This document shows, piece after piece, positions 1-64,000 of a DNA stretch of 64,000 bases. Numbering within the stretch: position 1 is the first letter of the stretch; each line of letters begins with the position of its first letter. The position numbers and the translations under genes are program-made. The DNA comes from Apoda limacodes (lineage: Eukaryota > Arthropoda > Insecta > Lepidoptera > Limacodidae), in the NCBI GenBank assembly GCA_946406115.1, contig OX291544.1, positions 26,801,521 to 26,865,520 of the forward strand. Reading direction: 5' to 3'. The notes beneath the pieces were generated by a model. It was not told where the DNA came from, did no database searches, and saw only the letters and a list, made by a program, of their open reading frames with translations.

Positions 1-2577
1 AACGCCTCCTCTACAGACGAAGCACCCGTACAAATATCGTCTACGTAAGCGTCAGAAGGGACGACAGAAGCTGCGCGCGGGAAATTTTGACGCCTACGAT
101 CAGCCAAGTGTAGCAACGAGCGAATTGCTATAAACGAGCTCGACTTTAGCCTGTAGGTATTGGTATTGAGCTCATAAACAACCAATGGAGTGGCCGGATC
201 CTCTCTCCACAAAATGAGCTGAAACCGCCTATCTTCAGGGTGTATCATGACCTGACGGAACATCATCTTAATGTCAGCCACAAACACAACTTGGTGGCGA
301 CGAAAACCAGTCAAGATGTCCGAGATGTCTACCTGAAGCTTAGGTCCCGACATCAAGCAGTCGTAGGCGCCGACCCATCGAACAACACGCGTAGCTTACC
401 ATTTTTAAGGACGGCGTGATTTGGAACAAAATAATGTTCGTTGCCTTCCAACTCGAACTGCGAAACCGACATGTGACCTAGAGATTCGTATTGACGCATA
501 AAATCCACGTATTTTGTGCGGAATTCTCTATCACGACGCATCCGGCGCTCCATGAATAATAACCTTTTTTTTTTAACTATTTTTCAGGAGTCACCCAGGC
601 GCGGACGAGGGGATAAGAAAGGCAGTCGAGTGAAAAACCGGCCAGAATTTAGACGACCCGTATTGGCGAGAAAATACGACTCGCACTCGTCGTCGACTGG
701 TCGAGTCCGTGACGCCGGGGGGGGGCTCTTCGATTTCCCAAAAGCGCTGAAGGGAGTCAGCGAGCGAGAGTCCCACTTGCACCGACGAATTCGTTGACGC
801 CTGAGCGGCGAGAGAATGTGCTGAGCCCATTATAACAGATCCGAGATCAGTCGGAACAGCGACCAACGCACCTGGCTGAAGTAACATGGCCTTGTCCAGT
901 CCGAGTAATCCAAGGACATCAGCCCAATCAGAAGTTCCACAGGACCTGGTAGGTGGAACCTTTCATCGGCCAACTGCAGACTGGACGAGAGATCCAGCAC
1001 GTCCGTCGGAAGGGGCACCTGAGGGTGATGACCTAAAATATCCCTCACGACAACAGCTCCTAGATGATACTGCATGCTAGGATGGAGCAAAGAGGAAAAG
1101 GAAAACAAGACTATACCCACGACGTTATCCACCCGTAGACCTCCTACTCCAGAAATCCCATGAGTCCGCGAACTTACCTGTAAGCGGAGACGCTTCACCA
1201 GCCACAGAGACATGAGACACCCCTGACGCCTGAGTCCTCATAATGCCCCACGCTTGAACTCGTATAAGCATACGGGTCCCATGTTGACATAAGTGGCTGC
1301 TGAGACGCGCGTGCCACTGGGCCCCGCCCCCCCTCAACTCGCGAGTAGCTCGAGGACGCTCCGCGATAGGGAGGGGCAGAGACTCATAATCCGGATAACG
1401 TGCCCGCTCCGCAATACCCACTTGAGCGGAGGGGGCACGGGAGGGTGGTGACCGACGATCACGAACGGGGAAGATCAATGTCGCACTGGGAACGAGGGCG
1501 ATTGGGTTTGATTCAGCGGTGACAAACCCCCGCCCGTGCGAGCCGTAGACACACCTGCATGAGTCATCCGAGGACCATCCTCTCGGATGGGCATACATAA
1601 GTCGGGGTGGCGACCCCCACCACACTTTATACAAGGTCGCGGCTGATGACAGTTTTTGCCTAGGTGCTCCCCCAAACAATAGTAACATAGGCCTAGCCTA
1701 CGGGTCAGAAATCGTTTTCGGGCCACCCCAGATTTTCTGAACTGGTGGCAATCCAGAATGGTGTGTCCCGGTTCGTAACACACCCCACCCCGTTCAGTCC
1801 GTTCAACTGTCAAAATTCTGGGGGTCGAAACGACCCGGTACCTCGCGATGTCCCGGGACAGTTACAGGGAATTTTAGACGTCTCAACGCATTTGTCGCCA
1901 CCAAAATAGGGTTAACTAGGTCCGACCGCAGCTGGTTAACCGATGACATATGAGGAATACCTAAAATGGCAGCTATATGTGTATCCGCAATGCGACGGTT
2001 ATTTTGGTACCACTTTACTAATAGCTCCCTGGCCATATTACAATTGACATCGGTGATGTCCAAATGTTTCACTAAACAGAGAGGCTCACCCCTGATCGAC
2101 GTTAAAAGGTAACTTAATTTTTGTGAGTCAGATAAGTCAGTCCGTCGGTGCACAATGCTACCAAAAAGTGTGATAAAATTAGTCCACTCATTCAATGATC
2201 CGCTAAAATTAGGAATAATCCAAGGTTGGCCACCGTTCGTTGCATTTTTGTTCCGAAACCTCCTTCCTACTTGCCGGCTGCGGGGTAGCCTCTAATTTCA
2301 ACACAGCCTCGTTAACCTCTTCCACTACTGACATACAAAAATCATCATCAGAATTTACCGCCTTTAGGATAGTCTCGTCATCTGTTAACGATAAGAGACC
2401 CTGGTATGCCTGATCCGGCTCACTGACTCTTGTCGGTAACTGTGCCGCTCTTTGTTTTAATGCAAACATCCTATCTTCCCGTTTTACCAATCCACATGTA
2501 AACCACCGTGTGAGATTGGTTAAAACAGCTTTGTGCTCCTTGACCGATGACGTCATTTTATATAATGAAATTAACAC
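1..2577 (-). pseudogene. BEL/Pao LTR retrotransposon gag-pol, broken and cut by the window edge
   Basis: Read on the minus strand the stretch gives, in order, Pao-type gag (2577 down to about 1800), a zinc-knuckle region near 1600-1700 with CX2CX3HX4C and CX2CX4HX3C spacing, a retropepsin-like/A17 region (about 1213-590, ending in FWEIEEPP, a signature of Pao polyproteins), and reverse transcriptase (553 down to 1) with the YFVPNHAVLKNGKLRV segment and a YVDDI catalytic box at about 34-48. Frames change several times, for example near 2200 where the gag frame shifts, so no intact polyprotein is possible. The remainder of RT, RNase H and integrase would lie beyond base 1. Family assignment rests on recognised motifs; the identity is firm, the exact domain borders are not. 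Confidence 0.85.
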
Positions 2578-3575
2578 ACAATCAAACTAAAACAGAACCA
2601 CAAACAAACGACTCTGTTTGTTATATATACAGTTTGTTACAGCAACCAATTTGATAGCGCAAAAGTATAAACCCCAAAAAAACCAACTACAATGTACAAA
2701 TCCCCGAATTAACAATTACACAAATAAATACGTTAACTTACAATCCGTCATGAAACAACAATATTTGAAGCCTATTTTTTCCGATCTATTTGTACCGCAA
2801 CAACAAAAAAAGTAGGTAAGTATAAGCTAATATTATTAAGTCCGACGAACGATTCGATAACAAGACCTTACCTGCCTAAGCGACGTGACCCCGAAGTCAC
2901 GATTTGTAAATTTATTTTACTGTAAATTCGATGAAAACAAACTAACCGTAAATTTAAAATAATTTGTAATGCGATCCAAACAAAAACAAACGAAAGTGGC
3001 CCGAACTACACTCTAATCTACCAGAAAACTGGATCGTTAAAACTGGGCCAATGTACGCCCTAAGGAAAATAACATCGTACAGTAATTAACAAGGACTTAC
3101 CGGTTTTGGCGTTATATGTTTTTCACTAACTTTGTGTAAAAAAGAGGTGTGGTGAGTTAAGTGATTGCTTATGTGTGTGTTAATTGTTTTTCTGAAATAT
3201 TAGCTCACAAGTCACAACGATCACAGCCGCGACGTGCCAAAGATAATATGTGTCTAACGTGACGTCGCGCACGGAGTTAGCAAAGAATGAATGCCTAGCT
3301 CAACCGATCCGAATGCCAACTAGATGATTCATTCTTTCGCGAACAAGTATTAATTTTTAAAACCTGGTAAAAAATTAAAAAGCAGCCGAAAATAGACGTT
3401 TAAATTTTGTTAATGTAAACAATTTTTATTTTACACTTGTACCAACAAAGTACTAACTAAAGTCTTAACTAAAATATCATATTATTATAACTTATATTAA
3501 AGACAGTGAATTTTCATAAGCCTGTAAATCTTTTTAACACTGTATAATTATTTATTGCATATTATTTCCTTCATG
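2578..3575. other. non-coding stretch upstream of the BEL/Pao gag; possible 5' LTR not delimited
   Basis: No gene is recognisable. Because the retroelement reads leftwards, its leader and 5' LTR should lie here, but no second LTR is in the window for comparison and I could not identify a convincing primer-binding site. The sequence is AT-rich with poly-A/T runs. Confidence 0.3.
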
Positions 3576-3751
3576 GTGCTCGAGTTGATCAAATGCAGTC
3601 AATGGCTGGGTTGGCTGCGAGTCTGCATAAGTTTTCTGTAGAGCCGCCTACTGCAGCCACCAAGCGATAGCTGAAAGTGGACCCCAAACAAAATGTCGTT
3701 TTAGAGGGAGTTCCACTTAAGCTTATTCTGAGAAACAACAGAGCGATTTGA
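3576..3751 (+). pseudogene. orphan terminal exon of a CYP6-like cytochrome P450 (broken)
   Basis: From the second base of a split Gly codon the frame reads GARVDQMQSMAGLAASLHKF, then SVEPPTAATKR, a TAG stop at 3668-3670, and then LKVDPKQNVVLEGVPLKLIL to a natural stop at 3749-3751. This matches, residue for residue in its layout, the last exon of the intact P450 in this window (GARLGQMQSLAGLAAILQKF at 15158 downward), including the phase-1 split Gly. Besides the premature stop, the acceptor AG expected at 3574-3575 is TG. No upstream exon with a haem-binding Cys is visible in front of it; that region is occupied by the BEL/Pao element. It is a relic of a tandem P450 paralogue in opposite orientation to the intact gene. 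Confidence 0.85.
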
Positions 3752-4746
3752 AGACTTAAATAGTATTGGAACTGTTGGATAGGCTATAAACTAAATGCAA
3801 ACATTAATTTGTTTATTTTGAGCGAAAACGTAAATTTCTCAATGACAAACCTCTCATTTATATATACCAAAAATAAAGATTGTATGTCCGCCATCTTAAC
3901 GTTAACCGCCGTCAATATTTTTTGCTAAAATCTCCAAAGTTCCATAAGTTTTACTTAATATTTTGATGTATAAAAAAAAAAAAGGAGCTCGGCGTTTTAG
4001 GCTAAATGAGATTCAAAAAATCCATCATTTTTCAATAATTTTGCAAATTTACCGGATTACCTTATAAAACCAAAAACCTCGAACACTAAATTTTTTGTTC
4101 TTTTTTAATCGAAAGACGAAAAAAAATGGCAAATCAATTTTGTATAAAATGATTGTACGGCGTTCACCCTTAATATTTTTCTTCTTAATTATTCTTATAA
4201 AGATTACAGCAAAACTTATGAAATATTGGGCATCAGGTTAAGAGGATAGACAATTTTCTGGAAAAGTTTTTGGAACTTTGGACTCTTGCATTTTTTTTTA
4301 AATGCATAGTTTTGCAATAAACTGCGAAAAACAAAAATTACATGCATATAATTAAACATTGGTGAGGTAGTCAAGAAGCAAGTGAAATTTTATGTTCGGC
4401 AATATATTTTTTTTGCATATTTTGGCGATTTTAATTCCGGCGGACTACATTGAGAAATAAATTTACTTAATAAACACATACATCCGTTACTACGAGATAG
4501 CGATGACGTCATAGATATAACATTATTGAGGCCTCCGTCTAGCTGTGGACTTCCTCCGAGTGAAACGACAACGGCAATGACCAAGGCTCTATACCGTCTT
4601 ATATTCATTACGTATACAAAGGTACTGCAAAATTGCTCTTTATATAACACTCACCGCATGTGCGCCCCGTAAGTATATATGTATACATAGGTGTACCTAT
4701 GTACAACAGTGAATAGCAGTTGCTGGTGAATAGCGTGTTTTAAATA
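3752..4746. other. AT-rich intergenic stretch, nothing recognised
   Basis: Only short chance frames and homopolymer runs are seen. A TATA-like run (around 4640) and TATATATGTATACATA (4672-4687) precede the possible exon at 4747. Confidence 0.4.
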
Positions 4747-4798
4747 TGAATAAACAAAGTGCATTTATTAATGAAGAAAGTGATGAAAAAATAGTGAA
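4747..4798 (+). other. possible first coding exon (19 codons) with splice donor
   Basis: An ATG at 4747 opens a short acidic frame (MNKQSAFINEESDEKIVKGN) that runs into AATGA followed by GTGAGT, a good insect 5' splice site. TATA-like sequence lies about 70-110 bp upstream. No protein family is recognised. It may pair with the open segment at about 6762-6954 on the same strand, but no spliced frame could be shown. It could equally be chance. Confidence 0.2.
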
Positions 4799-5369
4799 AG
4801 GAAATGAGTGAGTACTCTATATACATACATTTTTTTTGAATTTATATATAATACTGCTATAAAAATAACCTAAATTTATTGATATTAAAATGAGCGAGTG
4901 TATAGGTAACACACATTAATGCCGCGCAGAGAAAGTATATATGATATAAGGGTGAATGAGCCATATGTCAGCCCCCTCCCTTTTTTTTAAATTTAAATTG
5001 TAACTACGTTCTCATAATAAACAATAACCTAAGACTCTTACTCGGTTCTTGGAGCTAGTAAACATGTTTTTGTGAATTTTGTGGTATTTTCCAAATATCA
5101 GTCACCTTGGATGTAATAACAGCCTCATGCGTACCAAACATCAGCCTAGCATTTTTTCGTGATTTTTTCATACTACTACTAGCTTTTATCCGCTACTTCG
5201 CCTGCGTGGGATTCTTACGTGAACCTCCCAACTAACACAACAGGTGACATATGAGTTATATATTAGAACCGAGTATTACCTAAGGTGAAAATTACAGCCA
5301 TTCTCAAATGGTATATAGGTGCAGGCAACCCATATGCCACCCTAATAGCACAAAAAGGAGAAAAATTGC

Positions 5370-6640
5370 AGCCTATTTTTGGTTCTAAACAGGTTCCTTA
5401 ATAGTTTAAATTATACTCTGTAGTGGAAATTAGAACCGTGGGTGTAAGTTGTGCGTAGCGAATAAGTAATTGAATTAAAAACGATTTCGTTTATTCATCA
5501 GGTGATAAAGAAGTGCTAAAACAATGTTCGAGTGCAAAATCTAATTATTAATTATTTGAAATAAAATCCAAAAGTAACTCTGAGTGCGACTCGCGTGTAA
5601 TTAGGTAAATCCTATCGTGTTTCTATTTATTACAAGGTAACTTTAATGTTTTAGCATTTAGTTATCATAAAAGTCGTTGCGATTTATTTTTTAATGTCAA
5701 TTATATATGATATTTCTTTATAGATTTTCACGCGCCTTACATTAGATTAAGTTTCTTACTATAATAAATTAAAAAGGAAATATAATTATAACCTCACTGT
5801 TCTATTGTTTTCAAAACAAGTGATTTTAGTTATTTAAATTTTATTATATTGTTAAATTACATCAGTTACAAGTACCACAGTTGTAGTTAGGTGTCAATAA
5901 CATAATGTCGTATCCAAACTTTCACAATTTTAAAGACTCCATTTTGAAGACATGGTTTGCATCTTACAGTTCTAATCTTCACTTATTTACGCCTCATTTA
6001 GCACCATGAGGTTTAAAAATCACCTATTTGCATACTGTGAATGCAATTGAGTAAATGTTATAACCAAAAGTAATTTTAAGAACTAAAAGATCCTTAGTAG
6101 TTCAAAATAAGTCATAATCGCTTATTTTGGTACTTTAAGTTGGCCTTCTGAAACTTATTTATGCGTTAGGGCGAGTGATCAGTGCACAGTAGCACTTAGA
6201 CTTACAGCAACTATAGGTTCTAAAAGAGCCCGAACATAACCCAGTTTAGCACTACAGGTGGCAGGACAATCCTTTACACCACCTATTTGAAACTTTAAGT
6301 GCCATATTGGGATTTAATCTAACTTATTTCTAAAAGTTGCATATCAGTGATTTTAAAACGTTATTTGCTACCACTGGTGCTACATTAGTGGTAAATATAG
6401 CTTATTTACAGTGAATGGTAGCAATTTCAGCTGTATGCCACCACAAGACCTATAGGGGAAACTAAATACATACCTATGCAACTGCGAGTGAATTTAAGTA
6501 CTCATTTGCATCTTCGAGACCACCTTACAACTGAAAGATTTTTCTGGCACTGATATACTACCTATTTAGAACTAAAAGCCGTAAAATAAGCTGTAAAAAT
6601 CACTCATGTGCTAGTTGGGCTCTGATTTAACAGAGTTAAA
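5370..6640. repeat. degenerate, loosely periodic repeat region
   Basis: Variants of one phrase recur at irregular spacing: CACCTATTTGCATACTG (about 6022), CGCTTATTTTGGTACTTTAAG (about 6119), CACCTATTTGAAACTTTAAG (about 6281), AGCTTATTTACAG (about 6400) and CTACCTATTTAGAACTAAAAG (about 6560), usually with CC, GGC or GCC nearby. This suggests an old tandem array or a decayed element. No gene is seen here. Confidence 0.3.
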
Positions 6641-6761
6641 AAGTATTCTGTGTAAGTCTTTGGTAATATCGTTCTTTTTGTTAAAATTTTTTGAATGATT
6701 AATTGTTTTGGTGTATGATTACACAATTTATACCTAATTATTTGAACCTATTATTTATACC

Positions 6762-6954
6762 TAGCTATTTTCGTTTTCTTTCGGAAAAGTTAAATTTGAA
6801 ATTAATAATGTTCCACAAGAATCCACAACAAAATATGGGACCACCATTGACGCGGTATTTTCCAGATATTTAGAGGATATCAAGTCTCAAACTTATGTTT
6901 CTTATTTCAGTTACCATAAACCTATAGTTTCAATGATAAAAATTCCTGTGTTGT
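6762..6954 (+). other. open segment with protein-like composition, family unknown
   Basis: A frame opens after a stop near 6761 and reads to TAA at 6952-6954. Its last 40 residues (TTKYGTTIDAVFSRYLEDIK, then SQTYVSYFSYHKPIVS) have the look of a conserved domain rather than random translation of AT-rich DNA. There is no ATG at its head; CTTTCGGAAAAG just before residue 7 could act as a splice acceptor. I cannot name the family. It may be the last exon of a decayed gene or transposon that starts at 4747. Confidence 0.3.
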
Positions 6955-7269
6955 AAGATTTTTAGATAAAAAAAATTTATAAACGATATTAACTTCTCAT
7001 TTACCAAATAAAAGAAAAAAAAATGTTTTTTTATCGCTCACCACGCTCAAAAAGTGTAATTTGAATTAATATCAAAGAAAACTTGAATTAATATCTGAGA
7101 ACTGCATAAATAAAAAAAAAAAATTTTTACCGCGGCAGTCCCCGAGTGCCACTGTTCTTTTTTTTTGTAAATACATACATATTATACGCCCCACGATTCA
7201 GCAGGACAACTAAATCTAAATCGAAGACTTACAAGAGAAGCTTGTAGCGTAATATTACTGAACATCCAG

Positions 7270-8045
7270 GAATATTATATTTTAGCTTCTGCCCGCGGAT
7301 CGCCCGCTCAAAATTTGGTTATCGGCTTGAGATTCTTACGAGTATGCAAACTCCTTAAATTGATTATTCTAAATAAGTTTGTTATAGCAAGCTATAGCTG
7401 CAGCTATGGTTTTTTTGTGAAATTTAGTAATAGTTACTCCTGCGGGAAGTTTTGGATTTTCCGGGATAAAAAGTAGCCTTTGTCCTTCTTTAACTATCCC
7501 TTTGCAAAATTTTAGCTCAGTTAAATGCTCCATTGCGGCAGGATTGAGTTTTTTACTCATTATAGTTATTCCCGCGGGAACTTTTGAATTTTCTGTGATG
7601 AAAAAAACCTATGTGCTATTTCTTACCTAACCTATATGTGTGTTTCATCCCGATCTAGCCAGCGGGTAAAACGTGATTGAGTTACAAATAACCAAACATC
7701 CTAACTTTCGCATTTATATTATTAATGGGATACATGGTAATTAGGGATAGCTGGTAATAAATTAATTTTGCCAGCGGCTCTAACCGCCCCCTAAATTTGG
7801 TTATCGGCGTGGGAGTCTTACGTCAGCTCCTTAATTATACTAATTAAGTTTGCTATAACAAACTATAGTTTGGTTATATTTATTCCCGCGGAAACTTCTG
7901 AATTTTGCGGGATAAAAACTTCTTATCCTATGTCCTTTCCCATACCAAATTTAATCTTAATCGGTCCATGTATGAGTGACTTATGAACTAACAAACAGAC
8001 AGGCAAACCAACTTTCGCATTTATAATATTTATAGGATTCGGGGA
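7270..8045 (+). repeat. two copies of a lepidopteran interspersed repeat (SINE or LINE-tail type)
   Basis: Copy one begins about 7270 with AGCTTCTGCCCGCGG followed by CGCCCGC, AATTTGGTTATCGGC, the GGGATAAAAAG...CCTTTGTCC block and ends near 7735 with CTTTCGCATTTATATTATTA. Copy two begins about 7770 with the AACCGCCCC/AATTTGGTTATCGGC block and ends near 8040 with CAGACAGGCAAACCAACTTTCGCATTTATAATATTTATAGG-type sequence. The same head phrase (TAGCTTTTGCCCGCGG) recurs at about 5180, 13197 and 18520. No coding content. Confidence 0.6.
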
Positions 8046-8784
8046 TAAGTGTCATGATCGAATATAAAAAAACCAGCCAAGTGCGAGTTGGATTCGCGCA
8101 CCGAGTGTTCCGTATCTACCATAGATATGGGATGTATAAAATAAACTGGATCTCTGTGGATGCACATAAATAATAAGCTCAAAAAAAAGACGTCATCGTT
8201 TTGTCAAGCCCTTGCGTAACCAAACATTTTACTATTTCAGTTAAAATATCTGTAACTAGAACCTTTCTTTATGAAATCATTTCACGTTTTACAAAGTAAA
8301 GCAATGTTATTACGTAAAAACTGTTTTCTGAGCCAATTTTTAACTGAAATTGGACAAAATATGGTTTGAAACGTATACTTCATATTTACGTGTAAAACGT
8401 ATGATTGTCCGGGTTATTTATTCCTTTGACATAACTATTAGCTAAACAACAAGACACCATGACTGAGCACTACACTTTTTAGTCCTTTCTTTTTAGGACT
8501 CTCGTGATAATTATGTAAACACGTAATAATAATAATAATAATATTCTTTATTGCGCATATAGAAAACAAAACAATTAAACAATAAAAGTAATATCAAATT
8601 GGTGGTCTTATCGCTAATGAGCGATCTCTTCCAGACAACCTTTGGGTAGAGGAGACATTAAAAAATTATTGAGTAGAATGTGCTAACTAAAACTTAACAA
8701 TATAAGTATACATTTATAGCAATAGCTAAAGTTTTATACATATGAATAATAAATAATACTAATACGTACAAACATCTAAACAAA

Positions 8785-8788
<4 letters not shown>

Positions 8789-8829
<41 letters not shown>
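8789..8829. repeat. (AT)n microsatellite
   Basis: About twenty uninterrupted AT dinucleotides inside the 3' UTR of the non-LTR element. Confidence 0.95.
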
Positions 8830-8834
<5 letters not shown>

Positions 8835-8919
8835 CATAACAAAAAATAAAAATAAAAAAATACACAAACTACATACATCTTAAATAATATAGATGAATAA
8901 ACAGTGTTGATGAGACAGC

Positions 8920-11815
8920 TTAAATTTTTAAGTAATGTGTAATTACAAGATTTTTAAATATTCTTAAAGTTTGTGCTTTTTTGACATCAAAGGGTAAACT
9001 ATTCCATAGCCTTATGGCTGTGACAGTGAATGAGTCATTATATGCTTGCGAATAATGTGTTGGGGTTTTCAGCATCATGTTTGTAGTGGCGCGATGAGCT
9101 GTAGACCCTATAAAATTGAAACGCTCTTTCAAGTATAACGGAGTAGACGGATTGAACAGTACGTTGTAGAGAAGAAACAGAAAATGAGTATTCCGGCGAA
9201 GGCGAATTGGGAGCCACTTGAGTTTTAATCGAAATTCGGATATATGATCATATTTACGTAAACCAAATATGTATCTAATACATAGGTTCTGGAGTCGCTC
9301 AAGCTTATTTAATTGCTCCTCAGTAAGGTCAAGATAGCTAGCATCCGCATAATCAAGGACAGGTAGCAGTAGTGATTTAGCCAGTGCAATTTTAGTGGCA
9401 ATGGGCAAGAAGTTACGCAATCTGCTAATGGATTTAGCTGTAGCAAATATTTTTCTGCTAACTTCTTTTAATTGTGGTTCCCACGAAAATGTCTGGTCTA
9501 TGATGATGCCCAAGTTTTTTACAGCCTCGCTATATGGAATGACTGTTCCATTAATACTCACTTTAGGAAGATTTTGTAAATTAATCTTAGATATCATTCT
9601 TGAAGTACCCATAATGATAAGTTGCGTTTTATTTGGATTTACGTTTAGACCGTAAGAGGTACTCCAATCCATAATGCGAGCAAGATCGTTATTTATAATC
9701 GCAACTGCACTTCTTAGTTCACTAACTGGAGCCTGAGTATTTGAACATCTTCTGCATATAGATGGTAGAGAGAAGATAAATTAGATGTTATATTATTAAT
9801 GAAAATAGCAAAGAGAAGTGGAGACAACACGCCACCTTGCGGGACACTAGCATTGGTGTAGCACCAAGTAGAGAAGGAATCATGCACCTTGATCCGCTGC
9901 CGGCGCCCACGCAAGTAACTTTGAAACCAGTCGATTGCTGTTGGAGATATGTTAAGAGAACTTAAAAGTGAAAGTAGTATATCAAAGTCAACAGTGTTAA
10001 AGGCGTTGCTAAAATCTAATAGTGTTAGCACTGTGACTTTTCTGTTTTCTATACCGAGACGAATGTCATCAGAGATTTTGACAAGTGCAGTAACCGTACT
10101 ATGTCCAGGACGAAAACCAGATTGAAGGGGATTTAGCAAGTTATCTTTAGTGAGGAAATGACACTGCTGTTCATGAACAAGACGTTCAAGAACTTTAGAA
10201 AGGAATGGTAAGATGGATATGGGACGATAATCGGAATAACAGACAGGATTTGCTTTTTTCGGCAATGGAATAATTAATGAATCTTTCCAGGAACCTGGTA
10301 ATTCGCCAGAAGCAATAGAGTGATTAAGGATATTTGTGATGATAGGAATAATAATGTCAAGGATAGGAAGGATCATGTTACGGCTAATGCAGTCACTCCC
10401 CACAGCGTTAGAAGATATAGCGATAATGCTCTTCTTAACATCACAATCAGAAAATCGTCTTAGTAAAAAACGGAGGAAAGTCAGGAGTTGGTTTTAAGGA
10501 AAGTGAGTTCAGCGTATTTATTTTTTTGTTGCCTTCAATAGCAACATTGGAAGAAAAGTGTTGATTAAGAAGATTGACATCAATATCATGTGAAAGGGGA
10601 ATACTATTAGTCTTACCAACTCCTAATGACTTAAGAAATTTCCAGATTTTTGCTAGATCACCGTTTTCAACGGATTTATGGATATAGCGTCGTTGTGCAT
10701 CTCTACACATTCTATTGCAGCGATTTCTCAGGAGTTTATACTTAGCAAGGTTGCTTTCACAAGGGTTGGTTTTAAATTTAACTTTAGCACGATTTCTTTT
10801 AACCATCATCTGTTTAATTTCATCGGTAAGCCACTGTGCGGGTAGATGTTTTTTTTTAATCATTCGAATTGGGGCATGGGTGTAAAGGTCAGTAATGACT
10901 TTGTTAAATAATAAAATTTTCTCATCAACTGAAGATGCTTTGATAACAGCGTCCCAATTTAACTTACTAGCGTCATCGCACAGACGGTTCACATCCATTC
11001 CACTAAAATTGCGTTGCTGAAGTATTCTTGACTTAGCTTTAGGAGGACGTAATTTGTAGGATAGATAAATCAAATCGTGGTAAGAAAAGGCATCAGCAGC
11101 GCACTGACCATGTTTGTACACATGTGTTGGGGAGGAAACTATAATTAAATCTAAAAGGGAGGGTGTACAATTAGGAAAGAAATGTGTAGCTTTAAGGGGT
11201 AATATTTGTAGGTTGCATCCCTCTACAATACTGTTGAGCAGATGCCAACGTCTATCTTTTTTTAACAAACAAGTGTGGTCGTAGAGGGGTGTTAAATTTT
11301 CTAAAAGGCTTTCAAAAGAAGAAAAGTAAATAAATATGTAAATTGGGACTATAGAAAACTCCAAGAAGAATTTTGCAGCTTGCAAGTTTTACCTCAATAA
11401 AAATATGTTTGGAGGTATTAGAGGAAATTTGATCAGAAATGTTAATAATAGAGAAGGAAAAGTTAGACCTAAGATATATAGCCACACCACCACCACCTCT
11501 ATCTTTACGGTCGTTTCGAACTAACTGAAAGCCTGGCAATGAAAAAGATGTAGAAGGTAAGCAAGGTTTTAACCACGACTCCGAAACAAGGACGGCGTGA
11601 ATGTTTTTGTTATCAAAAGATGCTAGCATATCGGAGTAATGAGCGGGAATACTCTGGGCATTTATATTAACGAAATTGAAATGTTTCAGTGAGTCTGAAA
11701 AAGTGGATGTTAAAGTAGCGCTGAGAGAAGGAGAAGCATTAAAAGAACTGTCGTCACTGTTCAATCCATCTGAAGAACAAGGGAAAGAATTATTACTGTC
11801 GCTGTCACTATTCAT
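8920..11815 (-). pseudogene. ORF2 (endonuclease-reverse transcriptase) of the CR1-like element, frame-broken
   Basis: Four consecutive frames make one ancestral protein. 11815-11312 holds the start of an exo-endo-phosphatase domain (FVNINAQSI, LVSESWLKP, DRKDRGGGGVAIYLR). 11385-10447 holds its end (SLLDLIIVSSPTHV, SYHDLIYL) plus a linker. 10403-9714 holds RT motifs (LIIPLPKKANPVCYSDYRPI, SGFRPGHST, LLDFSNAFNTVD, VPQGGVLSPLLFAIFINN). 9672-8920 is the RT thumb and C-terminus (KNLGIIIDQTFSWEPQ, RLWNSLP). The catalytic box reads YAED instead of YADD, near 9750. At least three frame breaks mean it is dead. Confidence 0.85.
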
Positions 11816-12370
11816 ATATTACAATAAAATATTTATTTATATATACGTATAATATAATATAAAGACTATTAATATGTTTAATAAACAATAAAATAGAAAT
11901 ATAAAAGTATGTGTGCTCTACATACCAGCAGTCTGGTTTAGAAAAAGTACAAATTACATACAATCGAGAACATAAACAACAAAACAAAAAGTATTACTGT
12001 AACAAAAAAAAAAAAAAAAGAGAACGTAATGTCACAAAACAAGAATAAACGACATATTCGTACATGGTCTGCCTCTTTCTTTCTTGAGCAGCGTTCATGT
12101 ACTGAGTATATCTCTTTTCCACGCTATGGTGGTCTTTAGCGTAGCGAAAAAATCCTAGGTCTGTGGTACCTACCACTATTTACGTAATTGACAAACACAA
12201 ACAAAAAAAAGTTTGCCGCTAAGCGGTCACATATCCAAATACTGACCAAATGTTAAAAACAAATGTGTTACTGTTTCTCTTAGTCAAAATCTAGATGGTG
12301 CTGTACCAGTAATTTAAATATTAGATGACTCAGGCCCATCTCACACTGAGCCAGTTTTTATTATTTGTTG

Positions 12371-14295
12371 TTATACTTTAGGGTTCCACTATTTTTCACT
12401 GCAAGTTCGAAGTTTGTATGTATTACTGTTTTTACGACAGAGCAAAATCAACGAAAATGTGTTTCTTGTATAGGGACCCCCCTTAATTTTAACTTTTTAT
12501 TATTTGTTAGATAATCCCCCTTTACAATTAGGAAAATTCAGGCTTGTACCTATTTTGGTCTAAAAGATAGAGCCTTTGAATGGTCGGATAGACAGACAGA
12601 CAGCGTAAGCTTATCAAGGGCGTAACCAGGTACGCCAAGCCAGGCAAGGGTTGGCATATTTTCGGGATGATTAAGTTATTTAAAAACGTACCGATTCGAA
12701 TCGCCCGCATTTTTTACTGCTACTACACTGTACCGTCTTTCAACAATCGTTCGTTCAACCTTCCACATGTAGAGGCAGTTCGTAAGTATTTTGATGTTAA
12801 GTCGTGTTGGCGCGCCATTGCTTCAGTAGCGATTTTGTACAGTCGCCACTACAGGATCTTCTAAAGGTGCGTACAGATTATTTGCAACACAACATGCAAT
12901 GCAACAAGTTTGTATGTGGATTGTGGACGGTCCCGTACTGCGCGCCTTAACAACGGCCATTCCTGACAGTGTTCTGCGCGCACGCCATAGAGCCGTTTGA
13001 TTTTGAAGTGTACATATTGGTGTTTCAATTATTTTACTACACCAGTGTATGAAAAAAGTCCTATTCGTCATCTCCATCCATTTTTACAATCGTCAGTTCA
13101 AGTGTTCGCCCAGCCTTTCATGAGTAGAGAAGTAGTTCCTCAGTATTTGATGATGTACGGCCGTGTTGACACGCGACCGCTTTATTTATTATCTACTAGC
13201 TTTTGCCCGCGGTTCCGCCCGCCCGAAATTCGGTTTTCGGTGTTTCCGATTTCAACGGCATCTTCTTAATTATAGAAAAAATCCGACGCACACTTGACAT
13301 TTTCAAGTAACCTATGTTCTTCCCATGGATTTAAACTATCTCTATGCCAAATTTTCCTGTGATTCTCCCCGCTCTAAATTCGATTATCGATGTAGGATTT
13401 CAACGGCAACTCCTCAATTATAGAAAAAAAACTCACACTTGCCGTTGTCAAGTAGCCTATGTCAGAAAAATAGACAGACAGCATTTATGATATCAATATG
13501 GACTACTTGTCCCAGAAAGAGCAGGTAAGAGCACTGCAGTATGGACGACGTAAAGACGTGACGAAGCTTCCTAAATCCTGCCCAACCTGAATGGACCCTT
13601 ATCGGCTTCTTTTTCGAAATGATTTTTACCAAACTGCACTATAATATCATCGCCAGAAAATTGTAGATGTGATATTTACTCGCTGTTTACATTTACTTAT
13701 GCCTTGTCCTTTTCAGTTATCAAGACTTAAAGACATCAGTGCGATTGTAAACAGTTTCGAGGTCATGATGTCCCCCGTTTCACTACTTTTCATGTTTCAT
13801 GAAATTCATGTTTAATTGTTTTGTAGAATTGATTTCGCTGTCGTATCACAGAAACATCTCAAACACCTCGACATGTTGCTAGTCAACATTCTCATAGTCC
13901 ACAGAGGATATACACATGGGCTGATGTCCGAGGACGTCTTCTGAATAATCTGCCTCACTGTTTAAATGTGCTATAGTGCCATAGCCCCCCTATGCAGGTA
14001 AAGGCAAGAAGATATCCAATCTATTCGTGATAATGACCCTCGAAATAGCTTATAAACGTGGCCAGATCTGGCAATAATTTTTCAGCTGGGTGTTATCTCC
14101 CATATTGAAAAATAGGTTCAAAATGTCATGTTTCAATATCAAGAGCAGAAGTAGCTCCACGCCTATGGAGTTTTACCAAATGAATAATAATAAAGTAAAG
14201 TAGTCTGCCCCCCTCTAGCCCAAAACCTGGCTACGCCCTTGAAGCTTATTAATAGGGATCCGCTGGCACCCTTTGGATACGGAACTCTAAAAAGC
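12371..14295. repeat. short inverted-end repeat (TTAGGGTTCC...GGAACTCTAAA), split by a hAT insertion
   Basis: The left part (12371-12614) starts TTTAGGGTTCCAC and ends GACAGACAGACAGCGTAAGCTTAT; the right part (14242-14295) resumes AAGCTTATTAATAGGG and ends CGGAACTCTAAAAAG. Removing the hAT element and one 8-bp duplication restores a roughly 290-bp repeat of a form very common in lepidopteran genomes. Confidence 0.65.
12615..14241. mobile_element. non-autonomous hAT-type DNA transposon, 1.63 kb
   Basis: The ends are CAAGGGCGTAACCAGGT (12615) and the complement of ACCTGGCTACGCCCTTG (ending 14241): inverted repeats of 17 bp with one mismatch. The GGGCGTAGCCAGG core is typical of hAT termini. 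It is flanked on both sides by the perfect 8-bp direct repeat AAGCTTAT (12607-12614 and 14242-14249), the hAT duplication length. I see no transposase; the interior holds only short frames and, at about 13195-13270 and 13370, pieces of other repeats (TAGCTTTTGCCCGCGG head). It sits inside the older TTAGGGTTCC repeat. Confidence 0.8.
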
Positions 14296-14389
14296 ACTTT
14301 AAAATCGCCATTATTATATCGCTATAACTATTATACGACCCCGGTTTGAATACTGTTTCTGTCGAGAAGACCCGACAAGAAACTAAATA

Positions 14390-14475
14390 TATATAAATAT
14401 ATATATATTTATAATCTGAATCTCGGAAACGGCTCCAACGGTTTTCATGAAATTTAGTAAGCAGTCGTTTTGGGT
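14390..14475 (-). repeat. lepidopteran interspersed repeat fragment (minus)
   Basis: TATAATCTGAATCTCGGAAA, CGGCTCCAACGGTTTTCATG and AAATTTAGTA are the complement of the repeat at 22430-22520 (TCATGAAAATCGTTAGAGCC and the following bases), including the short AT-rich stretch. Confidence 0.6.
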
Positions 14476-14639
14476 GCGATAAATCGATCTAGCTAGGTTT
14501 CATTTTGGTCCTCCGTGTTTTCAGGCAATGATGAATTGAAAAATATGACTCTTCCTAAAATCTATTGGCGAGTAGTAATACCATTATTATTACCGACACA
14601 GCGACACTAAAGCTACTTGCCAATAGATAAAAAACTAGC

Positions 14640-14800
14640 AAACCTCCTCCTCCAGGTATTGGTAATTAATTGTCGTACCGGACACAAACCGGAGCTGTGA
14701 GACTATAATTTACAAATTGTAACAATATTGTTGCTCCTTATAGGAAATCGAACCATGGCAGCACAACGTTCTACCACTGTGCTACATACTCGGTCATTTT
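14640..14800 (-). repeat. tRNA-derived SINE (minus strand)
   Basis: Reading leftwards from about 14800, TAGCACAGTGGTAGAAC (A-box-like) and ATGGTTCGATTTCC (B-box) are spaced as in a tRNA, followed by an unrelated tail. The cloverleaf is imperfect and there is no sign of a functional tRNA gene; it is a SINE head. Confidence 0.6.
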
Positions 14801-14976
14801 AAAATCTACTCGCAAATAAATATATTTTTAGTTTAAGGTTGGTTAAAATTTACAGGCGAACCGGATAACTTCGCATTTAATATCCTGTTAAGTCAAATAA
14901 CTAATAAAATTTATTGTTATTAGTAAAAGGTACTTAAAAAATTCATTAAATTAGGCAAAAGTAAAAGTGTTTAGAA

Positions 14977-15158
14977 TTATATTTCTTTAATTTTTCTAAG
15001 CTTAAGACGTAAAGGAACCCCTCCCTTGACGCTTTGCACTATGTTTACAGTTTCATCAGCCTCCAGTAGACGCTTGGTTGCGGTAGCTGGCTCTACTGAG
15101 AACTTTTGCAAGATGGCTGCCAGACCTGCCAGCGACTGCATCTGGCCTAGTCGAGCAC
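14977..15158 (-). CDS. cytochrome P450 (CYP6-like), exon 2: C-terminal 59 residues
   Basis: Entered through TATATTCCAG (acceptor AG at 15159-15160). The two bases GT complete the Gly codon left open by exon 1, so haem motif FGEGPRVCVG continues directly into ARLGQMQSLAGLAAILQKF, the L-helix, and then the usual CYP6 C-terminal strand (KGGVPLRLKLRK) and a stop. The joined product is 512 residues, the normal size for CYP6 enzymes. It is the companion of exon 1 at 20482-21838; a gene caller working on open frames alone would end the protein at the donor site with a spurious Lys. The phase-1 intron and the conserved C-terminus make the join convincing. Confidence 0.92.
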
Positions 15159-15224
15159 CTGGAATATAAATCAGTAGAATTAAATAAGGGTATATAGTTA
15201 GGAATAAAGCCAAATAAGATCTTC

Positions 15225-15510
15225 GTTCAACTCCCTCGCAGCTTGGTTTGTAGTGTGGCCCACTGCTGCGCAATGGACGTGGGTTCGATTCCCGCATTGG
15301 ACACACATTTATGTAATAAAAAACATTTGTGTTTGTCTTGATTCTTGGTGTAATTTGTGTATAATATGAATGTATTTACAAAAAAAAAAAAAAATATATG
15401 TATCTGTATCCGTTGTCCTGAATCCATAACACAAGCTTCGCTTACTTTGGGGCCAGACGGCGCTGTGTGTAATGTTCAAAAACATTTATTATTTATTATT
15501 ATAATTTCGT
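15225..15510 (+). repeat. tRNA-derived SINE (plus strand)
   Basis: The head has a B-box GGGTTCGATTCCCGC at about 15281 and an upstream A-box-like TTGGTTTGTAGTG. It is followed by the body TATCCGTTGTCCTGAATCC and ACACAAGCTTCGCTTACTTT, and a (TTATTA)n tail near 15490. This head-body-tail layout is a common lepidopteran SINE. It ends 67 bp from the P450 exon 2 acceptor. Confidence 0.75.
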
Positions 15511-16319
15511 ACCGATTACAAAATGACGCTTTTTCAGGCGAATGTCGACAGCTTTTATTCCGAGGGTAAGAAAAGCCATTTTGTACTCGGATCGAAAGTT
15601 TCTTTTCTACCTGAAAGTCTAATACAGTAATAAAAATCAATGAGCAGATAATAAAAATCGATATGTTTTCCCTCCAAAATTTTTTTTATTAGTATGAATA
15701 ACCATGCGACGCGGCGCGGCACAAAGCGGCCAGCATCATTCTAGCCAGTCTATTGGCCGGTCGGCCGCCCGCTGGCGACGACATATTTTCTTCTACAGCC
15801 GCTATAACTGGCCACGTAGACTACAAAATACAATTTCATGTGGTTTTTCGAAACTTGTAAGAGTATGTATGGAACTTTTTATTGCAGGTAGTAGAAAAAG
15901 TAGCTTTATAAGTCTAAACTATTTTTATGCGAATGAAGTCCTGAGCACGGTTGAATATTATATTATGTGATAAGCCGCATATCATATAACTACAACATGT
16001 GATATGGAATGTTTAAGATATAAACAAAGAACTTGGATAAGCAGATATAGAAATTGCATTGTAAACCGGTAGGATTATATTCTCTTTGGTATCTGTAATG
16101 ATACGTTTTGCCTTAGTGCTTATCATTTGATTCAACATCAACTACTTTCATATAGCGCTATCTATAGTGAAAATGGATTCTCCTCGATCAGATTAATTTT
16201 GGCCAAAATAACATTTATAATTATTTAGTTATTTATCTCCAAAAATCCACTTACGTTTACCAATTTCATTAAAATATTAGGGCTATTTACAATTTGTAAT
16301 ACACAAGCATAATATTGTT

Positions 16320-16430
16320 GCGTGAGCCGTTGTACGTCCCTGTACAGGGGTACAAACCTCTCCAACGAGAAATGAGGCTCAGGCCATAGTAAAACACGCT
16401 GGGCCAGTGCGAATTGGCTGACGTTGTCGA
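16320..16430 (+). repeat. fragment of a lepidopteran retroelement tail
   Basis: GCGTGAGCCGTTGTACGTCC, CCTCTCCAACGAG and CACGCTGGGCCAGTGCGAAT resemble a phrase dispersed in moth genomes near RTE-type 3' ends. Identification is from memory and weak. Confidence 0.35.
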
Positions 16431-16807
16431 GCTAGTGTCCACTAGTTACTGTCAGTTTAATATGTACTCCGATATACGGAGGATTTCAAAAAAATGGATC
16501 ACTATGGTCTACAATCCAACAACTGACCACGCTCTATGTTTTTTACTTATACGCATATCGTTTCCGATAGACGAATCCCAACCAGCAAAACTATGTGCTG
16601 TAAATGTCGAGAGCACGTTCCTATTTTTGATAATTAATGCTGTTAAAGTCATAATAATAATAGTCGAGTTAGAGTGCTATTATATCAACGTTTACTTAAC
16701 GCGAAAAGGCACAATTTTTTCAGACATGAGCTGTAGAAGTGAAATAAGTGCAAAATAAATAAATAATAGTTTAAAAAAACTAAAAAAACACGCTTTTTAT
16801 AGAAAAC

Positions 16808-17146
16808 CGAACTAAAAAATAGAAAATAAATTTTAATGAATTTAAATTAAGAAAATAGTGTTAAAAATTTCAATGAATATAAATTAATAAAAGTGTGAAT
16901 AAAAAAAAAATATTTTATTTTAAAAAAAGCGTGGGGTGCATGGTGTCAATAGTTATAAATATTTTATTGACAGATATGAGTAGAGTGATTATCATTTCGA
17001 TAATATCTTAAAAAGCACCCCACGCTTTTTTTTAAATAAAATAATTTTTTTTTATTCACACTATTATTAATTTATATTCATTGAAATTTTTAACACTATT
17101 TTCTTAATTTAAATTCATTAAAATTTATTTTCTATTTTTTAGTTTG
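16808..17146. repeat. long fold-back (inverted repeat) element
   Basis: The arm at about 16808-16940 (AACTAAAAAATAGAAAATAA to AAAGCGTGGGGTGC) is nearly the exact complement of about 17013-17146 (GCACCCCACGCTTTTTTTTA to TTTTCTATTTTTTAGTTT). The arms are about 133 bp with a few indels, and the central loop is about 72 bp. The RNA of either strand would form a long hairpin. It lies in the P450 intron; likely a MITE or snap-back copy. Confidence 0.8.
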
Positions 17147-18514
17147 GATTATTTATAATAGCTTGTTTTTTTTAATTTTAAACTATTGCACGACTCATGA
17201 TGCGAAGCATCAGAGAGTGCTTTACGATCGAAAAAATTTTTTCGCCTTATTTTTTAACAAAAATCATATTTTGCAAATTGAAAAATGGAATAATTTTATC
17301 AAATTAGTATATTGTCATCGGTCCTCAATAAATCTACAAAGTTTGAACGAAATCTGGCCGTTTAAAGTGGGTCAAAATCGCGCCCAAAGAAGTCGGTTAC
17401 AAACAAACATACAAACATACAGGTGAAGCTAATAAAAAGCTAATAAAAAAGGCAAAACAGTGTTATACTTTTCAAATAAAAGCAAAAAACATAGCTATCA
17501 GTGCTGTAGTAGCAACAAATATGCATTAATATGATTCTTTTGTGCTATAAAAATTACAAGTTTGCTATTACTCAGCTTTGTTCTAAAATAGTACCTTCTA
17601 TAATTCAAGTAATTTCTAAAACTTAGCTCTTCAGATGAGTAACAGTGAATTAATTGTTTTATTTTGTCTAATATAACTGATACCGGAGAGCTCTTTTTCG
17701 GTAGCAGTTATTAAATTTTTGTAGCAGGAATCTTATTAAGTAATTATCAAGAGGCACGTCAAAAACTCGAAAAGATTTTTTTAAGTATTAAATATACCTA
17801 AGTCTTTATTAAATTATAAGTTCACCAACTAACTGTCCATATAAAATTGTATATAAATGTTGTACATATTAAAGAACGACATAAGTTAACTGATCAAACC
17901 AGAAAAACATGTTTATAATAGTGATGCAACCAAAAAATTTTTATTAAATATGAAAAAGTTTCTCAATAAAATTACTTTTATGAGCTATTTTCTTTAATAT
18001 CTTATTTATACGATTTTACATCGAACAAAAGTGTTTCGATTACATTTATAGAACATGATGCAAAAGCAAAAGCACAACAATGTGGTCGCGTTGTGCTACA
18101 AATGTTTTTCAGACCCAGTGGTCTGATAGAACAATTTAAGCTGAGTAAATTTGACTAGCCCCACTGAATACAATTAAAATTATATATTAGCAGTGTGAAA
18201 CACATTATTCGACGTGTGATATAAGGACGCATTGTAAGCTACGAAGATACCTAATAGTAAATAGATTGTTTTTACTCGCCCTAATGAAAACAGAACAGAG
18301 TGTCGATTAATGACAGACTATATAATAAATAAGCTGAGTGCATCATTTATTATCCTACTGTTTTGCTGGTTAAGATGTAACTAGGCCGCGACACAAACCG
18401 ACTATTATTTGGAATTCAATGACCTTTCATTGTTTGTATTCAAACACCAAATGATAAGAAACTGTACTAGGCGGCTTAAAATTTAGTGATAACAGACAAC
18501 CTGGTGTATTATGT

Positions 18515-18790
18515 TATTAGCTTATGCCCGCGGCTCCACCTGCACAAAATTCGGTTATTGGCTTGGGATTCCTGTGGAAATTCCTTGATTATAGAAAGAA
18601 AGTTTGCAATAGCAAGCTATATCTGTATTCGGAATTCGGATATAATTATTCCTGCGGGAACTTTTTAATTTTCTGAGATAAATGTTAAGTTTAAATTCAG
18701 GGTATAAAAAGCTATCTCCATTAGCCAAATCGGTTTAGTCGCTGTGGCTTTAAAGGGTAACCAACCTTACTGGCACAGACACATAGAAGT
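18515..18790 (+). repeat. lepidopteran interspersed repeat, third full-length-like copy
   Basis: Begins TTAGCTTATGCCCGCGGCTC, continues AAAATTCGGTTATTGGCTTGG and TATTCCTGCGGGAAC, and ends near CAAATCGGTTTAGTCGCTGTGG, the same order of blocks as the repeats at 7270 and 7770. Confidence 0.6.
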
Positions 18791-19149
18791 AGGATAAAAT
18801 GCTTGAAGTTTTTTCTTTTCCAGAAAAATTTCTATGAAGGGCCAAAAATTATTTATTTACCATTATATTAATAAATAATACTTCTAGGCTACAGGCCTTT
18901 CCTTGAAAGGAGGAGACTATGACCTTACGTCCACCATTATTTGTAATTTTTCGAATTCTTCGAAGCTGGACTGAACTGGAGTTCGAATTGGCAGACGTCG
19001 AGCTATCAGCCACTCAATTGTCATACTTTTTCAAGCCCCCTATAAGGCGTCTGCCTTGGCTTGGAAACAAGAACAAACTCTTCAGCTTTATTATATTACA
19101 ACATCAACAAAATCTTTATTTCATCATCTTTAAGTAACACAGATTTAAC

Positions 19150-20470
19150 AGTATTTGAAACCCCCTTTTAAGTATAAAATACCTGTGCCTCCTAGCACCG
19201 TTCTTTTATATATTATTTACTTTACAATACTAAGATATTGTAAATAAAAAAGTTTTACATAGTTAAGCACAACTGAATACAAATATTAAAAGCATTTAAA
19301 AAAATCTAAATATGTGTGCTTATGTTATGGTGAGTGTGAGTGTTTGTGTGTCTGTGCGTGAGTGAGGGTGTGTGTGAAATTAGTTTAATTTTAGATATGC
19401 CATATTATTTTATTTTAGCAGTCAACAAACAATTAAGTAATTACTTAAAATAAAGCCTCGGTTTCGTCGCAGTTTAACAATAGTAACCACTTCATTAGGG
19501 TTACTTTACTTTGCAGTTGTAAAAACAATTGGATATATGTTTAGAATTTCATTGATTTTATTATACAAAAAATTTGACTGTGCAGTATACTGTCGTGTTG
19601 CAAAATTTATTTACTTTTTGCTTAATTTTAAAAATATAATTCCTTCTATTGTTAAACATTTTAGGGTCATATTCAAGTGTTTTATGGCGATTTAGAACCA
19701 AATTTAGAATATAAAGTTTTCTGTCTGTAAGAATTGGTATTTGAGTAGATCAAACTTGTTGAATATTTGTGTGGTTTACAGTACATTACTTTGAGTAATG
19801 ATCTCTGTGCTCTCTCGAGGTCTAGAAATTTGGTTTTAGTAGTTCCTTCCCATACAAATATACAATAAGAAAGAACAGATTGTTCCAATGCGAATATATT
19901 TCATTTTAATCAAGTAGTGTGGAGCTAGATGTCTTTAAAGTCGAAATTTGTATTTAAGTTTTCTAGTTTTACTTACTACAAGGTGTGCATGCCATGACAG
20001 ACGTTGGTCAATATATACTCCTAAATATTTAGTTGTTTCTTTTTTGTAATAAATGAACAATCACATAGCGGGTCATTGAGATTACATTAATGGATTTTGA
20101 CGCTTAAATCTGCTGTTGGTTTCGACGATTACACATAGTGTGCTTACATAAAGTTTGTTTTAGCAATATTAAGTGTCAGTAGATTTTGTTTAAGCCATTT
20201 GGATATTTTTTAAAGTCCTTTTTTTTAACATTATTTCAAGATGTAAGTACTGTTCAATAATCTTCGTAAGAAAACATATGACCTTCTATTATGTCTAGTT
20301 GACAAAGCTCATTTACGTACAGTCAAGAATAAAGTAGGTCCTAATACGCTTCCCTGCGGGACACCATAATTAATTATCACATCCTTACTGACAACTTCCC
20401 CAATCCTTATCCTATGTTTTCGATTTTACAGGTAGTCAGTAAGCAGTGTAAGTGGGGTTATAGATAAAAT
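19150..20470 (-). pseudogene. 5'-truncated non-LTR retrotransposon (RT C-terminal half and 3' UTR)
   Basis: On the minus strand, RT motif NYGVPQGSVLGPTLFL reads at about 20380-20330, a motif-D-like KETTKYLGVYIDQRLSWHAH at about 20045-19985, and SVLSYCIFVWEGTTKTKFLD followed by LERAQRSLLKVMY at 19880-19790, all in different frames. The rest to about 19150 looks like 3' UTR ending in GT-rich sequence. It is inserted in the P450 intron in the same orientation as the gene and is clearly dead. Confidence 0.75.
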
Positions 20471-20481
20471 CTTTTACTTAC

Positions 20482-21838
20482 CAACACATACTCTTGGGCC
20501 TTCCCCAAACGGCAAGTAAGAATACTTAGGTCTATCCTTCACTGCATCTGGTAAGAACCTCTCTGGTCTGAACTCTAAAGGATTATCGAAGTACTTTTCG
20601 TCGTTTTGTATCGCTTTAACAGGAATTACAATCTTCACTCCTGGATCTATGGTGATATTCAAATCAGGAATCGTAAACCTCTTAGTGCACTCTCTATTTA
20701 GAACTCCTAATGACGGATGTTTACGTAACGCCTCCTTGAAAGCCATATCTAACCAAGTCATTTCAGCAACTGCATCATGGCATAATTTGTTACTATATTT
20801 AGAAAGCACTTGATCAATTTCTTCTTGAATTTTGCTCTGAATTTCTGGTTGAAATGCCAGTTCGTGTAATGTGAAGCTTGTAGCAGAAGAGGATGTTTCA
20901 AACCCGGCTCCAAAGAACACGAAAACTTGAGCAGCCATACATTTTAAATCCATTTCCATTTCTACTTCGACTGGAGATCCATCTGTGTTCCTCTTCTCCA
21001 TAGATTCTCCTATTATAGTTCCTTTAGTTTCTAATTCTAAAAGAAGGTCGATAAAGTCGTTTCGATCGCCAGGCCTATAATTTCTTTGCTTACGTATGGT
21101 CTCTACTAAATCAGTGATGATCTTTTCTATTTTATGGTCGTCAACGTGTAATACATTTCTTAATTCGGGAAAAAGTTCCCATAATCCTAAAAATAGGATA
21201 TGTCTTTTTGAACGCCTGAACATCTGCTTACCTAAAGATCTAAAGACAGATAGCTCATTATTTATAGCATCCATTTCGATTCCGAAACCGCAAGCGCCGA
21301 TAAAGTCTGTGGTGAATCGTGCCATCAGATCTCTTACATCGCACTCTCCGCCGCCGGACGCTATATCTTCACAGACAACTTGCAGTTTCTCTGCACATCT
21401 TACCACTAGTGGGAACATATTCCTTAACTTAGAAGATGTAAACGCTGGCGTCAGCCGTTGACGAAGCAGTTTCCAAGTATCATCATCCGCATGAAAAAGG
21501 TTACCAAGTAACGGTTCCAATTTAGTATTTCTTCCAAAGCCTCTCTTATAAAAATAAGGGAAATCAACGTTCAAAATGTGTCTTATTATGTCCAAGTCTT
21601 TAACAATCAATTCTGGGGTATTACCTCTATAGTAGCCAATCACTTTTTCATTAGGATATTTCTTGTAATATTCCACAGATATATTCGTTATATTTCTTAT
21701 CCCAAACATGTTTCGAAAGTGATTACCAAACAAAGGTATGGGTGGTTCATGCTTAATATTTCTCTTAGCCCAGTATCCATGATTTCTTGTCGAATAGAAG
21801 TATAAAGCTATGATAATTACTAATAATATCAGAAACAT
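20482..21838 (-). CDS. cytochrome P450 (CYP6-like, clan 3), exon 1: residues 1-452
   Basis: A haem-thiolate monooxygenase of the microsomal type; CYP6 enzymes of Lepidoptera oxidise plant toxins and insecticides in the endoplasmic reticulum. Residues 1-15 are a hydrophobic anchor (MFLILLVIIIALYFY), then the PPIP hinge near residue 32. Further motifs are the helix-C WKLLRQRLTPAF, the I-helix oxygen groove FFGAGFETSS near residue 315, the K-helix EALR near 367, FRPERF near 425, and the haem loop FGEGPRVCVG with Cys451. The exon ends at G|GTAAGT (donor 20476-20481). ATG at 21838 is the first Met before the anchor. The frame has no breaks, so the gene is probably functional. A dead paralogue exon lies at 3576. 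The subfamily cannot be fixed by eye. Confidence 0.95.
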
Positions 21839-21985
21839 TGTGATCCCGATAGTTTTATGAACAGACTGTTACAAAACAGACGCTACTAGTACAGTCGCTT
21901 ATCATCAAGTACAGTAAAGATAATGAATGGAAATACTTTACTGTTGTTTATCTTATTATTGTAACTATTATATAGTCAGTTACAT
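21839..21985 (-). promoter_or_regulatory. probable promoter and 5' UTR of the P450 gene
   Basis: On the minus strand CTATATAATAG (about 21966-21976) is a good TATA box. About 30 bases downstream AACAGTAAAG can serve as start region, leaving a 5' UTR of roughly 100 bases. A TACTAGTA palindrome and two ACTGTAC/GTACAGT elements lie between TATA and ATG; their role is unknown. Confidence 0.4.
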
Positions 21986-22369
21986 TACTTGTTAGCAGTG
22001 TAATAGGTATTAAAAAATACCCTTTATACTACCAGTGGTGCAAGCCGGCGGTGTCAAGGGTCCTAACTATATACCTTGCAACCTATTGTATTTTAATACC
22101 CTAATTTTTTTCGGTGTTTTCTCGTGGACCTATTTTCTGGTTGCGATACCAAGATCGCAATAGGATAAATCATTAAAGGATGTTATACGGTCAACGGTTG
22201 AATTTCCTTTCTTTTCTCTGCTTATTTTAATAGGGAGTAATATTAACTCTTACTTAAATATGAGTACCTAGGGACCGAGCTTTGCTTGTTTTTTCGGTAT
22301 AAATAAAAGTATAACTACTCGCGATAAGATGTCAGGAAGAGTCATATTTTACAGTTTATTTTTGCTCGA

Positions 22370-22530
22370 AGACACGGATAAAACAAGTTTTCAAAAAATG
22401 AAACCTGACCATCGAAACCCCCTGCATACAAAATTTCATGAAAATCGTTAGAGCCGTTTTCGAGATTCAGATTATACATCTATGTAAATACATACTTGGT
22501 ATATACATACAAGAATTGCTGGTTTAAAGG
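22370..22530 (+). repeat. lepidopteran interspersed repeat fragment (plus)
   Basis: CGGATAAAACAAG, AAACCTGACCATCGAAACCC, CATGAAAATCGTTAGAGCCG and TTTTCGAGATTCAGATTATA followed by an AT-rich stretch and AAGAATTGCTGGTTT: the form widely dispersed in Lepidoptera, also present inverted at 14390-14475. Confidence 0.6.
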
Positions 22531-22809
22531 TATTAGATATTTATACAATACTATTTACCTCTTTTGAATTAGCGACTCGATTTTTGTCGTTGGACATCTA
22601 CTTTCTGTCTTGTATTACAAACACACCGCGGTTTAATATATGATTAACGAATTCATTTTACTTAACTTAGCTGCACTTTAGGTCTTATTACAAACAACTG
22701 ATATCCCCCTGAAGCTGATAAGGCGGTCTTACAAAACCATTGAAGCCAGTATTAGGCTGTGGACACTCCGGGTACAAAGATACTTTAGAAGCCCGTGTGA
22801 TATTCACTA

Positions 22810-25800
22810 TAACTTTTTTTTTTTTTATACCACTAAGGTGGCAAACAAGCTTACGGTCCGCCTGATGGTAAGCGGTCACCGTAGCCTATGGACGCTTGCA
22901 ACACCAGGGGTATCACTTGCGCGTTGCCCACCCTTCAGAAATCTAATAACTTCTTTCTTGAAGAACATCATACTGTAGTCCTTGCAGAAAACCTTGGCAG
23001 GGAGCTCATTCCAAAACTTAAGCGTTCGCGGGAGGAAGTTTCTCTGAAACCGCACTGTACGCGACCATTTAGGTTCTAAAGTATGAGAATCAATTCTCTG
23101 CCTACGGCGAGCGGTGCGATGGTAGAAAGTGGCCGTGGGCATCATTTCGAACAATTCCTCAGAACACAAGCGGTAGAAGCGGTAGAACACACACAGTGAG
23201 GCAAAGTCTCTCCTCAGGCTTAAGGGTTCGATACCGCAAGTGAGTTTGGAATCGTCGACAAGTCTCACAGCCCGTCGTTGAACCGAGTCAAAAGGGCCAA
23301 GCTGGTATCCGGGTGCACCTGCCCAGAGATGGCAGCAGTACTCCATATGGGGCCGAACTTGCGACTTGAAAAGTAACAACCTTTGCCCCGACGTGAAGTA
23401 CTGCTTTGCTCTGTTGGGTACACCAAGTTTTTTGGATGCAAGCTTCACCTTATCTTGTAAATGATCTCGGAACTGAACATCGCTGGAGATGTCGACACCA
23501 AGGATCCCAATGCTCTTGGAGATGGAGAGGGGAGTGTTCTGGAATTGTGGGACTACAGTGAATGGAGTTTTCTTAGCGGTGAACGCGCACACTTGTGTCT
23601 TTGTAGGGTTGAATCGGACCAAGTTTACCCGTCCCCAAGTCAGAGACCTGGGACAGTGTGGTCTCGATTTGAGACACAAGTTCTCCGCGGTTTTCCTCCA
23701 CAACGGAACGAGGGATGTTTGCACGACCCGTGTAAAAAGCGTCTCCAGTACTGTCATCGGCAATGCAATGTATGTTGTTGATGTCCAACATGTCATTGAT
23801 ATGCAGTAGAAACAACGTGGGAGACAGCATAGAGCCTTGCGGGACACCAGCATTAATGTCCATGCTATCAAAGCAACTACCGTCAACTACGGTTCGTATG
23901 CGTCTGCCGGACAAAAAGCTAGCCACAAATTTGCACAAACCCTCAGGCACTCCGTAAGATGGCAACTTCGATAGAAGACTCCGGTGCCAGACCCGATCGA
24001 ACGCCTTCGCTATGTCCAGGCTACATGCCAATGCCTCCCCCTGATACTCAATGGCTAGTGCCCATCGGTGTGTGAGATACACTAGAAGGTCACCAGTCAA
24101 GCGATCGTGGCGAAAGCCATTTCGACGGTCACTGACCAGATCGTGTACTTCTAGGTATCTTAGAAGCTGTGTGTTGATCACACGCTCCATCACCTTAGAG
24201 AGGAGAGAGGTAATAGCGATAGGCCTGTAATTCTGATCTATCGCCCTTTTTGGGCACCGGGTGCACATTGGCAGTCTTCCATGAAGACGGAAATTGCCTA
24301 GTGCGGTAGTAAAGCGCGAAGAGGCGCGTGAGTACAGGACATAACTAATAATAACACGACTCCCAGAAGGATAGTTGCAAGTCGCCCATTTTGCTCTGGC
24401 AGTTGCTTTCTTACTGAACCTCGAGGCAGCATTTAATTTGCGTTTTAACTCAGAAATATTCGGATCCTTATTATAACGAGCCGTGGTCCAAGCCTCATAT
24501 GCATTTTGCTTAAGAATTTTAGCTTTTCTGTAAGACCTATTAAACCACGGTCGTTTTTTGACGCCGGCAGCTACTCGCGGGTTAGGAATATAGCATTCCA
24601 TACCAGCAAGGATTGTCTCAGTAACTGCGGCTGCGCAGACGTCAGGATCTTCTGAGTTTAAGTAGATCTGCCTCCACGGGTACGATGCGTAAAATTCTCG
24701 CAATCCATCCCAGTCTGCCGACTTATAGTGCCACACACGACGCCAATTAGTTGGCCCAGAAGGATCGGGTTGTGTGCATGACACTTGAGTCCGAACGAGA
24801 CAGTGGTCCGAGGAGCCAAGAGGCGCATCCACTGAGACGGAGTATCCGTCCGGACGAGTAGTCAGCAGAAGGTCCAGTAAGGAGCTCGTGTGTTCCTCTA
24901 TATCTGGTATTCTCGTTGGAGAAAGTACCAGCTGAGAGAATCCATAGGACAGAGCAAATTCATGAGCAGATATCCCAGCATAGTTATTGGTTCGAGAACT
25001 GAGCCACTCGCGATGGTGGGCGTTAAAGTCTCCCAAAGTAACTAGTTCTGCTGTGGGATATTGCTCTAGAACTTTGTCAGTCGTCAAACTCAGGTGCGTG
25101 AAGAGTCGAGTTACGTCCGTGTCACCGCTATGAGACCTGTATAGGCACGCATAGATACGAGTGTGGCCGCCGTAATCTACGCGCAGCCACAATATCGACA
25201 GGTCCCTGTCTTTAAGGCTATGAGGGCGGCGACAGCAGATATCGTCCCGGACGAACATACATACACCGGCACGACTCATAAAATTGTGTTCGAGTTTGTA
25301 GTCGGGATAGTGAAGGTATGATGTGTCGGCCGGGCAGGATATCTGCGTCTCCGTAAGAAAAATAATGGTCGGCTGCGCAGCTTCGAGATGGTGGTGTACT
25401 GCGTTAAGATTTGCGTGAATACCCCAGATGTTGCAAAAATCCACATTATATGTGGATGGAGAAGCCGCTGTACAAACTCTTTTCTTTTTCGTTCTCATGG
25501 CCATAATATATAAAAAAAAGTTACTAAGACTAAGGATGAGGATTCACTGCACAGACAGCTTAGAGGACAAAAGGTGCGGTTATAAGACTGCCGAAGCTCG
25601 CCACAATGATAGGGTTGCTGGCACGGCGGGCGGAAGGGCCCATAATCCCCCTTTGTTGTAGTAGCCGGGTCCACTCCGGTCTCCTTCTCCGACACGACTG
25701 CCACTTCAGATACTTTACACAGGCTGGCGGATCAGCCTCCCAGGGCGGAGATTAAGTGATCCCTGAATTCGGGATCCCGTTCAACCTGCGGGCGGCCAGC

Positions 25801-25930
25801 GGTCAGCCGTTTCATCAGGTCTCCCTGACCGCCGAACCAGCACGTCGCGTCTACGCCGAGCATGACAGCAACAAGCACCGCCGGTCCTCCGCTGTCCGCG
25901 CAGCGAATCCTCAATGAGCTCTGGCAACCT
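22810..25930 (-). mobile_element. Jockey/CR1-superfamily non-LTR retrotransposon, near full-length 3' part, degraded
   Basis: A 5' leader (about 25930-25505) precedes ORF2 (25504 down to about 22876). The 3' end carries TACCACTAAGGTGGCAAACA and AGCTTACGGTCCGCCTGATG, a characteristic lepidopteran LINE tail, followed by an A-run on the element strand (poly-T 22812-22826). A fragment of the same tail sits inside each Maverick copy at 33237 and 52388. Confidence 0.8.
22876..25504 (-). pseudogene. ORF2 (endonuclease-reverse transcriptase) with frameshifts
   Basis: The endonuclease occupies about residues 20-240 of the first frame (FCNIWGIHANLNAVHHHL, LTETQIS, LVTLGDFNAHHREW, SSDHCLV). RT follows, with NYRPIAITSLLSKVMERV, CSLDIAKAFDRVWH, AGVPQGSMLSPTLFLLHIN and the catalytic box as IADD instead of YADD near 23757. 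A compensated frame slip lies just before NYRPI (about 24260-24300). Near 23640 the protein continues in another frame (NLVRFNPTKTQVCAFTAKK to the C-terminus at 22876 with EYCCHLWAGAPGYQLGPFDS). Not functional. Confidence 0.85.
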
Positions 25931-26860
25931 TACTCACCGCCAGGAACACAACACTACTCAATGTTAGTGTTATTATGGCCGCGGTTTTCTGTAAGGTGGA
26001 GGTACTTCCCCAGTTCGGGCCGCTCATTCGAGCAAGTACTCGCTATCCCTGCTTTAGTTGTTCGGGTGGCTTATTCGAGCGAGTACTTGCAGTGCTTTGT
26101 TACTGTTTCTTCATTTTCGTTTTGGCGCTCTACAACGAAAATACCGTTTGATTAACCCACCGAACTTATATTGTAGAGTAACTGTTTTTTTTATATTTAT
26201 TTATATTAATTCTAATATTTTTAATTTTTTTTTAAAATCTTTCAAATCTTTTTACTTTTCGTGAATCGTTTAACATGAAATTATTACTATCTCGCGATAG
26301 TGTTCTAACCAAAAAGCTTATATATATATATATATATACTTGTTTATATGGCTTGATGTTTGTAGATACTATTGTAATTGTTACATTCTCGACTTTTTTT
26401 TAAAATTTTAAACTCCTTATAGCAACTAGCGCCTAGTTTTGGCTAATAAAGGCTATTTCAAGTTATTATAGAAACACGGATAAATATTTTTCAGTTGATG
26501 ATGAACCAGTTCAGGGACATAGACAAGAAACAGGTTTTGCCTTTTTGCTTCATTTTCTGAATCTCATCATCATGTGTAATAGAAAATACTCATGGCAACA
26601 AAACAAACAAACCCAATTCGGCTGTCTTAGCAATTTCGTTCAGGTAGTTCTAGTTCATCTTCTAGCTCCATTTTCAGACCCTCTTCATGTGATGGAAAAT
26701 AGTCATGACAACAAAAGAAGTGAACCATAACTCGACTTACTTTGCAGTTTCTATCGGGTAGTTCCAGTGGCATTCTTCCATCTCCATCATCCGATCAGCT
26801 CAATTGTGCCATAATATTTTTTTTTCTTCTGAAAAGACTATACAGTTGTCTGATGCAGCC
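25931..26860. other. intergenic stretch with microsatellite and a short degenerate tandem repeat
   Basis: An (AT)n run lies at about 26317-26338. At about 26547-26787 a unit of roughly 120 bp occurs twice in diverged form (GCTTCATTTTCTGAATCTC / GCTCCATTTTCAGACCCTC; GAAAATACTCATGGCAACA / GAAAATAGTCATGACAACA; CAGGTAGTTCTAG / CGGGTAGTTCCAG). No gene is seen. Confidence 0.5.
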
Positions 26861-27991
26861 ATTACTGCTTCACCGGGCTTTTTAGGCGAGTCTCTGAAGG
26901 AGCCTCAGCCCGTATAGCCCCCAAAGCTCAAGGGCTCCCCGCGGGGGGAGTCTCGGCTTGGGTTGTCGTTCTCGGGGGCGCCCTTCGATCAGCATGAGCC
27001 TCGAACCCAAAGGTGAGTCACCGCCAGGAGGGAAGTTCCCCGTTACGCGGGTGCGGTTGCGATTGAGTGGGGGCGAGATACCTCGTGTACCCTTGCGGGA
27101 GCCGATGAACCCGGGGACGTCGGCGTCGTGTTTGGAGGGAGGCCCTATTCTGGGAGGTCGTAAAGACTAATCTCGCTATCCGGACAGCCAGATCGTTATC
27201 TGGGGCCGTTAGTACGTGCCGAGGCCGCCTAACGATAGTTCCGTAGCACTGCGGGGCGCTTGGCCACACTTAGGTATTCTTGTTCCTCGCCAGCAATAGT
27301 GGGGAGTCACTAGGTACTCACCAACTACACCGCAGCCACTCCCGCCCGTCCGTCTCATCGCGTTTGCCTCCGCGTTCTCGCTCGCGCTCTCCCCGCTCGC
27401 GCTCTCTATGCCGCGTCCCGCACTCCCGCGAACCGCGACTCGCTCGCCGCAATCTTCGGGCCACCGTGCCCGCTCGCAAAATCCGGTAGCAGATGTGGCC
27501 TCTTCTGGGTCTCTCGCTACCCCGTCGCCCCCTCCGACCCTCAGAGACCGCTGCCTTGTCCCCGGAAGCCGTAATGTCCGCTGAGTCGGCGTTGTCCTCT
27601 AATGAGGATGACGAAGGCTTCAAAGTGGTTGGCCTGGGGACAAAAAAGGGCAAGAAGCGGAAGAAGACCGCCAAGTCCAAAAGGCTTCGGCGGCATCCGC
27701 TCAGGAGCCTTCTCCTCCTCCCTCCGATTCTGAGGTTAAACGCCTCAAAGCGCCTAGCGCTTTCCCGTCCCCGTCCACCTCGGCGGCCAGGCCTGAGCCA
27801 GCCGCCATGGACACAACCCCCGCCGCCACCTCTTCGCAGGCCGACTGTCCCACTTCGGGACGGAAGGAAAAATCTCCGCCCCCTGTTGTCATCAAAGACA
27901 AACGGGCCTGGCCAAACATTGCTAACGCTGTGAAGGCCAAGCGTATCAACTATACGCATGCCCGCAATGATGCGCGGTATCAAAGTGCAGG
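26860..27991 (+). mobile_element. 5' part of a Jockey-like non-LTR retrotransposon (leader and start of ORF1)
   Basis: A sharply GC-rich block in AT-rich surroundings. A leader of about 400 bp (ATTACTGCTTCACCGGGC to the GGGAGCCGATGAACCCGGGG region) precedes the ORF1 remains. It is cut at 27991 by the Maverick terminal repeat. The ORF2 pieces of a Jockey-like element at 45935-46431 and 46632-46764 may belong to the same family, but are not contiguous with it. Confidence 0.6.
27280..27991 (+). pseudogene. Jockey-like ORF1 (gag-like) remains, frame-shifted and truncated
   Basis: A Ser/Arg- and Pro-rich low-complexity start gives way to SSNEDDEGFKVVGLGTKKGK, KKRKKTAKSK, then in another frame SEVKRLKAPSAFPSPS, KEKSPPPVVIKDKRAWPNIA and NAVKAKRINYTHARNDA. 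This Pro-rich plus W-P-x-I pattern precedes the zinc knuckles in Jockey-clade ORF1. One more frame slip occurs at the end (RGIKVQ is readable one base off). Zinc knuckles would follow but the Maverick interrupts. Confidence 0.6.
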
Positions 27992-28096
27992 AGTAGTATA
28001 ATATTGGGCACTCTAGACCACCTCCGTGTCATCAGGCTCACTCCGTTCGCCTGCACTCCGGTGGCTTAGCGTGCCCAATATTATGTTTTTGAGATC
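27992..28096 (+). repeat. left terminal inverted repeat, copy 1 (105 bp)
   Basis: AGTAGTATAATATTGGGCAC ... TTATGTTTTTGAGATC; complement of 45830-45934. Within it ATAATATTGGGCAC (27998-28011) is the exact complement of GTGCCCAATATTAT (28071-28084), and CCACC/GGTGG and CAGGC/GCCTG pair further inside, so each end can fold into a branched hairpin. Confidence 0.95.
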
Positions 28097-28132
28097 AGTC
28101 ATCGTTCGCCTTTTGAAACACGTTGTCCTTAA

Positions 28133-29861
28133 CACGATTACAGAGAGCCCGTGGTAAGATCACTCTGTGAACCGTGTATATCCTAAACCTTTCAGTTGGA
28201 AGACCCGTGGTAAGTTCTTCCTGGGGTGCCCGTGGTAAGATCAACCCCACCGAAAGGAATTCCTAACACGTTCAACTTGGAGCCCATGGTAAGATCACCT
28301 TATTGAACGCGATACCTAAAACACGATTACAGAGAGCCCGTGGTAAGATCACTCTGTGAACCGTGTATATCCTAAACCTTTCAGTTGGAAGACCCGTGGT
28401 AAGTTCTTCCTGGGGTGCCCGTGGTAAGATCAACCCCACCGAAAGGAATTCCTAACGCGTTCAACTTGGAGCCCATGGTAAGATCACCTTATTGAACGCG
28501 ATACCTAAAACACGATTACAGAGAGCCCGTGGTAAGATCACTCTGTGAACCGTGTATATCCTTAACCTTTCAGTTGGAAGACCCGTGGTAAGTTCTTCCT
28601 GGGGTGCCCGTGGTAAGATCAACCCCACCGAAAGGAATTCCTAACACGTTCCACTTGGAGCCTATGGTAAGATCACCTTATTGAACGCGACACCTAAAAC
28701 ACGATTACAGAGAGCCCGTGGTAAGATCACTCTGTGAACCGTGTATATCCTAAACCTTTCAGTTGGAAGACCCGTGGTAAGTTCTTCCTGGGGTGCCCGT
28801 GGTAAGATCAACCCCACCGAAAGGAATTCCTAACACGTTCGACTTGGAGCCCATGGTAAGATCACCTTATTGAACGCGATACCTAAAACACGATTACAGA
28901 GAGCCCGTGGTAAGATCACTCTGTGAACCGTGTATATCCTAAACCTTTCAGTTGGAAGACCCGTGGTAAGTTCTTCCTGGGGTGCCCGTGGTAAGATCAA
29001 CCCCACCGAAAGGAATTCCTAACACGTTCAACTTGGAGCCCATGGTAAGATCACCTTATTGAACGCGACACCTAAAACACGATTACAGAGAGCCCGTGGT
29101 AAGATCACTCTGTGAACCGTGTATGTCCTAAACCTTTCAGTTGGAAGACCCGTGGTAAGTTCTTCCTGGGGTGCCCGTGGTAAGATCAACCCCACCGAAA
29201 GGAATTCCTAACACGTTCAACTTGGAGCCCATGGTAAGATCACCTTATTGAACGCGATACCTAAAACACGATTACAGAGAGCCCGTGGTAAGATCACTCT
29301 GTGAACCGTGTATATCCTAAACCTTTCAGTTGGAAGACCCGTGGTAAGTTCTTCCTGGGGTGCCCGTGGTAAGATCAACCCCACCGAAAGGAATTCCTAA
29401 CACGTTCAACTTGGAGCCCATGGTAAGATCACCTTATTGAACGTGATACCTAAACACGATTACAGAGAGCCCGTGGTAAGATCACTCTGTAAACCGTGTA
29501 TATTCTAAACCTTTCAGTTGGAAGACCCGTGGTAAGTTCTTCCTGGGGTGCCCGTGGTAAGATCAACCCCACCGAAAGGAATTCCTAACACGTTCAACTT
29601 GGAGCCCATGGTAAGATCACCTTATTGAACGCGACACCTAAAACACGATTACAGAGAGCCCGTGGTAAGATCACTCTGTGAACCGTGTATATCCTAAACC
29701 TTTCAGTTGGAAGACCCGTGGTAAGTTCTTCCTGGGGAGCCCGTGGTAAGATCAACCCCGCTGAAAGGAATTCCTAACACAATCGCAATTGGTTGACAGA
29801 CCCATGGTAAGATTCCGCCCGGGGAGCCCGTGGTAAGATCACCCCACGCCAACCGCGATTG
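28133..29861. repeat. subterminal tandem array of 189-bp hairpin units, 9 units (copy 1)
   Basis: Units start with CACGATTACAGAG at 28133, 28322, 28511, 28700, 28889, 29078, 29267, 29455 and 29644; unit length 189 bp (one 188). Every unit carries four versions of CCCRTGGTAAG(A/T)TC, each placed between complementary arms: CACGATTACAGAG/CTCTGTGAACCGTG; GGAAGA/TCTTCC; TGGGGTG/ACCCCA (these two enclosed by CCTTTC/GAAAGG); and CGTTCAA/TTGAACG. The last unit is divergent (ATCGC...TTGGTTG / GCCAACCGCGAT enclosing GGGG/CCCC) yet keeps two motifs in loops. About 37 motif copies in all. Units are nearly identical with a few substitutions. Confidence 0.95.
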
Positions 29862-32709
29862 TTTAATGTTCCAAATTAGTGAACAGATCGAACGATCGAA
29901 TTCATAATAAATAAAAGAAAAAAATTAAAAAAAAAAAAAAAATCACCTTTACCTTTTGAAAAACCAAATACCTTTTACCATTTACCTTTTACCATTTTAC
30001 CATAGAAGAATTACCTGCAGGTGTATAAAAAATAAAACAATGTTGGAAATAAAACAATGTGGAAATATCTACAGCTCAATCAAAGTTCATTACTGCTTTG
30101 AGTGAACTATAGAGTTTTGGTAGGATAGGTTTTTTTTAATTTGAACAGGTTACAAAAGTAAATACTTTTCTTTATAGTGTAGTGAAGTCTGGTCTGGTAA
30201 GAAGCATAGTACCTGCGAACAATAAAATATATTAGCACTGACAAGGTTCTTTTACAGTTATTAAAAATATTGAAAACCAGCGAGTTACCTGAATGTCCCA
30301 TGTAGGTACTTGGGTCTTAAATACTTGAAAGCTGACAGTTCTTAAAGTCGCAGCACTGTCTTCTCTGTAAACAATTTAAAAAAATATAATTATTATAGTT
30401 TTACGGTGTTTTTCTATACAAATTTTATACCTTGAACACAGGTACCTACAGTTTTGACTAATAAAAAGGAAACTAGCAGTAAGATAACAGGGATTTTTAT
30501 TTTTAAGATGAAATAATAAATTAGATTAAGGCATTGAATCCGTACTAAGGAAGATCTAGTGCAGATCTAAAAAAAATATAAAAAAAAATAAACTGTTGCA
30601 TTAATTAAATATAAATAAAATCATGATAATTGCAACAGTGTTATAATACTGAGAGCTGAGCTGAGCAAAAACCATTGTGAAAACGTTAATTACATGTCTA
30701 ATAATTTTATCAGCATATTTTTTATTTTATCCTAATATAATCAGAATATTTCCAATGAGCAATAAAATGTTACATTAAAAAAATCTCTATTTACTTGACA
30801 AAATGAACAACTAAAAATTATATATTATTTATTTTTAATTTTACAATAAATAAATAAGTAACACACTTTACTTACAGTATATAAATAAGTAAGTACTGCT
30901 TGATCACTTTTCTTGATTTTGGTAATTGCACTTTCACTAATTAAAGTTTTGAGACGTGTTCACAGCGCTACAAGTTTCTATGAGAAATGAGTTATAATAA
31001 TTATTATAGAAATAATTCTCACGGTTTGCTTATACTCCGACCAATGAATCTTGAACACTTCGGAATTTAGAGCAATTCAATCGTGTTTAGTATACGTTTT
31101 AACACCAGTATCTTATTGTTTTGTAGTATAATATCTAGGTTATATTAATATATTCTCACATACTTACAAATATGAGTGATTAATTTAACTGAAAAAAAAA
31201 CAATTTGTTTTCACATTCATTGAGAAAATAAGTTTTATTATTTTTAAGCAAATTTTATATTATGCAAAATTTTAGATGATTTGTTCATAATAGCGAATTT
31301 AGGTTATTTGTCCCTACCACAGAAGCAAAGCCTTCGTTAGATAAAGGAGGCTTAGGCTATTGGCCACCGCACCGGCCGGCCGCAAATTGGTGGATTAATT
31401 TAAGTACATAAATATATTATAAATACATTTTAGTTAATATAGTTCTATGTGGGTTCGTAACCGATTTGTCTTTTTTATAATTTGGTATTTCATTAATGTA
31501 ATATTTTAAAGTATCATGTATAGTTCAGCGACAAATACATAAACAAAGAGCCTTGCAAGCATAAAATAGTATCACGAACATAATATGAGAAGTTCATCTA
31601 TTGCGAAATGTTACAGTCAAGTTAAAAAACATACGATAGTAAATATATCCGTATTGCTTATTTTTATATAAAGTTTTTGTAATCTTTGTTGTATAGCGAG
31701 TCATATAAGAAAAGTACTACTTAGTGTTTTTTTCCCTCTTTTTATGAAAAAAATCATACAACGTCTCAAAATTAAATTATTGAAGTTATAAGTACAATAA
31801 CTAACGAATCCAGTTTTCGAAAACATAAGTTTAAATCTAAGTTTTTGTTTATGATTTTTAAGTGTGGTATTTTGCCGAAATATGTGTTGAGAGGGGTGCA
31901 ATTCGCGAAGCATTAATTTTATTTGACAATTAGTATTTTATAATATATGAAGGAGTTAATAAAGGATAATTTTAATAAGAAATGTAACTTAGATTTTTAA
32001 CCATTTGGTCAAATGTCTACAGTGCGACATTTTCAACATTTTACCGCGACCTAATATCAATTTACTACACATCCTTTGACGCAAGGCGACAAAGAATACC
32101 TAAGCGTGATAATTGCAAAGTATGCAATATTATTGATTTAGGGTTCGATTGGGTTCAATTTAAAAAAATCAAACGGTACATTTTATCTAGTCATGAGCTG
32201 TTTGAGTAAAATTGAAAACTTCGTTATAGACGTTATTAACTTTAGACATATTTCAATTTTAAACAACTGAATAGTATAGAGAAGGTATAAAGTTATGTGT
32301 TAAGATGATTTTTAATGTTTGTCTATGTGTAATTACATCTGCAGGAATTATTTGTAATTATTACCTAGTACATGTCAAATTATTTCAAACCTCTAATGAT
32401 AAAAAATAGGAGTTTTAAAAGGTAGATATCGTAGTAATAAAAATTAGGTGTTGTTATGACTCGCTCTTGACCGGTTTTTCTATTTTTGCTGACGAATCTA
32501 TATTCAATAGCTTATAAGCTCACACAGGCTACAAGTAATTACATATTTTTTTGAAAATTTGTGCATTAAATACAGTTGCTTCCGGTGTTAAATCCAGTTA
32601 TTCTGATATTGAAAAATGTAAGTAAGTACCTACTTATAACAAAAAATTTTTTTTGTTTTTAAATGTTTTTTTCTTATAGTTGATTTTATTATTTCTATTT
32701 ATTTCACAG
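29862..32709. other. long AT-rich non-coding region of the Maverick left arm
   Basis: Contains a poly-A run (29924-29942), a short (ACCTTTTACCATTT)n stretch at 29945-30003, and a small GC-rich island at about 31330-31395 (CCACCGCACCGGCCGGCCGC). Only short chance frames occur. The 5' exon(s) of the spliced gene at 32710-33697 should lie in its right part; a frame open from about 32535 that reaches the donor at GTAAGTACC (about 32628) is a candidate but has no ATG. Confidence 0.5.
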
Positions 32710-33697
32710 GTCTGACTCAGAGTTCGAATCCAGCCAAGAAATCCTTGCGGTGGCGCCTACACCTCCGGTGTCTTCTAGAAAACTCTGCACATCCTCAATC
32801 GGTGCAAAAGCAGTGAAACCCAAAAACATCGCCTCATCCCGTAAGCGCCTTACATCGGATACGCTAAACGAAAAGACAAGGTACTTATATAGTTGTGTTT
32901 CTATTTTAAAAATCTTTTGCTAAACTTAATGTAAAATTTGAAATAGGTATACATATACTTTACCTTTTCTGTGGTGTTTGCTTTGTAGTAGCACGAGCGA
33001 TGATGTGACGTATGTGATGATTCATCATATCATAACGCGTGCAGGCAAATACATGTTTGATGATCGTATATAATTTGTATAATAGATTGTTATCAAAATA
33101 GATTATTTTTTTAAAATGTTTTTATTATTTGTTATATTAAATTGTTTTTATGATAGTACCTATTCATTACCGATTGATAGAATGTGACCCTTATTACGCA
33201 ACCATAAATAATGCTATTTTATTTTATTTCTTTTTGCACCACCAAGGTGGCAAACAAGCTTACGGTCCACCTAATCTTAAGTAGTTACTTCATGTCAATA
33301 AGAAGATAACTTTATTTGTTGTTTTGTTCCCAGTTCAAAAAAGAAGAACCGAAAAGACCTCTTCACAATTTTAAATTTTGAGGAAAAAGCATCGAGCAGC
33401 AAGAAGAGTGTTCACAGTACAACATCCTCTTTTACATCGCGCGTTTCAACAGGTCAGACTCGTCGCGTTGGGAACTTTCAAGGAGACTTCTTCATTGATT
33501 TGAAGATTTACAACACGGGTGACGTTCAGGACGCTCCACCAGAGGAACGGTACAAGAAAGCCCTCGCAGCGGTAAAGCTACAGTGTGAGAGCTCTTCCAA
33601 TGAATGGGGGGCTATACAGGAATTTCTCGCTATAGCCTTCAACTTGTTTAAGGATAGTGAGCCTACGCATTTTAATAATAAGTTAAAATTTACCTAA
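32710..33697 (+). CDS. spliced Maverick gene of unknown function (two 3' exons seen)
   Basis: Exon A is 32710-32880, entered through ATTTCACAG and left through AAG|GTACTT; exon B is 33334-33697, entered through TTTTGTTCCCAG. The join is phase 2 and gives one open frame of about 177 codons to TAA. The protein is Ser/Lys-rich (SSSKKSVHSTTSSFTSRVS) with a charged C-terminal part (DAPPEERYKKALAAVKLQCE, EWGAIQEFLAIAFNLF). Exon A begins SDSEFESSQEILAVAPTPP. The start is unresolved. Exon GC content is higher than that of neighbouring Maverick genes. No family is recognised. The intron carries a scrap of a non-LTR tail. Confidence 0.6.
33237..33290 (+). repeat. scrap of a lepidopteran LINE 3' tail inside the Maverick intron
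   Basis: CACCACCAAGGTGGCAAACA followed by AGCTTACGGTCCACCTAATC matches the tail of the non-LTR element at 22830-22875 (CCACTAAGGTGGCAAACAAG). Same position in copy 2 (52388). Confidence 0.75.
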
Positions 33698-33833
33698 AAA
33701 ATATATTAACAATGGATTTATCTACATTATTTTATTTTTGAACTCACGCATTATACATTAAATATTCATGAGGTTAATATAAGTATTTCATAACAACTTT
33801 CTGATATTTTGGTTTTCGTTAATTCATTAAAAA

Positions 33834-36800
33834 ATGCCTTTCTGTTCTGTTTGTAGCGTATCTGTCAATAATAAGTCATGGACTGGTCACGTAAGGAGCA
33901 ATACTCATAAAAAAAATGATAAAACTCAACGCCATAGCGATGGGGTTGAAATTATTAGCTCGGCGTTTCGTCGACGCATTATTTCCTATAGACTAGTGGC
34001 TTTTGAACCTATTCCAAATAATTTATCTATGTTTTTAAACTCTCTTCGTAGTAAAATAATGTTACTTTTGAGTGAAAACTTACAAAAACATACCTGTCTA
34101 AAGGTAAATTTGGAGTTATTTTCAATTTTTGTTTTGTTTAAAAATAACAAGCAAGAAATTAAGTCCTTCAGTACAAAAAACATACCAATTTATTATAATT
34201 ACGATTTTAATAAGTTTTTTTCAAAAGTTGTTAATACTTTAACAAAGAAAGTTGAAGAGTTTGAGCAACGTGAAAGCGGTTGGGCCTTCCTAAGTGCTTC
34301 ACATTTGGAGGTAAATGTAAACCGTTACCAACCGTTGCGGGGTGGGGAGGGGTCCACATTTATACAACTGCCGAGAGTCATAAAGAATAAAAAGGCTTGT
34401 CTTAACATTCAGAATAACGATGAGTTTTGTTTTTTATGGAGTGTTATGGCAAACCTTTACCCAGCAAAATATCATTCTGAAAGAGTAACATCTTATCCTC
34501 ATTTTCGTGATGTTTTGAACATAGATGGCATGTCTTTTCCCGTTACGTTTACAGATATCCACATTTTTGAAAAAAATAATCCACAGCTTAAATTCATAAT
34601 TTTTGGTTTGCAAAACAATAAGACCATAACGGGACCATTGTATAAGTCTGAAAATATAAGTAATAAAAAAATCATACATTTGTTGTTTTTTGAAAATAAT
34701 GGTAAATCGCATTACTGTCTCATTAAGGATTTGTCACGGCTTGTTCGTAAACAAATAACAAACCATCACGGGAAACTGTATTTTTGCGACACGTGTTTAG
34801 TATTTTTTAAAACACAAATCGAAGTTGATAATCACGTTTGTGGTGGAATAGTGACTTTATTACCGGAAAAGGGTTCAGTAATCAAATTCAAAAATTATGA
34901 CCGTAAACAAAATGTCCCCGTCGTAATTTACGCGGACATGGAAACTTTATTGAAGCCGTGCTATAAAGAACCATCAGGCACTTCGAATACAGAAACGTTA
35001 CAACATCATATTCCAGCAGCGTTTGCTTATCAAATTGTTTGTACAGCGGACCCGAACCATAATCGATATGTGTCTTACCGCGGCGTTGACTGTATTGAAA
35101 CATTTATCGATTATCTTTATAGAGACGCGCGTAAAATACACCAAATTCTATCTCAAAATGTTCCTATTATTTTTAATGAAAATGATGCAAAAGATTTTAA
35201 AAATGCTACCCTTTGCCATATTTGCCGGAATTTTTTATTTGGTGACAAAGTGAAAGATCATTGTCATATATCAGGCCGTTATCGTGGTGCAGCTCATAAC
35301 TATTGTAATTTACAATACAAAATTCCCAAATTTGTACCGATATTTTTCCACAATCTGGCAGGCTATGACAGCCATCTGTTTATCAAAAATCTAGGAGAAG
35401 CTCCAGGAGCGATAAAAATCATTCCTAAAACTAAAGAGAACTATATCTCATTTACTAAATTCATTCCAGTTTCCGATGAAGAATTCATTCAGCTACGATT
35501 TGTAGATTCTTATAAATTTTTAGGCACCAGTTTAGAAAAGTTGGCTAAAACTTTAAAAAAAGAAAATTTTATACATCTTCGTAGATGTTTTTTAAATCCA
35601 ACTCAATTCGATTTAGTTACACGTAAAGGAGTTTATCCTTACGAATATATGGATAAATGGGATCGTTACAATGAACAGAAACTTCCTAAAAAAGAATGTT
35701 TTTACAGTTCTCTTACTAATGAAACTATTTCGGATGAGGATTACGAACACGCGCAAACAGTTTGGCGCGCATTTGATATTTTAAATCTCGGTCAGTACAC
35801 TGATTTATATTTGCAAATTGATGTGCTTTTGCTGACGGATATTTTCGAAAATTTTAGGCAAACATGCAAACGTCACTATCTTCTCGATCCAGCATATTAC
35901 TTAACAGCAAGTAGCTTATCATGGGATAGCATGCTTTTTAAAACAGGTGTCGAGCTTGAACTCATTGGAGATTTAGAAATAATTAGAATGATTCAAGCCG
36001 GTATAAGGGGCGGTGTTTGTATGTGTTCGCACAGATATGCAGAAGCTAACAATAAACACGTTTTACACTATGATCCTTTGTTAACTGACTCATATATAGT
36101 CTACATAGATTGTAATAATCTTTATGGATACAGCATGTGCCAAGCTTTGCCTTTTTCAAACTTTCGTTTTTTGAGTCAATCTGAAATAGTTAATTTTAAT
36201 GTTAACAATGTATCAAATGATGCTGATTACGGGTTTATACTCGAAGTCGATTTGATTTATCCTAAAGAATTGCATGGAAAACATAACGAGTTACCGTTTT
36301 GTCCAGAAAAAAGTATTCCTCCCGGAGGGAAAACTTCTAAACTTATTCCGAATTTATTCGACAAATATTTTTACGTAATTCACTATGTGAATTTAAAAAC
36401 TTGTATAAAACACGGTTTAATCCTTGAAAAAGTGCATCGCGTTATTACGTTTAGGCAGAGCTCTTACCTAAAACAATACATCGATCTAAATACAAGTTTA
36501 AGACAAAACGCAAAATCGGAATTTGAACAAGACTTTTTTAAATTGTTAAACAATAGTATCTTTGGTAAAACATTAGAAAACAACGAACGAAGGGTTAAGG
36601 TACAGTTAGTGAATCAATGGTCTGACACCCAAAATAAAACTAAAAAGAAAAATAGCGCAGACAAATTAATAGCAAGTCCGAGTTTTCATAGTGTTTCAGT
36701 CTTTACTGAAAATTTGGTTGCTATACAAACCAAGCCTGAACAGATAATTTTAGATAAGCCTCTATACATAGGGTTTACAGTGCTCGAGCTATCTAAAGCT

Positions 36801-37349
36801 CACATGTACGATTTTCATTACTCTATTGTTCAACCATTTTATGGTAAACGCGTACGCATGTGCTATACTGATACAGACAGTTTCATATATCACATAAAAA
36901 CACATGACTTTTATAAAGACCTAAAAAAACATTTTATACAGTACTTCGATACTAGCAATTATGGTTTACAAAATGACTATGACTTGCCACTAATAAATAA
37001 AAAAGTTCCAGGTCTTTTTAAAGACGAAATGGGAGGGGATATTATTACAAAGTTTGTAGGCCTACGTTCTAAATTGTACTGCGTTAAAACTGCAAACAGT
37101 ATTATTAAAAAAGCTAAAGGTGTAAAGACATGTGTTGTACGAAATTTAAGTTTTTCAAATTATAGAAAAACATTGTTTAAAGGCGGTGTCATAAAAAAAA
37201 AAAATATTTTATTCAAATCTATAAAACACGAAGTGTTCACGCGTAGCGTTAAAAAGATTGCCTTGTCAAGCAACGACGATAAGCGATTGGTGTCAGGAGA
37301 TAAAGTGTCTACGACAGCATGGGGTCACGTGTCTATTTTAGGGGTATAA
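33834..37349 (+). CDS. polB: protein-primed DNA polymerase B (pPolB) of the Maverick
   Basis: Copies the element's linear DNA, by analogy with adenovirus and phi29 polymerases primed by a terminal protein. At 1171 residues it has the usual Maverick size. A C2H2-like finger lies at residues 4-25 and another near 320-338. The 3'-5' exonuclease shows Exo I YADMET (near 366), Exo II HNLAGYDS (near 506) and Exo III YLQIDVLLLTD (near 660). Between Exo I and II sits CHICRNF...DHCHISGRYRGAAHNYCN (about 460-490), an endonuclease VII/HNH-like zinc site. Polymerase motifs are A DCNNLYGYS (near 758), B KLLNNSIFGKT (near 905), C CYTDTDS (near 1010) and KLY (near 1080). No separate terminal protein is obvious; in this family it may be the N-terminal part. 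No breaks. Confidence 0.95.
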   Translation: MPFCSVCSVSVNNKSWTGHVRSNTHKKNDKTQRHSDGVEIISSAFRRRIISYRLVAFEPIPNNLSMFLNSLRSKIMLLLSENLQKHTCLKVNLELFSIFVLFKNNKQEIKSFSTKNIPIYYNYDFNKFFSKVVNTLTKKVEEFEQRESGWAFLSASHLEVNVNRYQPLRGGEGSTFIQLPRVIKNKKACLNIQNNDEFCFLWSVMANLYPAKYHSERVTSYPHFRDVLNIDGMSFPVTFTDIHIFEKNNPQLKFIIFGLQNNKTITGPLYKSENISNKKIIHLLFFENNGKSHYCLIKDLSRLVRKQITNHHGKLYFCDTCLVFFKTQIEVDNHVCGGIVTLLPEKGSVIKFKNYDRKQNVPVVIYADMETLLKPCYKEPSGTSNTETLQHHIPAAFAYQIVCTADPNHNRYVSYRGVDCIETFIDYLYRDARKIHQILSQNVPIIFNENDAKDFKNATLCHICRNFLFGDKVKDHCHISGRYRGAAHNYCNLQYKIPKFVPIFFHNLAGYDSHLFIKNLGEAPGAIKIIPKTKENYISFTKFIPVSDEEFIQLRFVDSYKFLGTSLEKLAKTLKKENFIHLRRCFLNPTQFDLVTRKGVYPYEYMDKWDRYNEQKLPKKECFYSSLTNETISDEDYEHAQTVWRAFDILNLGQYTDLYLQIDVLLLTDIFENFRQTCKRHYLLDPAYYLTASSLSWDSMLFKTGVELELIGDLEIIRMIQAGIRGGVCMCSHRYAEANNKHVLHYDPLLTDSYIVYIDCNNLYGYSMCQALPFSNFRFLSQSEIVNFNVNNVSNDADYGFILEVDLIYPKELHGKHNELPFCPEKSIPPGGKTSKLIPNLFDKYFYVIHYVNLKTCIKHGLILEKVHRVITFRQSSYLKQYIDLNTSLRQNAKSEFEQDFFKLLNNSIFGKTLENNERRVKVQLVNQWSDTQNKTKKKNSADKLIASPSFHSVSVFTENLVAIQTKPEQIILDKPLYIGFTVLELSKAHMYDFHYSIVQPFYGKRVRMCYTDTDSFIYHIKTHDFYKDLKKHFIQYFDTSNYGLQNDYDLPLINKKVPGLFKDEMGGDIITKFVGLRSKLYCVKTANSIIKKAKGVKTCVVRNLSFSNYRKTLFKGGVIKKKNILFKSIKHEVFTRSVKKIALSSNDDKRLVSGDKVSTTAWGHVSILGV

Positions 37350-37852
37350 GTTACTTGTCAACCATATGTGTCTTAAAACATACATACGAATATAACGGTC
37401 TACAGTTAATAATTGCACTATGGGGCGACATCGATTTCAAACCAAAAGTCAAGATATTGCAAAGTGATTGTGAAATAGTAACATTAACCTCAAGTGATTT
37501 TGGTTATATTAAAAATATTCTAAATTTAAATACTTGTGATATGCATGAATTATATGTCTTTTTATACTGTGTAAAACTGTGTGATTACGAAATTGTTACA
37601 AAAGTACTAGGTATCTTAAAAAAATTTTACCGTTGTATGTGTATATATTTCGATTATCTTTTAAGTTTAGATGAATATGTGTCTGAATGCATTACACGTT
37701 TTAAAAAAATTATTAAACAAGACACACTTTCTTCCGTTGAAAACATTTACTATAGACTATTGTGTAATTGTAATACCGAGTCTTTGGTTGAAAATGAAAT
37801 AGTGACTATTGGGTTTGATTATTTTTTACCTTTTGTAATTTTCAACTTATAA
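37319..37852 (+). CDS. hypothetical protein overlapping the end of polB (177 aa)
   Basis: An ATG at 37319 lies 31 bases inside the 3' end of polB in another frame, and the frame runs to 37852, followed by AATAAA at 37900. The product is Cys- and Tyr-rich, with mostly helical-looking hydrophobic segments (HELYVFLYCVKLCDYEIVTK, CMCIYFDYLLSLDEYVSECI), and has no motif I recognise. Both copies encode the same product. It may be expressed from the polB transcript or have an additional upstream exon. Confidence 0.6.
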   Translation: MGSRVYFRGISYLSTICVLKHTYEYNGLQLIIALWGDIDFKPKVKILQSDCEIVTLTSSDFGYIKNILNLNTCDMHELYVFLYCVKLCDYEIVTKVLGILKKFYRCMCIYFDYLLSLDEYVSECITRFKKIIKQDTLSSVENIYYRLLCNCNTESLVENEIVTIGFDYFLPFVIFNL

Positions 37853-38029
37853 ATATTTTAAAAAATTGTTTAATAATTGTATAGTGCATGATTATTGAAA
37901 ATAAATTTATGTATGTAGAATTTGTATTTTTTATTTATTTTCTACCACTATACTTGGAAGATACCATTATACCTGCTATTAGTCTATCTAGAGCAACAAT
38001 TAACCAGTCCAGACATGATTTTTAATGAC

Positions 38030-38181
38030 GCATGCGTATTACGTTGCATTGTTGCATAGCGTGCGAGCGCGGGGAGCGGGGCGCGTTGTCTAGTATATGG
38101 TGCATGGCATATGCCTAGCTCTTAGCTCATTACGTTCTTCGCGTTAAGTGCGGTCACATCTATATCAGTATACACGAAATC
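38030..38181 (+). promoter_or_regulatory. GC-rich promoter-like segment before the spliced 131-aa gene
   Basis: GCGTGCGAGCGCGGGGAGCG and GGGCGCG stand out from the AT-rich element. Further down ATATCAGTATAC contains an arthropod initiator TCAGT about 15 bases before the ATG at 38182. TATA-like TAGTATATGG lies about 80 bases upstream of it. Confidence 0.4.
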
Positions 38182-38662
38182 ATGTCTGAAGTTCGATCAA
38201 TGCAAGCTAGTATGGTGGCAGTTATGGACTCAAAAATACCAAAGTATTTAGTAAAAGTTGAAATTTTTGATGCAGTTGATAAAGCAAATGATGTGCATTT
38301 ACGATCACGTATTAAAACTCAATATATAGTTTATGATGAAAAGGATAATATTCTATACAAGGCATCCCAATTAATATACCAAATAACGTCTGAGCTAGGA
38401 GAGCGCAACGAAAATCTGTGCAACGTAAATCTTTTCAGGTATGTAGATATGTTTTTATATAATAGCTAATTTTTACTTCTCCTTACTTTTAAGTCTTTGA
38501 AATGGTATTATTTCCTTTTACAGAAGCAATACACTAATCATTTTTTGTTTTGTTACAGATAATAACGCTTTGTTTCATGTCAAGACAAGATACGGATGTC
38601 AAAATAGCCTGCGCTGCGACAATATCTTAGTAGATAAATATGAAATCTATTTAGAAATATAA
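38182..38662 (+). CDS. spliced Maverick gene of unknown function (131 aa)
   Basis: Exon 1 38182-38438 ends CTTTTCAG|GTATGT; exon 2 38524-38662 is entered through TTTCCTTTTACAG. The join is phase 2 and lengthens the protein by about 45 residues to a TAA, followed by AATAAA at 38678. Unspliced, the frame would stop after 95 codons. The N-terminal half is charged (AVDKANDVHLRSRIKTQYIV) and a Cys pair appears in exon 2 (GCQNSLRCDN). A second acceptor-like TTTTGTTACAG (38559) would put stops in frame. Family unknown; the high-GC promoter and the intron suggest a captured host-type gene. Confidence 0.6.
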
Positions 38663-38677
38663 AATGTACAAATTGAA

Positions 38678-38886
38678 AATAAAAAAGTATATTTAAAAAA
38701 AGTGTATTATTTAAAGTCTCACTCACATTTCATTATTAGCATTTTACTCTGTAGATGTCCACCCCATAGTTAAAATTATCCTTTCACATTACCTTTCTTG
38801 TATCCGTTTCATAAATATAATAAAATTATAAGTGATGGATTGGTTAAGGTTCAAAAATAATACAAAAAAATATTAAACTATTTATT
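38678..38886. terminator. facing poly-A signals between the two gene blocks
   Basis: AATAAA at 38678-38683 serves the rightward genes and TTTATT at 38881-38886 (AATAAA on the minus strand) serves the leftward block, with about 200 bases without coding content between them. Confidence 0.65.
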
Positions 38887-38909
38887 TATTTAGTAAACAA
38901 GTAAAAAAT

Positions 38910-39386
38910 TTACACATTTTCAAAGTACCATTTCTTAATACATAAAACATTTTTTAAAGCGCATTCTTTTTTATGATTTTTACAACTTGTTACAGAACCT
39001 ACACTACTATATTTATCGTACAGATTACCAAAGCTAGGACAACCTATCTCCTCAATATTTGAAGACTGACACTTTTCACAGAGTAAATTAATCCATTTTT
39101 TCTTTTCGTCTCCTTTCGTTATGACTTCCTTATTTTTCAAAAATGATTTCATTAGTCTTAAGAATTTATAATAATCTATGTAACCTTCGCTCCAATAGAT
39201 ACCTCTGTTTCGTTCAATCCATGATACTGTTTTCTTTTCTTCATCAGTTAATTTCGTGTACGGGTAAGGAGGCTTAATCAAAAATACCCGAGTGTTGTTA
39301 TATTTGTCAGAAATTGCAAATTCTTTTATGATAAAATCATTTTTGTAATTTTTAAATCCTTGAACATCGACAAAATAAGAATTCAT
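38910..39386 (-). CDS. conserved Maverick-associated protein (158 aa), function unknown
   Basis: Begins MNSYFVDVQGFKNYKNDFIIKEFAI, a strand-Asp-strand pattern recalling the first exonuclease motif of DnaQ/RNase H-like folds, then FLIKPPYPY and a C-terminal Cys/His cluster (CEKCQSSNIEEIGCPSFGNL, SCKNHKKECA, IKKWYF). I recall similar small proteins beside capsid genes in insect elements, but the function is not established here. Its start overlaps the stop of the major capsid gene by 4 bases (ATGA), so it is the last gene of the leftward block. Confidence 0.65.
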   Translation of the reverse strand: MNSYFVDVQGFKNYKNDFIIKEFAISDKYNNTRVFLIKPPYPYTKLTDEEKKTVSWIERNRGIYWSEGYIDYYKFLRLMKSFLKNKEVITKGDEKKKWINLLCEKCQSSNIEEIGCPSFGNLYDKYSSVGSVTSCKNHKKECALKNVLCIKKWYFENV

Positions 39387-40594
39387 GATATTTTACGAAC
39401 GATGTTACTTAAAGGTTTATATTCAACTATACAATCGTTTAGTATTAAACAGTAAGCAGATGTCTGATCAGGAATTTCTACATCACTTTCTAACTCTAAT
39501 CGAATGTTTACTACAGGCCCACTCTTTAGTGATTCTGGCTGACGAGCACAATCAATGACAAATAGCGGCGCTTTTTCTTTAAATTCTTTCGTGCTTAGCA
39601 ACGGTTCAGCTCTACGACCATAATAAGACTGTTGAAACTTAACGTATTGTTCATATATTAAAACAAATCTATCTTCAGAAAAGTTTGCATTTAGACATTC
39701 ATAAGGAAAATATGTTGAATTCAGAAAAACTTTAACATCACGTAAATTACAATGATCAAAGTGCGACATATCTTTCAAAGCATCATTTTTTCTACCAGTT
39801 TGCAAGCCTACAATAACATATCTAGGTTTTTCTATTTGAGATGAAGTTTTGATGGTCCAGGTATGCTTGGTGGTTTTAGCTAACGTATTTTCATATAGGT
39901 CCCAATTTCTAAACGTTAATTGAATGGTGCGATCCTTTTCTAATAGTTTAAGAAAATTTATTCGTTCTCGGTCGGAGACCTTAATATGCGGAACACGCCA
40001 GATTATTTTATGTATTTCAATATCGTCTATAACTTCTCCAGTATTTAATTTGACCGCGTTTAGATTTGTGTTACTGCGCAACATGACAAGTTCATGTTTA
40101 CAATTAATTACAACTTTCTTGTAATCCTCAGCAAAACCTAAAATATTGCTCAACGGTATAGATGCTGAAAATCTTCCACCATGCATATTTTTTGTACCAT
40201 CAATGTCCCAACCCCAAGCTTTTGAAATTTTTGATTCAGTTTCATTCATTGATAATAAACTTTTCATTGTTGTGGTAACGCCAGCATTTTTCACTTTATC
40301 AATTTCGACTCCATTTAATTCATATCGAATATCTTGAAATAAATATAGAAGGGGATTGTTTGTAAATTGAACACTAGATACTTTTTCTTTTGTATCTCTT
40401 TTTATTACATTTACTATTCCTTCTAAGTACAAGGTACTTGCGGAGGGCAATATGTATACATCTTGCTGATTAATCGGAATTCTAATTTCATCGTTTTTGT
40501 TAAAACTTGTGACATAAGGTTTATACGAATGAGTTTCGATAGCCTCGATAGAATTATCGTGAACAGGAGGATTGATAATGTTTAAAATACTCAT
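39383..40594 (-). CDS. major capsid protein, double jelly-roll type (403 aa)
   Basis: Forms the hexon-like trimers of the particle. Recognised from the conserved stretch pattern of Maverick/adintovirus capsid proteins: IRIPINQQDVYILPSASTLY near residue 38, LFQDIRYELNGVEIDKVKN near 85, PRYVIVGLQTGR near 258, HFDHCNLRDVKVFLNSTYFP near 277, and FQQSYYGR near 321. Alternating hydrophobic strands throughout fit a beta-rich fold. The start is fixed by the ATGA overlap with the 47-aa gene upstream; the end overlaps the 158-aa gene. No transmembrane segment, no break. Confidence 0.85.
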   Translation of the reverse strand: MSILNIINPPVHDNSIEAIETHSYKPYVTSFNKNDEIRIPINQQDVYILPSASTLYLEGIVNVIKRDTKEKVSSVQFTNNPLLYLFQDIRYELNGVEIDKVKNAGVTTTMKSLLSMNETESKISKAWGWDIDGTKNMHGGRFSASIPLSNILGFAEDYKKVVINCKHELVMLRSNTNLNAVKLNTGEVIDDIEIHKIIWRVPHIKVSDRERINFLKLLEKDRTIQLTFRNWDLYENTLAKTTKHTWTIKTSSQIEKPRYVIVGLQTGRKNDALKDMSHFDHCNLRDVKVFLNSTYFPYECLNANFSEDRFVLIYEQYVKFQQSYYGRRAEPLLSTKEFKEKAPLFVIDCARQPESLKSGPVVNIRLELESDVEIPDQTSAYCLILNDCIVEYKPLSNIVRKIS

Positions 40595-40734
40595 TTTAAT
40601 AGGCCAACTAATTTTAAAAAGTTTATGTTTTCAACGCTTAATTTTTTTTTCTTGGTATGTGTTGTTTTACGAACACCACTATTATTACTACGCGTTTTAA
40701 CTGGACGTTGTTCGTTTTTATAGTAATCAATCAT
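40591..40734 (-). CDS. small basic protein (47 aa) between the two capsid genes
   Basis: On the minus strand an ATG at 40734 overlaps the stop of the minor capsid gene (ATGA) and its own TGA overlaps the start of the major capsid gene (ATGA again), so three genes are locked together by 4-base overlaps. The product starts MIDYYKNEQRPVKTRSNN, continues with a Lys-rich core (TTHTKKKK) and ends hydrophobic (NINFLKLVGLLK). Strong positive charge recalls small core or pX-like peptides of adenoviruses, but this is only analogy. The precise double overlap and identity in both copies support a real gene. Confidence 0.65.
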   Translation of the reverse strand: MIDYYKNEQRPVKTRSNNSGVRKTTHTKKKKLSVENINFLKLVGLLK

Positions 40735-41402
40735 TTCTTCTTGATATGTAAATACAACTGAATTTCTTCACCTCTTAAATTTATCAAGTTATTCTTTATA
40801 TCCAATATTCTTATGTCTATATTGTTAATGGTATTCCTATTTACAGGAAAATAAATAATGTTTTTTGGTATTTCTATTATTCTATAACCTGGAGGAACAT
40901 TCGGAGAAAACTCGTGGATGATGTGACTGGAAACTCCGTTTATGTATGAACCACTGACTATGTCACATTCGACTCTGATCACAGTTGTTGATAAAATGTT
41001 AACTGGAAAGCGGGACTCGTGCAATTTATTAGCTTTTAACAATACTTCACCAAAACCTAACAGGTTACCAAGTGATGACCGTTTTTCAAAATGAATATCT
41101 TTAGTACAAAATATTGTTGTCTTTAAAGTGTTATTGTTACAATATAATTTTAAGTCACATTTTTTTATTTTCGATTTTAAATAGTCACAAATATCTTGAA
41201 GTTCGTATGCACCTTCAGGGATTTCTATTAGTTCATTAGTCCCATAATGAAATTTATTATTTCTGCCATCAATATTCGGTAAGGAATTAAATGTAGATAA
41301 ATGTAGCAAGGCACACTCATATTCACCATCAAGTTGTAATGTAGGAAAATAGTTCGTCGTCAGAACAGAGGTGTTACCTGTTATAGACAGCGTGAAGGAC
41401 AT
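40731..41402 (-). CDS. minor capsid (penton-like) protein, single jelly-roll (223 aa)
   Basis: Expected to build the vertex capsomers. The N-terminus SFTLSITGNTSVLTTNYFP followed by LDGEYECALLHLSTFNSLPN, the IPEGAYELQDICDYLKSKI segment (common in Maverick penton proteins) and GNLLGFGEVLL are typical; the C-terminus ends in RGEEIQLYLHIKKK. Lies directly upstream of the 47-aa and major capsid genes with ATGA overlap. Size and strand-rich pattern fit the family. Confidence 0.8.
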   Translation of the reverse strand: MSFTLSITGNTSVLTTNYFPTLQLDGEYECALLHLSTFNSLPNIDGRNNKFHYGTNELIEIPEGAYELQDICDYLKSKIKKCDLKLYCNNNTLKTTIFCTKDIHFEKRSSLGNLLGFGEVLLKANKLHESRFPVNILSTTVIRVECDIVSGSYINGVSSHIIHEFSPNVPPGYRIIEIPKNIIYFPVNRNTINNIDIRILDIKNNLINLRGEEIQLYLHIKKK

Positions 41403-41439
41403 ATTGCTATTGGTAACAGCAGAACTAATCAGTCCGAAT

Positions 41440-41745
41440 TTATACTACCGTTTTTACCTTTATCGTACATTGTTTCCAGAAATTGTGCAAAAACTTTAAA
41501 CATAGATGTCCGCAATTATATGAATTAAATTTTTGGAACTTTGTGTAATTGTAAGTTATATTGTTTGTGTCTAAATATTTTACTAATTCAATCGGTGGTT
41601 TTAAATCTCCAAAACTGTCAAAATACTGACAATATTTATCAATCTTTGCATAGGCTACCCAATGAGTTCCTTGATTCTTGTAACTATCCAAATTAACTAT
41701 GCCACATTCAACTTTTTTCACCTTTCCAGGTAATCTGTCTTTCAT
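41440..41745 (-). CDS. adenain-like cysteine protease (C5/Ulp1 fold), start unresolved
   Basis: Maturation protease that cleaves capsid-associated precursors. Visible catalytic features in order: GTHWVAY (His), YFDSFGDLKPP (Asp), and the Gln-Cys end KFQKFNSYNCGHLCLKF. The first ATG (41745) starts inside the domain. The same frame is open upstream to a TAA at 41875-41877 and reads the expected N-terminal part (LPERALTNYDILEHAKKTKI, then PEFRGVY) without any Met, overlapping the end of the PLA2-like gene. The true protein therefore begins by splicing, frameshift from the upstream gene or a non-AUG codon. No other breaks. Confidence 0.85.
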   Translation of the reverse strand: MKDRLPGKVKKVECGIVNLDSYKNQGTHWVAYAKIDKYCQYFDSFGDLKPPIELVKYLDTNNITYNYTKFQKFNSYNCGHLCLKFLHNFWKQCTIKVKTVV

Positions 41746-41834
41746 ATATACTCCTCTAAACTCTGGTATTTTTGTTTTTTTGGCATGTTCTAAGATGTCA
41801 TAATTTGTAAGTGCTCTCTCAGGCAGCCTGGTTC

Positions 41835-42563
41835 TCAGTTTTTTGATGAATTTAAAAATATGCCATTGCCTTTTTTATATGGTTTAATATACAATCCTTT
41901 ACCTAATGCTACAGATTCCATAATTTTATTATGTCGTTCAGACTCCTTAAAATTTTGTTGAGCCATTTTATAATCATTTATTGATTTAGCTATACCTGCC
42001 GCACCTCCAGCTAAACTACCTAAGGCTGACAGCCCCGCAAATATTGGGATCAAAGGTAGAATGCCTCCTGATTTCGGAAGTGGTATAATACGTGGTAAGT
42101 GCACACGGCATTTTTTAGGAAATAATTTCTTGGCTGCTAAATATGCATATTTAATAGCAGTATTACTATCTTTATGTTTAAATTTCTTAATTTTTGATCG
42201 TATTTTGGATATAATTTTTTTGAACTTCTTGACTCCTGCACCTGTTTTAATTTTGGCTTTCATAACTTTGCTAACAAGCCATGATGCAAGTTTTTCACCT
42301 TTTCCAGAGTCTTTTGATTTGAGACGTTTTCTTGCCATATTTAGTAATTGATTATCTGCTTTGTGCCGGTTCGACAGATCTGAGAAATTAGAGTATGCAA
42401 TATCGTGATGCATACAAGCTTCATCTAATTTGTTTACCCCCTTATCACCCTTTAATAACCGTTCTCTTAGTCGTGTTCCCGGACCGCAATAGTTATATCC
42501 TGGTAAATGTAACTCAAAAGGAAGATTATTAATTAAATTATTTACAAGTCCTTCTCCTTTCAT
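41835..42563 (-). CDS. PLA2-domain / pVI-like virion protein (242 aa)
   Basis: A phospholipase A2 core of the parvovirus VP1 type: LPGYNYCGPGT (calcium loop, near residue 21) and DEACMHHDIAY (His-Asp catalytic helix, near 47). After a Lys/Arg-rich middle follows a glycine-rich hydrophobic segment (LIPIFAGLSALGSLAGGAAG, near 180) and SINDYKMAQQNF, as in adenovirus pVI-like proteins, ending GKGLYIKPYKKGNGIF. In relatives such proteins help particles cross membranes. The open frame reaches 42686, but MKGEGL at 42563 is the likely start, since it clears the integrase gene and matches the usual N-terminus. The protease frame overlaps its 3' end. Confidence 0.85.
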   Translation of the reverse strand: MKGEGLVNNLINNLPFELHLPGYNYCGPGTRLRERLLKGDKGVNKLDEACMHHDIAYSNFSDLSNRHKADNQLLNMARKRLKSKDSGKGEKLASWLVSKVMKAKIKTGAGVKKFKKIISKIRSKIKKFKHKDSNTAIKYAYLAAKKLFPKKCRVHLPRIIPLPKSGGILPLIPIFAGLSALGSLAGGAAGIAKSINDYKMAQQNFKESERHNKIMESVALGKGLYIKPYKKGNGIFLNSSKN

Positions 42564-42618
42564 TTCTGAAAAGAAAGTGATAAGTACCGAAAACTGTAGA
42601 TAGTATAAGTACGTTAAA

Positions 42619-43554
42619 TTATTTAACAAGTTCATTTCTTCTAATCCAGCAATTTTCGTTATCATTAAGACCCAACCATTTAACAAACAACTTATCTCTG
42701 TTTTTTCTAATAACTTTTTCTACTAAATACACGTTAGGACAGTTTGTTTTTTGAAGTTCTTGCTCATAAAATGATCCCATTATTATTTGTTTTTTGCAAT
42801 CTTCAATAAGATAAGTTGGTGGGTTAGTGTTATTAACTTTTCTAATAACAAAAAGTTCAGTAGTCCAGTTAGGAGTATATCCCTTTTGAAATATTGTTTT
42901 ATATTTACTAATGCGAACAATATCTCCTACTTGAAATTTATTTTTATACGACGTAAATGACTGTTTCTGGGACTTGTTGATATTATTTAAAACCATCATT
43001 TCATTTTCTTTGTCAACTTCGCATGGTTTATATTGGGTGATGCGATGTTTGGTATTATTATATGAAAGCATAACGTCTTTTATAGTATTTCCAATCCATC
43101 TTTTATTTCCATTGAAAGTAAAACATTTAAATAACTGATTTTTAATAGTTTTAATCAGTCTTTCGACAATAGAAGCTTTTTTAACTGAATATGATGAATA
43201 ATGATTTATTTTAAAAGCATTCATAACTTTTTTGAAAGATTCATTGTAAAATTCTGAACCCATATCAGTTTGTAAATTATTTGGACAACGACCACTTAAA
43301 CGTAAAATGTTTTCAAAGGCTGTACTGACCTCTTTCTTACTTTTCGTTTTTAATGGTACAGACCAAGCATACTTCGAAAAACAATCAATAATAATCAAAA
43401 TAAAACTGTAGCACTTATTATATTTTTTAAGATTATTAAAATCTATGAGATCTGCTTGCCATAAATCATCAATCCTTCTTAAAATAACGTGACGCCGAGG
43501 AAAATTTTTTCGTGCTGGTTTGTGGATTTCATTTACCACTTGATGTTTGCTCAT
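42619..43554 (-). CDS. int: retroviral-type (DDE) integrase with C-terminal chromodomain (311 aa)
   Basis: Joins the element to host DNA and creates the 6-bp duplication. N-terminal IHKPARKNFPRR segment, then the rve core: first Asp in WQADLIDF (near residue 35), second in QTDMGSEFY (near 97), and Glu in ASIVERLIKTIKNQLF (near 131). A basic segment (NKFQVGDIVRISKYK, near 217) is the SH3-like part, and YLVEKVIRKNRDKLFVKWLG...CWIRRNELV (about 274-310) is a chromodomain, which may steer insertion to marked chromatin. Its start overlaps the fibre-like gene by 26 bases. Intact. Confidence 0.92.
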   Translation of the reverse strand: MSKHQVVNEIHKPARKNFPRRHVILRRIDDLWQADLIDFNNLKKYNKCYSFILIIIDCFSKYAWSVPLKTKSKKEVSTAFENILRLSGRCPNNLQTDMGSEFYNESFKKVMNAFKINHYSSYSVKKASIVERLIKTIKNQLFKCFTFNGNKRWIGNTIKDVMLSYNNTKHRITQYKPCEVDKENEMMVLNNINKSQKQSFTSYKNKFQVGDIVRISKYKTIFQKGYTPNWTTELFVIRKVNNTNPPTYLIEDCKKQIIMGSFYEQELQKTNCPNVYLVEKVIRKNRDKLFVKWLGLNDNENCWIRRNELVK

Positions 43555-43882
43555 TTTTAATCTTAATTACTATTTTATCCAAGTAGTCTTTCGTACAAAA
43601 CCTTTCTTCAAACTGTTTTAAATACATTTTTATATCGGTTTTTAAAGTTTCTGTAAGAGTTTCAAAATCTTTCTTGCTACAAAAATTTTTACATGTGTGA
43701 TCTACATATTCCTTGTTGACAGCATCATCAGACTTTATAGGTGACTTCACACCTACTAGTCTTGCTGATTGTAAGTCAAAACTCCCACTATCTGACTTTA
43801 ACAGTGCTTTATCAGCAAATTCAAATATTTCTGAAAAACGCATTCTTTTATGCACATGGTGACCAAATTTATCAATATTCAT
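43529..43882 (-). CDS. fibre-like / coiled-coil protein (117 aa)
   Basis: Begins MNIDKFGHHVHKRMRFSEIF. The middle reads ARLVGVKSPIKSDDAVNKEY, followed by VDH, a phrase characteristic of phage-tail-fibre trimer shafts (repeat ending DAVNKxYVD). A charged helical C-terminal half has heptad spacing (FETLTETLKTDIKMYLKQF). Such short proteins are frequent between integrase and structural genes of Mavericks. The role as an attachment fibre is inference. Overlaps the integrase start. Confidence 0.6.
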   Translation of the reverse strand: MNIDKFGHHVHKRMRFSEIFEFADKALLKSDSGSFDLQSARLVGVKSPIKSDDAVNKEYVDHTCKNFCSKKDFETLTETLKTDIKMYLKQFEERFCTKDYLDKIVIKIKNEQTSSGK

Positions 43883-43952
43883 TATGAAATATAGAACGTT
43901 GCTTTTATGTTGAAAGGTAAACGTAAAGTAATAAAAACCAATACATATTTAT

Positions 43953-44909
43953 CTAATTTATAATACCACTTTCTCGCAATTCTTCTATAATAGATATTAT
44001 TTCGTTATCCAAACCCGAATTTCCAGCATTTCTAGAAGCTGTCAATAACTTTAGTCTATCAACTAATTCATTAGGATCGTCCCAGTAAACATAATCAGTA
44101 TTCTTTTTTAATCTTTTCATCAATGGCAACCCTTGTCCGACAAAATCTTCGTCAATATTGTCATCAGTACTGACGGATTGTTTTCGTAATTTGAACAATG
44201 GTTTTATAACAGTTAGATATTTTCGTCCTTTGTTTGATTTTAATGGCTTATGGGGATCAAAGTCCCTACGATGAGCATTTGTGTTCAGAAGCATTGATTT
44301 ATAATTTTGCAAATCTTCACTTGTCACTAAATCTAAATCAGGCATTTTCTTGAAAAGTAACTCTACCAACCCTGGTGTAGAACTATATACTCTTCCAGCA
44401 ACTGAAATCTCTCTATCGGTAACATTTATGCGAACTGATCCCATCATAAGTTTTCCGCGCTCTCTTCGAACACCGAAGGGGACATCGCAAAAGGCTTCTG
44501 AAGATAGGGACCATGATGATGTATTCTGTTCAGGAGTTGATACTGATTCAATTGTTTTAAAGGATTCATCGCCCTCATCGGAAATGTTATTAATGTCGGA
44601 ACTATCGTCTTCATCAGATGAGCGTTTAGGTGTTGAGACCATAGAATTTCTATTTACAACAGTTTTATCCATTATTGTTGATTGCGGAGATGCATTGATA
44701 CCAATTATATTATTATAACTATTTTCTAATGTATCATTAGCTAAATTTAGTTTTTCACTCCCTATCATTTTATTAAGCGGATTGATGATAGGTTTGAAAA
44801 CTGTTTGTAAAATTTCATGGTTATCAGTCTCCATTGTACGCATATTTTTTACTTTCCGCTTAACTGCTTCCGCTGCTTTTACGATTTGTGTTTTTAATTC
44901 CTTTTCCAT
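43953..44909 (-). CDS. DUF8207-like Maverick protein (318 aa)
   Basis: The core KLMMGSVRINVTDREISVAG, RVYSSTPGLVELLFKKMPD, SEDLQNYKSMLLNTNAHRR and SNKGRKYLTVIKPLF follows the layout I associate with DUF8207 proteins of adintovirus-like elements; function unknown, probably virion- or DNA-associated. The N-terminal 100 residues are helical, then a long acidic, Ser-rich linker (SSDEDDSSDINNISDEGDE). The frame extends to an ATG at 45020, giving a hydrophobic leader (IKLYFIFIISLLLTIEGY); MEKELKTQIVKAAEAVKRKV at 44909 is the more usual start, so I chose it. Downstream of the ATPase gene by about 10-120 bases depending on start. Confidence 0.65.
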   Translation of the reverse strand: MEKELKTQIVKAAEAVKRKVKNMRTMETDNHEILQTVFKPIINPLNKMIGSEKLNLANDTLENSYNNIIGINASPQSTIMDKTVVNRNSMVSTPKRSSDEDDSSDINNISDEGDESFKTIESVSTPEQNTSSWSLSSEAFCDVPFGVRRERGKLMMGSVRINVTDREISVAGRVYSSTPGLVELLFKKMPDLDLVTSEDLQNYKSMLLNTNAHRRDFDPHKPLKSNKGRKYLTVIKPLFKLRKQSVSTDDNIDEDFVGQGLPLMKRLKKNTDYVYWDDPNELVDRLKLLTASRNAGNSGLDNEIISIIEELRESGIIN

Positions 44910-45031
44910 ATTAATGTTGTCTGTATACTTATATATTATATCTCTCAATAGTTTACGTATATAACCTTCAATAGTAAGTAGCAATGAAATAATGAATATA
45001 AAATACAATTTTATAGACATTTATAATATCA

Positions 45032-45718
45032 CTAATCAAATATTACAAAGGTATCAAATTTTTTTCTATAACACCCGTTACTTTTTGAACAATCTTTGTT
45101 TATAACTAGATAGTTATACGCTTCACTCCATATTTTGGAACACATTTCACGAAATTCAATCCACTTCATATCTGTGTTGACGTGCTCATCATATATGTGT
45201 CTTAAGTTGATATCATCCTGCTTAAATAAAACTAAAAGATTTGCATTGTCTCGAATAAGCTGTTTAGGAATTTTGCTATACGTTTGATTTAAATAAAAAC
45301 AATCTATATTCTTATGACGACCCATAGCAAAATAATCTCGAATGTTTGTTTGACTTTCGCATGCTACGTCATCAAATATTATTACCGAATTCGGTTTTGC
45401 GTCCTGAGGACTAAGCACATCTTCATTATCACTGTATTTTGCGTAAGACACGGCTGGAACAAGATGCAAAACTCTTTCTAAGAAGACATATTTCGGTTGA
45501 TGAAGTGTTTTCGAATAGACATATACGTTTTTAAAACGTAAACCATTTTGATGTAATAGAAGACCGATAACCAAATTAGTTTTTCCACTATTTGACGGTC
45601 CACAAATTATACAACGAACGGTATCAGGTAAGAGATTTCCATGGCGATGAGTTGTGTTTATAGTATCTGGACAAATTTTGTCGAGCTGCAGGGATTGACT
45701 TTGTTTAACAAACTTCAT
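45032..45718 (-). CDS. DNA-packaging ATPase, FtsK/HerA-A32 type (228 aa)
   Basis: Motor that would drive DNA into preformed capsids. Walker A CGPSNSGKTNLVIG near residue 38, Walker B SVIIFDDVACESQ near 112, followed by the sensor-like FYLNQTYSKIPKQLIRDN near 141. Length is typical. First gene of the leftward block, its ATG lying about 110 bases inside the right terminal repeat, so its promoter must be within that short space or the repeat itself. Confidence 0.9.
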   Translation of the reverse strand: MKFVKQSQSLQLDKICPDTINTTHRHGNLLPDTVRCIICGPSNSGKTNLVIGLLLHQNGLRFKNVYVYSKTLHQPKYVFLERVLHLVPAVSYAKYSDNEDVLSPQDAKPNSVIIFDDVACESQTNIRDYFAMGRHKNIDCFYLNQTYSKIPKQLIRDNANLLVLFKQDDINLRHIYDEHVNTDMKWIEFREMCSKIWSEAYNYLVINKDCSKSNGCYRKKFDTFVIFD

Positions 45719-45829
45719 TGTGAACTAAATCAACAGAGCATTTTGCCTTGAATGACATTAATGAAAGCACTCTTTTCGTTTTATAGCAGAAAATAACAAA
45801 ACAACTCCAGTCACTCAAGGTAAACAGAA
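45719..45829 (-). promoter_or_regulatory. short leader of the leftward gene block
   Basis: Only 111 bases separate the ATPase ATG from the right terminal repeat. On the minus strand TTATTTTCTGCTATAAAACG (about 45776-45795) contains a TATA-like TATAAAA about 60 bases before the ATG. This is the probable promoter of the virion block. Confidence 0.45.
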
Positions 45830-45934
45830 GATCTCAAAAACATAATATTGGGCACGCTAAGCCACCGGAGTGCAGGCGAACGGAGTGAGCCTGATGACAC
45901 GGAGGTGGTCTAGAGTGCCCAATATTATACTACT
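45830..45934 (-). repeat. right terminal inverted repeat, copy 1 (105 bp)
   Basis: GATCTCAAAAACATAATATT ... CAATATTATACTACT is the inverse of 27992-28096. Identity stops abruptly inwards of GATCTC. No hairpin array follows on this side, so the two ends are asymmetric beyond the repeat. Confidence 0.95.
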
Positions 45935-45940
45935 CTACTC
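45935..45940 (+). repeat. target-site duplication CTACTC (right side of copy 1)
   Basis: Follows the terminal repeat of copy 1 and is identical to 46759-46764 in front of copy 2. Six bases is the known Maverick duplication length. The bases before copy 1 are TGCAGG (27986-27991) instead. Confidence 0.8.
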
Positions 45941-46431
45941 CCTTAGAAGTCGAAGAGGCAGTTGACACCTTCACAACTGCCATTGCACAGGCTCTAAGGG
46001 AGTCTACTAAAATCTCAGCCACAGCTTCCGGTAAGCAGCTGCTACCGGCGCATCTCCGCGCTAAACTTAAAACCAAGAGGGACCTCCGTAAACTCTGGTG
46101 CGACACCCGTTGCCCAGTGGTAAAGAGGGACCTCAATAAGATTAGCGCGGAACTATCTGCTGAAATTGCAAACTTTAGGCAACATTCATAGGACCAGGCA
46201 ATATCTAAAGCAAGCGAGAACGACACGGTTCTCTATCGCCTGGCCCGTCAAATTACAAAAACACCTGCCCCTATCTGCCCACTTATCGACCCCGCTGGCA
46301 TTCGCCGTTACCACGCAGCGGAACGCGCGGAACTTTTTGCGGACCACTTTGAGGACCATTTTCAGCCGAACCCCAATATCGACCCTGTCCACACGCTAGG
46401 AGTTACAAAACGTGTAGAGCAGTTTCTCGCG
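45935..46431 (+). pseudogene. Jockey-like ORF2 segment forming the right flank of Maverick copy 1
   Basis: After CTACTC the plus strand reads LEVEEAVDTFTTAIAQALRE, later HLRAKLKTKRDLRKLW and, past one in-frame TAG (46188-46190), SENDTVLYRLARQITK, the linker between endonuclease and RT in Jockey-clade elements. It ends at the N gap. Read together with 46632-46764 in reversed order it is continuous in frame. Confidence 0.75.
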
Positions 46432-46631
46432 NNNNNNNNNNNNNNNNNNNNNNNNNNNNNNNNNNNNNNNNNNNNNNNNNNNNNNNNNNNNNNNNNNNNN
46501 NNNNNNNNNNNNNNNNNNNNNNNNNNNNNNNNNNNNNNNNNNNNNNNNNNNNNNNNNNNNNNNNNNNNNNNNNNNNNNNNNNNNNNNNNNNNNNNNNNNN
46601 NNNNNNNNNNNNNNNNNNNNNNNNNNNNNNN
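46432..46631. other. assembly gap (200 N)
   Basis: Exactly 200 undetermined bases, an arbitrary-size scaffold join between two contigs; the distance is not meaningful. Confidence 0.97.
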
Positions 46632-46764
46632 CTGCCAATCTTATTGGTCCTTGGAGTGTCCGCAACTGGTAAACCGCTCCCCAATCCCCGCAGAACCACA
46701 GACTGGGCCATATTTCACCGAGCGATGCTGAGCTACCAACTCCCGGCTGGTGGCATTTCTACTC
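46632..46764 (+). pseudogene. Jockey-like ORF2 segment forming the left flank of Maverick copy 2
   Basis: The plus strand reads TTDWAIFHRAMLSYQLPAGG and ends GGCATTTCTACTC directly before AGTAGTATAATATT. The last six bases, CTACTC (46759-46764), equal the first six after copy 1 (45935-45940). The upstream part of this piece (to about 46695) needs a frame slip. Confidence 0.7.
46759..46764 (+). repeat. target-site duplication CTACTC (left side of copy 2)
   Basis: Partner of 45935-45940; together they border one insertion event in the Jockey-like ORF2. Confidence 0.8.
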
Positions 46765-46869
46765 AGTAGTATAATATTGGGCACTCTAGACCACCTCCGA
46801 GTCATCAGGCTCACTCCGTTCGCCTGCACTCCGGTGGCTTAGCGTGCCCAATATTATGTTTTTGAGATC
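46765..46869 (+). repeat. left terminal inverted repeat, copy 2
   Basis: Same 105-bp repeat as 27992-28096 with one visible substitution; the 14-bp inner palindrome arms (ATAATATTGGGCAC / GTGCCCAATATTAT) are intact. Confidence 0.95.
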
Positions 46870-46905
46870 AGTCATCGTTCGCCTTTTGAAACACGTTGTC
46901 CTTAA

Positions 46906-49012
46906 CACGATTACAGAGAGCCCGTGGTAAGATCACTCTGTGAACCGTGTATATCCTAAACCTTTCAGTTGGAAGACCCGTGGTAAGTTCTTCCTGGGGT
47001 GCCCGTGGTAAGATCAACCCCACCGAAAGGAATTCCTAACACGTTCAACTTGGAGCCCATGGTAAGATCACCTTATTGAACGCGATACCTAAAACACGAT
47101 TACAGAGAGCCCGTGGTAAGATCACTTTGTGAACCGTGTATATCCTAAACCTTTCAGTTGGAAGACCCGTGGTAAGTTCTTCCTGGGGTGCCCGTGGTAA
47201 GATCAACCCCACCGAAAGGAATTCCTAACGCGTTCAACTTGGAGCCCATGGTAAGATCACCTTATTGAACGCGATACCTAAAACACGATTACAGAGAGCC
47301 CGTGGTAAGATCACTCTGTGAACCGTGTATATCCTAAACCTTTCAGTTGGAAGACCCGTGGTAAGTTCTTCCTGGGGTGCCCGTGGTAAGATCAACCCCA
47401 CCGAAAGGAATTCCTAACACGTTCAACTTGGAGCCCATGGTAAGATCACCTTATTGAACGCGATACCTAAAACACGATTACAGAGAGCCCGTGGTAAGAT
47501 CACTCTGTGAACCGTGTATATCCTAAACCTTTCAGTTGGAAGACCCGTGGTAAGTTCTTCCTGGGGTGCCCGTGGTAAGATCAACCCCACCGAAAGGAAT
47601 TCCTAACGCGTTCAACTTGGAGCCCATGGTAAGATCACCTTATTGAACGCGATACCTAAAACACGATTACAGAGAGCCCGTGGTAAGATCACTCTGTGAA
47701 CCGTGTATATCCTTAACCTTTCAGTTGGAAGACCCGTGGTAAGTTCTTCCTGGGGTGCCCGTGGTAAGATCAACCCCACCGAAAGGAATTCCTAACACGT
47801 TCCACTTGGAGCCTATGGTAAGATCACCTTATTGAACGCGACACCTAAAACACGATTACAGAGAGCCCGTGGTAAGATCACTCTGTGAACCGTGTATATC
47901 CTAAACCTTTCAGTTGGAAGACCCGTGGTAAGTTCTTCCTGGGGTGCCCGTGGTAAGATCAACCCCACCGAAAGGAATTCCTAACACGTTCGACTTGGAG
48001 CCCATGGTAAGATCACCTTATTGAACGCGATACCTAAAACACGATTACAGAGAGCCCGTGGTAAGATCACTCTGTGAACCGTGTATATCCTAAACCTTTC
48101 AGTTGGAAGACCCGTGGTAAGTTCTTCCTGGGGTGCCCGTGGTAAGATCAACCCCACCGAAAGGAATTCCTAACACGTTCAACTTGGAGCCCATGGTAAG
48201 ATCACCTTATTGAACGCGACACCTAAAACACGATTACAGAGAGCCCGTGGTAAGATCACTCTGTGAACCGTGTATGTCCTAAACCTTTCAGTTGGAAGAC
48301 CCGTGGTAAGTTCTTCCTGGGGTGCCCGTGGTAAGATCAACCCCACCGAAAGGAATTCCTAACACGTTCAACTTGGAGCCCATGGTAAGATCACCTTATT
48401 GAACGCGATACCTAAAACACGATTACAGAGAGCCCGTGGTAAGATCACTCTGTGAACCGTGTATATCCTAAACCTTTCAGTTGGAAGACCCGTGGTAAGT
48501 TCTTCCTGGGGTGCCCGTGGTAAGATCAACCCCACCGAAAGGAATTCCTAACACGTTCAACTTGGAGCCCATGGTAAGATCACCTTATTGAACGTGATAC
48601 CTAAACACGATTACAGAGAGCCCGTGGTAAGATCACTCTGTAAACCGTGTATATTCTAAACCTTTCAGTTGGAAGACCCGTGGTAAGTTCTTCCTGGGGT
48701 GCCCGTGGTAAGATCAACCCCACCGAAAGGAATTCCTAACACGTTCAACTTGGAGCCCATGGTAAGATCACCTTATTGAACGCGACACCTAAAACACGAT
48801 TACAGAGAGCCCGTGGTAAGATCACTCTGTGAACCGTGTATATCCTAAACCTTTCAGTTGGAAGACCCGTGGTAAGTTCTTCCTGGGGAGCCCGTGGTAA
48901 GATCAACCCCGCTGAAAGGAATTCCTAACACAATCGCAATTGGTTGACAGACCCATGGTAAGATTCCGCCCGGGGAGCCCGTGGTAAGATCACCCCACGC
49001 CAACCGCGATTG
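46906..49012. repeat. subterminal array of 189-bp hairpin units, 11 units (copy 2)
   Basis: Unit starts at 46906, 47095, 47284, 47473, 47662, 47851, 48040, 48229, 48418, 48606 and 48795, then the same divergent last unit as in copy 1. Units 5-11 match copy 1 units 3-9, including the unit with CCTTAACC/TTCCACTTGG and the 188-bp unit, so the two additional units lie in the left part of the array. Confidence 0.95.
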
Positions 49013-51860
49013 TTTAATGTTCCAAATTAGTGAACAGATCGAACGATCGAATTCATAATAAATAAAAGAAAAAAATTAAAAAAAAAAAAAAAATCACCTT
49101 TACCTTTTGAAAAACCAAATACCTTTTACCATTTACCTTTTACCATTTTACCATAGAAGAATTACCTGCAGGTGTATAAAAAATAAAACAATGTTGGAAA
49201 TAAAACAATGTGGAAATATCTACAGCTCAATCAAAGTTCATTACTGCTTTGAGTGAACTATAGAGTTTTGGTAGGATAGGTTTTTTTTAATTTGAACAGG
49301 TTACAAAAGTAAATACTTTTCTTTATAGTGTAGTGAAGTCTGGTCTGGTAAGAAGCATAGTACCTGCGAACAATAAAATATATTAGCACTGACAAGGTTC
49401 TTTTACAGTTATTAAAAATATTGAAAACCAGCGAGTTACCTGAATGTCCCATGTAGGTACTTGGGTCTTAAATACTTGAAAGCTGACAGTTCTTAAAGTC
49501 GCAGCACTGTCTTCTCTGTAAACAATTTAAAAAAATATAATTATTATAGTTTTACGGTGTTTTTCTATACAAATTTTATACCTTGAACACAGGTACCTAC
49601 AGTTTTGACTAATAAAAAGGAAACTAGCAGTAAGATAACAGGGATTTTTATTTTTAAGATGAAATAATAAATTAGATTAAGGCATTGAATCCGTACTAAG
49701 GAAGATCTAGTGCAGATCTAAAAAAAATATAAAAAAAAATAAACTGTTGCATTAATTAAATATAAATAAAATCATGATAATTGCAACAGTGTTATAATAC
49801 TGAGAGCTGAGCTGAGCAAAAACCATTGTGAAAACGTTAATTACATGTCTAATAATTTTATCAGCATATTTTTTATTTTATCCTAATATAATCAGAATAT
49901 TTCCAATGAGCAATAAAATGTTACATTAAAAAAATCTCTATTTACTTGACAAAATGAACAACTAAAAATTATATATTATTTATTTTTAATTTTACAATAA
50001 ATAAATAAGTAACACACTTTACTTACAGTATATAAATAAGTAAGTACTGCTTGATCACTTTTCTTGATTTTGGTAATTGCACTTTCACTAATTAAAGTTT
50101 TGAGACGTGTTCACAGCGCTACAAGTTTCTATGAGAAATGAGTTATAATAATTATTATAGAAATAATTCTCACGGTTTGCTTATACTCCGACCAATGAAT
50201 CTTGAACACTTCGGAATTTAGAGCAATTCAATCGTGTTTAGTATACGTTTTAACACCAGTATCTTATTGTTTTGTAGTATAATATCTAGGTTATATTAAT
50301 ATATTCTCACATACTTACAAATATGAGTGATTAATTTAACTGAAAAAAAAACAATTTGTTTTCACATTCATTGAGAAAATAAGTTTTATTATTTTTAAGC
50401 AAATTTTATATTATGCAAAATTTTAGATGATTTGTTCATAATAGCGAATTTAGGTTATTTGTCCCTACCACAGAAGCAAAGCCTTCGTTAGATAAAGGAG
50501 GCTTAGGCTATTGGCCACCGCACCGGCCGGCCGCAAATTGGTGGATTAATTTAAGTACATAAATATATTATAAATACATTTTAGTTAATATAGTTCTATG
50601 TGGGTTCGTAACCGATTTGTCTTTTTTATAATTTGGTATTTCATTAATGTAATATTTTAAAGTATCATGTATAGTTCAGCGACAAATACATAAACAAAGA
50701 GCCTTGCAAGCATAAAATAGTATCACGAACATAATATGAGAAGTTCATCTATTGCGAAATGTTACAGTCAAGTTAAAAAACATACGATAGTAAATATATC
50801 CGTATTGCTTATTTTTATATAAAGTTTTTGTAATCTTTGTTGTATAGCGAGTCATATAAGAAAAGTACTACTTAGTGTTTTTTTCCCTCTTTTTATGAAA
50901 AAAATCATACAACGTCTCAAAATTAAATTATTGAAGTTATAAGTACAATAACTAACGAATCCAGTTTTCGAAAACATAAGTTTAAATCTAAGTTTTTGTT
51001 TATGATTTTTAAGTGTGGTATTTTGCCGAAATATGTGTTGAGAGGGGTGCAATTCGCGAAGCATTAATTTTATTTGACAATTAGTATTTTATAATATATG
51101 AAGGAGTTAATAAAGGATAATTTTAATAAGAAATGTAACTTAGATTTTTAACCATTTGGTCAAATGTCTACAGTGCGACATTTTCAACATTTTACCGCGA
51201 CCTAATATCAATTTACTACACATCCTTTGACGCAAGGCGACAAAGAATACCTAAGCGTGATAATTGCAAAGTATGCAATATTATTGATTTAGGGTTCGAT
51301 TGGGTTCAATTTAAAAAAATCAAACGGTACATTTTATCTAGTCATGAGCTGTTTGAGTAAAATTGAAAACTTCGTTATAGACGTTATTAACTTTAGACAT
51401 ATTTCAATTTTAAACAACTGAATAGTATAGAGAAGGTATAAAGTTATGTGTTAAGATGATTTTTAATGTTTGTCTATGTGTAATTACATCTGCAGGAATT
51501 ATTTGTAATTATTACCTAGTACATGTCAAATTATTTCAAACCTCTAATGATAAAAAATAGGAGTTTTAAAAGGTAGATATCGTAGTAATAAAAATTAGGT
51601 GTTGTTATGACTCGCTCTTGACCGGTTTTTCTATTTTTGCTGACGAATCTATATTCAATAGCTTATAAGCTCACACAGGCTACAAGTAATTACATATTTT
51701 TTTGAAAATTTGTGCATTAAATACAGTTGCTTCCGGTGTTAAATCCAGTTATTCTGATATTGAAAAATGTAAGTAAGTACCTACTTATAACAAAAAATTT
51801 TTTTTGTTTTTAAATGTTTTTTTCTTATAGTTGATTTTATTATTTCTATTTATTTCACAG
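49013..51860. other. AT-rich non-coding left arm, copy 2
   Basis: Counterpart of 29862-32709; nothing further recognised. Confidence 0.5.
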
Positions 51861-52848
51861 GTCTGACTCAGAGTTCGAATCCAGCCAAGAAATCCTTGCG
51901 GTGGCGCCTACACCTCCGGTGTCTTCTAGAAAACTCTGCACATCCTCAATCGGTGCAAAAGCAGTGAAACCCAAAAACATCGCCTCATCCCGTAAGCGCC
52001 TTACATCGGATACGCTAAACGAAAAGACAAGGTACTTATATAGTTGTGTTTCTATTTTAAAAATCTTTTGCTAAACTTAATGTAAAATTTGAAATAGGTA
52101 TACATATACTTTACCTTTTCTGTGGTGTTTGCTTTGTAGTAGCACGAGCGATGATGTGACGTATGTGATGATTCATCATATCATAACGCGTGCAGGCAAA
52201 TACATGTTTGATGATCGTATATAATTTGTATAATAGATTGTTATCAAAATAGATTATTTTTTTAAAATGTTTTTATTATTTGTTATATTAAATTGTTTTT
52301 ATGATAGTACCTATTCATTACCGATTGATAGAATGTGACCCTTATTACGCAACCATAAATAATGCTATTTTATTTTATTTCTTTTTGCACCACCAAGGTG
52401 GCAAACAAGCTTACGGTCCACCTAATCTTAAGTAGTTACTTCATGTCAATAAGAAGATAACTTTATTTGTTGTTTTGTTCCCAGTTCAAAAAAGAAGAAC
52501 CGAAAAGACCTCTTCACAATTTTAAATTTTGAGGAAAAAGCATCGAGCAGCAAGAAGAGTGTTCACAGTACAACATCCTCTTTTACATCGCGCGTTTCAA
52601 CAGGTCAGACTCGTCGCGTTGGGAACTTTCAAGGAGACTTCTTCATTGATTTGAAGATTTACAACACGGGTGACGTTCAGGACGCTCCACCAGAGGAACG
52701 GTACAAGAAAGCCCTCGCAGCGGTAAAGCTACAGTGTGAGAGCTCTTCCAATGAATGGGGGGCTATACAGGAATTTCTCGCTATAGCCTTCAACTTGTTT
52801 AAGGATAGTGAGCCTACGCATTTTAATAATAAGTTAAAATTTACCTAA
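51861..52848 (+). CDS. spliced Maverick gene of unknown function, copy 2
   Basis: Exons 51861-52031 and 52485-52848 with the same splice sites (ATTTCACAG entry, AAG|GTACTT exit, TTGTTCCCAG entry) and phase-2 join as at 32710-33697. The intron again holds the LINE-tail scrap (52388-52441). 5' end unresolved. Confidence 0.6.
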
Positions 52849-52984
52849 AAAATATATTAACAATGGATTTATCTACATTATTTTATTTTTGAACTCACGC
52901 ATTATACATTAAATATTCATGAGGTTAATATAAGTATTTCATAACAACTTTCTGATATTTTGGTTTTCGTTAATTCATTAAAAA

Positions 52985-55900
52985 ATGCCTTTCTGTTCTG
53001 TTTGTAGCGTATCTGTCAATAATAAGTCATGGACTGGTCACGTAAGGAGCAATACTCATAAAAAAAATGATAAAACTCAACGCCATAGCGATGGGGTTGA
53101 AATTATTAGCTCGGCGTTTCGTCGACGCATTATTTCCTATAGACTAGTGGCTTTTGAACCTATTCCAAATAATTTATCTATGTTTTTAAACTCTCTTCGT
53201 AGTAAAATAATGTTACTTTTGAGTGAAAACTTACAAAAACATACCTGTCTAAAGGTAAATTTGGAGTTATTTTCAATTTTTGTTTTGTTTAAAAATAACA
53301 AGCAAGAAATTAAGTCCTTCAGTACAAAAAACATACCAATTTATTATAATTACGATTTTAATAAGTTTTTTTCAAAAGTTGTTAATACTTTAACAAAGAA
53401 AGTTGAAGAGTTTGAGCAACGTGAAAGCGGTTGGGCCTTCCTAAGTGCTTCACATTTGGAGGTAAATGTAAACCGTTACCAACCGTTGCGGGGTGGGGAG
53501 GGGTCCACATTTATACAACTGCCGAGAGTCATAAAGAATAAAAAGGCTTGTCTTAACATTCAGAATAACGATGAGTTTTGTTTTTTATGGAGTGTTATGG
53601 CAAACCTTTACCCAGCAAAATATCATTCTGAAAGAGTAACATCTTATCCTCATTTTCGTGATGTTTTGAACATAGATGGCATGTCTTTTCCCGTTACGTT
53701 TACAGATATCCACATTTTTGAAAAAAATAATCCACAGCTTAAATTCATAATTTTTGGTTTGCAAAACAATAAGACCATAACGGGACCATTGTATAAGTCT
53801 GAAAATATAAGTAATAAAAAAATCATACATTTGTTGTTTTTTGAAAATAATGGTAAATCGCATTACTGTCTCATTAAGGATTTGTCACGGCTTGTTCGTA
53901 AACAAATAACAAACCATCACGGGAAACTGTATTTTTGCGACACGTGTTTAGTATTTTTTAAAACACAAATCGAAGTTGATAATCACGTTTGTGGTGGAAT
54001 AGTGACTTTATTACCGGAAAAGGGTTCAGTAATCAAATTCAAAAATTATGACCGTAAACAAAATGTCCCCGTCGTAATTTACGCGGACATGGAAACTTTA
54101 TTGAAGCCGTGCTATAAAGAACCATCAGGCACTTCGAATACAGAAACGTTACAACATCATATTCCAGCAGCGTTTGCTTATCAAATTGTTTGTACAGCGG
54201 ACCCGAACCATAATCGATATGTGTCTTACCGCGGCGTTGACTGTATTGAAACATTTATCGATTATCTTTATAGAGACGCGCGTAAAATACACCAAATTCT
54301 ATCTCAAAATGTTCCTATTATTTTTAATGAAAATGATGCAAAAGATTTTAAAAATGCTACCCTTTGCCATATTTGCCGGAATTTTTTATTTGGTGACAAA
54401 GTGAAAGATCATTGTCATATATCAGGCCGTTATCGTGGTGCAGCTCATAACTATTGTAATTTACAATACAAAATTCCCAAATTTGTACCGATATTTTTCC
54501 ACAATCTGGCAGGCTATGACAGCCATCTGTTTATCAAAAATCTAGGAGAAGCTCCAGGAGCGATAAAAATCATTCCTAAAACTAAAGAGAACTATATCTC
54601 ATTTACTAAATTCATTCCAGTTTCCGATGAAGAATTCATTCAGCTACGATTTGTAGATTCTTATAAATTTTTAGGCACCAGTTTAGAAAAGTTGGCTAAA
54701 ACTTTAAAAAAAGAAAATTTTATACATCTTCGTAGATGTTTTTTAAATCCAACTCAATTCGATTTAGTTACACGTAAAGGAGTTTATCCTTACGAATATA
54801 TGGATAAATGGGATCGTTACAATGAACAGAAACTTCCTAAAAAAGAATGTTTTTACAGTTCTCTTACTAATGAAACTATTTCGGATGAGGATTACGAACA
54901 CGCGCAAACAGTTTGGCGCGCATTTGATATTTTAAATCTCGGTCAGTACACTGATTTATATTTGCAAATTGATGTGCTTTTGCTGACGGATATTTTCGAA
55001 AATTTTAGGCAAACATGCAAACGTCACTATCTTCTCGATCCAGCATATTACTTAACAGCAAGTAGCTTATCATGGGATAGCATGCTTTTTAAAACAGGTG
55101 TCGAGCTTGAACTCATTGGAGATTTAGAAATAATTAGAATGATTCAAGCCGGTATAAGGGGCGGTGTTTGTATGTGTTCGCACAGATATGCAGAAGCTAA
55201 CAATAAACACGTTTTACACTATGATCCTTTGTTAACTGACTCATATATAGTCTACATAGATTGTAATAATCTTTATGGATACAGCATGTGCCAAGCTTTG
55301 CCTTTTTCAAACTTTCGTTTTTTGAGTCAATCTGAAATAGTTAATTTTAATGTTAACAATGTATCAAATGATGCTGATTACGGGTTTATACTCGAAGTCG
55401 ATTTGATTTATCCTAAAGAATTGCATGGAAAACATAACGAGTTACCGTTTTGTCCAGAAAAAAGTATTCCTCCCGGAGGGAAAACTTCTAAACTTATTCC
55501 GAATTTATTCGACAAATATTTTTACGTAATTCACTATGTGAATTTAAAAACTTGTATAAAACACGGTTTAATCCTTGAAAAAGTGCATCGCGTTATTACG
55601 TTTAGGCAGAGCTCTTACCTAAAACAATACATCGATCTAAATACAAGTTTAAGACAAAACGCAAAATCGGAATTTGAACAAGACTTTTTTAAATTGTTAA
55701 ACAATAGTATCTTTGGTAAAACATTAGAAAACAACGAACGAAGGGTTAAGGTACAGTTAGTGAATCAATGGTCTGACACCCAAAATAAAACTAAAAAGAA
55801 AAATAGCGCAGACAAATTAATAGCAAGTCCGAGTTTTCATAGTGTTTCAGTCTTTACTGAAAATTTGGTTGCTATACAAACCAAGCCTGAACAGATAATT

Positions 55901-56500
55901 TTAGATAAGCCTCTATACATAGGGTTTACAGTGCTCGAGCTATCTAAAGCTCACATGTACGATTTTCATTACTCTATTGTTCAACCATTTTATGGTAAAC
56001 GCGTACGCATGTGCTATACTGATACAGACAGTTTCATATATCACATAAAAACACATGACTTTTATAAAGACCTAAAAAAACATTTTATACAGTACTTCGA
56101 TACTAGCAATTATGGTTTACAAAATGACTATGACTTGCCACTAATAAATAAAAAAGTTCCAGGTCTTTTTAAAGACGAAATGGGAGGGGATATTATTACA
56201 AAGTTTGTAGGCCTACGTTCTAAATTGTACTGCGTTAAAACTGCAAACAGTATTATTAAAAAAGCTAAAGGTGTAAAGACATGTGTTGTACGAAATTTAA
56301 GTTTTTCAAATTATAGAAAAACATTGTTTAAAGGCGGTGTCATAAAAAAAAAAAATATTTTATTCAAATCTATAAAACACGAAGTGTTCACGCGTAGCGT
56401 TAAAAAGATTGCCTTGTCAAGCAACGACGATAAGCGATTGGTGTCAGGAGATAAAGTGTCTACGACAGCATGGGGTCACGTGTCTATTTTAGGGGTATAA
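52985..56500 (+). CDS. polB: protein-primed DNA polymerase B, copy 2 (1171 aa)
   Basis: Same translation as the gene at 33834; all exonuclease (YADMET, HNLAGYDS, YLQIDVLLLTD) and polymerase motifs (DCNNLYGYS, KLLNNSIFGKT, CYTDTDS) intact, no stop or frameshift between start and the TAA at 56498-56500. Confidence 0.95.
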   Translation: MPFCSVCSVSVNNKSWTGHVRSNTHKKNDKTQRHSDGVEIISSAFRRRIISYRLVAFEPIPNNLSMFLNSLRSKIMLLLSENLQKHTCLKVNLELFSIFVLFKNNKQEIKSFSTKNIPIYYNYDFNKFFSKVVNTLTKKVEEFEQRESGWAFLSASHLEVNVNRYQPLRGGEGSTFIQLPRVIKNKKACLNIQNNDEFCFLWSVMANLYPAKYHSERVTSYPHFRDVLNIDGMSFPVTFTDIHIFEKNNPQLKFIIFGLQNNKTITGPLYKSENISNKKIIHLLFFENNGKSHYCLIKDLSRLVRKQITNHHGKLYFCDTCLVFFKTQIEVDNHVCGGIVTLLPEKGSVIKFKNYDRKQNVPVVIYADMETLLKPCYKEPSGTSNTETLQHHIPAAFAYQIVCTADPNHNRYVSYRGVDCIETFIDYLYRDARKIHQILSQNVPIIFNENDAKDFKNATLCHICRNFLFGDKVKDHCHISGRYRGAAHNYCNLQYKIPKFVPIFFHNLAGYDSHLFIKNLGEAPGAIKIIPKTKENYISFTKFIPVSDEEFIQLRFVDSYKFLGTSLEKLAKTLKKENFIHLRRCFLNPTQFDLVTRKGVYPYEYMDKWDRYNEQKLPKKECFYSSLTNETISDEDYEHAQTVWRAFDILNLGQYTDLYLQIDVLLLTDIFENFRQTCKRHYLLDPAYYLTASSLSWDSMLFKTGVELELIGDLEIIRMIQAGIRGGVCMCSHRYAEANNKHVLHYDPLLTDSYIVYIDCNNLYGYSMCQALPFSNFRFLSQSEIVNFNVNNVSNDADYGFILEVDLIYPKELHGKHNELPFCPEKSIPPGGKTSKLIPNLFDKYFYVIHYVNLKTCIKHGLILEKVHRVITFRQSSYLKQYIDLNTSLRQNAKSEFEQDFFKLLNNSIFGKTLENNERRVKVQLVNQWSDTQNKTKKKNSADKLIASPSFHSVSVFTENLVAIQTKPEQIILDKPLYIGFTVLELSKAHMYDFHYSIVQPFYGKRVRMCYTDTDSFIYHIKTHDFYKDLKKHFIQYFDTSNYGLQNDYDLPLINKKVPGLFKDEMGGDIITKFVGLRSKLYCVKTANSIIKKAKGVKTCVVRNLSFSNYRKTLFKGGVIKKKNILFKSIKHEVFTRSVKKIALSSNDDKRLVSGDKVSTTAWGHVSILGV

Positions 56501-57003
56501 GTTACTTGTCAACCATATGTGTCTTAAAACATACATACGAATATAACGGTCTACAGTTAATAATTGCACTATGGGGCGACATCGATTTCAAACCAAAAGT
56601 CAAGATATTGCAAAGTGATTGTGAAATAGTAACATTAACCTCAAGTGATTTTGGTTATATTAAAAATATTCTAAATTTAAATACTTGTGATATGCATGAA
56701 TTATATGTCTTTTTATACTGTGTAAAACTGTGTGATTACGAAATTGTTACAAAAGTACTAGGTATCTTAAAAAAATTTTACCGTTGTATGTGTATATATT
56801 TCGATTATCTTTTAAGTTTAGATGAATATGTGTCTGAATGCATTACACGTTTTAAAAAAATTATTAAACAAGACACACTTTCTTCCGTTGAAAACATTTA
56901 CTATAGACTATTGTGTAATTGTAATACCGAGTCTTTGGTTGAAAATGAAATAGTGACTATTGGGTTTGATTATTTTTTACCTTTTGTAATTTTCAACTTA
57001 TAA
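56470..57003 (+). CDS. hypothetical protein overlapping polB end, copy 2 (177 aa)
   Basis: Starts 31 bases inside polB and has the same translation as the protein at 37319. Followed by AATAAA at about 57051. No family recognised. Confidence 0.6.
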   Translation: MGSRVYFRGISYLSTICVLKHTYEYNGLQLIIALWGDIDFKPKVKILQSDCEIVTLTSSDFGYIKNILNLNTCDMHELYVFLYCVKLCDYEIVTKVLGILKKFYRCMCIYFDYLLSLDEYVSECITRFKKIIKQDTLSSVENIYYRLLCNCNTESLVENEIVTIGFDYFLPFVIFNL

Positions 57004-57332
57004 ATATTTTAAAAAATTGTTTAATAATTGTATAGTGCATGATTATTGAAAATAAATTTATGTATGTAGAATTTGTATTTTTTATTTATTTTCTACCACT
57101 ATACTTGGAAGATACCATTATACCTGCTATTAGTCTATCTAGAGCAACAATTAACCAGTCCAGACATGATTTTTAATGACGCATGCGTATTACGTTGCAT
57201 TGTTGCATAGCGTGCGAGCGCGGGGAGCGGGGCGCGTTGTCTAGTATATGGTGCATGGCATATGCCTAGCTCTTAGCTCATTACGTTCTTCGCGTTAAGT
57301 GCGGTCACATCTATATCAGTATACACGAAATC

Positions 57333-57813
57333 ATGTCTGAAGTTCGATCAATGCAAGCTAGTATGGTGGCAGTTATGGACTCAAAAATACCAAAGTATTT
57401 AGTAAAAGTTGAAATTTTTGATGCAGTTGATAAAGCAAATGATGTGCATTTACGATCACGTATTAAAACTCAATATATAGTTTATGATGAAAAGGATAAT
57501 ATTCTATACAAGGCATCCCAATTAATATACCAAATAACGTCTGAGCTAGGAGAGCGCAACGAAAATCTGTGCAACGTAAATCTTTTCAGGTATGTAGATA
57601 TGTTTTTATATAATAGCTAATTTTTACTTCTCCTTACTTTTAAGTCTTTGAAATGGTATTATTTCCTTTTACAGAAGCAATACACTAATCATTTTTTGTT
57701 TTGTTACAGATAATAACGCTTTGTTTCATGTCAAGACAAGATACGGATGTCAAAATAGCCTGCGCTGCGACAATATCTTAGTAGATAAATATGAAATCTA
57801 TTTAGAAATATAA
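57333..57813 (+). CDS. spliced gene of unknown function, copy 2 (131 aa)
   Basis: Exons 57333-57589 and 57675-57813 with the same donor (CAG|GTATGT) and acceptor (TTTTACAG) as at 38182; the GC-rich promoter-like block lies at 57181-57332. Confidence 0.6.
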
Positions 57814-58060
57814 AATGTACAAATTGAAAATAAAAAAGTATATTTAAAAAAAGTGTATTATTTAAAGTCTCACTCACATTTCATTATTAGCATTTTACTC
57901 TGTAGATGTCCACCCCATAGTTAAAATTATCCTTTCACATTACCTTTCTTGTATCCGTTTCATAAATATAATAAAATTATAAGTGATGGATTGGTTAAGG
58001 TTCAAAAATAATACAAAAAAATATTAAACTATTTATTTATTTAGTAAACAAGTAAAAAAT

Positions 58061-58537
58061 TTACACATTTTCAAAGTACCATTTCTTAATACATAAAACA
58101 TTTTTTAAAGCGCATTCTTTTTTATGATTTTTACAACTTGTTACAGAACCTACACTACTATATTTATCGTACAGATTACCAAAGCTAGGACAACCTATCT
58201 CCTCAATATTTGAAGACTGACACTTTTCACAGAGTAAATTAATCCATTTTTTCTTTTCGTCTCCTTTCGTTATGACTTCCTTATTTTTCAAAAATGATTT
58301 CATTAGTCTTAAGAATTTATAATAATCTATGTAACCTTCGCTCCAATAGATACCTCTGTTTCGTTCAATCCATGATACTGTTTTCTTTTCTTCATCAGTT
58401 AATTTCGTGTACGGGTAAGGAGGCTTAATCAAAAATACCCGAGTGTTGTTATATTTGTCAGAAATTGCAAATTCTTTTATGATAAAATCATTTTTGTAAT
58501 TTTTAAATCCTTGAACATCGACAAAATAAGAATTCAT
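58061..58537 (-). CDS. conserved Maverick-associated 158-aa protein, copy 2
   Basis: Same translation as the protein at 38910; VDVQGF start motif and C-terminal Cys/His cluster kept. Overlaps the major capsid gene by 4 bases. Confidence 0.65.
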   Translation of the reverse strand: MNSYFVDVQGFKNYKNDFIIKEFAISDKYNNTRVFLIKPPYPYTKLTDEEKKTVSWIERNRGIYWSEGYIDYYKFLRLMKSFLKNKEVITKGDEKKKWINLLCEKCQSSNIEEIGCPSFGNLYDKYSSVGSVTSCKNHKKECALKNVLCIKKWYFENV

Positions 58538-59745
58538 GATATTTTACGAACGATGTTACTTAAAGGTTTATATTCAACTATACAATCGTTTAGTATTAAA
58601 CAGTAAGCAGATGTCTGATCAGGAATTTCTACATCACTTTCTAACTCTAATCGAATGTTTACTACAGGCCCACTCTTTAGTGATTCTGGCTGACGAGCAC
58701 AATCAATGACAAATAGCGGCGCTTTTTCTTTAAATTCTTTCGTGCTTAGCAACGGTTCAGCTCTACGACCATAATAAGACTGTTGAAACTTAACGTATTG
58801 TTCATATATTAAAACAAATCTATCTTCAGAAAAGTTTGCATTTAGACATTCATAAGGAAAATATGTTGAATTCAGAAAAACTTTAACATCACGTAAATTA
58901 CAATGATCAAAGTGCGACATATCTTTCAAAGCATCATTTTTTCTACCAGTTTGCAAGCCTACAATAACATATCTAGGTTTTTCTATTTGAGATGAAGTTT
59001 TGATGGTCCAGGTATGCTTGGTGGTTTTAGCTAACGTATTTTCATATAGGTCCCAATTTCTAAACGTTAATTGAATGGTGCGATCCTTTTCTAATAGTTT
59101 AAGAAAATTTATTCGTTCTCGGTCGGAGACCTTAATATGCGGAACACGCCAGATTATTTTATGTATTTCAATATCGTCTATAACTTCTCCAGTATTTAAT
59201 TTGACCGCGTTTAGATTTGTGTTACTGCGCAACATGACAAGTTCATGTTTACAATTAATTACAACTTTCTTGTAATCCTCAGCAAAACCTAAAATATTGC
59301 TCAACGGTATAGATGCTGAAAATCTTCCACCATGCATATTTTTTGTACCATCAATGTCCCAACCCCAAGCTTTTGAAATTTTTGATTCAGTTTCATTCAT
59401 TGATAATAAACTTTTCATTGTTGTGGTAACGCCAGCATTTTTCACTTTATCAATTTCGACTCCATTTAATTCATATCGAATATCTTGAAATAAATATAGA
59501 AGGGGATTGTTTGTAAATTGAACACTAGATACTTTTTCTTTTGTATCTCTTTTTATTACATTTACTATTCCTTCTAAGTACAAGGTACTTGCGGAGGGCA
59601 ATATGTATACATCTTGCTGATTAATCGGAATTCTAATTTCATCGTTTTTGTTAAAACTTGTGACATAAGGTTTATACGAATGAGTTTCGATAGCCTCGAT
59701 AGAATTATCGTGAACAGGAGGATTGATAATGTTTAAAATACTCAT
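58534..59745 (-). CDS. major capsid protein, copy 2 (403 aa)
   Basis: Same translation as the gene at 39383; the double jelly-roll signature blocks (IPINQQDVYILPS, IRYELNGVEID, HFDHCNLRDVKVFLNS) are present without breaks. Confidence 0.85.
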   Translation of the reverse strand: MSILNIINPPVHDNSIEAIETHSYKPYVTSFNKNDEIRIPINQQDVYILPSASTLYLEGIVNVIKRDTKEKVSSVQFTNNPLLYLFQDIRYELNGVEIDKVKNAGVTTTMKSLLSMNETESKISKAWGWDIDGTKNMHGGRFSASIPLSNILGFAEDYKKVVINCKHELVMLRSNTNLNAVKLNTGEVIDDIEIHKIIWRVPHIKVSDRERINFLKLLEKDRTIQLTFRNWDLYENTLAKTTKHTWTIKTSSQIEKPRYVIVGLQTGRKNDALKDMSHFDHCNLRDVKVFLNSTYFPYECLNANFSEDRFVLIYEQYVKFQQSYYGRRAEPLLSTKEFKEKAPLFVIDCARQPESLKSGPVVNIRLELESDVEIPDQTSAYCLILNDCIVEYKPLSNIVRKIS

Positions 59746-59885
59746 TTTAATAGGCCAACTAATTTTAAAAAGTTTATGTTTTCAACGCTTAATTTTTTTT
59801 TCTTGGTATGTGTTGTTTTACGAACACCACTATTATTACTACGCGTTTTAACTGGACGTTGTTCGTTTTTATAGTAATCAATCAT
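59742..59885 (-). CDS. small basic protein (47 aa) between capsid genes, copy 2
   Basis: Same double ATGA overlap and same product as at 40591-40734. Confidence 0.65.
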   Translation of the reverse strand: MIDYYKNEQRPVKTRSNNSGVRKTTHTKKKKLSVENINFLKLVGLLK

Positions 59886-60553
59886 TTCTTCTTGATATGT
59901 AAATACAACTGAATTTCTTCACCTCTTAAATTTATCAAGTTATTCTTTATATCCAATATTCTTATGTCTATATTGTTAATGGTATTCCTATTTACAGGAA
60001 AATAAATAATGTTTTTTGGTATTTCTATTATTCTATAACCTGGAGGAACATTCGGAGAAAACTCGTGGATGATGTGACTGGAAACTCCGTTTATGTATGA
60101 ACCACTGACTATGTCACATTCGACTCTGATCACAGTTGTTGATAAAATGTTAACTGGAAAGCGGGACTCGTGCAATTTATTAGCTTTTAACAATACTTCA
60201 CCAAAACCTAACAGGTTACCAAGTGATGACCGTTTTTCAAAATGAATATCTTTAGTACAAAATATTGTTGTCTTTAAAGTGTTATTGTTACAATATAATT
60301 TTAAGTCACATTTTTTTATTTTCGATTTTAAATAGTCACAAATATCTTGAAGTTCGTATGCACCTTCAGGGATTTCTATTAGTTCATTAGTCCCATAATG
60401 AAATTTATTATTTCTGCCATCAATATTCGGTAAGGAATTAAATGTAGATAAATGTAGCAAGGCACACTCATATTCACCATCAAGTTGTAATGTAGGAAAA
60501 TAGTTCGTCGTCAGAACAGAGGTGTTACCTGTTATAGACAGCGTGAAGGACAT
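59882..60553 (-). CDS. minor capsid (penton-like) protein, copy 2 (223 aa)
   Basis: Same translation as the gene at 40731, with the IPEGAYELQDICDYLKSKI block and RGEEIQLYLHIKKK end. Confidence 0.8.
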   Translation of the reverse strand: MSFTLSITGNTSVLTTNYFPTLQLDGEYECALLHLSTFNSLPNIDGRNNKFHYGTNELIEIPEGAYELQDICDYLKSKIKKCDLKLYCNNNTLKTTIFCTKDIHFEKRSSLGNLLGFGEVLLKANKLHESRFPVNILSTTVIRVECDIVSGSYINGVSSHIIHEFSPNVPPGYRIIEIPKNIIYFPVNRNTINNIDIRILDIKNNLINLRGEEIQLYLHIKKK

Positions 60554-60590
60554 ATTGCTATTGGTAACAGCAGAACTAATCAGTCCGAAT

Positions 60591-60896
60591 TTATACTACC
60601 GTTTTTACCTTTATCGTACATTGTTTCCAGAAATTGTGCAAAAACTTTAAACATAGATGTCCGCAATTATATGAATTAAATTTTTGGAACTTTGTGTAAT
60701 TGTAAGTTATATTGTTTGTGTCTAAATATTTTACTAATTCAATCGGTGGTTTTAAATCTCCAAAACTGTCAAAATACTGACAATATTTATCAATCTTTGC
60801 ATAGGCTACCCAATGAGTTCCTTGATTCTTGTAACTATCCAAATTAACTATGCCACATTCAACTTTTTTCACCTTTCCAGGTAATCTGTCTTTCAT
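60591..60896 (-). CDS. adenain-like cysteine protease, copy 2, start unresolved
   Basis: Same translation as at 41440; HWVAY, DSFGD and QKFNSYNCGHLC present. The Met-less upstream part of the domain is again open (to about 61025). Confidence 0.85.
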   Translation of the reverse strand: MKDRLPGKVKKVECGIVNLDSYKNQGTHWVAYAKIDKYCQYFDSFGDLKPPIELVKYLDTNNITYNYTKFQKFNSYNCGHLCLKFLHNFWKQCTIKVKTVV

Positions 60897-60985
60897 ATAT
60901 ACTCCTCTAAACTCTGGTATTTTTGTTTTTTTGGCATGTTCTAAGATGTCATAATTTGTAAGTGCTCTCTCAGGCAGCCTGGTTC

Positions 60986-61714
60986 TCAGTTTTTTGATGA
61001 ATTTAAAAATATGCCATTGCCTTTTTTATATGGTTTAATATACAATCCTTTACCTAATGCTACAGATTCCATAATTTTATTATGTCGTTCAGACTCCTTA
61101 AAATTTTGTTGAGCCATTTTATAATCATTTATTGATTTAGCTATACCTGCCGCACCTCCAGCTAAACTACCTAAGGCTGACAGCCCCGCAAATATTGGGA
61201 TCAAAGGTAGAATGCCTCCTGATTTCGGAAGTGGTATAATACGTGGTAAGTGCACACGGCATTTTTTAGGAAATAATTTCTTGGCTGCTAAATATGCATA
61301 TTTAATAGCAGTATTACTATCTTTATGTTTAAATTTCTTAATTTTTGATCGTATTTTGGATATAATTTTTTTGAACTTCTTGACTCCTGCACCTGTTTTA
61401 ATTTTGGCTTTCATAACTTTGCTAACAAGCCATGATGCAAGTTTTTCACCTTTTCCAGAGTCTTTTGATTTGAGACGTTTTCTTGCCATATTTAGTAATT
61501 GATTATCTGCTTTGTGCCGGTTCGACAGATCTGAGAAATTAGAGTATGCAATATCGTGATGCATACAAGCTTCATCTAATTTGTTTACCCCCTTATCACC
61601 CTTTAATAACCGTTCTCTTAGTCGTGTTCCCGGACCGCAATAGTTATATCCTGGTAAATGTAACTCAAAAGGAAGATTATTAATTAAATTATTTACAAGT
61701 CCTTCTCCTTTCAT
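60986..61714 (-). CDS. PLA2-domain / pVI-like virion protein, copy 2 (242 aa)
   Basis: Same translation as at 41835-42563; CGPGT calcium loop and CMHHDIAY catalytic helix intact. Start chosen at MKGEGL; the frame is open to 61837. Confidence 0.85.
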   Translation of the reverse strand: MKGEGLVNNLINNLPFELHLPGYNYCGPGTRLRERLLKGDKGVNKLDEACMHHDIAYSNFSDLSNRHKADNQLLNMARKRLKSKDSGKGEKLASWLVSKVMKAKIKTGAGVKKFKKIISKIRSKIKKFKHKDSNTAIKYAYLAAKKLFPKKCRVHLPRIIPLPKSGGILPLIPIFAGLSALGSLAGGAAGIAKSINDYKMAQQNFKESERHNKIMESVALGKGLYIKPYKKGNGIFLNSSKN

Positions 61715-61769
61715 TTCTGAAAAGAAAGTGATAAGTACCGAAAACTGTAGATAGTATAAGTACGTTAAA

Positions 61770-62705
61770 TTATTTAACAAGTTCATTTCTTCTAATCCAG
61801 CAATTTTCGTTATCATTAAGACCCAACCATTTAACAAACAACTTATCTCTGTTTTTTCTAATAACTTTTTCTACTAAATACACGTTAGGACAGTTTGTTT
61901 TTTGAAGTTCTTGCTCATAAAATGATCCCATTATTATTTGTTTTTTGCAATCTTCAATAAGATAAGTTGGTGGGTTAGTGTTATTAACTTTTCTAATAAC
62001 AAAAAGTTCAGTAGTCCAGTTAGGAGTATATCCCTTTTGAAATATTGTTTTATATTTACTAATGCGAACAATATCTCCTACTTGAAATTTATTTTTATAC
62101 GACGTAAATGACTGTTTCTGGGACTTGTTGATATTATTTAAAACCATCATTTCATTTTCTTTGTCAACTTCGCATGGTTTATATTGGGTGATGCGATGTT
62201 TGGTATTATTATATGAAAGCATAACGTCTTTTATAGTATTTCCAATCCATCTTTTATTTCCATTGAAAGTAAAACATTTAAATAACTGATTTTTAATAGT
62301 TTTAATCAGTCTTTCGACAATAGAAGCTTTTTTAACTGAATATGATGAATAATGATTTATTTTAAAAGCATTCATAACTTTTTTGAAAGATTCATTGTAA
62401 AATTCTGAACCCATATCAGTTTGTAAATTATTTGGACAACGACCACTTAAACGTAAAATGTTTTCAAAGGCTGTACTGACCTCTTTCTTACTTTTCGTTT
62501 TTAATGGTACAGACCAAGCATACTTCGAAAAACAATCAATAATAATCAAAATAAAACTGTAGCACTTATTATATTTTTTAAGATTATTAAAATCTATGAG
62601 ATCTGCTTGCCATAAATCATCAATCCTTCTTAAAATAACGTGACGCCGAGGAAAATTTTTTCGTGCTGGTTTGTGGATTTCATTTACCACTTGATGTTTG
62701 CTCAT
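61770..62705 (-). CDS. int: DDE integrase with chromodomain, copy 2 (311 aa)
   Basis: Same translation as at 42619; catalytic Asp, Asp and Glu (WQADLIDF, QTDMGSEF, SIVERLIKT) and the chromodomain are present. Confidence 0.92.
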   Translation of the reverse strand: MSKHQVVNEIHKPARKNFPRRHVILRRIDDLWQADLIDFNNLKKYNKCYSFILIIIDCFSKYAWSVPLKTKSKKEVSTAFENILRLSGRCPNNLQTDMGSEFYNESFKKVMNAFKINHYSSYSVKKASIVERLIKTIKNQLFKCFTFNGNKRWIGNTIKDVMLSYNNTKHRITQYKPCEVDKENEMMVLNNINKSQKQSFTSYKNKFQVGDIVRISKYKTIFQKGYTPNWTTELFVIRKVNNTNPPTYLIEDCKKQIIMGSFYEQELQKTNCPNVYLVEKVIRKNRDKLFVKWLGLNDNENCWIRRNELVK

Positions 62706-63033
62706 TTTTAATCTTAATTACTATTTTATCCAAGTAGTCTTTCGTACAAAACCTTTCTTCAAACTGTTTTAAATACATTTTTATATCGGTTTTTAAAGTT
62801 TCTGTAAGAGTTTCAAAATCTTTCTTGCTACAAAAATTTTTACATGTGTGATCTACATATTCCTTGTTGACAGCATCATCAGACTTTATAGGTGACTTCA
62901 CACCTACTAGTCTTGCTGATTGTAAGTCAAAACTCCCACTATCTGACTTTAACAGTGCTTTATCAGCAAATTCAAATATTTCTGAAAAACGCATTCTTTT
63001 ATGCACATGGTGACCAAATTTATCAATATTCAT
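62680..63033 (-). CDS. fibre-like / coiled-coil protein, copy 2 (117 aa)
   Basis: Same translation as at 43529, with the DDAVNKEYVD shaft-type phrase. Confidence 0.6.
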   Translation of the reverse strand: MNIDKFGHHVHKRMRFSEIFEFADKALLKSDSGSFDLQSARLVGVKSPIKSDDAVNKEYVDHTCKNFCSKKDFETLTETLKTDIKMYLKQFEERFCTKDYLDKIVIKIKNEQTSSGK

Positions 63034-63103
63034 TATGAAATATAGAACGTTGCTTTTATGTTGAAAGGTAAACGTAAAGTAATAAAAACCAATACATATT
63101 TAT

Positions 63104-64000
63104 CTAATTTATAATACCACTTTCTCGCAATTCTTCTATAATAGATATTATTTCGTTATCCAAACCCGAATTTCCAGCATTTCTAGAAGCTGTCAATAAC
63201 TTTAGTCTATCAACTAATTCATTAGGATCGTCCCAGTAAACATAATCAGTATTCTTTTTTAATCTTTTCATCAATGGCAACCCTTGTCCGACAAAATCTT
63301 CGTCAATATTGTCATCAGTACTGACGGATTGTTTTCGTAATTTGAACAATGGTTTTATAACAGTTAGATATTTTCGTCCTTTGTTTGATTTTAATGGCTT
63401 ATGGGGATCAAAGTCCCTACGATGAGCATTTGTGTTCAGAAGCATTGATTTATAATTTTGCAAATCTTCACTTGTCACTAAATCTAAATCAGGCATTTTC
63501 TTGAAAAGTAACTCTACCAACCCTGGTGTAGAACTATATACTCTTCCAGCAACTGAAATCTCTCTATCGGTAACATTTATGCGAACTGATCCCATCATAA
63601 GTTTTCCGCGCTCTCTTCGAACACCGAAGGGGACATCGCAAAAGGCTTCTGAAGATAGGGACCATGATGATGTATTCTGTTCAGGAGTTGATACTGATTC
63701 AATTGTTTTAAAGGATTCATCGCCCTCATCGGAAATGTTATTAATGTCGGAACTATCGTCTTCATCAGATGAGCGTTTAGGTGTTGAGACCATAGAATTT
63801 CTATTTACAACAGTTTTATCCATTATTGTTGATTGCGGAGATGCATTGATACCAATTATATTATTATAACTATTTTCTAATGTATCATTAGCTAAATTTA
63901 GTTTTTCACTCCCTATCATTTTATTAAGCGGATTGATGATAGGTTTGAAAACTGTTTGTAAAATTTCATGGTTATCAGTCTCCATTGTACGCATATTTTT
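63104..64000 (-). CDS. DUF8207-like Maverick protein, copy 2, cut by the window end
   Basis: Collinear with 43953-44909; the residues seen match. The start (expected near 64060) is outside the window, so the missing N-terminus is an edge effect, not a truncation. Confidence 0.65.
   Translation of the reverse strand, partial: KNMRTMETDNHEILQTVFKPIINPLNKMIGSEKLNLANDTLENSYNNIIGINASPQSTIMDKTVVNRNSMVSTPKRSSDEDDSSDINNISDEGDESFKTIESVSTPEQNTSSWSLSSEAFCDVPFGVRRERGKLMMGSVRINVTDREISVAGRVYSSTPGLVELLFKKMPDLDLVTSEDLQNYKSMLLNTNAHRRDFDPHKPLKSNKGRKYLTVIKPLFKLRKQSVSTDDNIDEDFVGQGLPLMKRLKKNTDYVYWDDPNELVDRLKLLTASRNAGNSGLDNEIISIIEELRESGIIN

Follow-up and report, generated by a model that had tools for sequence, protein, structure and literature searches.

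One short motif presented on unlike stem-loops, acting through avidity, is a known arrangement in the dispersed packaging signals of single-stranded RNA viruses and in the roX and Xist repeats. In insect DNA viruses, the baculovirus hr elements are tandem palindromic repeats whose conserved sequence lies in the palindrome arms. Mavericks and adintoviruses are regarded as an ancient lineage of DNA viruses of eukaryotes, and Maverick terminal inverted repeats begin with AG. The prohead RNA (pRNA) of phi29 is the product of a single gene and has an Rfam family, and the phi29-type ATPase differs from the A32 type. According to the account in PMC11476376, the genome is linear and carries terminal proteins, this 174-nt RNA is encoded at its positions 147-320 bp, and transcription of the left region runs on to the left end. 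The adenovirus packaging domain, as presented in PMC5033970, lies at 220-400 bp, next to a 103-bp repeat; it is made up of seven repeats that are functionally redundant, and works within 600 bp of the terminal repeat. Our search of the literature on repeats, hairpins, packaging signals and non-coding RNA in Mavericks, Polintons and adintoviruses was limited and covered papers readable without subscription; it found no equivalent of the array described here and no account of how Maverick DNA is chosen for packaging. No equivalent array was found in passages of PMC8097293, PMC11071296 and PMC8363768, all on Mavericks or adintoviruses.

The locus analysed here shares something with each of these systems. 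As in baculovirus hr elements the repeats are tandem and palindromic, but in this array the constant part is the loop, and it is the arms that vary. The single-stranded RNA packaging signals and the roX and Xist repeats belong to RNA genomes or host long non-coding RNAs, whereas the array studied here is tandem and homogenised and lies at the end of a DNA element. The likeness to phi29 pRNA is one of place, since an array of 189-nt units begins 141 bp in from the tip of the 18-kb element; yet pRNA is a single gene, while here we find tandem units and an A32-type ATPase, and phi29 pRNA gave no match in an Rfam search of 27900-30400. The adenovirus packaging domain, in the description of PMC5033970, is like the array in being repeated, redundant, restricted to one end and placed next to the left terminal repeat, and array 1 (28131-29862) also sits between the left terminal repeat and the first recognised gene. 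Nevertheless, the adenovirus repeats are seven AT-rich TTTGN8CG elements, for which the passages on the domain in PMC5033970 mention no stems, whereas the two arrays hold 36 and 44 exact copies of an 11-nt loop core on differing stems. The bipartite TTTGN8CG occurs on neither strand of 28131-29862. With a constant loop on stems that were replaced independently, and a fixed distance from one terminus in the copies examined, the array is a concrete candidate for a cis element or a non-coding RNA.

The window, i.e. the whole 64-kb stretch of DNA analysed, contains two elements arranged in direct tandem, of which element 1 extends from 27992 to 45934 (Table 1). Besides its capsid protein, element 1 encodes an rve integrase (PF00665, E 1.2e-10), an A32-type packaging ATPase (PF04665, E 1.3e-07) and a phospholipase A2-like protein (PF08398), and its terminal repeat begins with AG (5'-AGTAGT). 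A protein search gave 1572 relatives of the capsid protein; those named by organism among the best 120 are all lepidopteran, and the relatives include the hexon of Spodoptera moth adintovirus 1 (76%), so that a moth is the probable host. Judged by capsid, integrase, ATPase and terminal repeats, element 1 is an adintovirus-type Maverick. When checked for a 6-bp target site duplication, its flanks were found to differ (left TGCAGG, right CTACTC). The tips of the tandem elements lie 18,773 bp apart and the right flank of element 1, CTACTC, is also the left flank of element 2, as if the pair came from duplication or from a repeated target. Taken alone, the 105-bp terminal repeat also forms an imperfect palindrome (arms 27998-28022 and 28060-28084), reminiscent of parvovirus ends.

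Table 1. Positions of the main features in the window.
Feature	Position	Strand	Description
Left terminal inverted repeat, element 1	27992..28096	+	105 bp, identical to reverse complement of right end
Hairpin array, element 1	28131..29862	.	nine H1 starts, 189-bp units, divergent last module
H1, unit 1	28133..28176	.	arms 28133-28145 and 28163-28176 round motif; from folding of units 1 and 2
Two-hairpin module M, unit 1	28188..28257	.	outer stem CCTTTCAGT/ACCGAAAGG; from folding
H4, unit 1	28267..28311	.	CACGTTCAA/TTGAACGCG round CCCATGGTAAGATC; from folding
Divergent last module, array 1	29779..29862	.	14-nt outer arms with two A-C mismatches on + (G-U on -)
Large ORF, presumed polB	33834..37349	+	1171 aa, polymerase-like motifs
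Major capsid protein, element 1	39383..40594	-	double jelly roll, PF21738, E 9.7e-107
Right terminal repeat, element 1	45830..45934	-	no motif copies beside it
Left terminal repeat, element 2	46765..46869	+	105 bp
Hairpin array, element 2	46904..49013	.	eleven H1 starts and last module, 45 motif copies

Tandem Repeats Finder places 8.7 copies of a 189-bp period at 28131-29780 (98% matches), followed by a divergent module that reaches 29862, and a second array of 10.7 copies at 46904-48931, with its own divergent module to 49013. Every full unit holds four copies of a motif with the core CCC(A/G)TGGTAAG (one copy per array is off by one base), and each copy is flanked by mutually complementary arms whose sequence differs from copy to copy. 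At up to two mismatches, CCCRTGGTAAGWTC matches 82 times in the 64-kb window, 37 times in array 1 and 45 times in array 2, always on the plus strand and never outside the arrays, against an average of 0.74 in shuffled sequences. The count in array 1 is also 37 at up to one mismatch, in line with the roughly 37 loops of the original prediction. A count of the exact motif pattern over the genome as a whole gives 3492 occurrences (1631 forward and 1861 reverse), against 4 for the same pattern read backwards. No ORF of at least 150 aa covers either array, and a coding reading was rejected on this ground.

Repeat finding, motif counts and folding thus bear out a 189-bp unit with four motif copies between unlike complementary arms. 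The arms are largely as first described, with two corrections: the first stem, CACGATTACAGAG/CTCTGTGAACCGTG, is broken by an internal loop in the plus-strand fold, and the outer part of the fourth reads CACG/CGCG in most units, i.e. an A-C mismatch on the plus strand and G-U on the minus strand (152 of 174 units have A at unit position 137, and the same number have C at 179). Within module M, the inner hairpins GGAAGA/TCTTCC (28198-28221) and TGGGGT/ACCCCA (28222-28249) each carry the motif in the loop. The last module has inner arms GACAGA/TCCGCC (29795-29819) and CGGGG/CCCCA (29820-29846), with two motifs in loops in the minus-strand fold. Its motifs had been predicted to stay in loops; of the four motif copies in 29698-29870, folding places all four in hairpin loops on the minus strand but three on the plus strand.

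To separate the stems from the motif, we held the motif fixed and unpaired and shuffled the flanks alone, with 500 shuffles and both RNA and DNA parameters. No shuffle of the unit reaches the true energy, on either strand or in either energy model; z is -6.73 (plus) and -6.82 (minus) with RNA parameters, and -7.04 (plus) and -8.13 (minus) with DNA parameters. All four motifs of the unit lie in hairpin loops, which is equalled by 1 (plus RNA), 5 (minus RNA), 1 (plus DNA) and 4 (minus DNA) of the 500 shuffles. For the last-module stretch the corresponding z values are -4.75, -6.22, -4.61 and -5.92, again with 0 of 500 shuffles each; its plus-strand loop count of 3 is equalled by 37 (RNA) and 24 (DNA) shuffles of 500 and its minus-strand count of 4 by 4 (RNA) and 2 (DNA). 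The observed hairpin display is more than chance. Plain dinucleotide shuffling of the whole unit gives much weaker values. With minus-strand RNA z is -2.70 (3 of 200 shuffles fold at least equally well) and with plus-strand DNA parameters -3.67 (0 of 200), but with plus-strand RNA it is only -0.61 (58 of 200), and the last-module stretch has -0.97 (28 of 200) on that same strand and model. We read these weak values as arising because the GC-rich motif by itself folds well in shuffles. The expectation that shuffled controls fold less well hence held with the motif fixed and failed under plain shuffling of plus-strand RNA.

Each array contains six hairpin types, four in the unit and two in the last module, with a common loop core and unlike arms. 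Comparing five arm pairs for each type, 27 of the 30 are Watson-Crick, with two to four pair types per position. The three others are all A-C on the plus strand and would be G-U in minus-strand RNA; read in this way, all 30 positions pair. When the 3' arms are redealt among the types the mean is 11.5, and a single permutation out of 720, the true one, reaches 27. These arms were picked because they pair, so the permutation shows partner specificity, while significance rests on the motif-fixed shuffles. Together the two tests uphold the claim of a constant loop on variable stems, with whole-stem replacement between paralogous modules, and selection has presumably kept the stems. Variants of H4 among the units go both ways: the stem gains from 137 A>G and from 179 C>T, and is weakened by 143 A>C and A>G.

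Free RNA folding favours the minus strand. In 189-nt windows of element 1, the nine array windows, which are repeats of one another and so dependent, have z of -1.46 to -3.40 on the minus strand and of -1.02 to +0.54 on the plus strand, against means of -0.09 (minus) and -0.03 (plus) in 85 non-array windows (sd 1.21). Low minus-strand values are not unique to the array, as the window at 31968 has -3.06 and the terminal-repeat window, from 27999, has the lowest values of element 1 on both strands (-4.01 plus, -5.03 minus). Folded whole, the array forms 484 pairs with 34 of 36 motifs in hairpin loops on the minus strand, and 400 pairs with 29 of 36 on the plus strand. With DNA parameters the array windows have z of -0.45 to -4.09 (plus) and -1.54 to -4.38 (minus), so that both strands beat shuffles and a DNA-level role is possible. 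A hand reading of the minus-fold helices had suggested A-C near-pairs on the plus strand as an argument from wobble pairing; a strand-neutral count in the stems gives 5 A-C to 3 G-T on that strand, with no clear strand bias, and we dropped the argument as proof. AATAAA occurs on the plus strand just right of the array (29906, 29910), which suits a plus transcript better, and is absent from the minus strand between the array and the tip. The Rfam search of 27900-30400, up to E 5, gave three matches, all far under the cut-offs; a microRNA model overlapping the last module on the minus strand (16.4 bits for a cut-off of 62) was taken as chance.

We examined 22 array copies, the two in the window and 20 fetched out of 55 asked for. 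In all 21 copies with a readable terminal repeat, the distance from the element tip to the start of the array is 141 bp. The divergent last module is present in all 22, and the number of unit starts ranges from 4 to 13 (nine in 16 of the 22). Scoring the best 40 candidates per search, we found at least 57 array places in the genome; in 53 of these 57 a family-A capsid gene lies 9.6-12.4 kb inward in matching orientation. The capsid search itself gave 103 scored matches out of 678 candidates, 80 of family A (96-100% identical) and 23 of a second family (72-73%). Motif scan, terminal repeats, capsid genes and copies agree with the original prediction that the array lies at the left end only, beside the terminal repeat, within a Maverick. 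The array belongs to the element. Of the 80 capsid genes listed for family A, 75 are 99-100% identical over their whole length, and such near-identity points to recent spread. The examined copies are also young by selection, because they were chosen as best matches to the right flank. They contain 197 unit starts, of which 174 complete units were used, once every array's final unit and a single short interval had been set aside; only 17 of the 174 are distinct, which leaves a covariation analysis across array copies without power. Among older family-A copies, one (L099) has no array and another (L100) has an array about 95% identical. Over the four units compared in L100, substitutions affect 13 of the 204 sites in motifs, 9 of the 304 in stems and 3 of the 208 elsewhere. 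In these small numbers the motif is more substituted than the stems.

How might such an array work? Our preferred reading, put forward tentatively, is that leftward transcription of the array may yield a non-coding RNA, and that the predicted hairpin loops of this RNA would bind many copies of one protein. Transcription would begin to the right of 29862 and proceed toward the left end. We infer that the minus-strand RNA would be the working molecule, and that the protein would read its loop, with the minus-strand core CUUACCAYGGG. Many molecules of this one protein would be held by the predicted loops of each RNA, so that copy number would give avidity rather than information, and this would explain the 4 to 13 units found. 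More broadly, a multivalent binding platform can fairly be inferred. The purpose is the least certain part. The motif of the older inserted copy bears no sign of constraint. For this reason a service to the host seems less likely than a part in virus assembly or in the sequestration of a host factor, and any function would belong to the mobile or viral phase. One might speculate that the array encodes an animal-virus counterpart of phi29 prohead RNA: a leftward run-off RNA from the end at which packaging of a linear, protein-primed DNA virus takes place, made of tandem 189-nt units whose constant loops would gather packaging or capsid machinery there. We consider this very unlikely.

Left ends of the second family were read in two loci (L096 and L098). 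They carry an array whose units are 180 bp long and contain a repeated segment of 40 nt; it is bracketed by a 28-nt inverted repeat, and its motif differs from that of family A; no constant-loop hairpin display was found in these two left ends. A single window of this array has z of -0.05 (plus) and +0.56 (minus), and a 711-nt stretch has -2.76 (plus) and -3.06 (minus), with 0 of 20 shuffles each, which we attribute to the 28-nt bracket repeat. Hence the search of other Maverick left ends, suggested with the original prediction, found the left-end array to be common to two families but the hairpin display in one so far. A stretch of a further locus (L097), at the expected distance from another capsid gene, had no array and was dropped. 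Capsid scans of viral contigs and of other genome contigs gave no relative, and the 17 stretches of viral contigs matching a 16-nt form of the motif, with one match each, were taken as chance.

The main competitor of the leftward RNA is a DNA-level packaging or assembly signal, i.e. a repeated recognition site near the left terminus whose palindromic arms might allow DNA hairpins or cruciforms. The array is indeed confined to one end, beside the left terminal repeat, its 4-13 units recall the redundancy of the seven adenovirus repeats at 220-400 bp next to a 103-bp repeat (PMC5033970), the element encodes an A32-type ATPase, and DNA folding beats shuffles on both strands. Yet the adenovirus repeats, as that account describes them, come without stems, TTTGN8CG is missing from both strands of array 1, and the array reaches 1870 bp from the tip whereas the adenovirus domain works up to 600 bp from its repeat. 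A DNA-level signal appears somewhat unlikely. The hairpins might also be unselected. Hairpins can perfect themselves by template switching during strand-displacement replication, and the array could have grown by unequal exchange. Loose copy number and homogenised units (17 distinct of 174) fit this account, as do a palindromic terminal repeat and the unrelated array at the same end in the second family, as if arrays come and go. But it leaves without explanation both the constant loop on replaced stems and the stem mismatches that remain, and we consider it unlikely.

The motif also resembles a splice donor, as originally noted, and the array might be a plus-strand series of 5' splice sites, each motif (G|GTAAG) recruiting U1 to a leader and thereby steering splicing or blocking early polyadenylation. 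The resemblance is real: GGTAAG occurs 37 times on the plus strand of array 1 and once more between 27998 and 33400, AATAAA follows the array, a spliced plus-strand gene lies downstream, and the second family has GGTAAGATC at the left edge of its array. However, that spliced gene uses its own donor (AT|GTAAGT at 32618), outside the array, and conservation exceeds the donor site, with CCC upstream and T downstream. Donors need no stems, and plus-strand RNA windows fold no better than shuffles. An array of splice donors is thus the least probable of these accounts, and highly improbable. The leftward non-coding RNA remains our tentative choice.

Some further observations concern the ends and the genes of these elements. 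In the second family (L096:3013-4192 and L098:912-1932), the left end is palindromic and accompanied by 60-bp repeats, and the array has GGTAAGATC at its left edge. This palindrome is similar to that of family A, with TATTGGGCA common to both, in a comparison covering the left ends. In element 1, no ORF of at least 150 aa occurs between 28096 and 33834. The first gene recognised after the array is the spliced one, on the plus strand at 32616-33697, upstream of polB; its start codon (M-SDSE, 32616-32710) is split by a predicted 92-bp intron (32618-32709). A later exon match lies at 33335-33697. The gene has relatives at 48-58% in Ostrinia, Leguminivora, Cydia and Aricia. No known domain was found in it, and the predicted structure of an exon has a mean pLDDT of 48.9, too low for a structure search. 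The large ORF at 33834-37349 presumably encodes polB, given polymerase-like motifs picked by eye; Pfam gave no polymerase match up to E 1. Endonuclease VII-type nucleases elsewhere cut branched DNA, and residues 458-493 of the same ORF have a weak endonuclease VII-like match (E 0.0032 in Pfam, under the cut-off, and 0.00085 in PHROGs).
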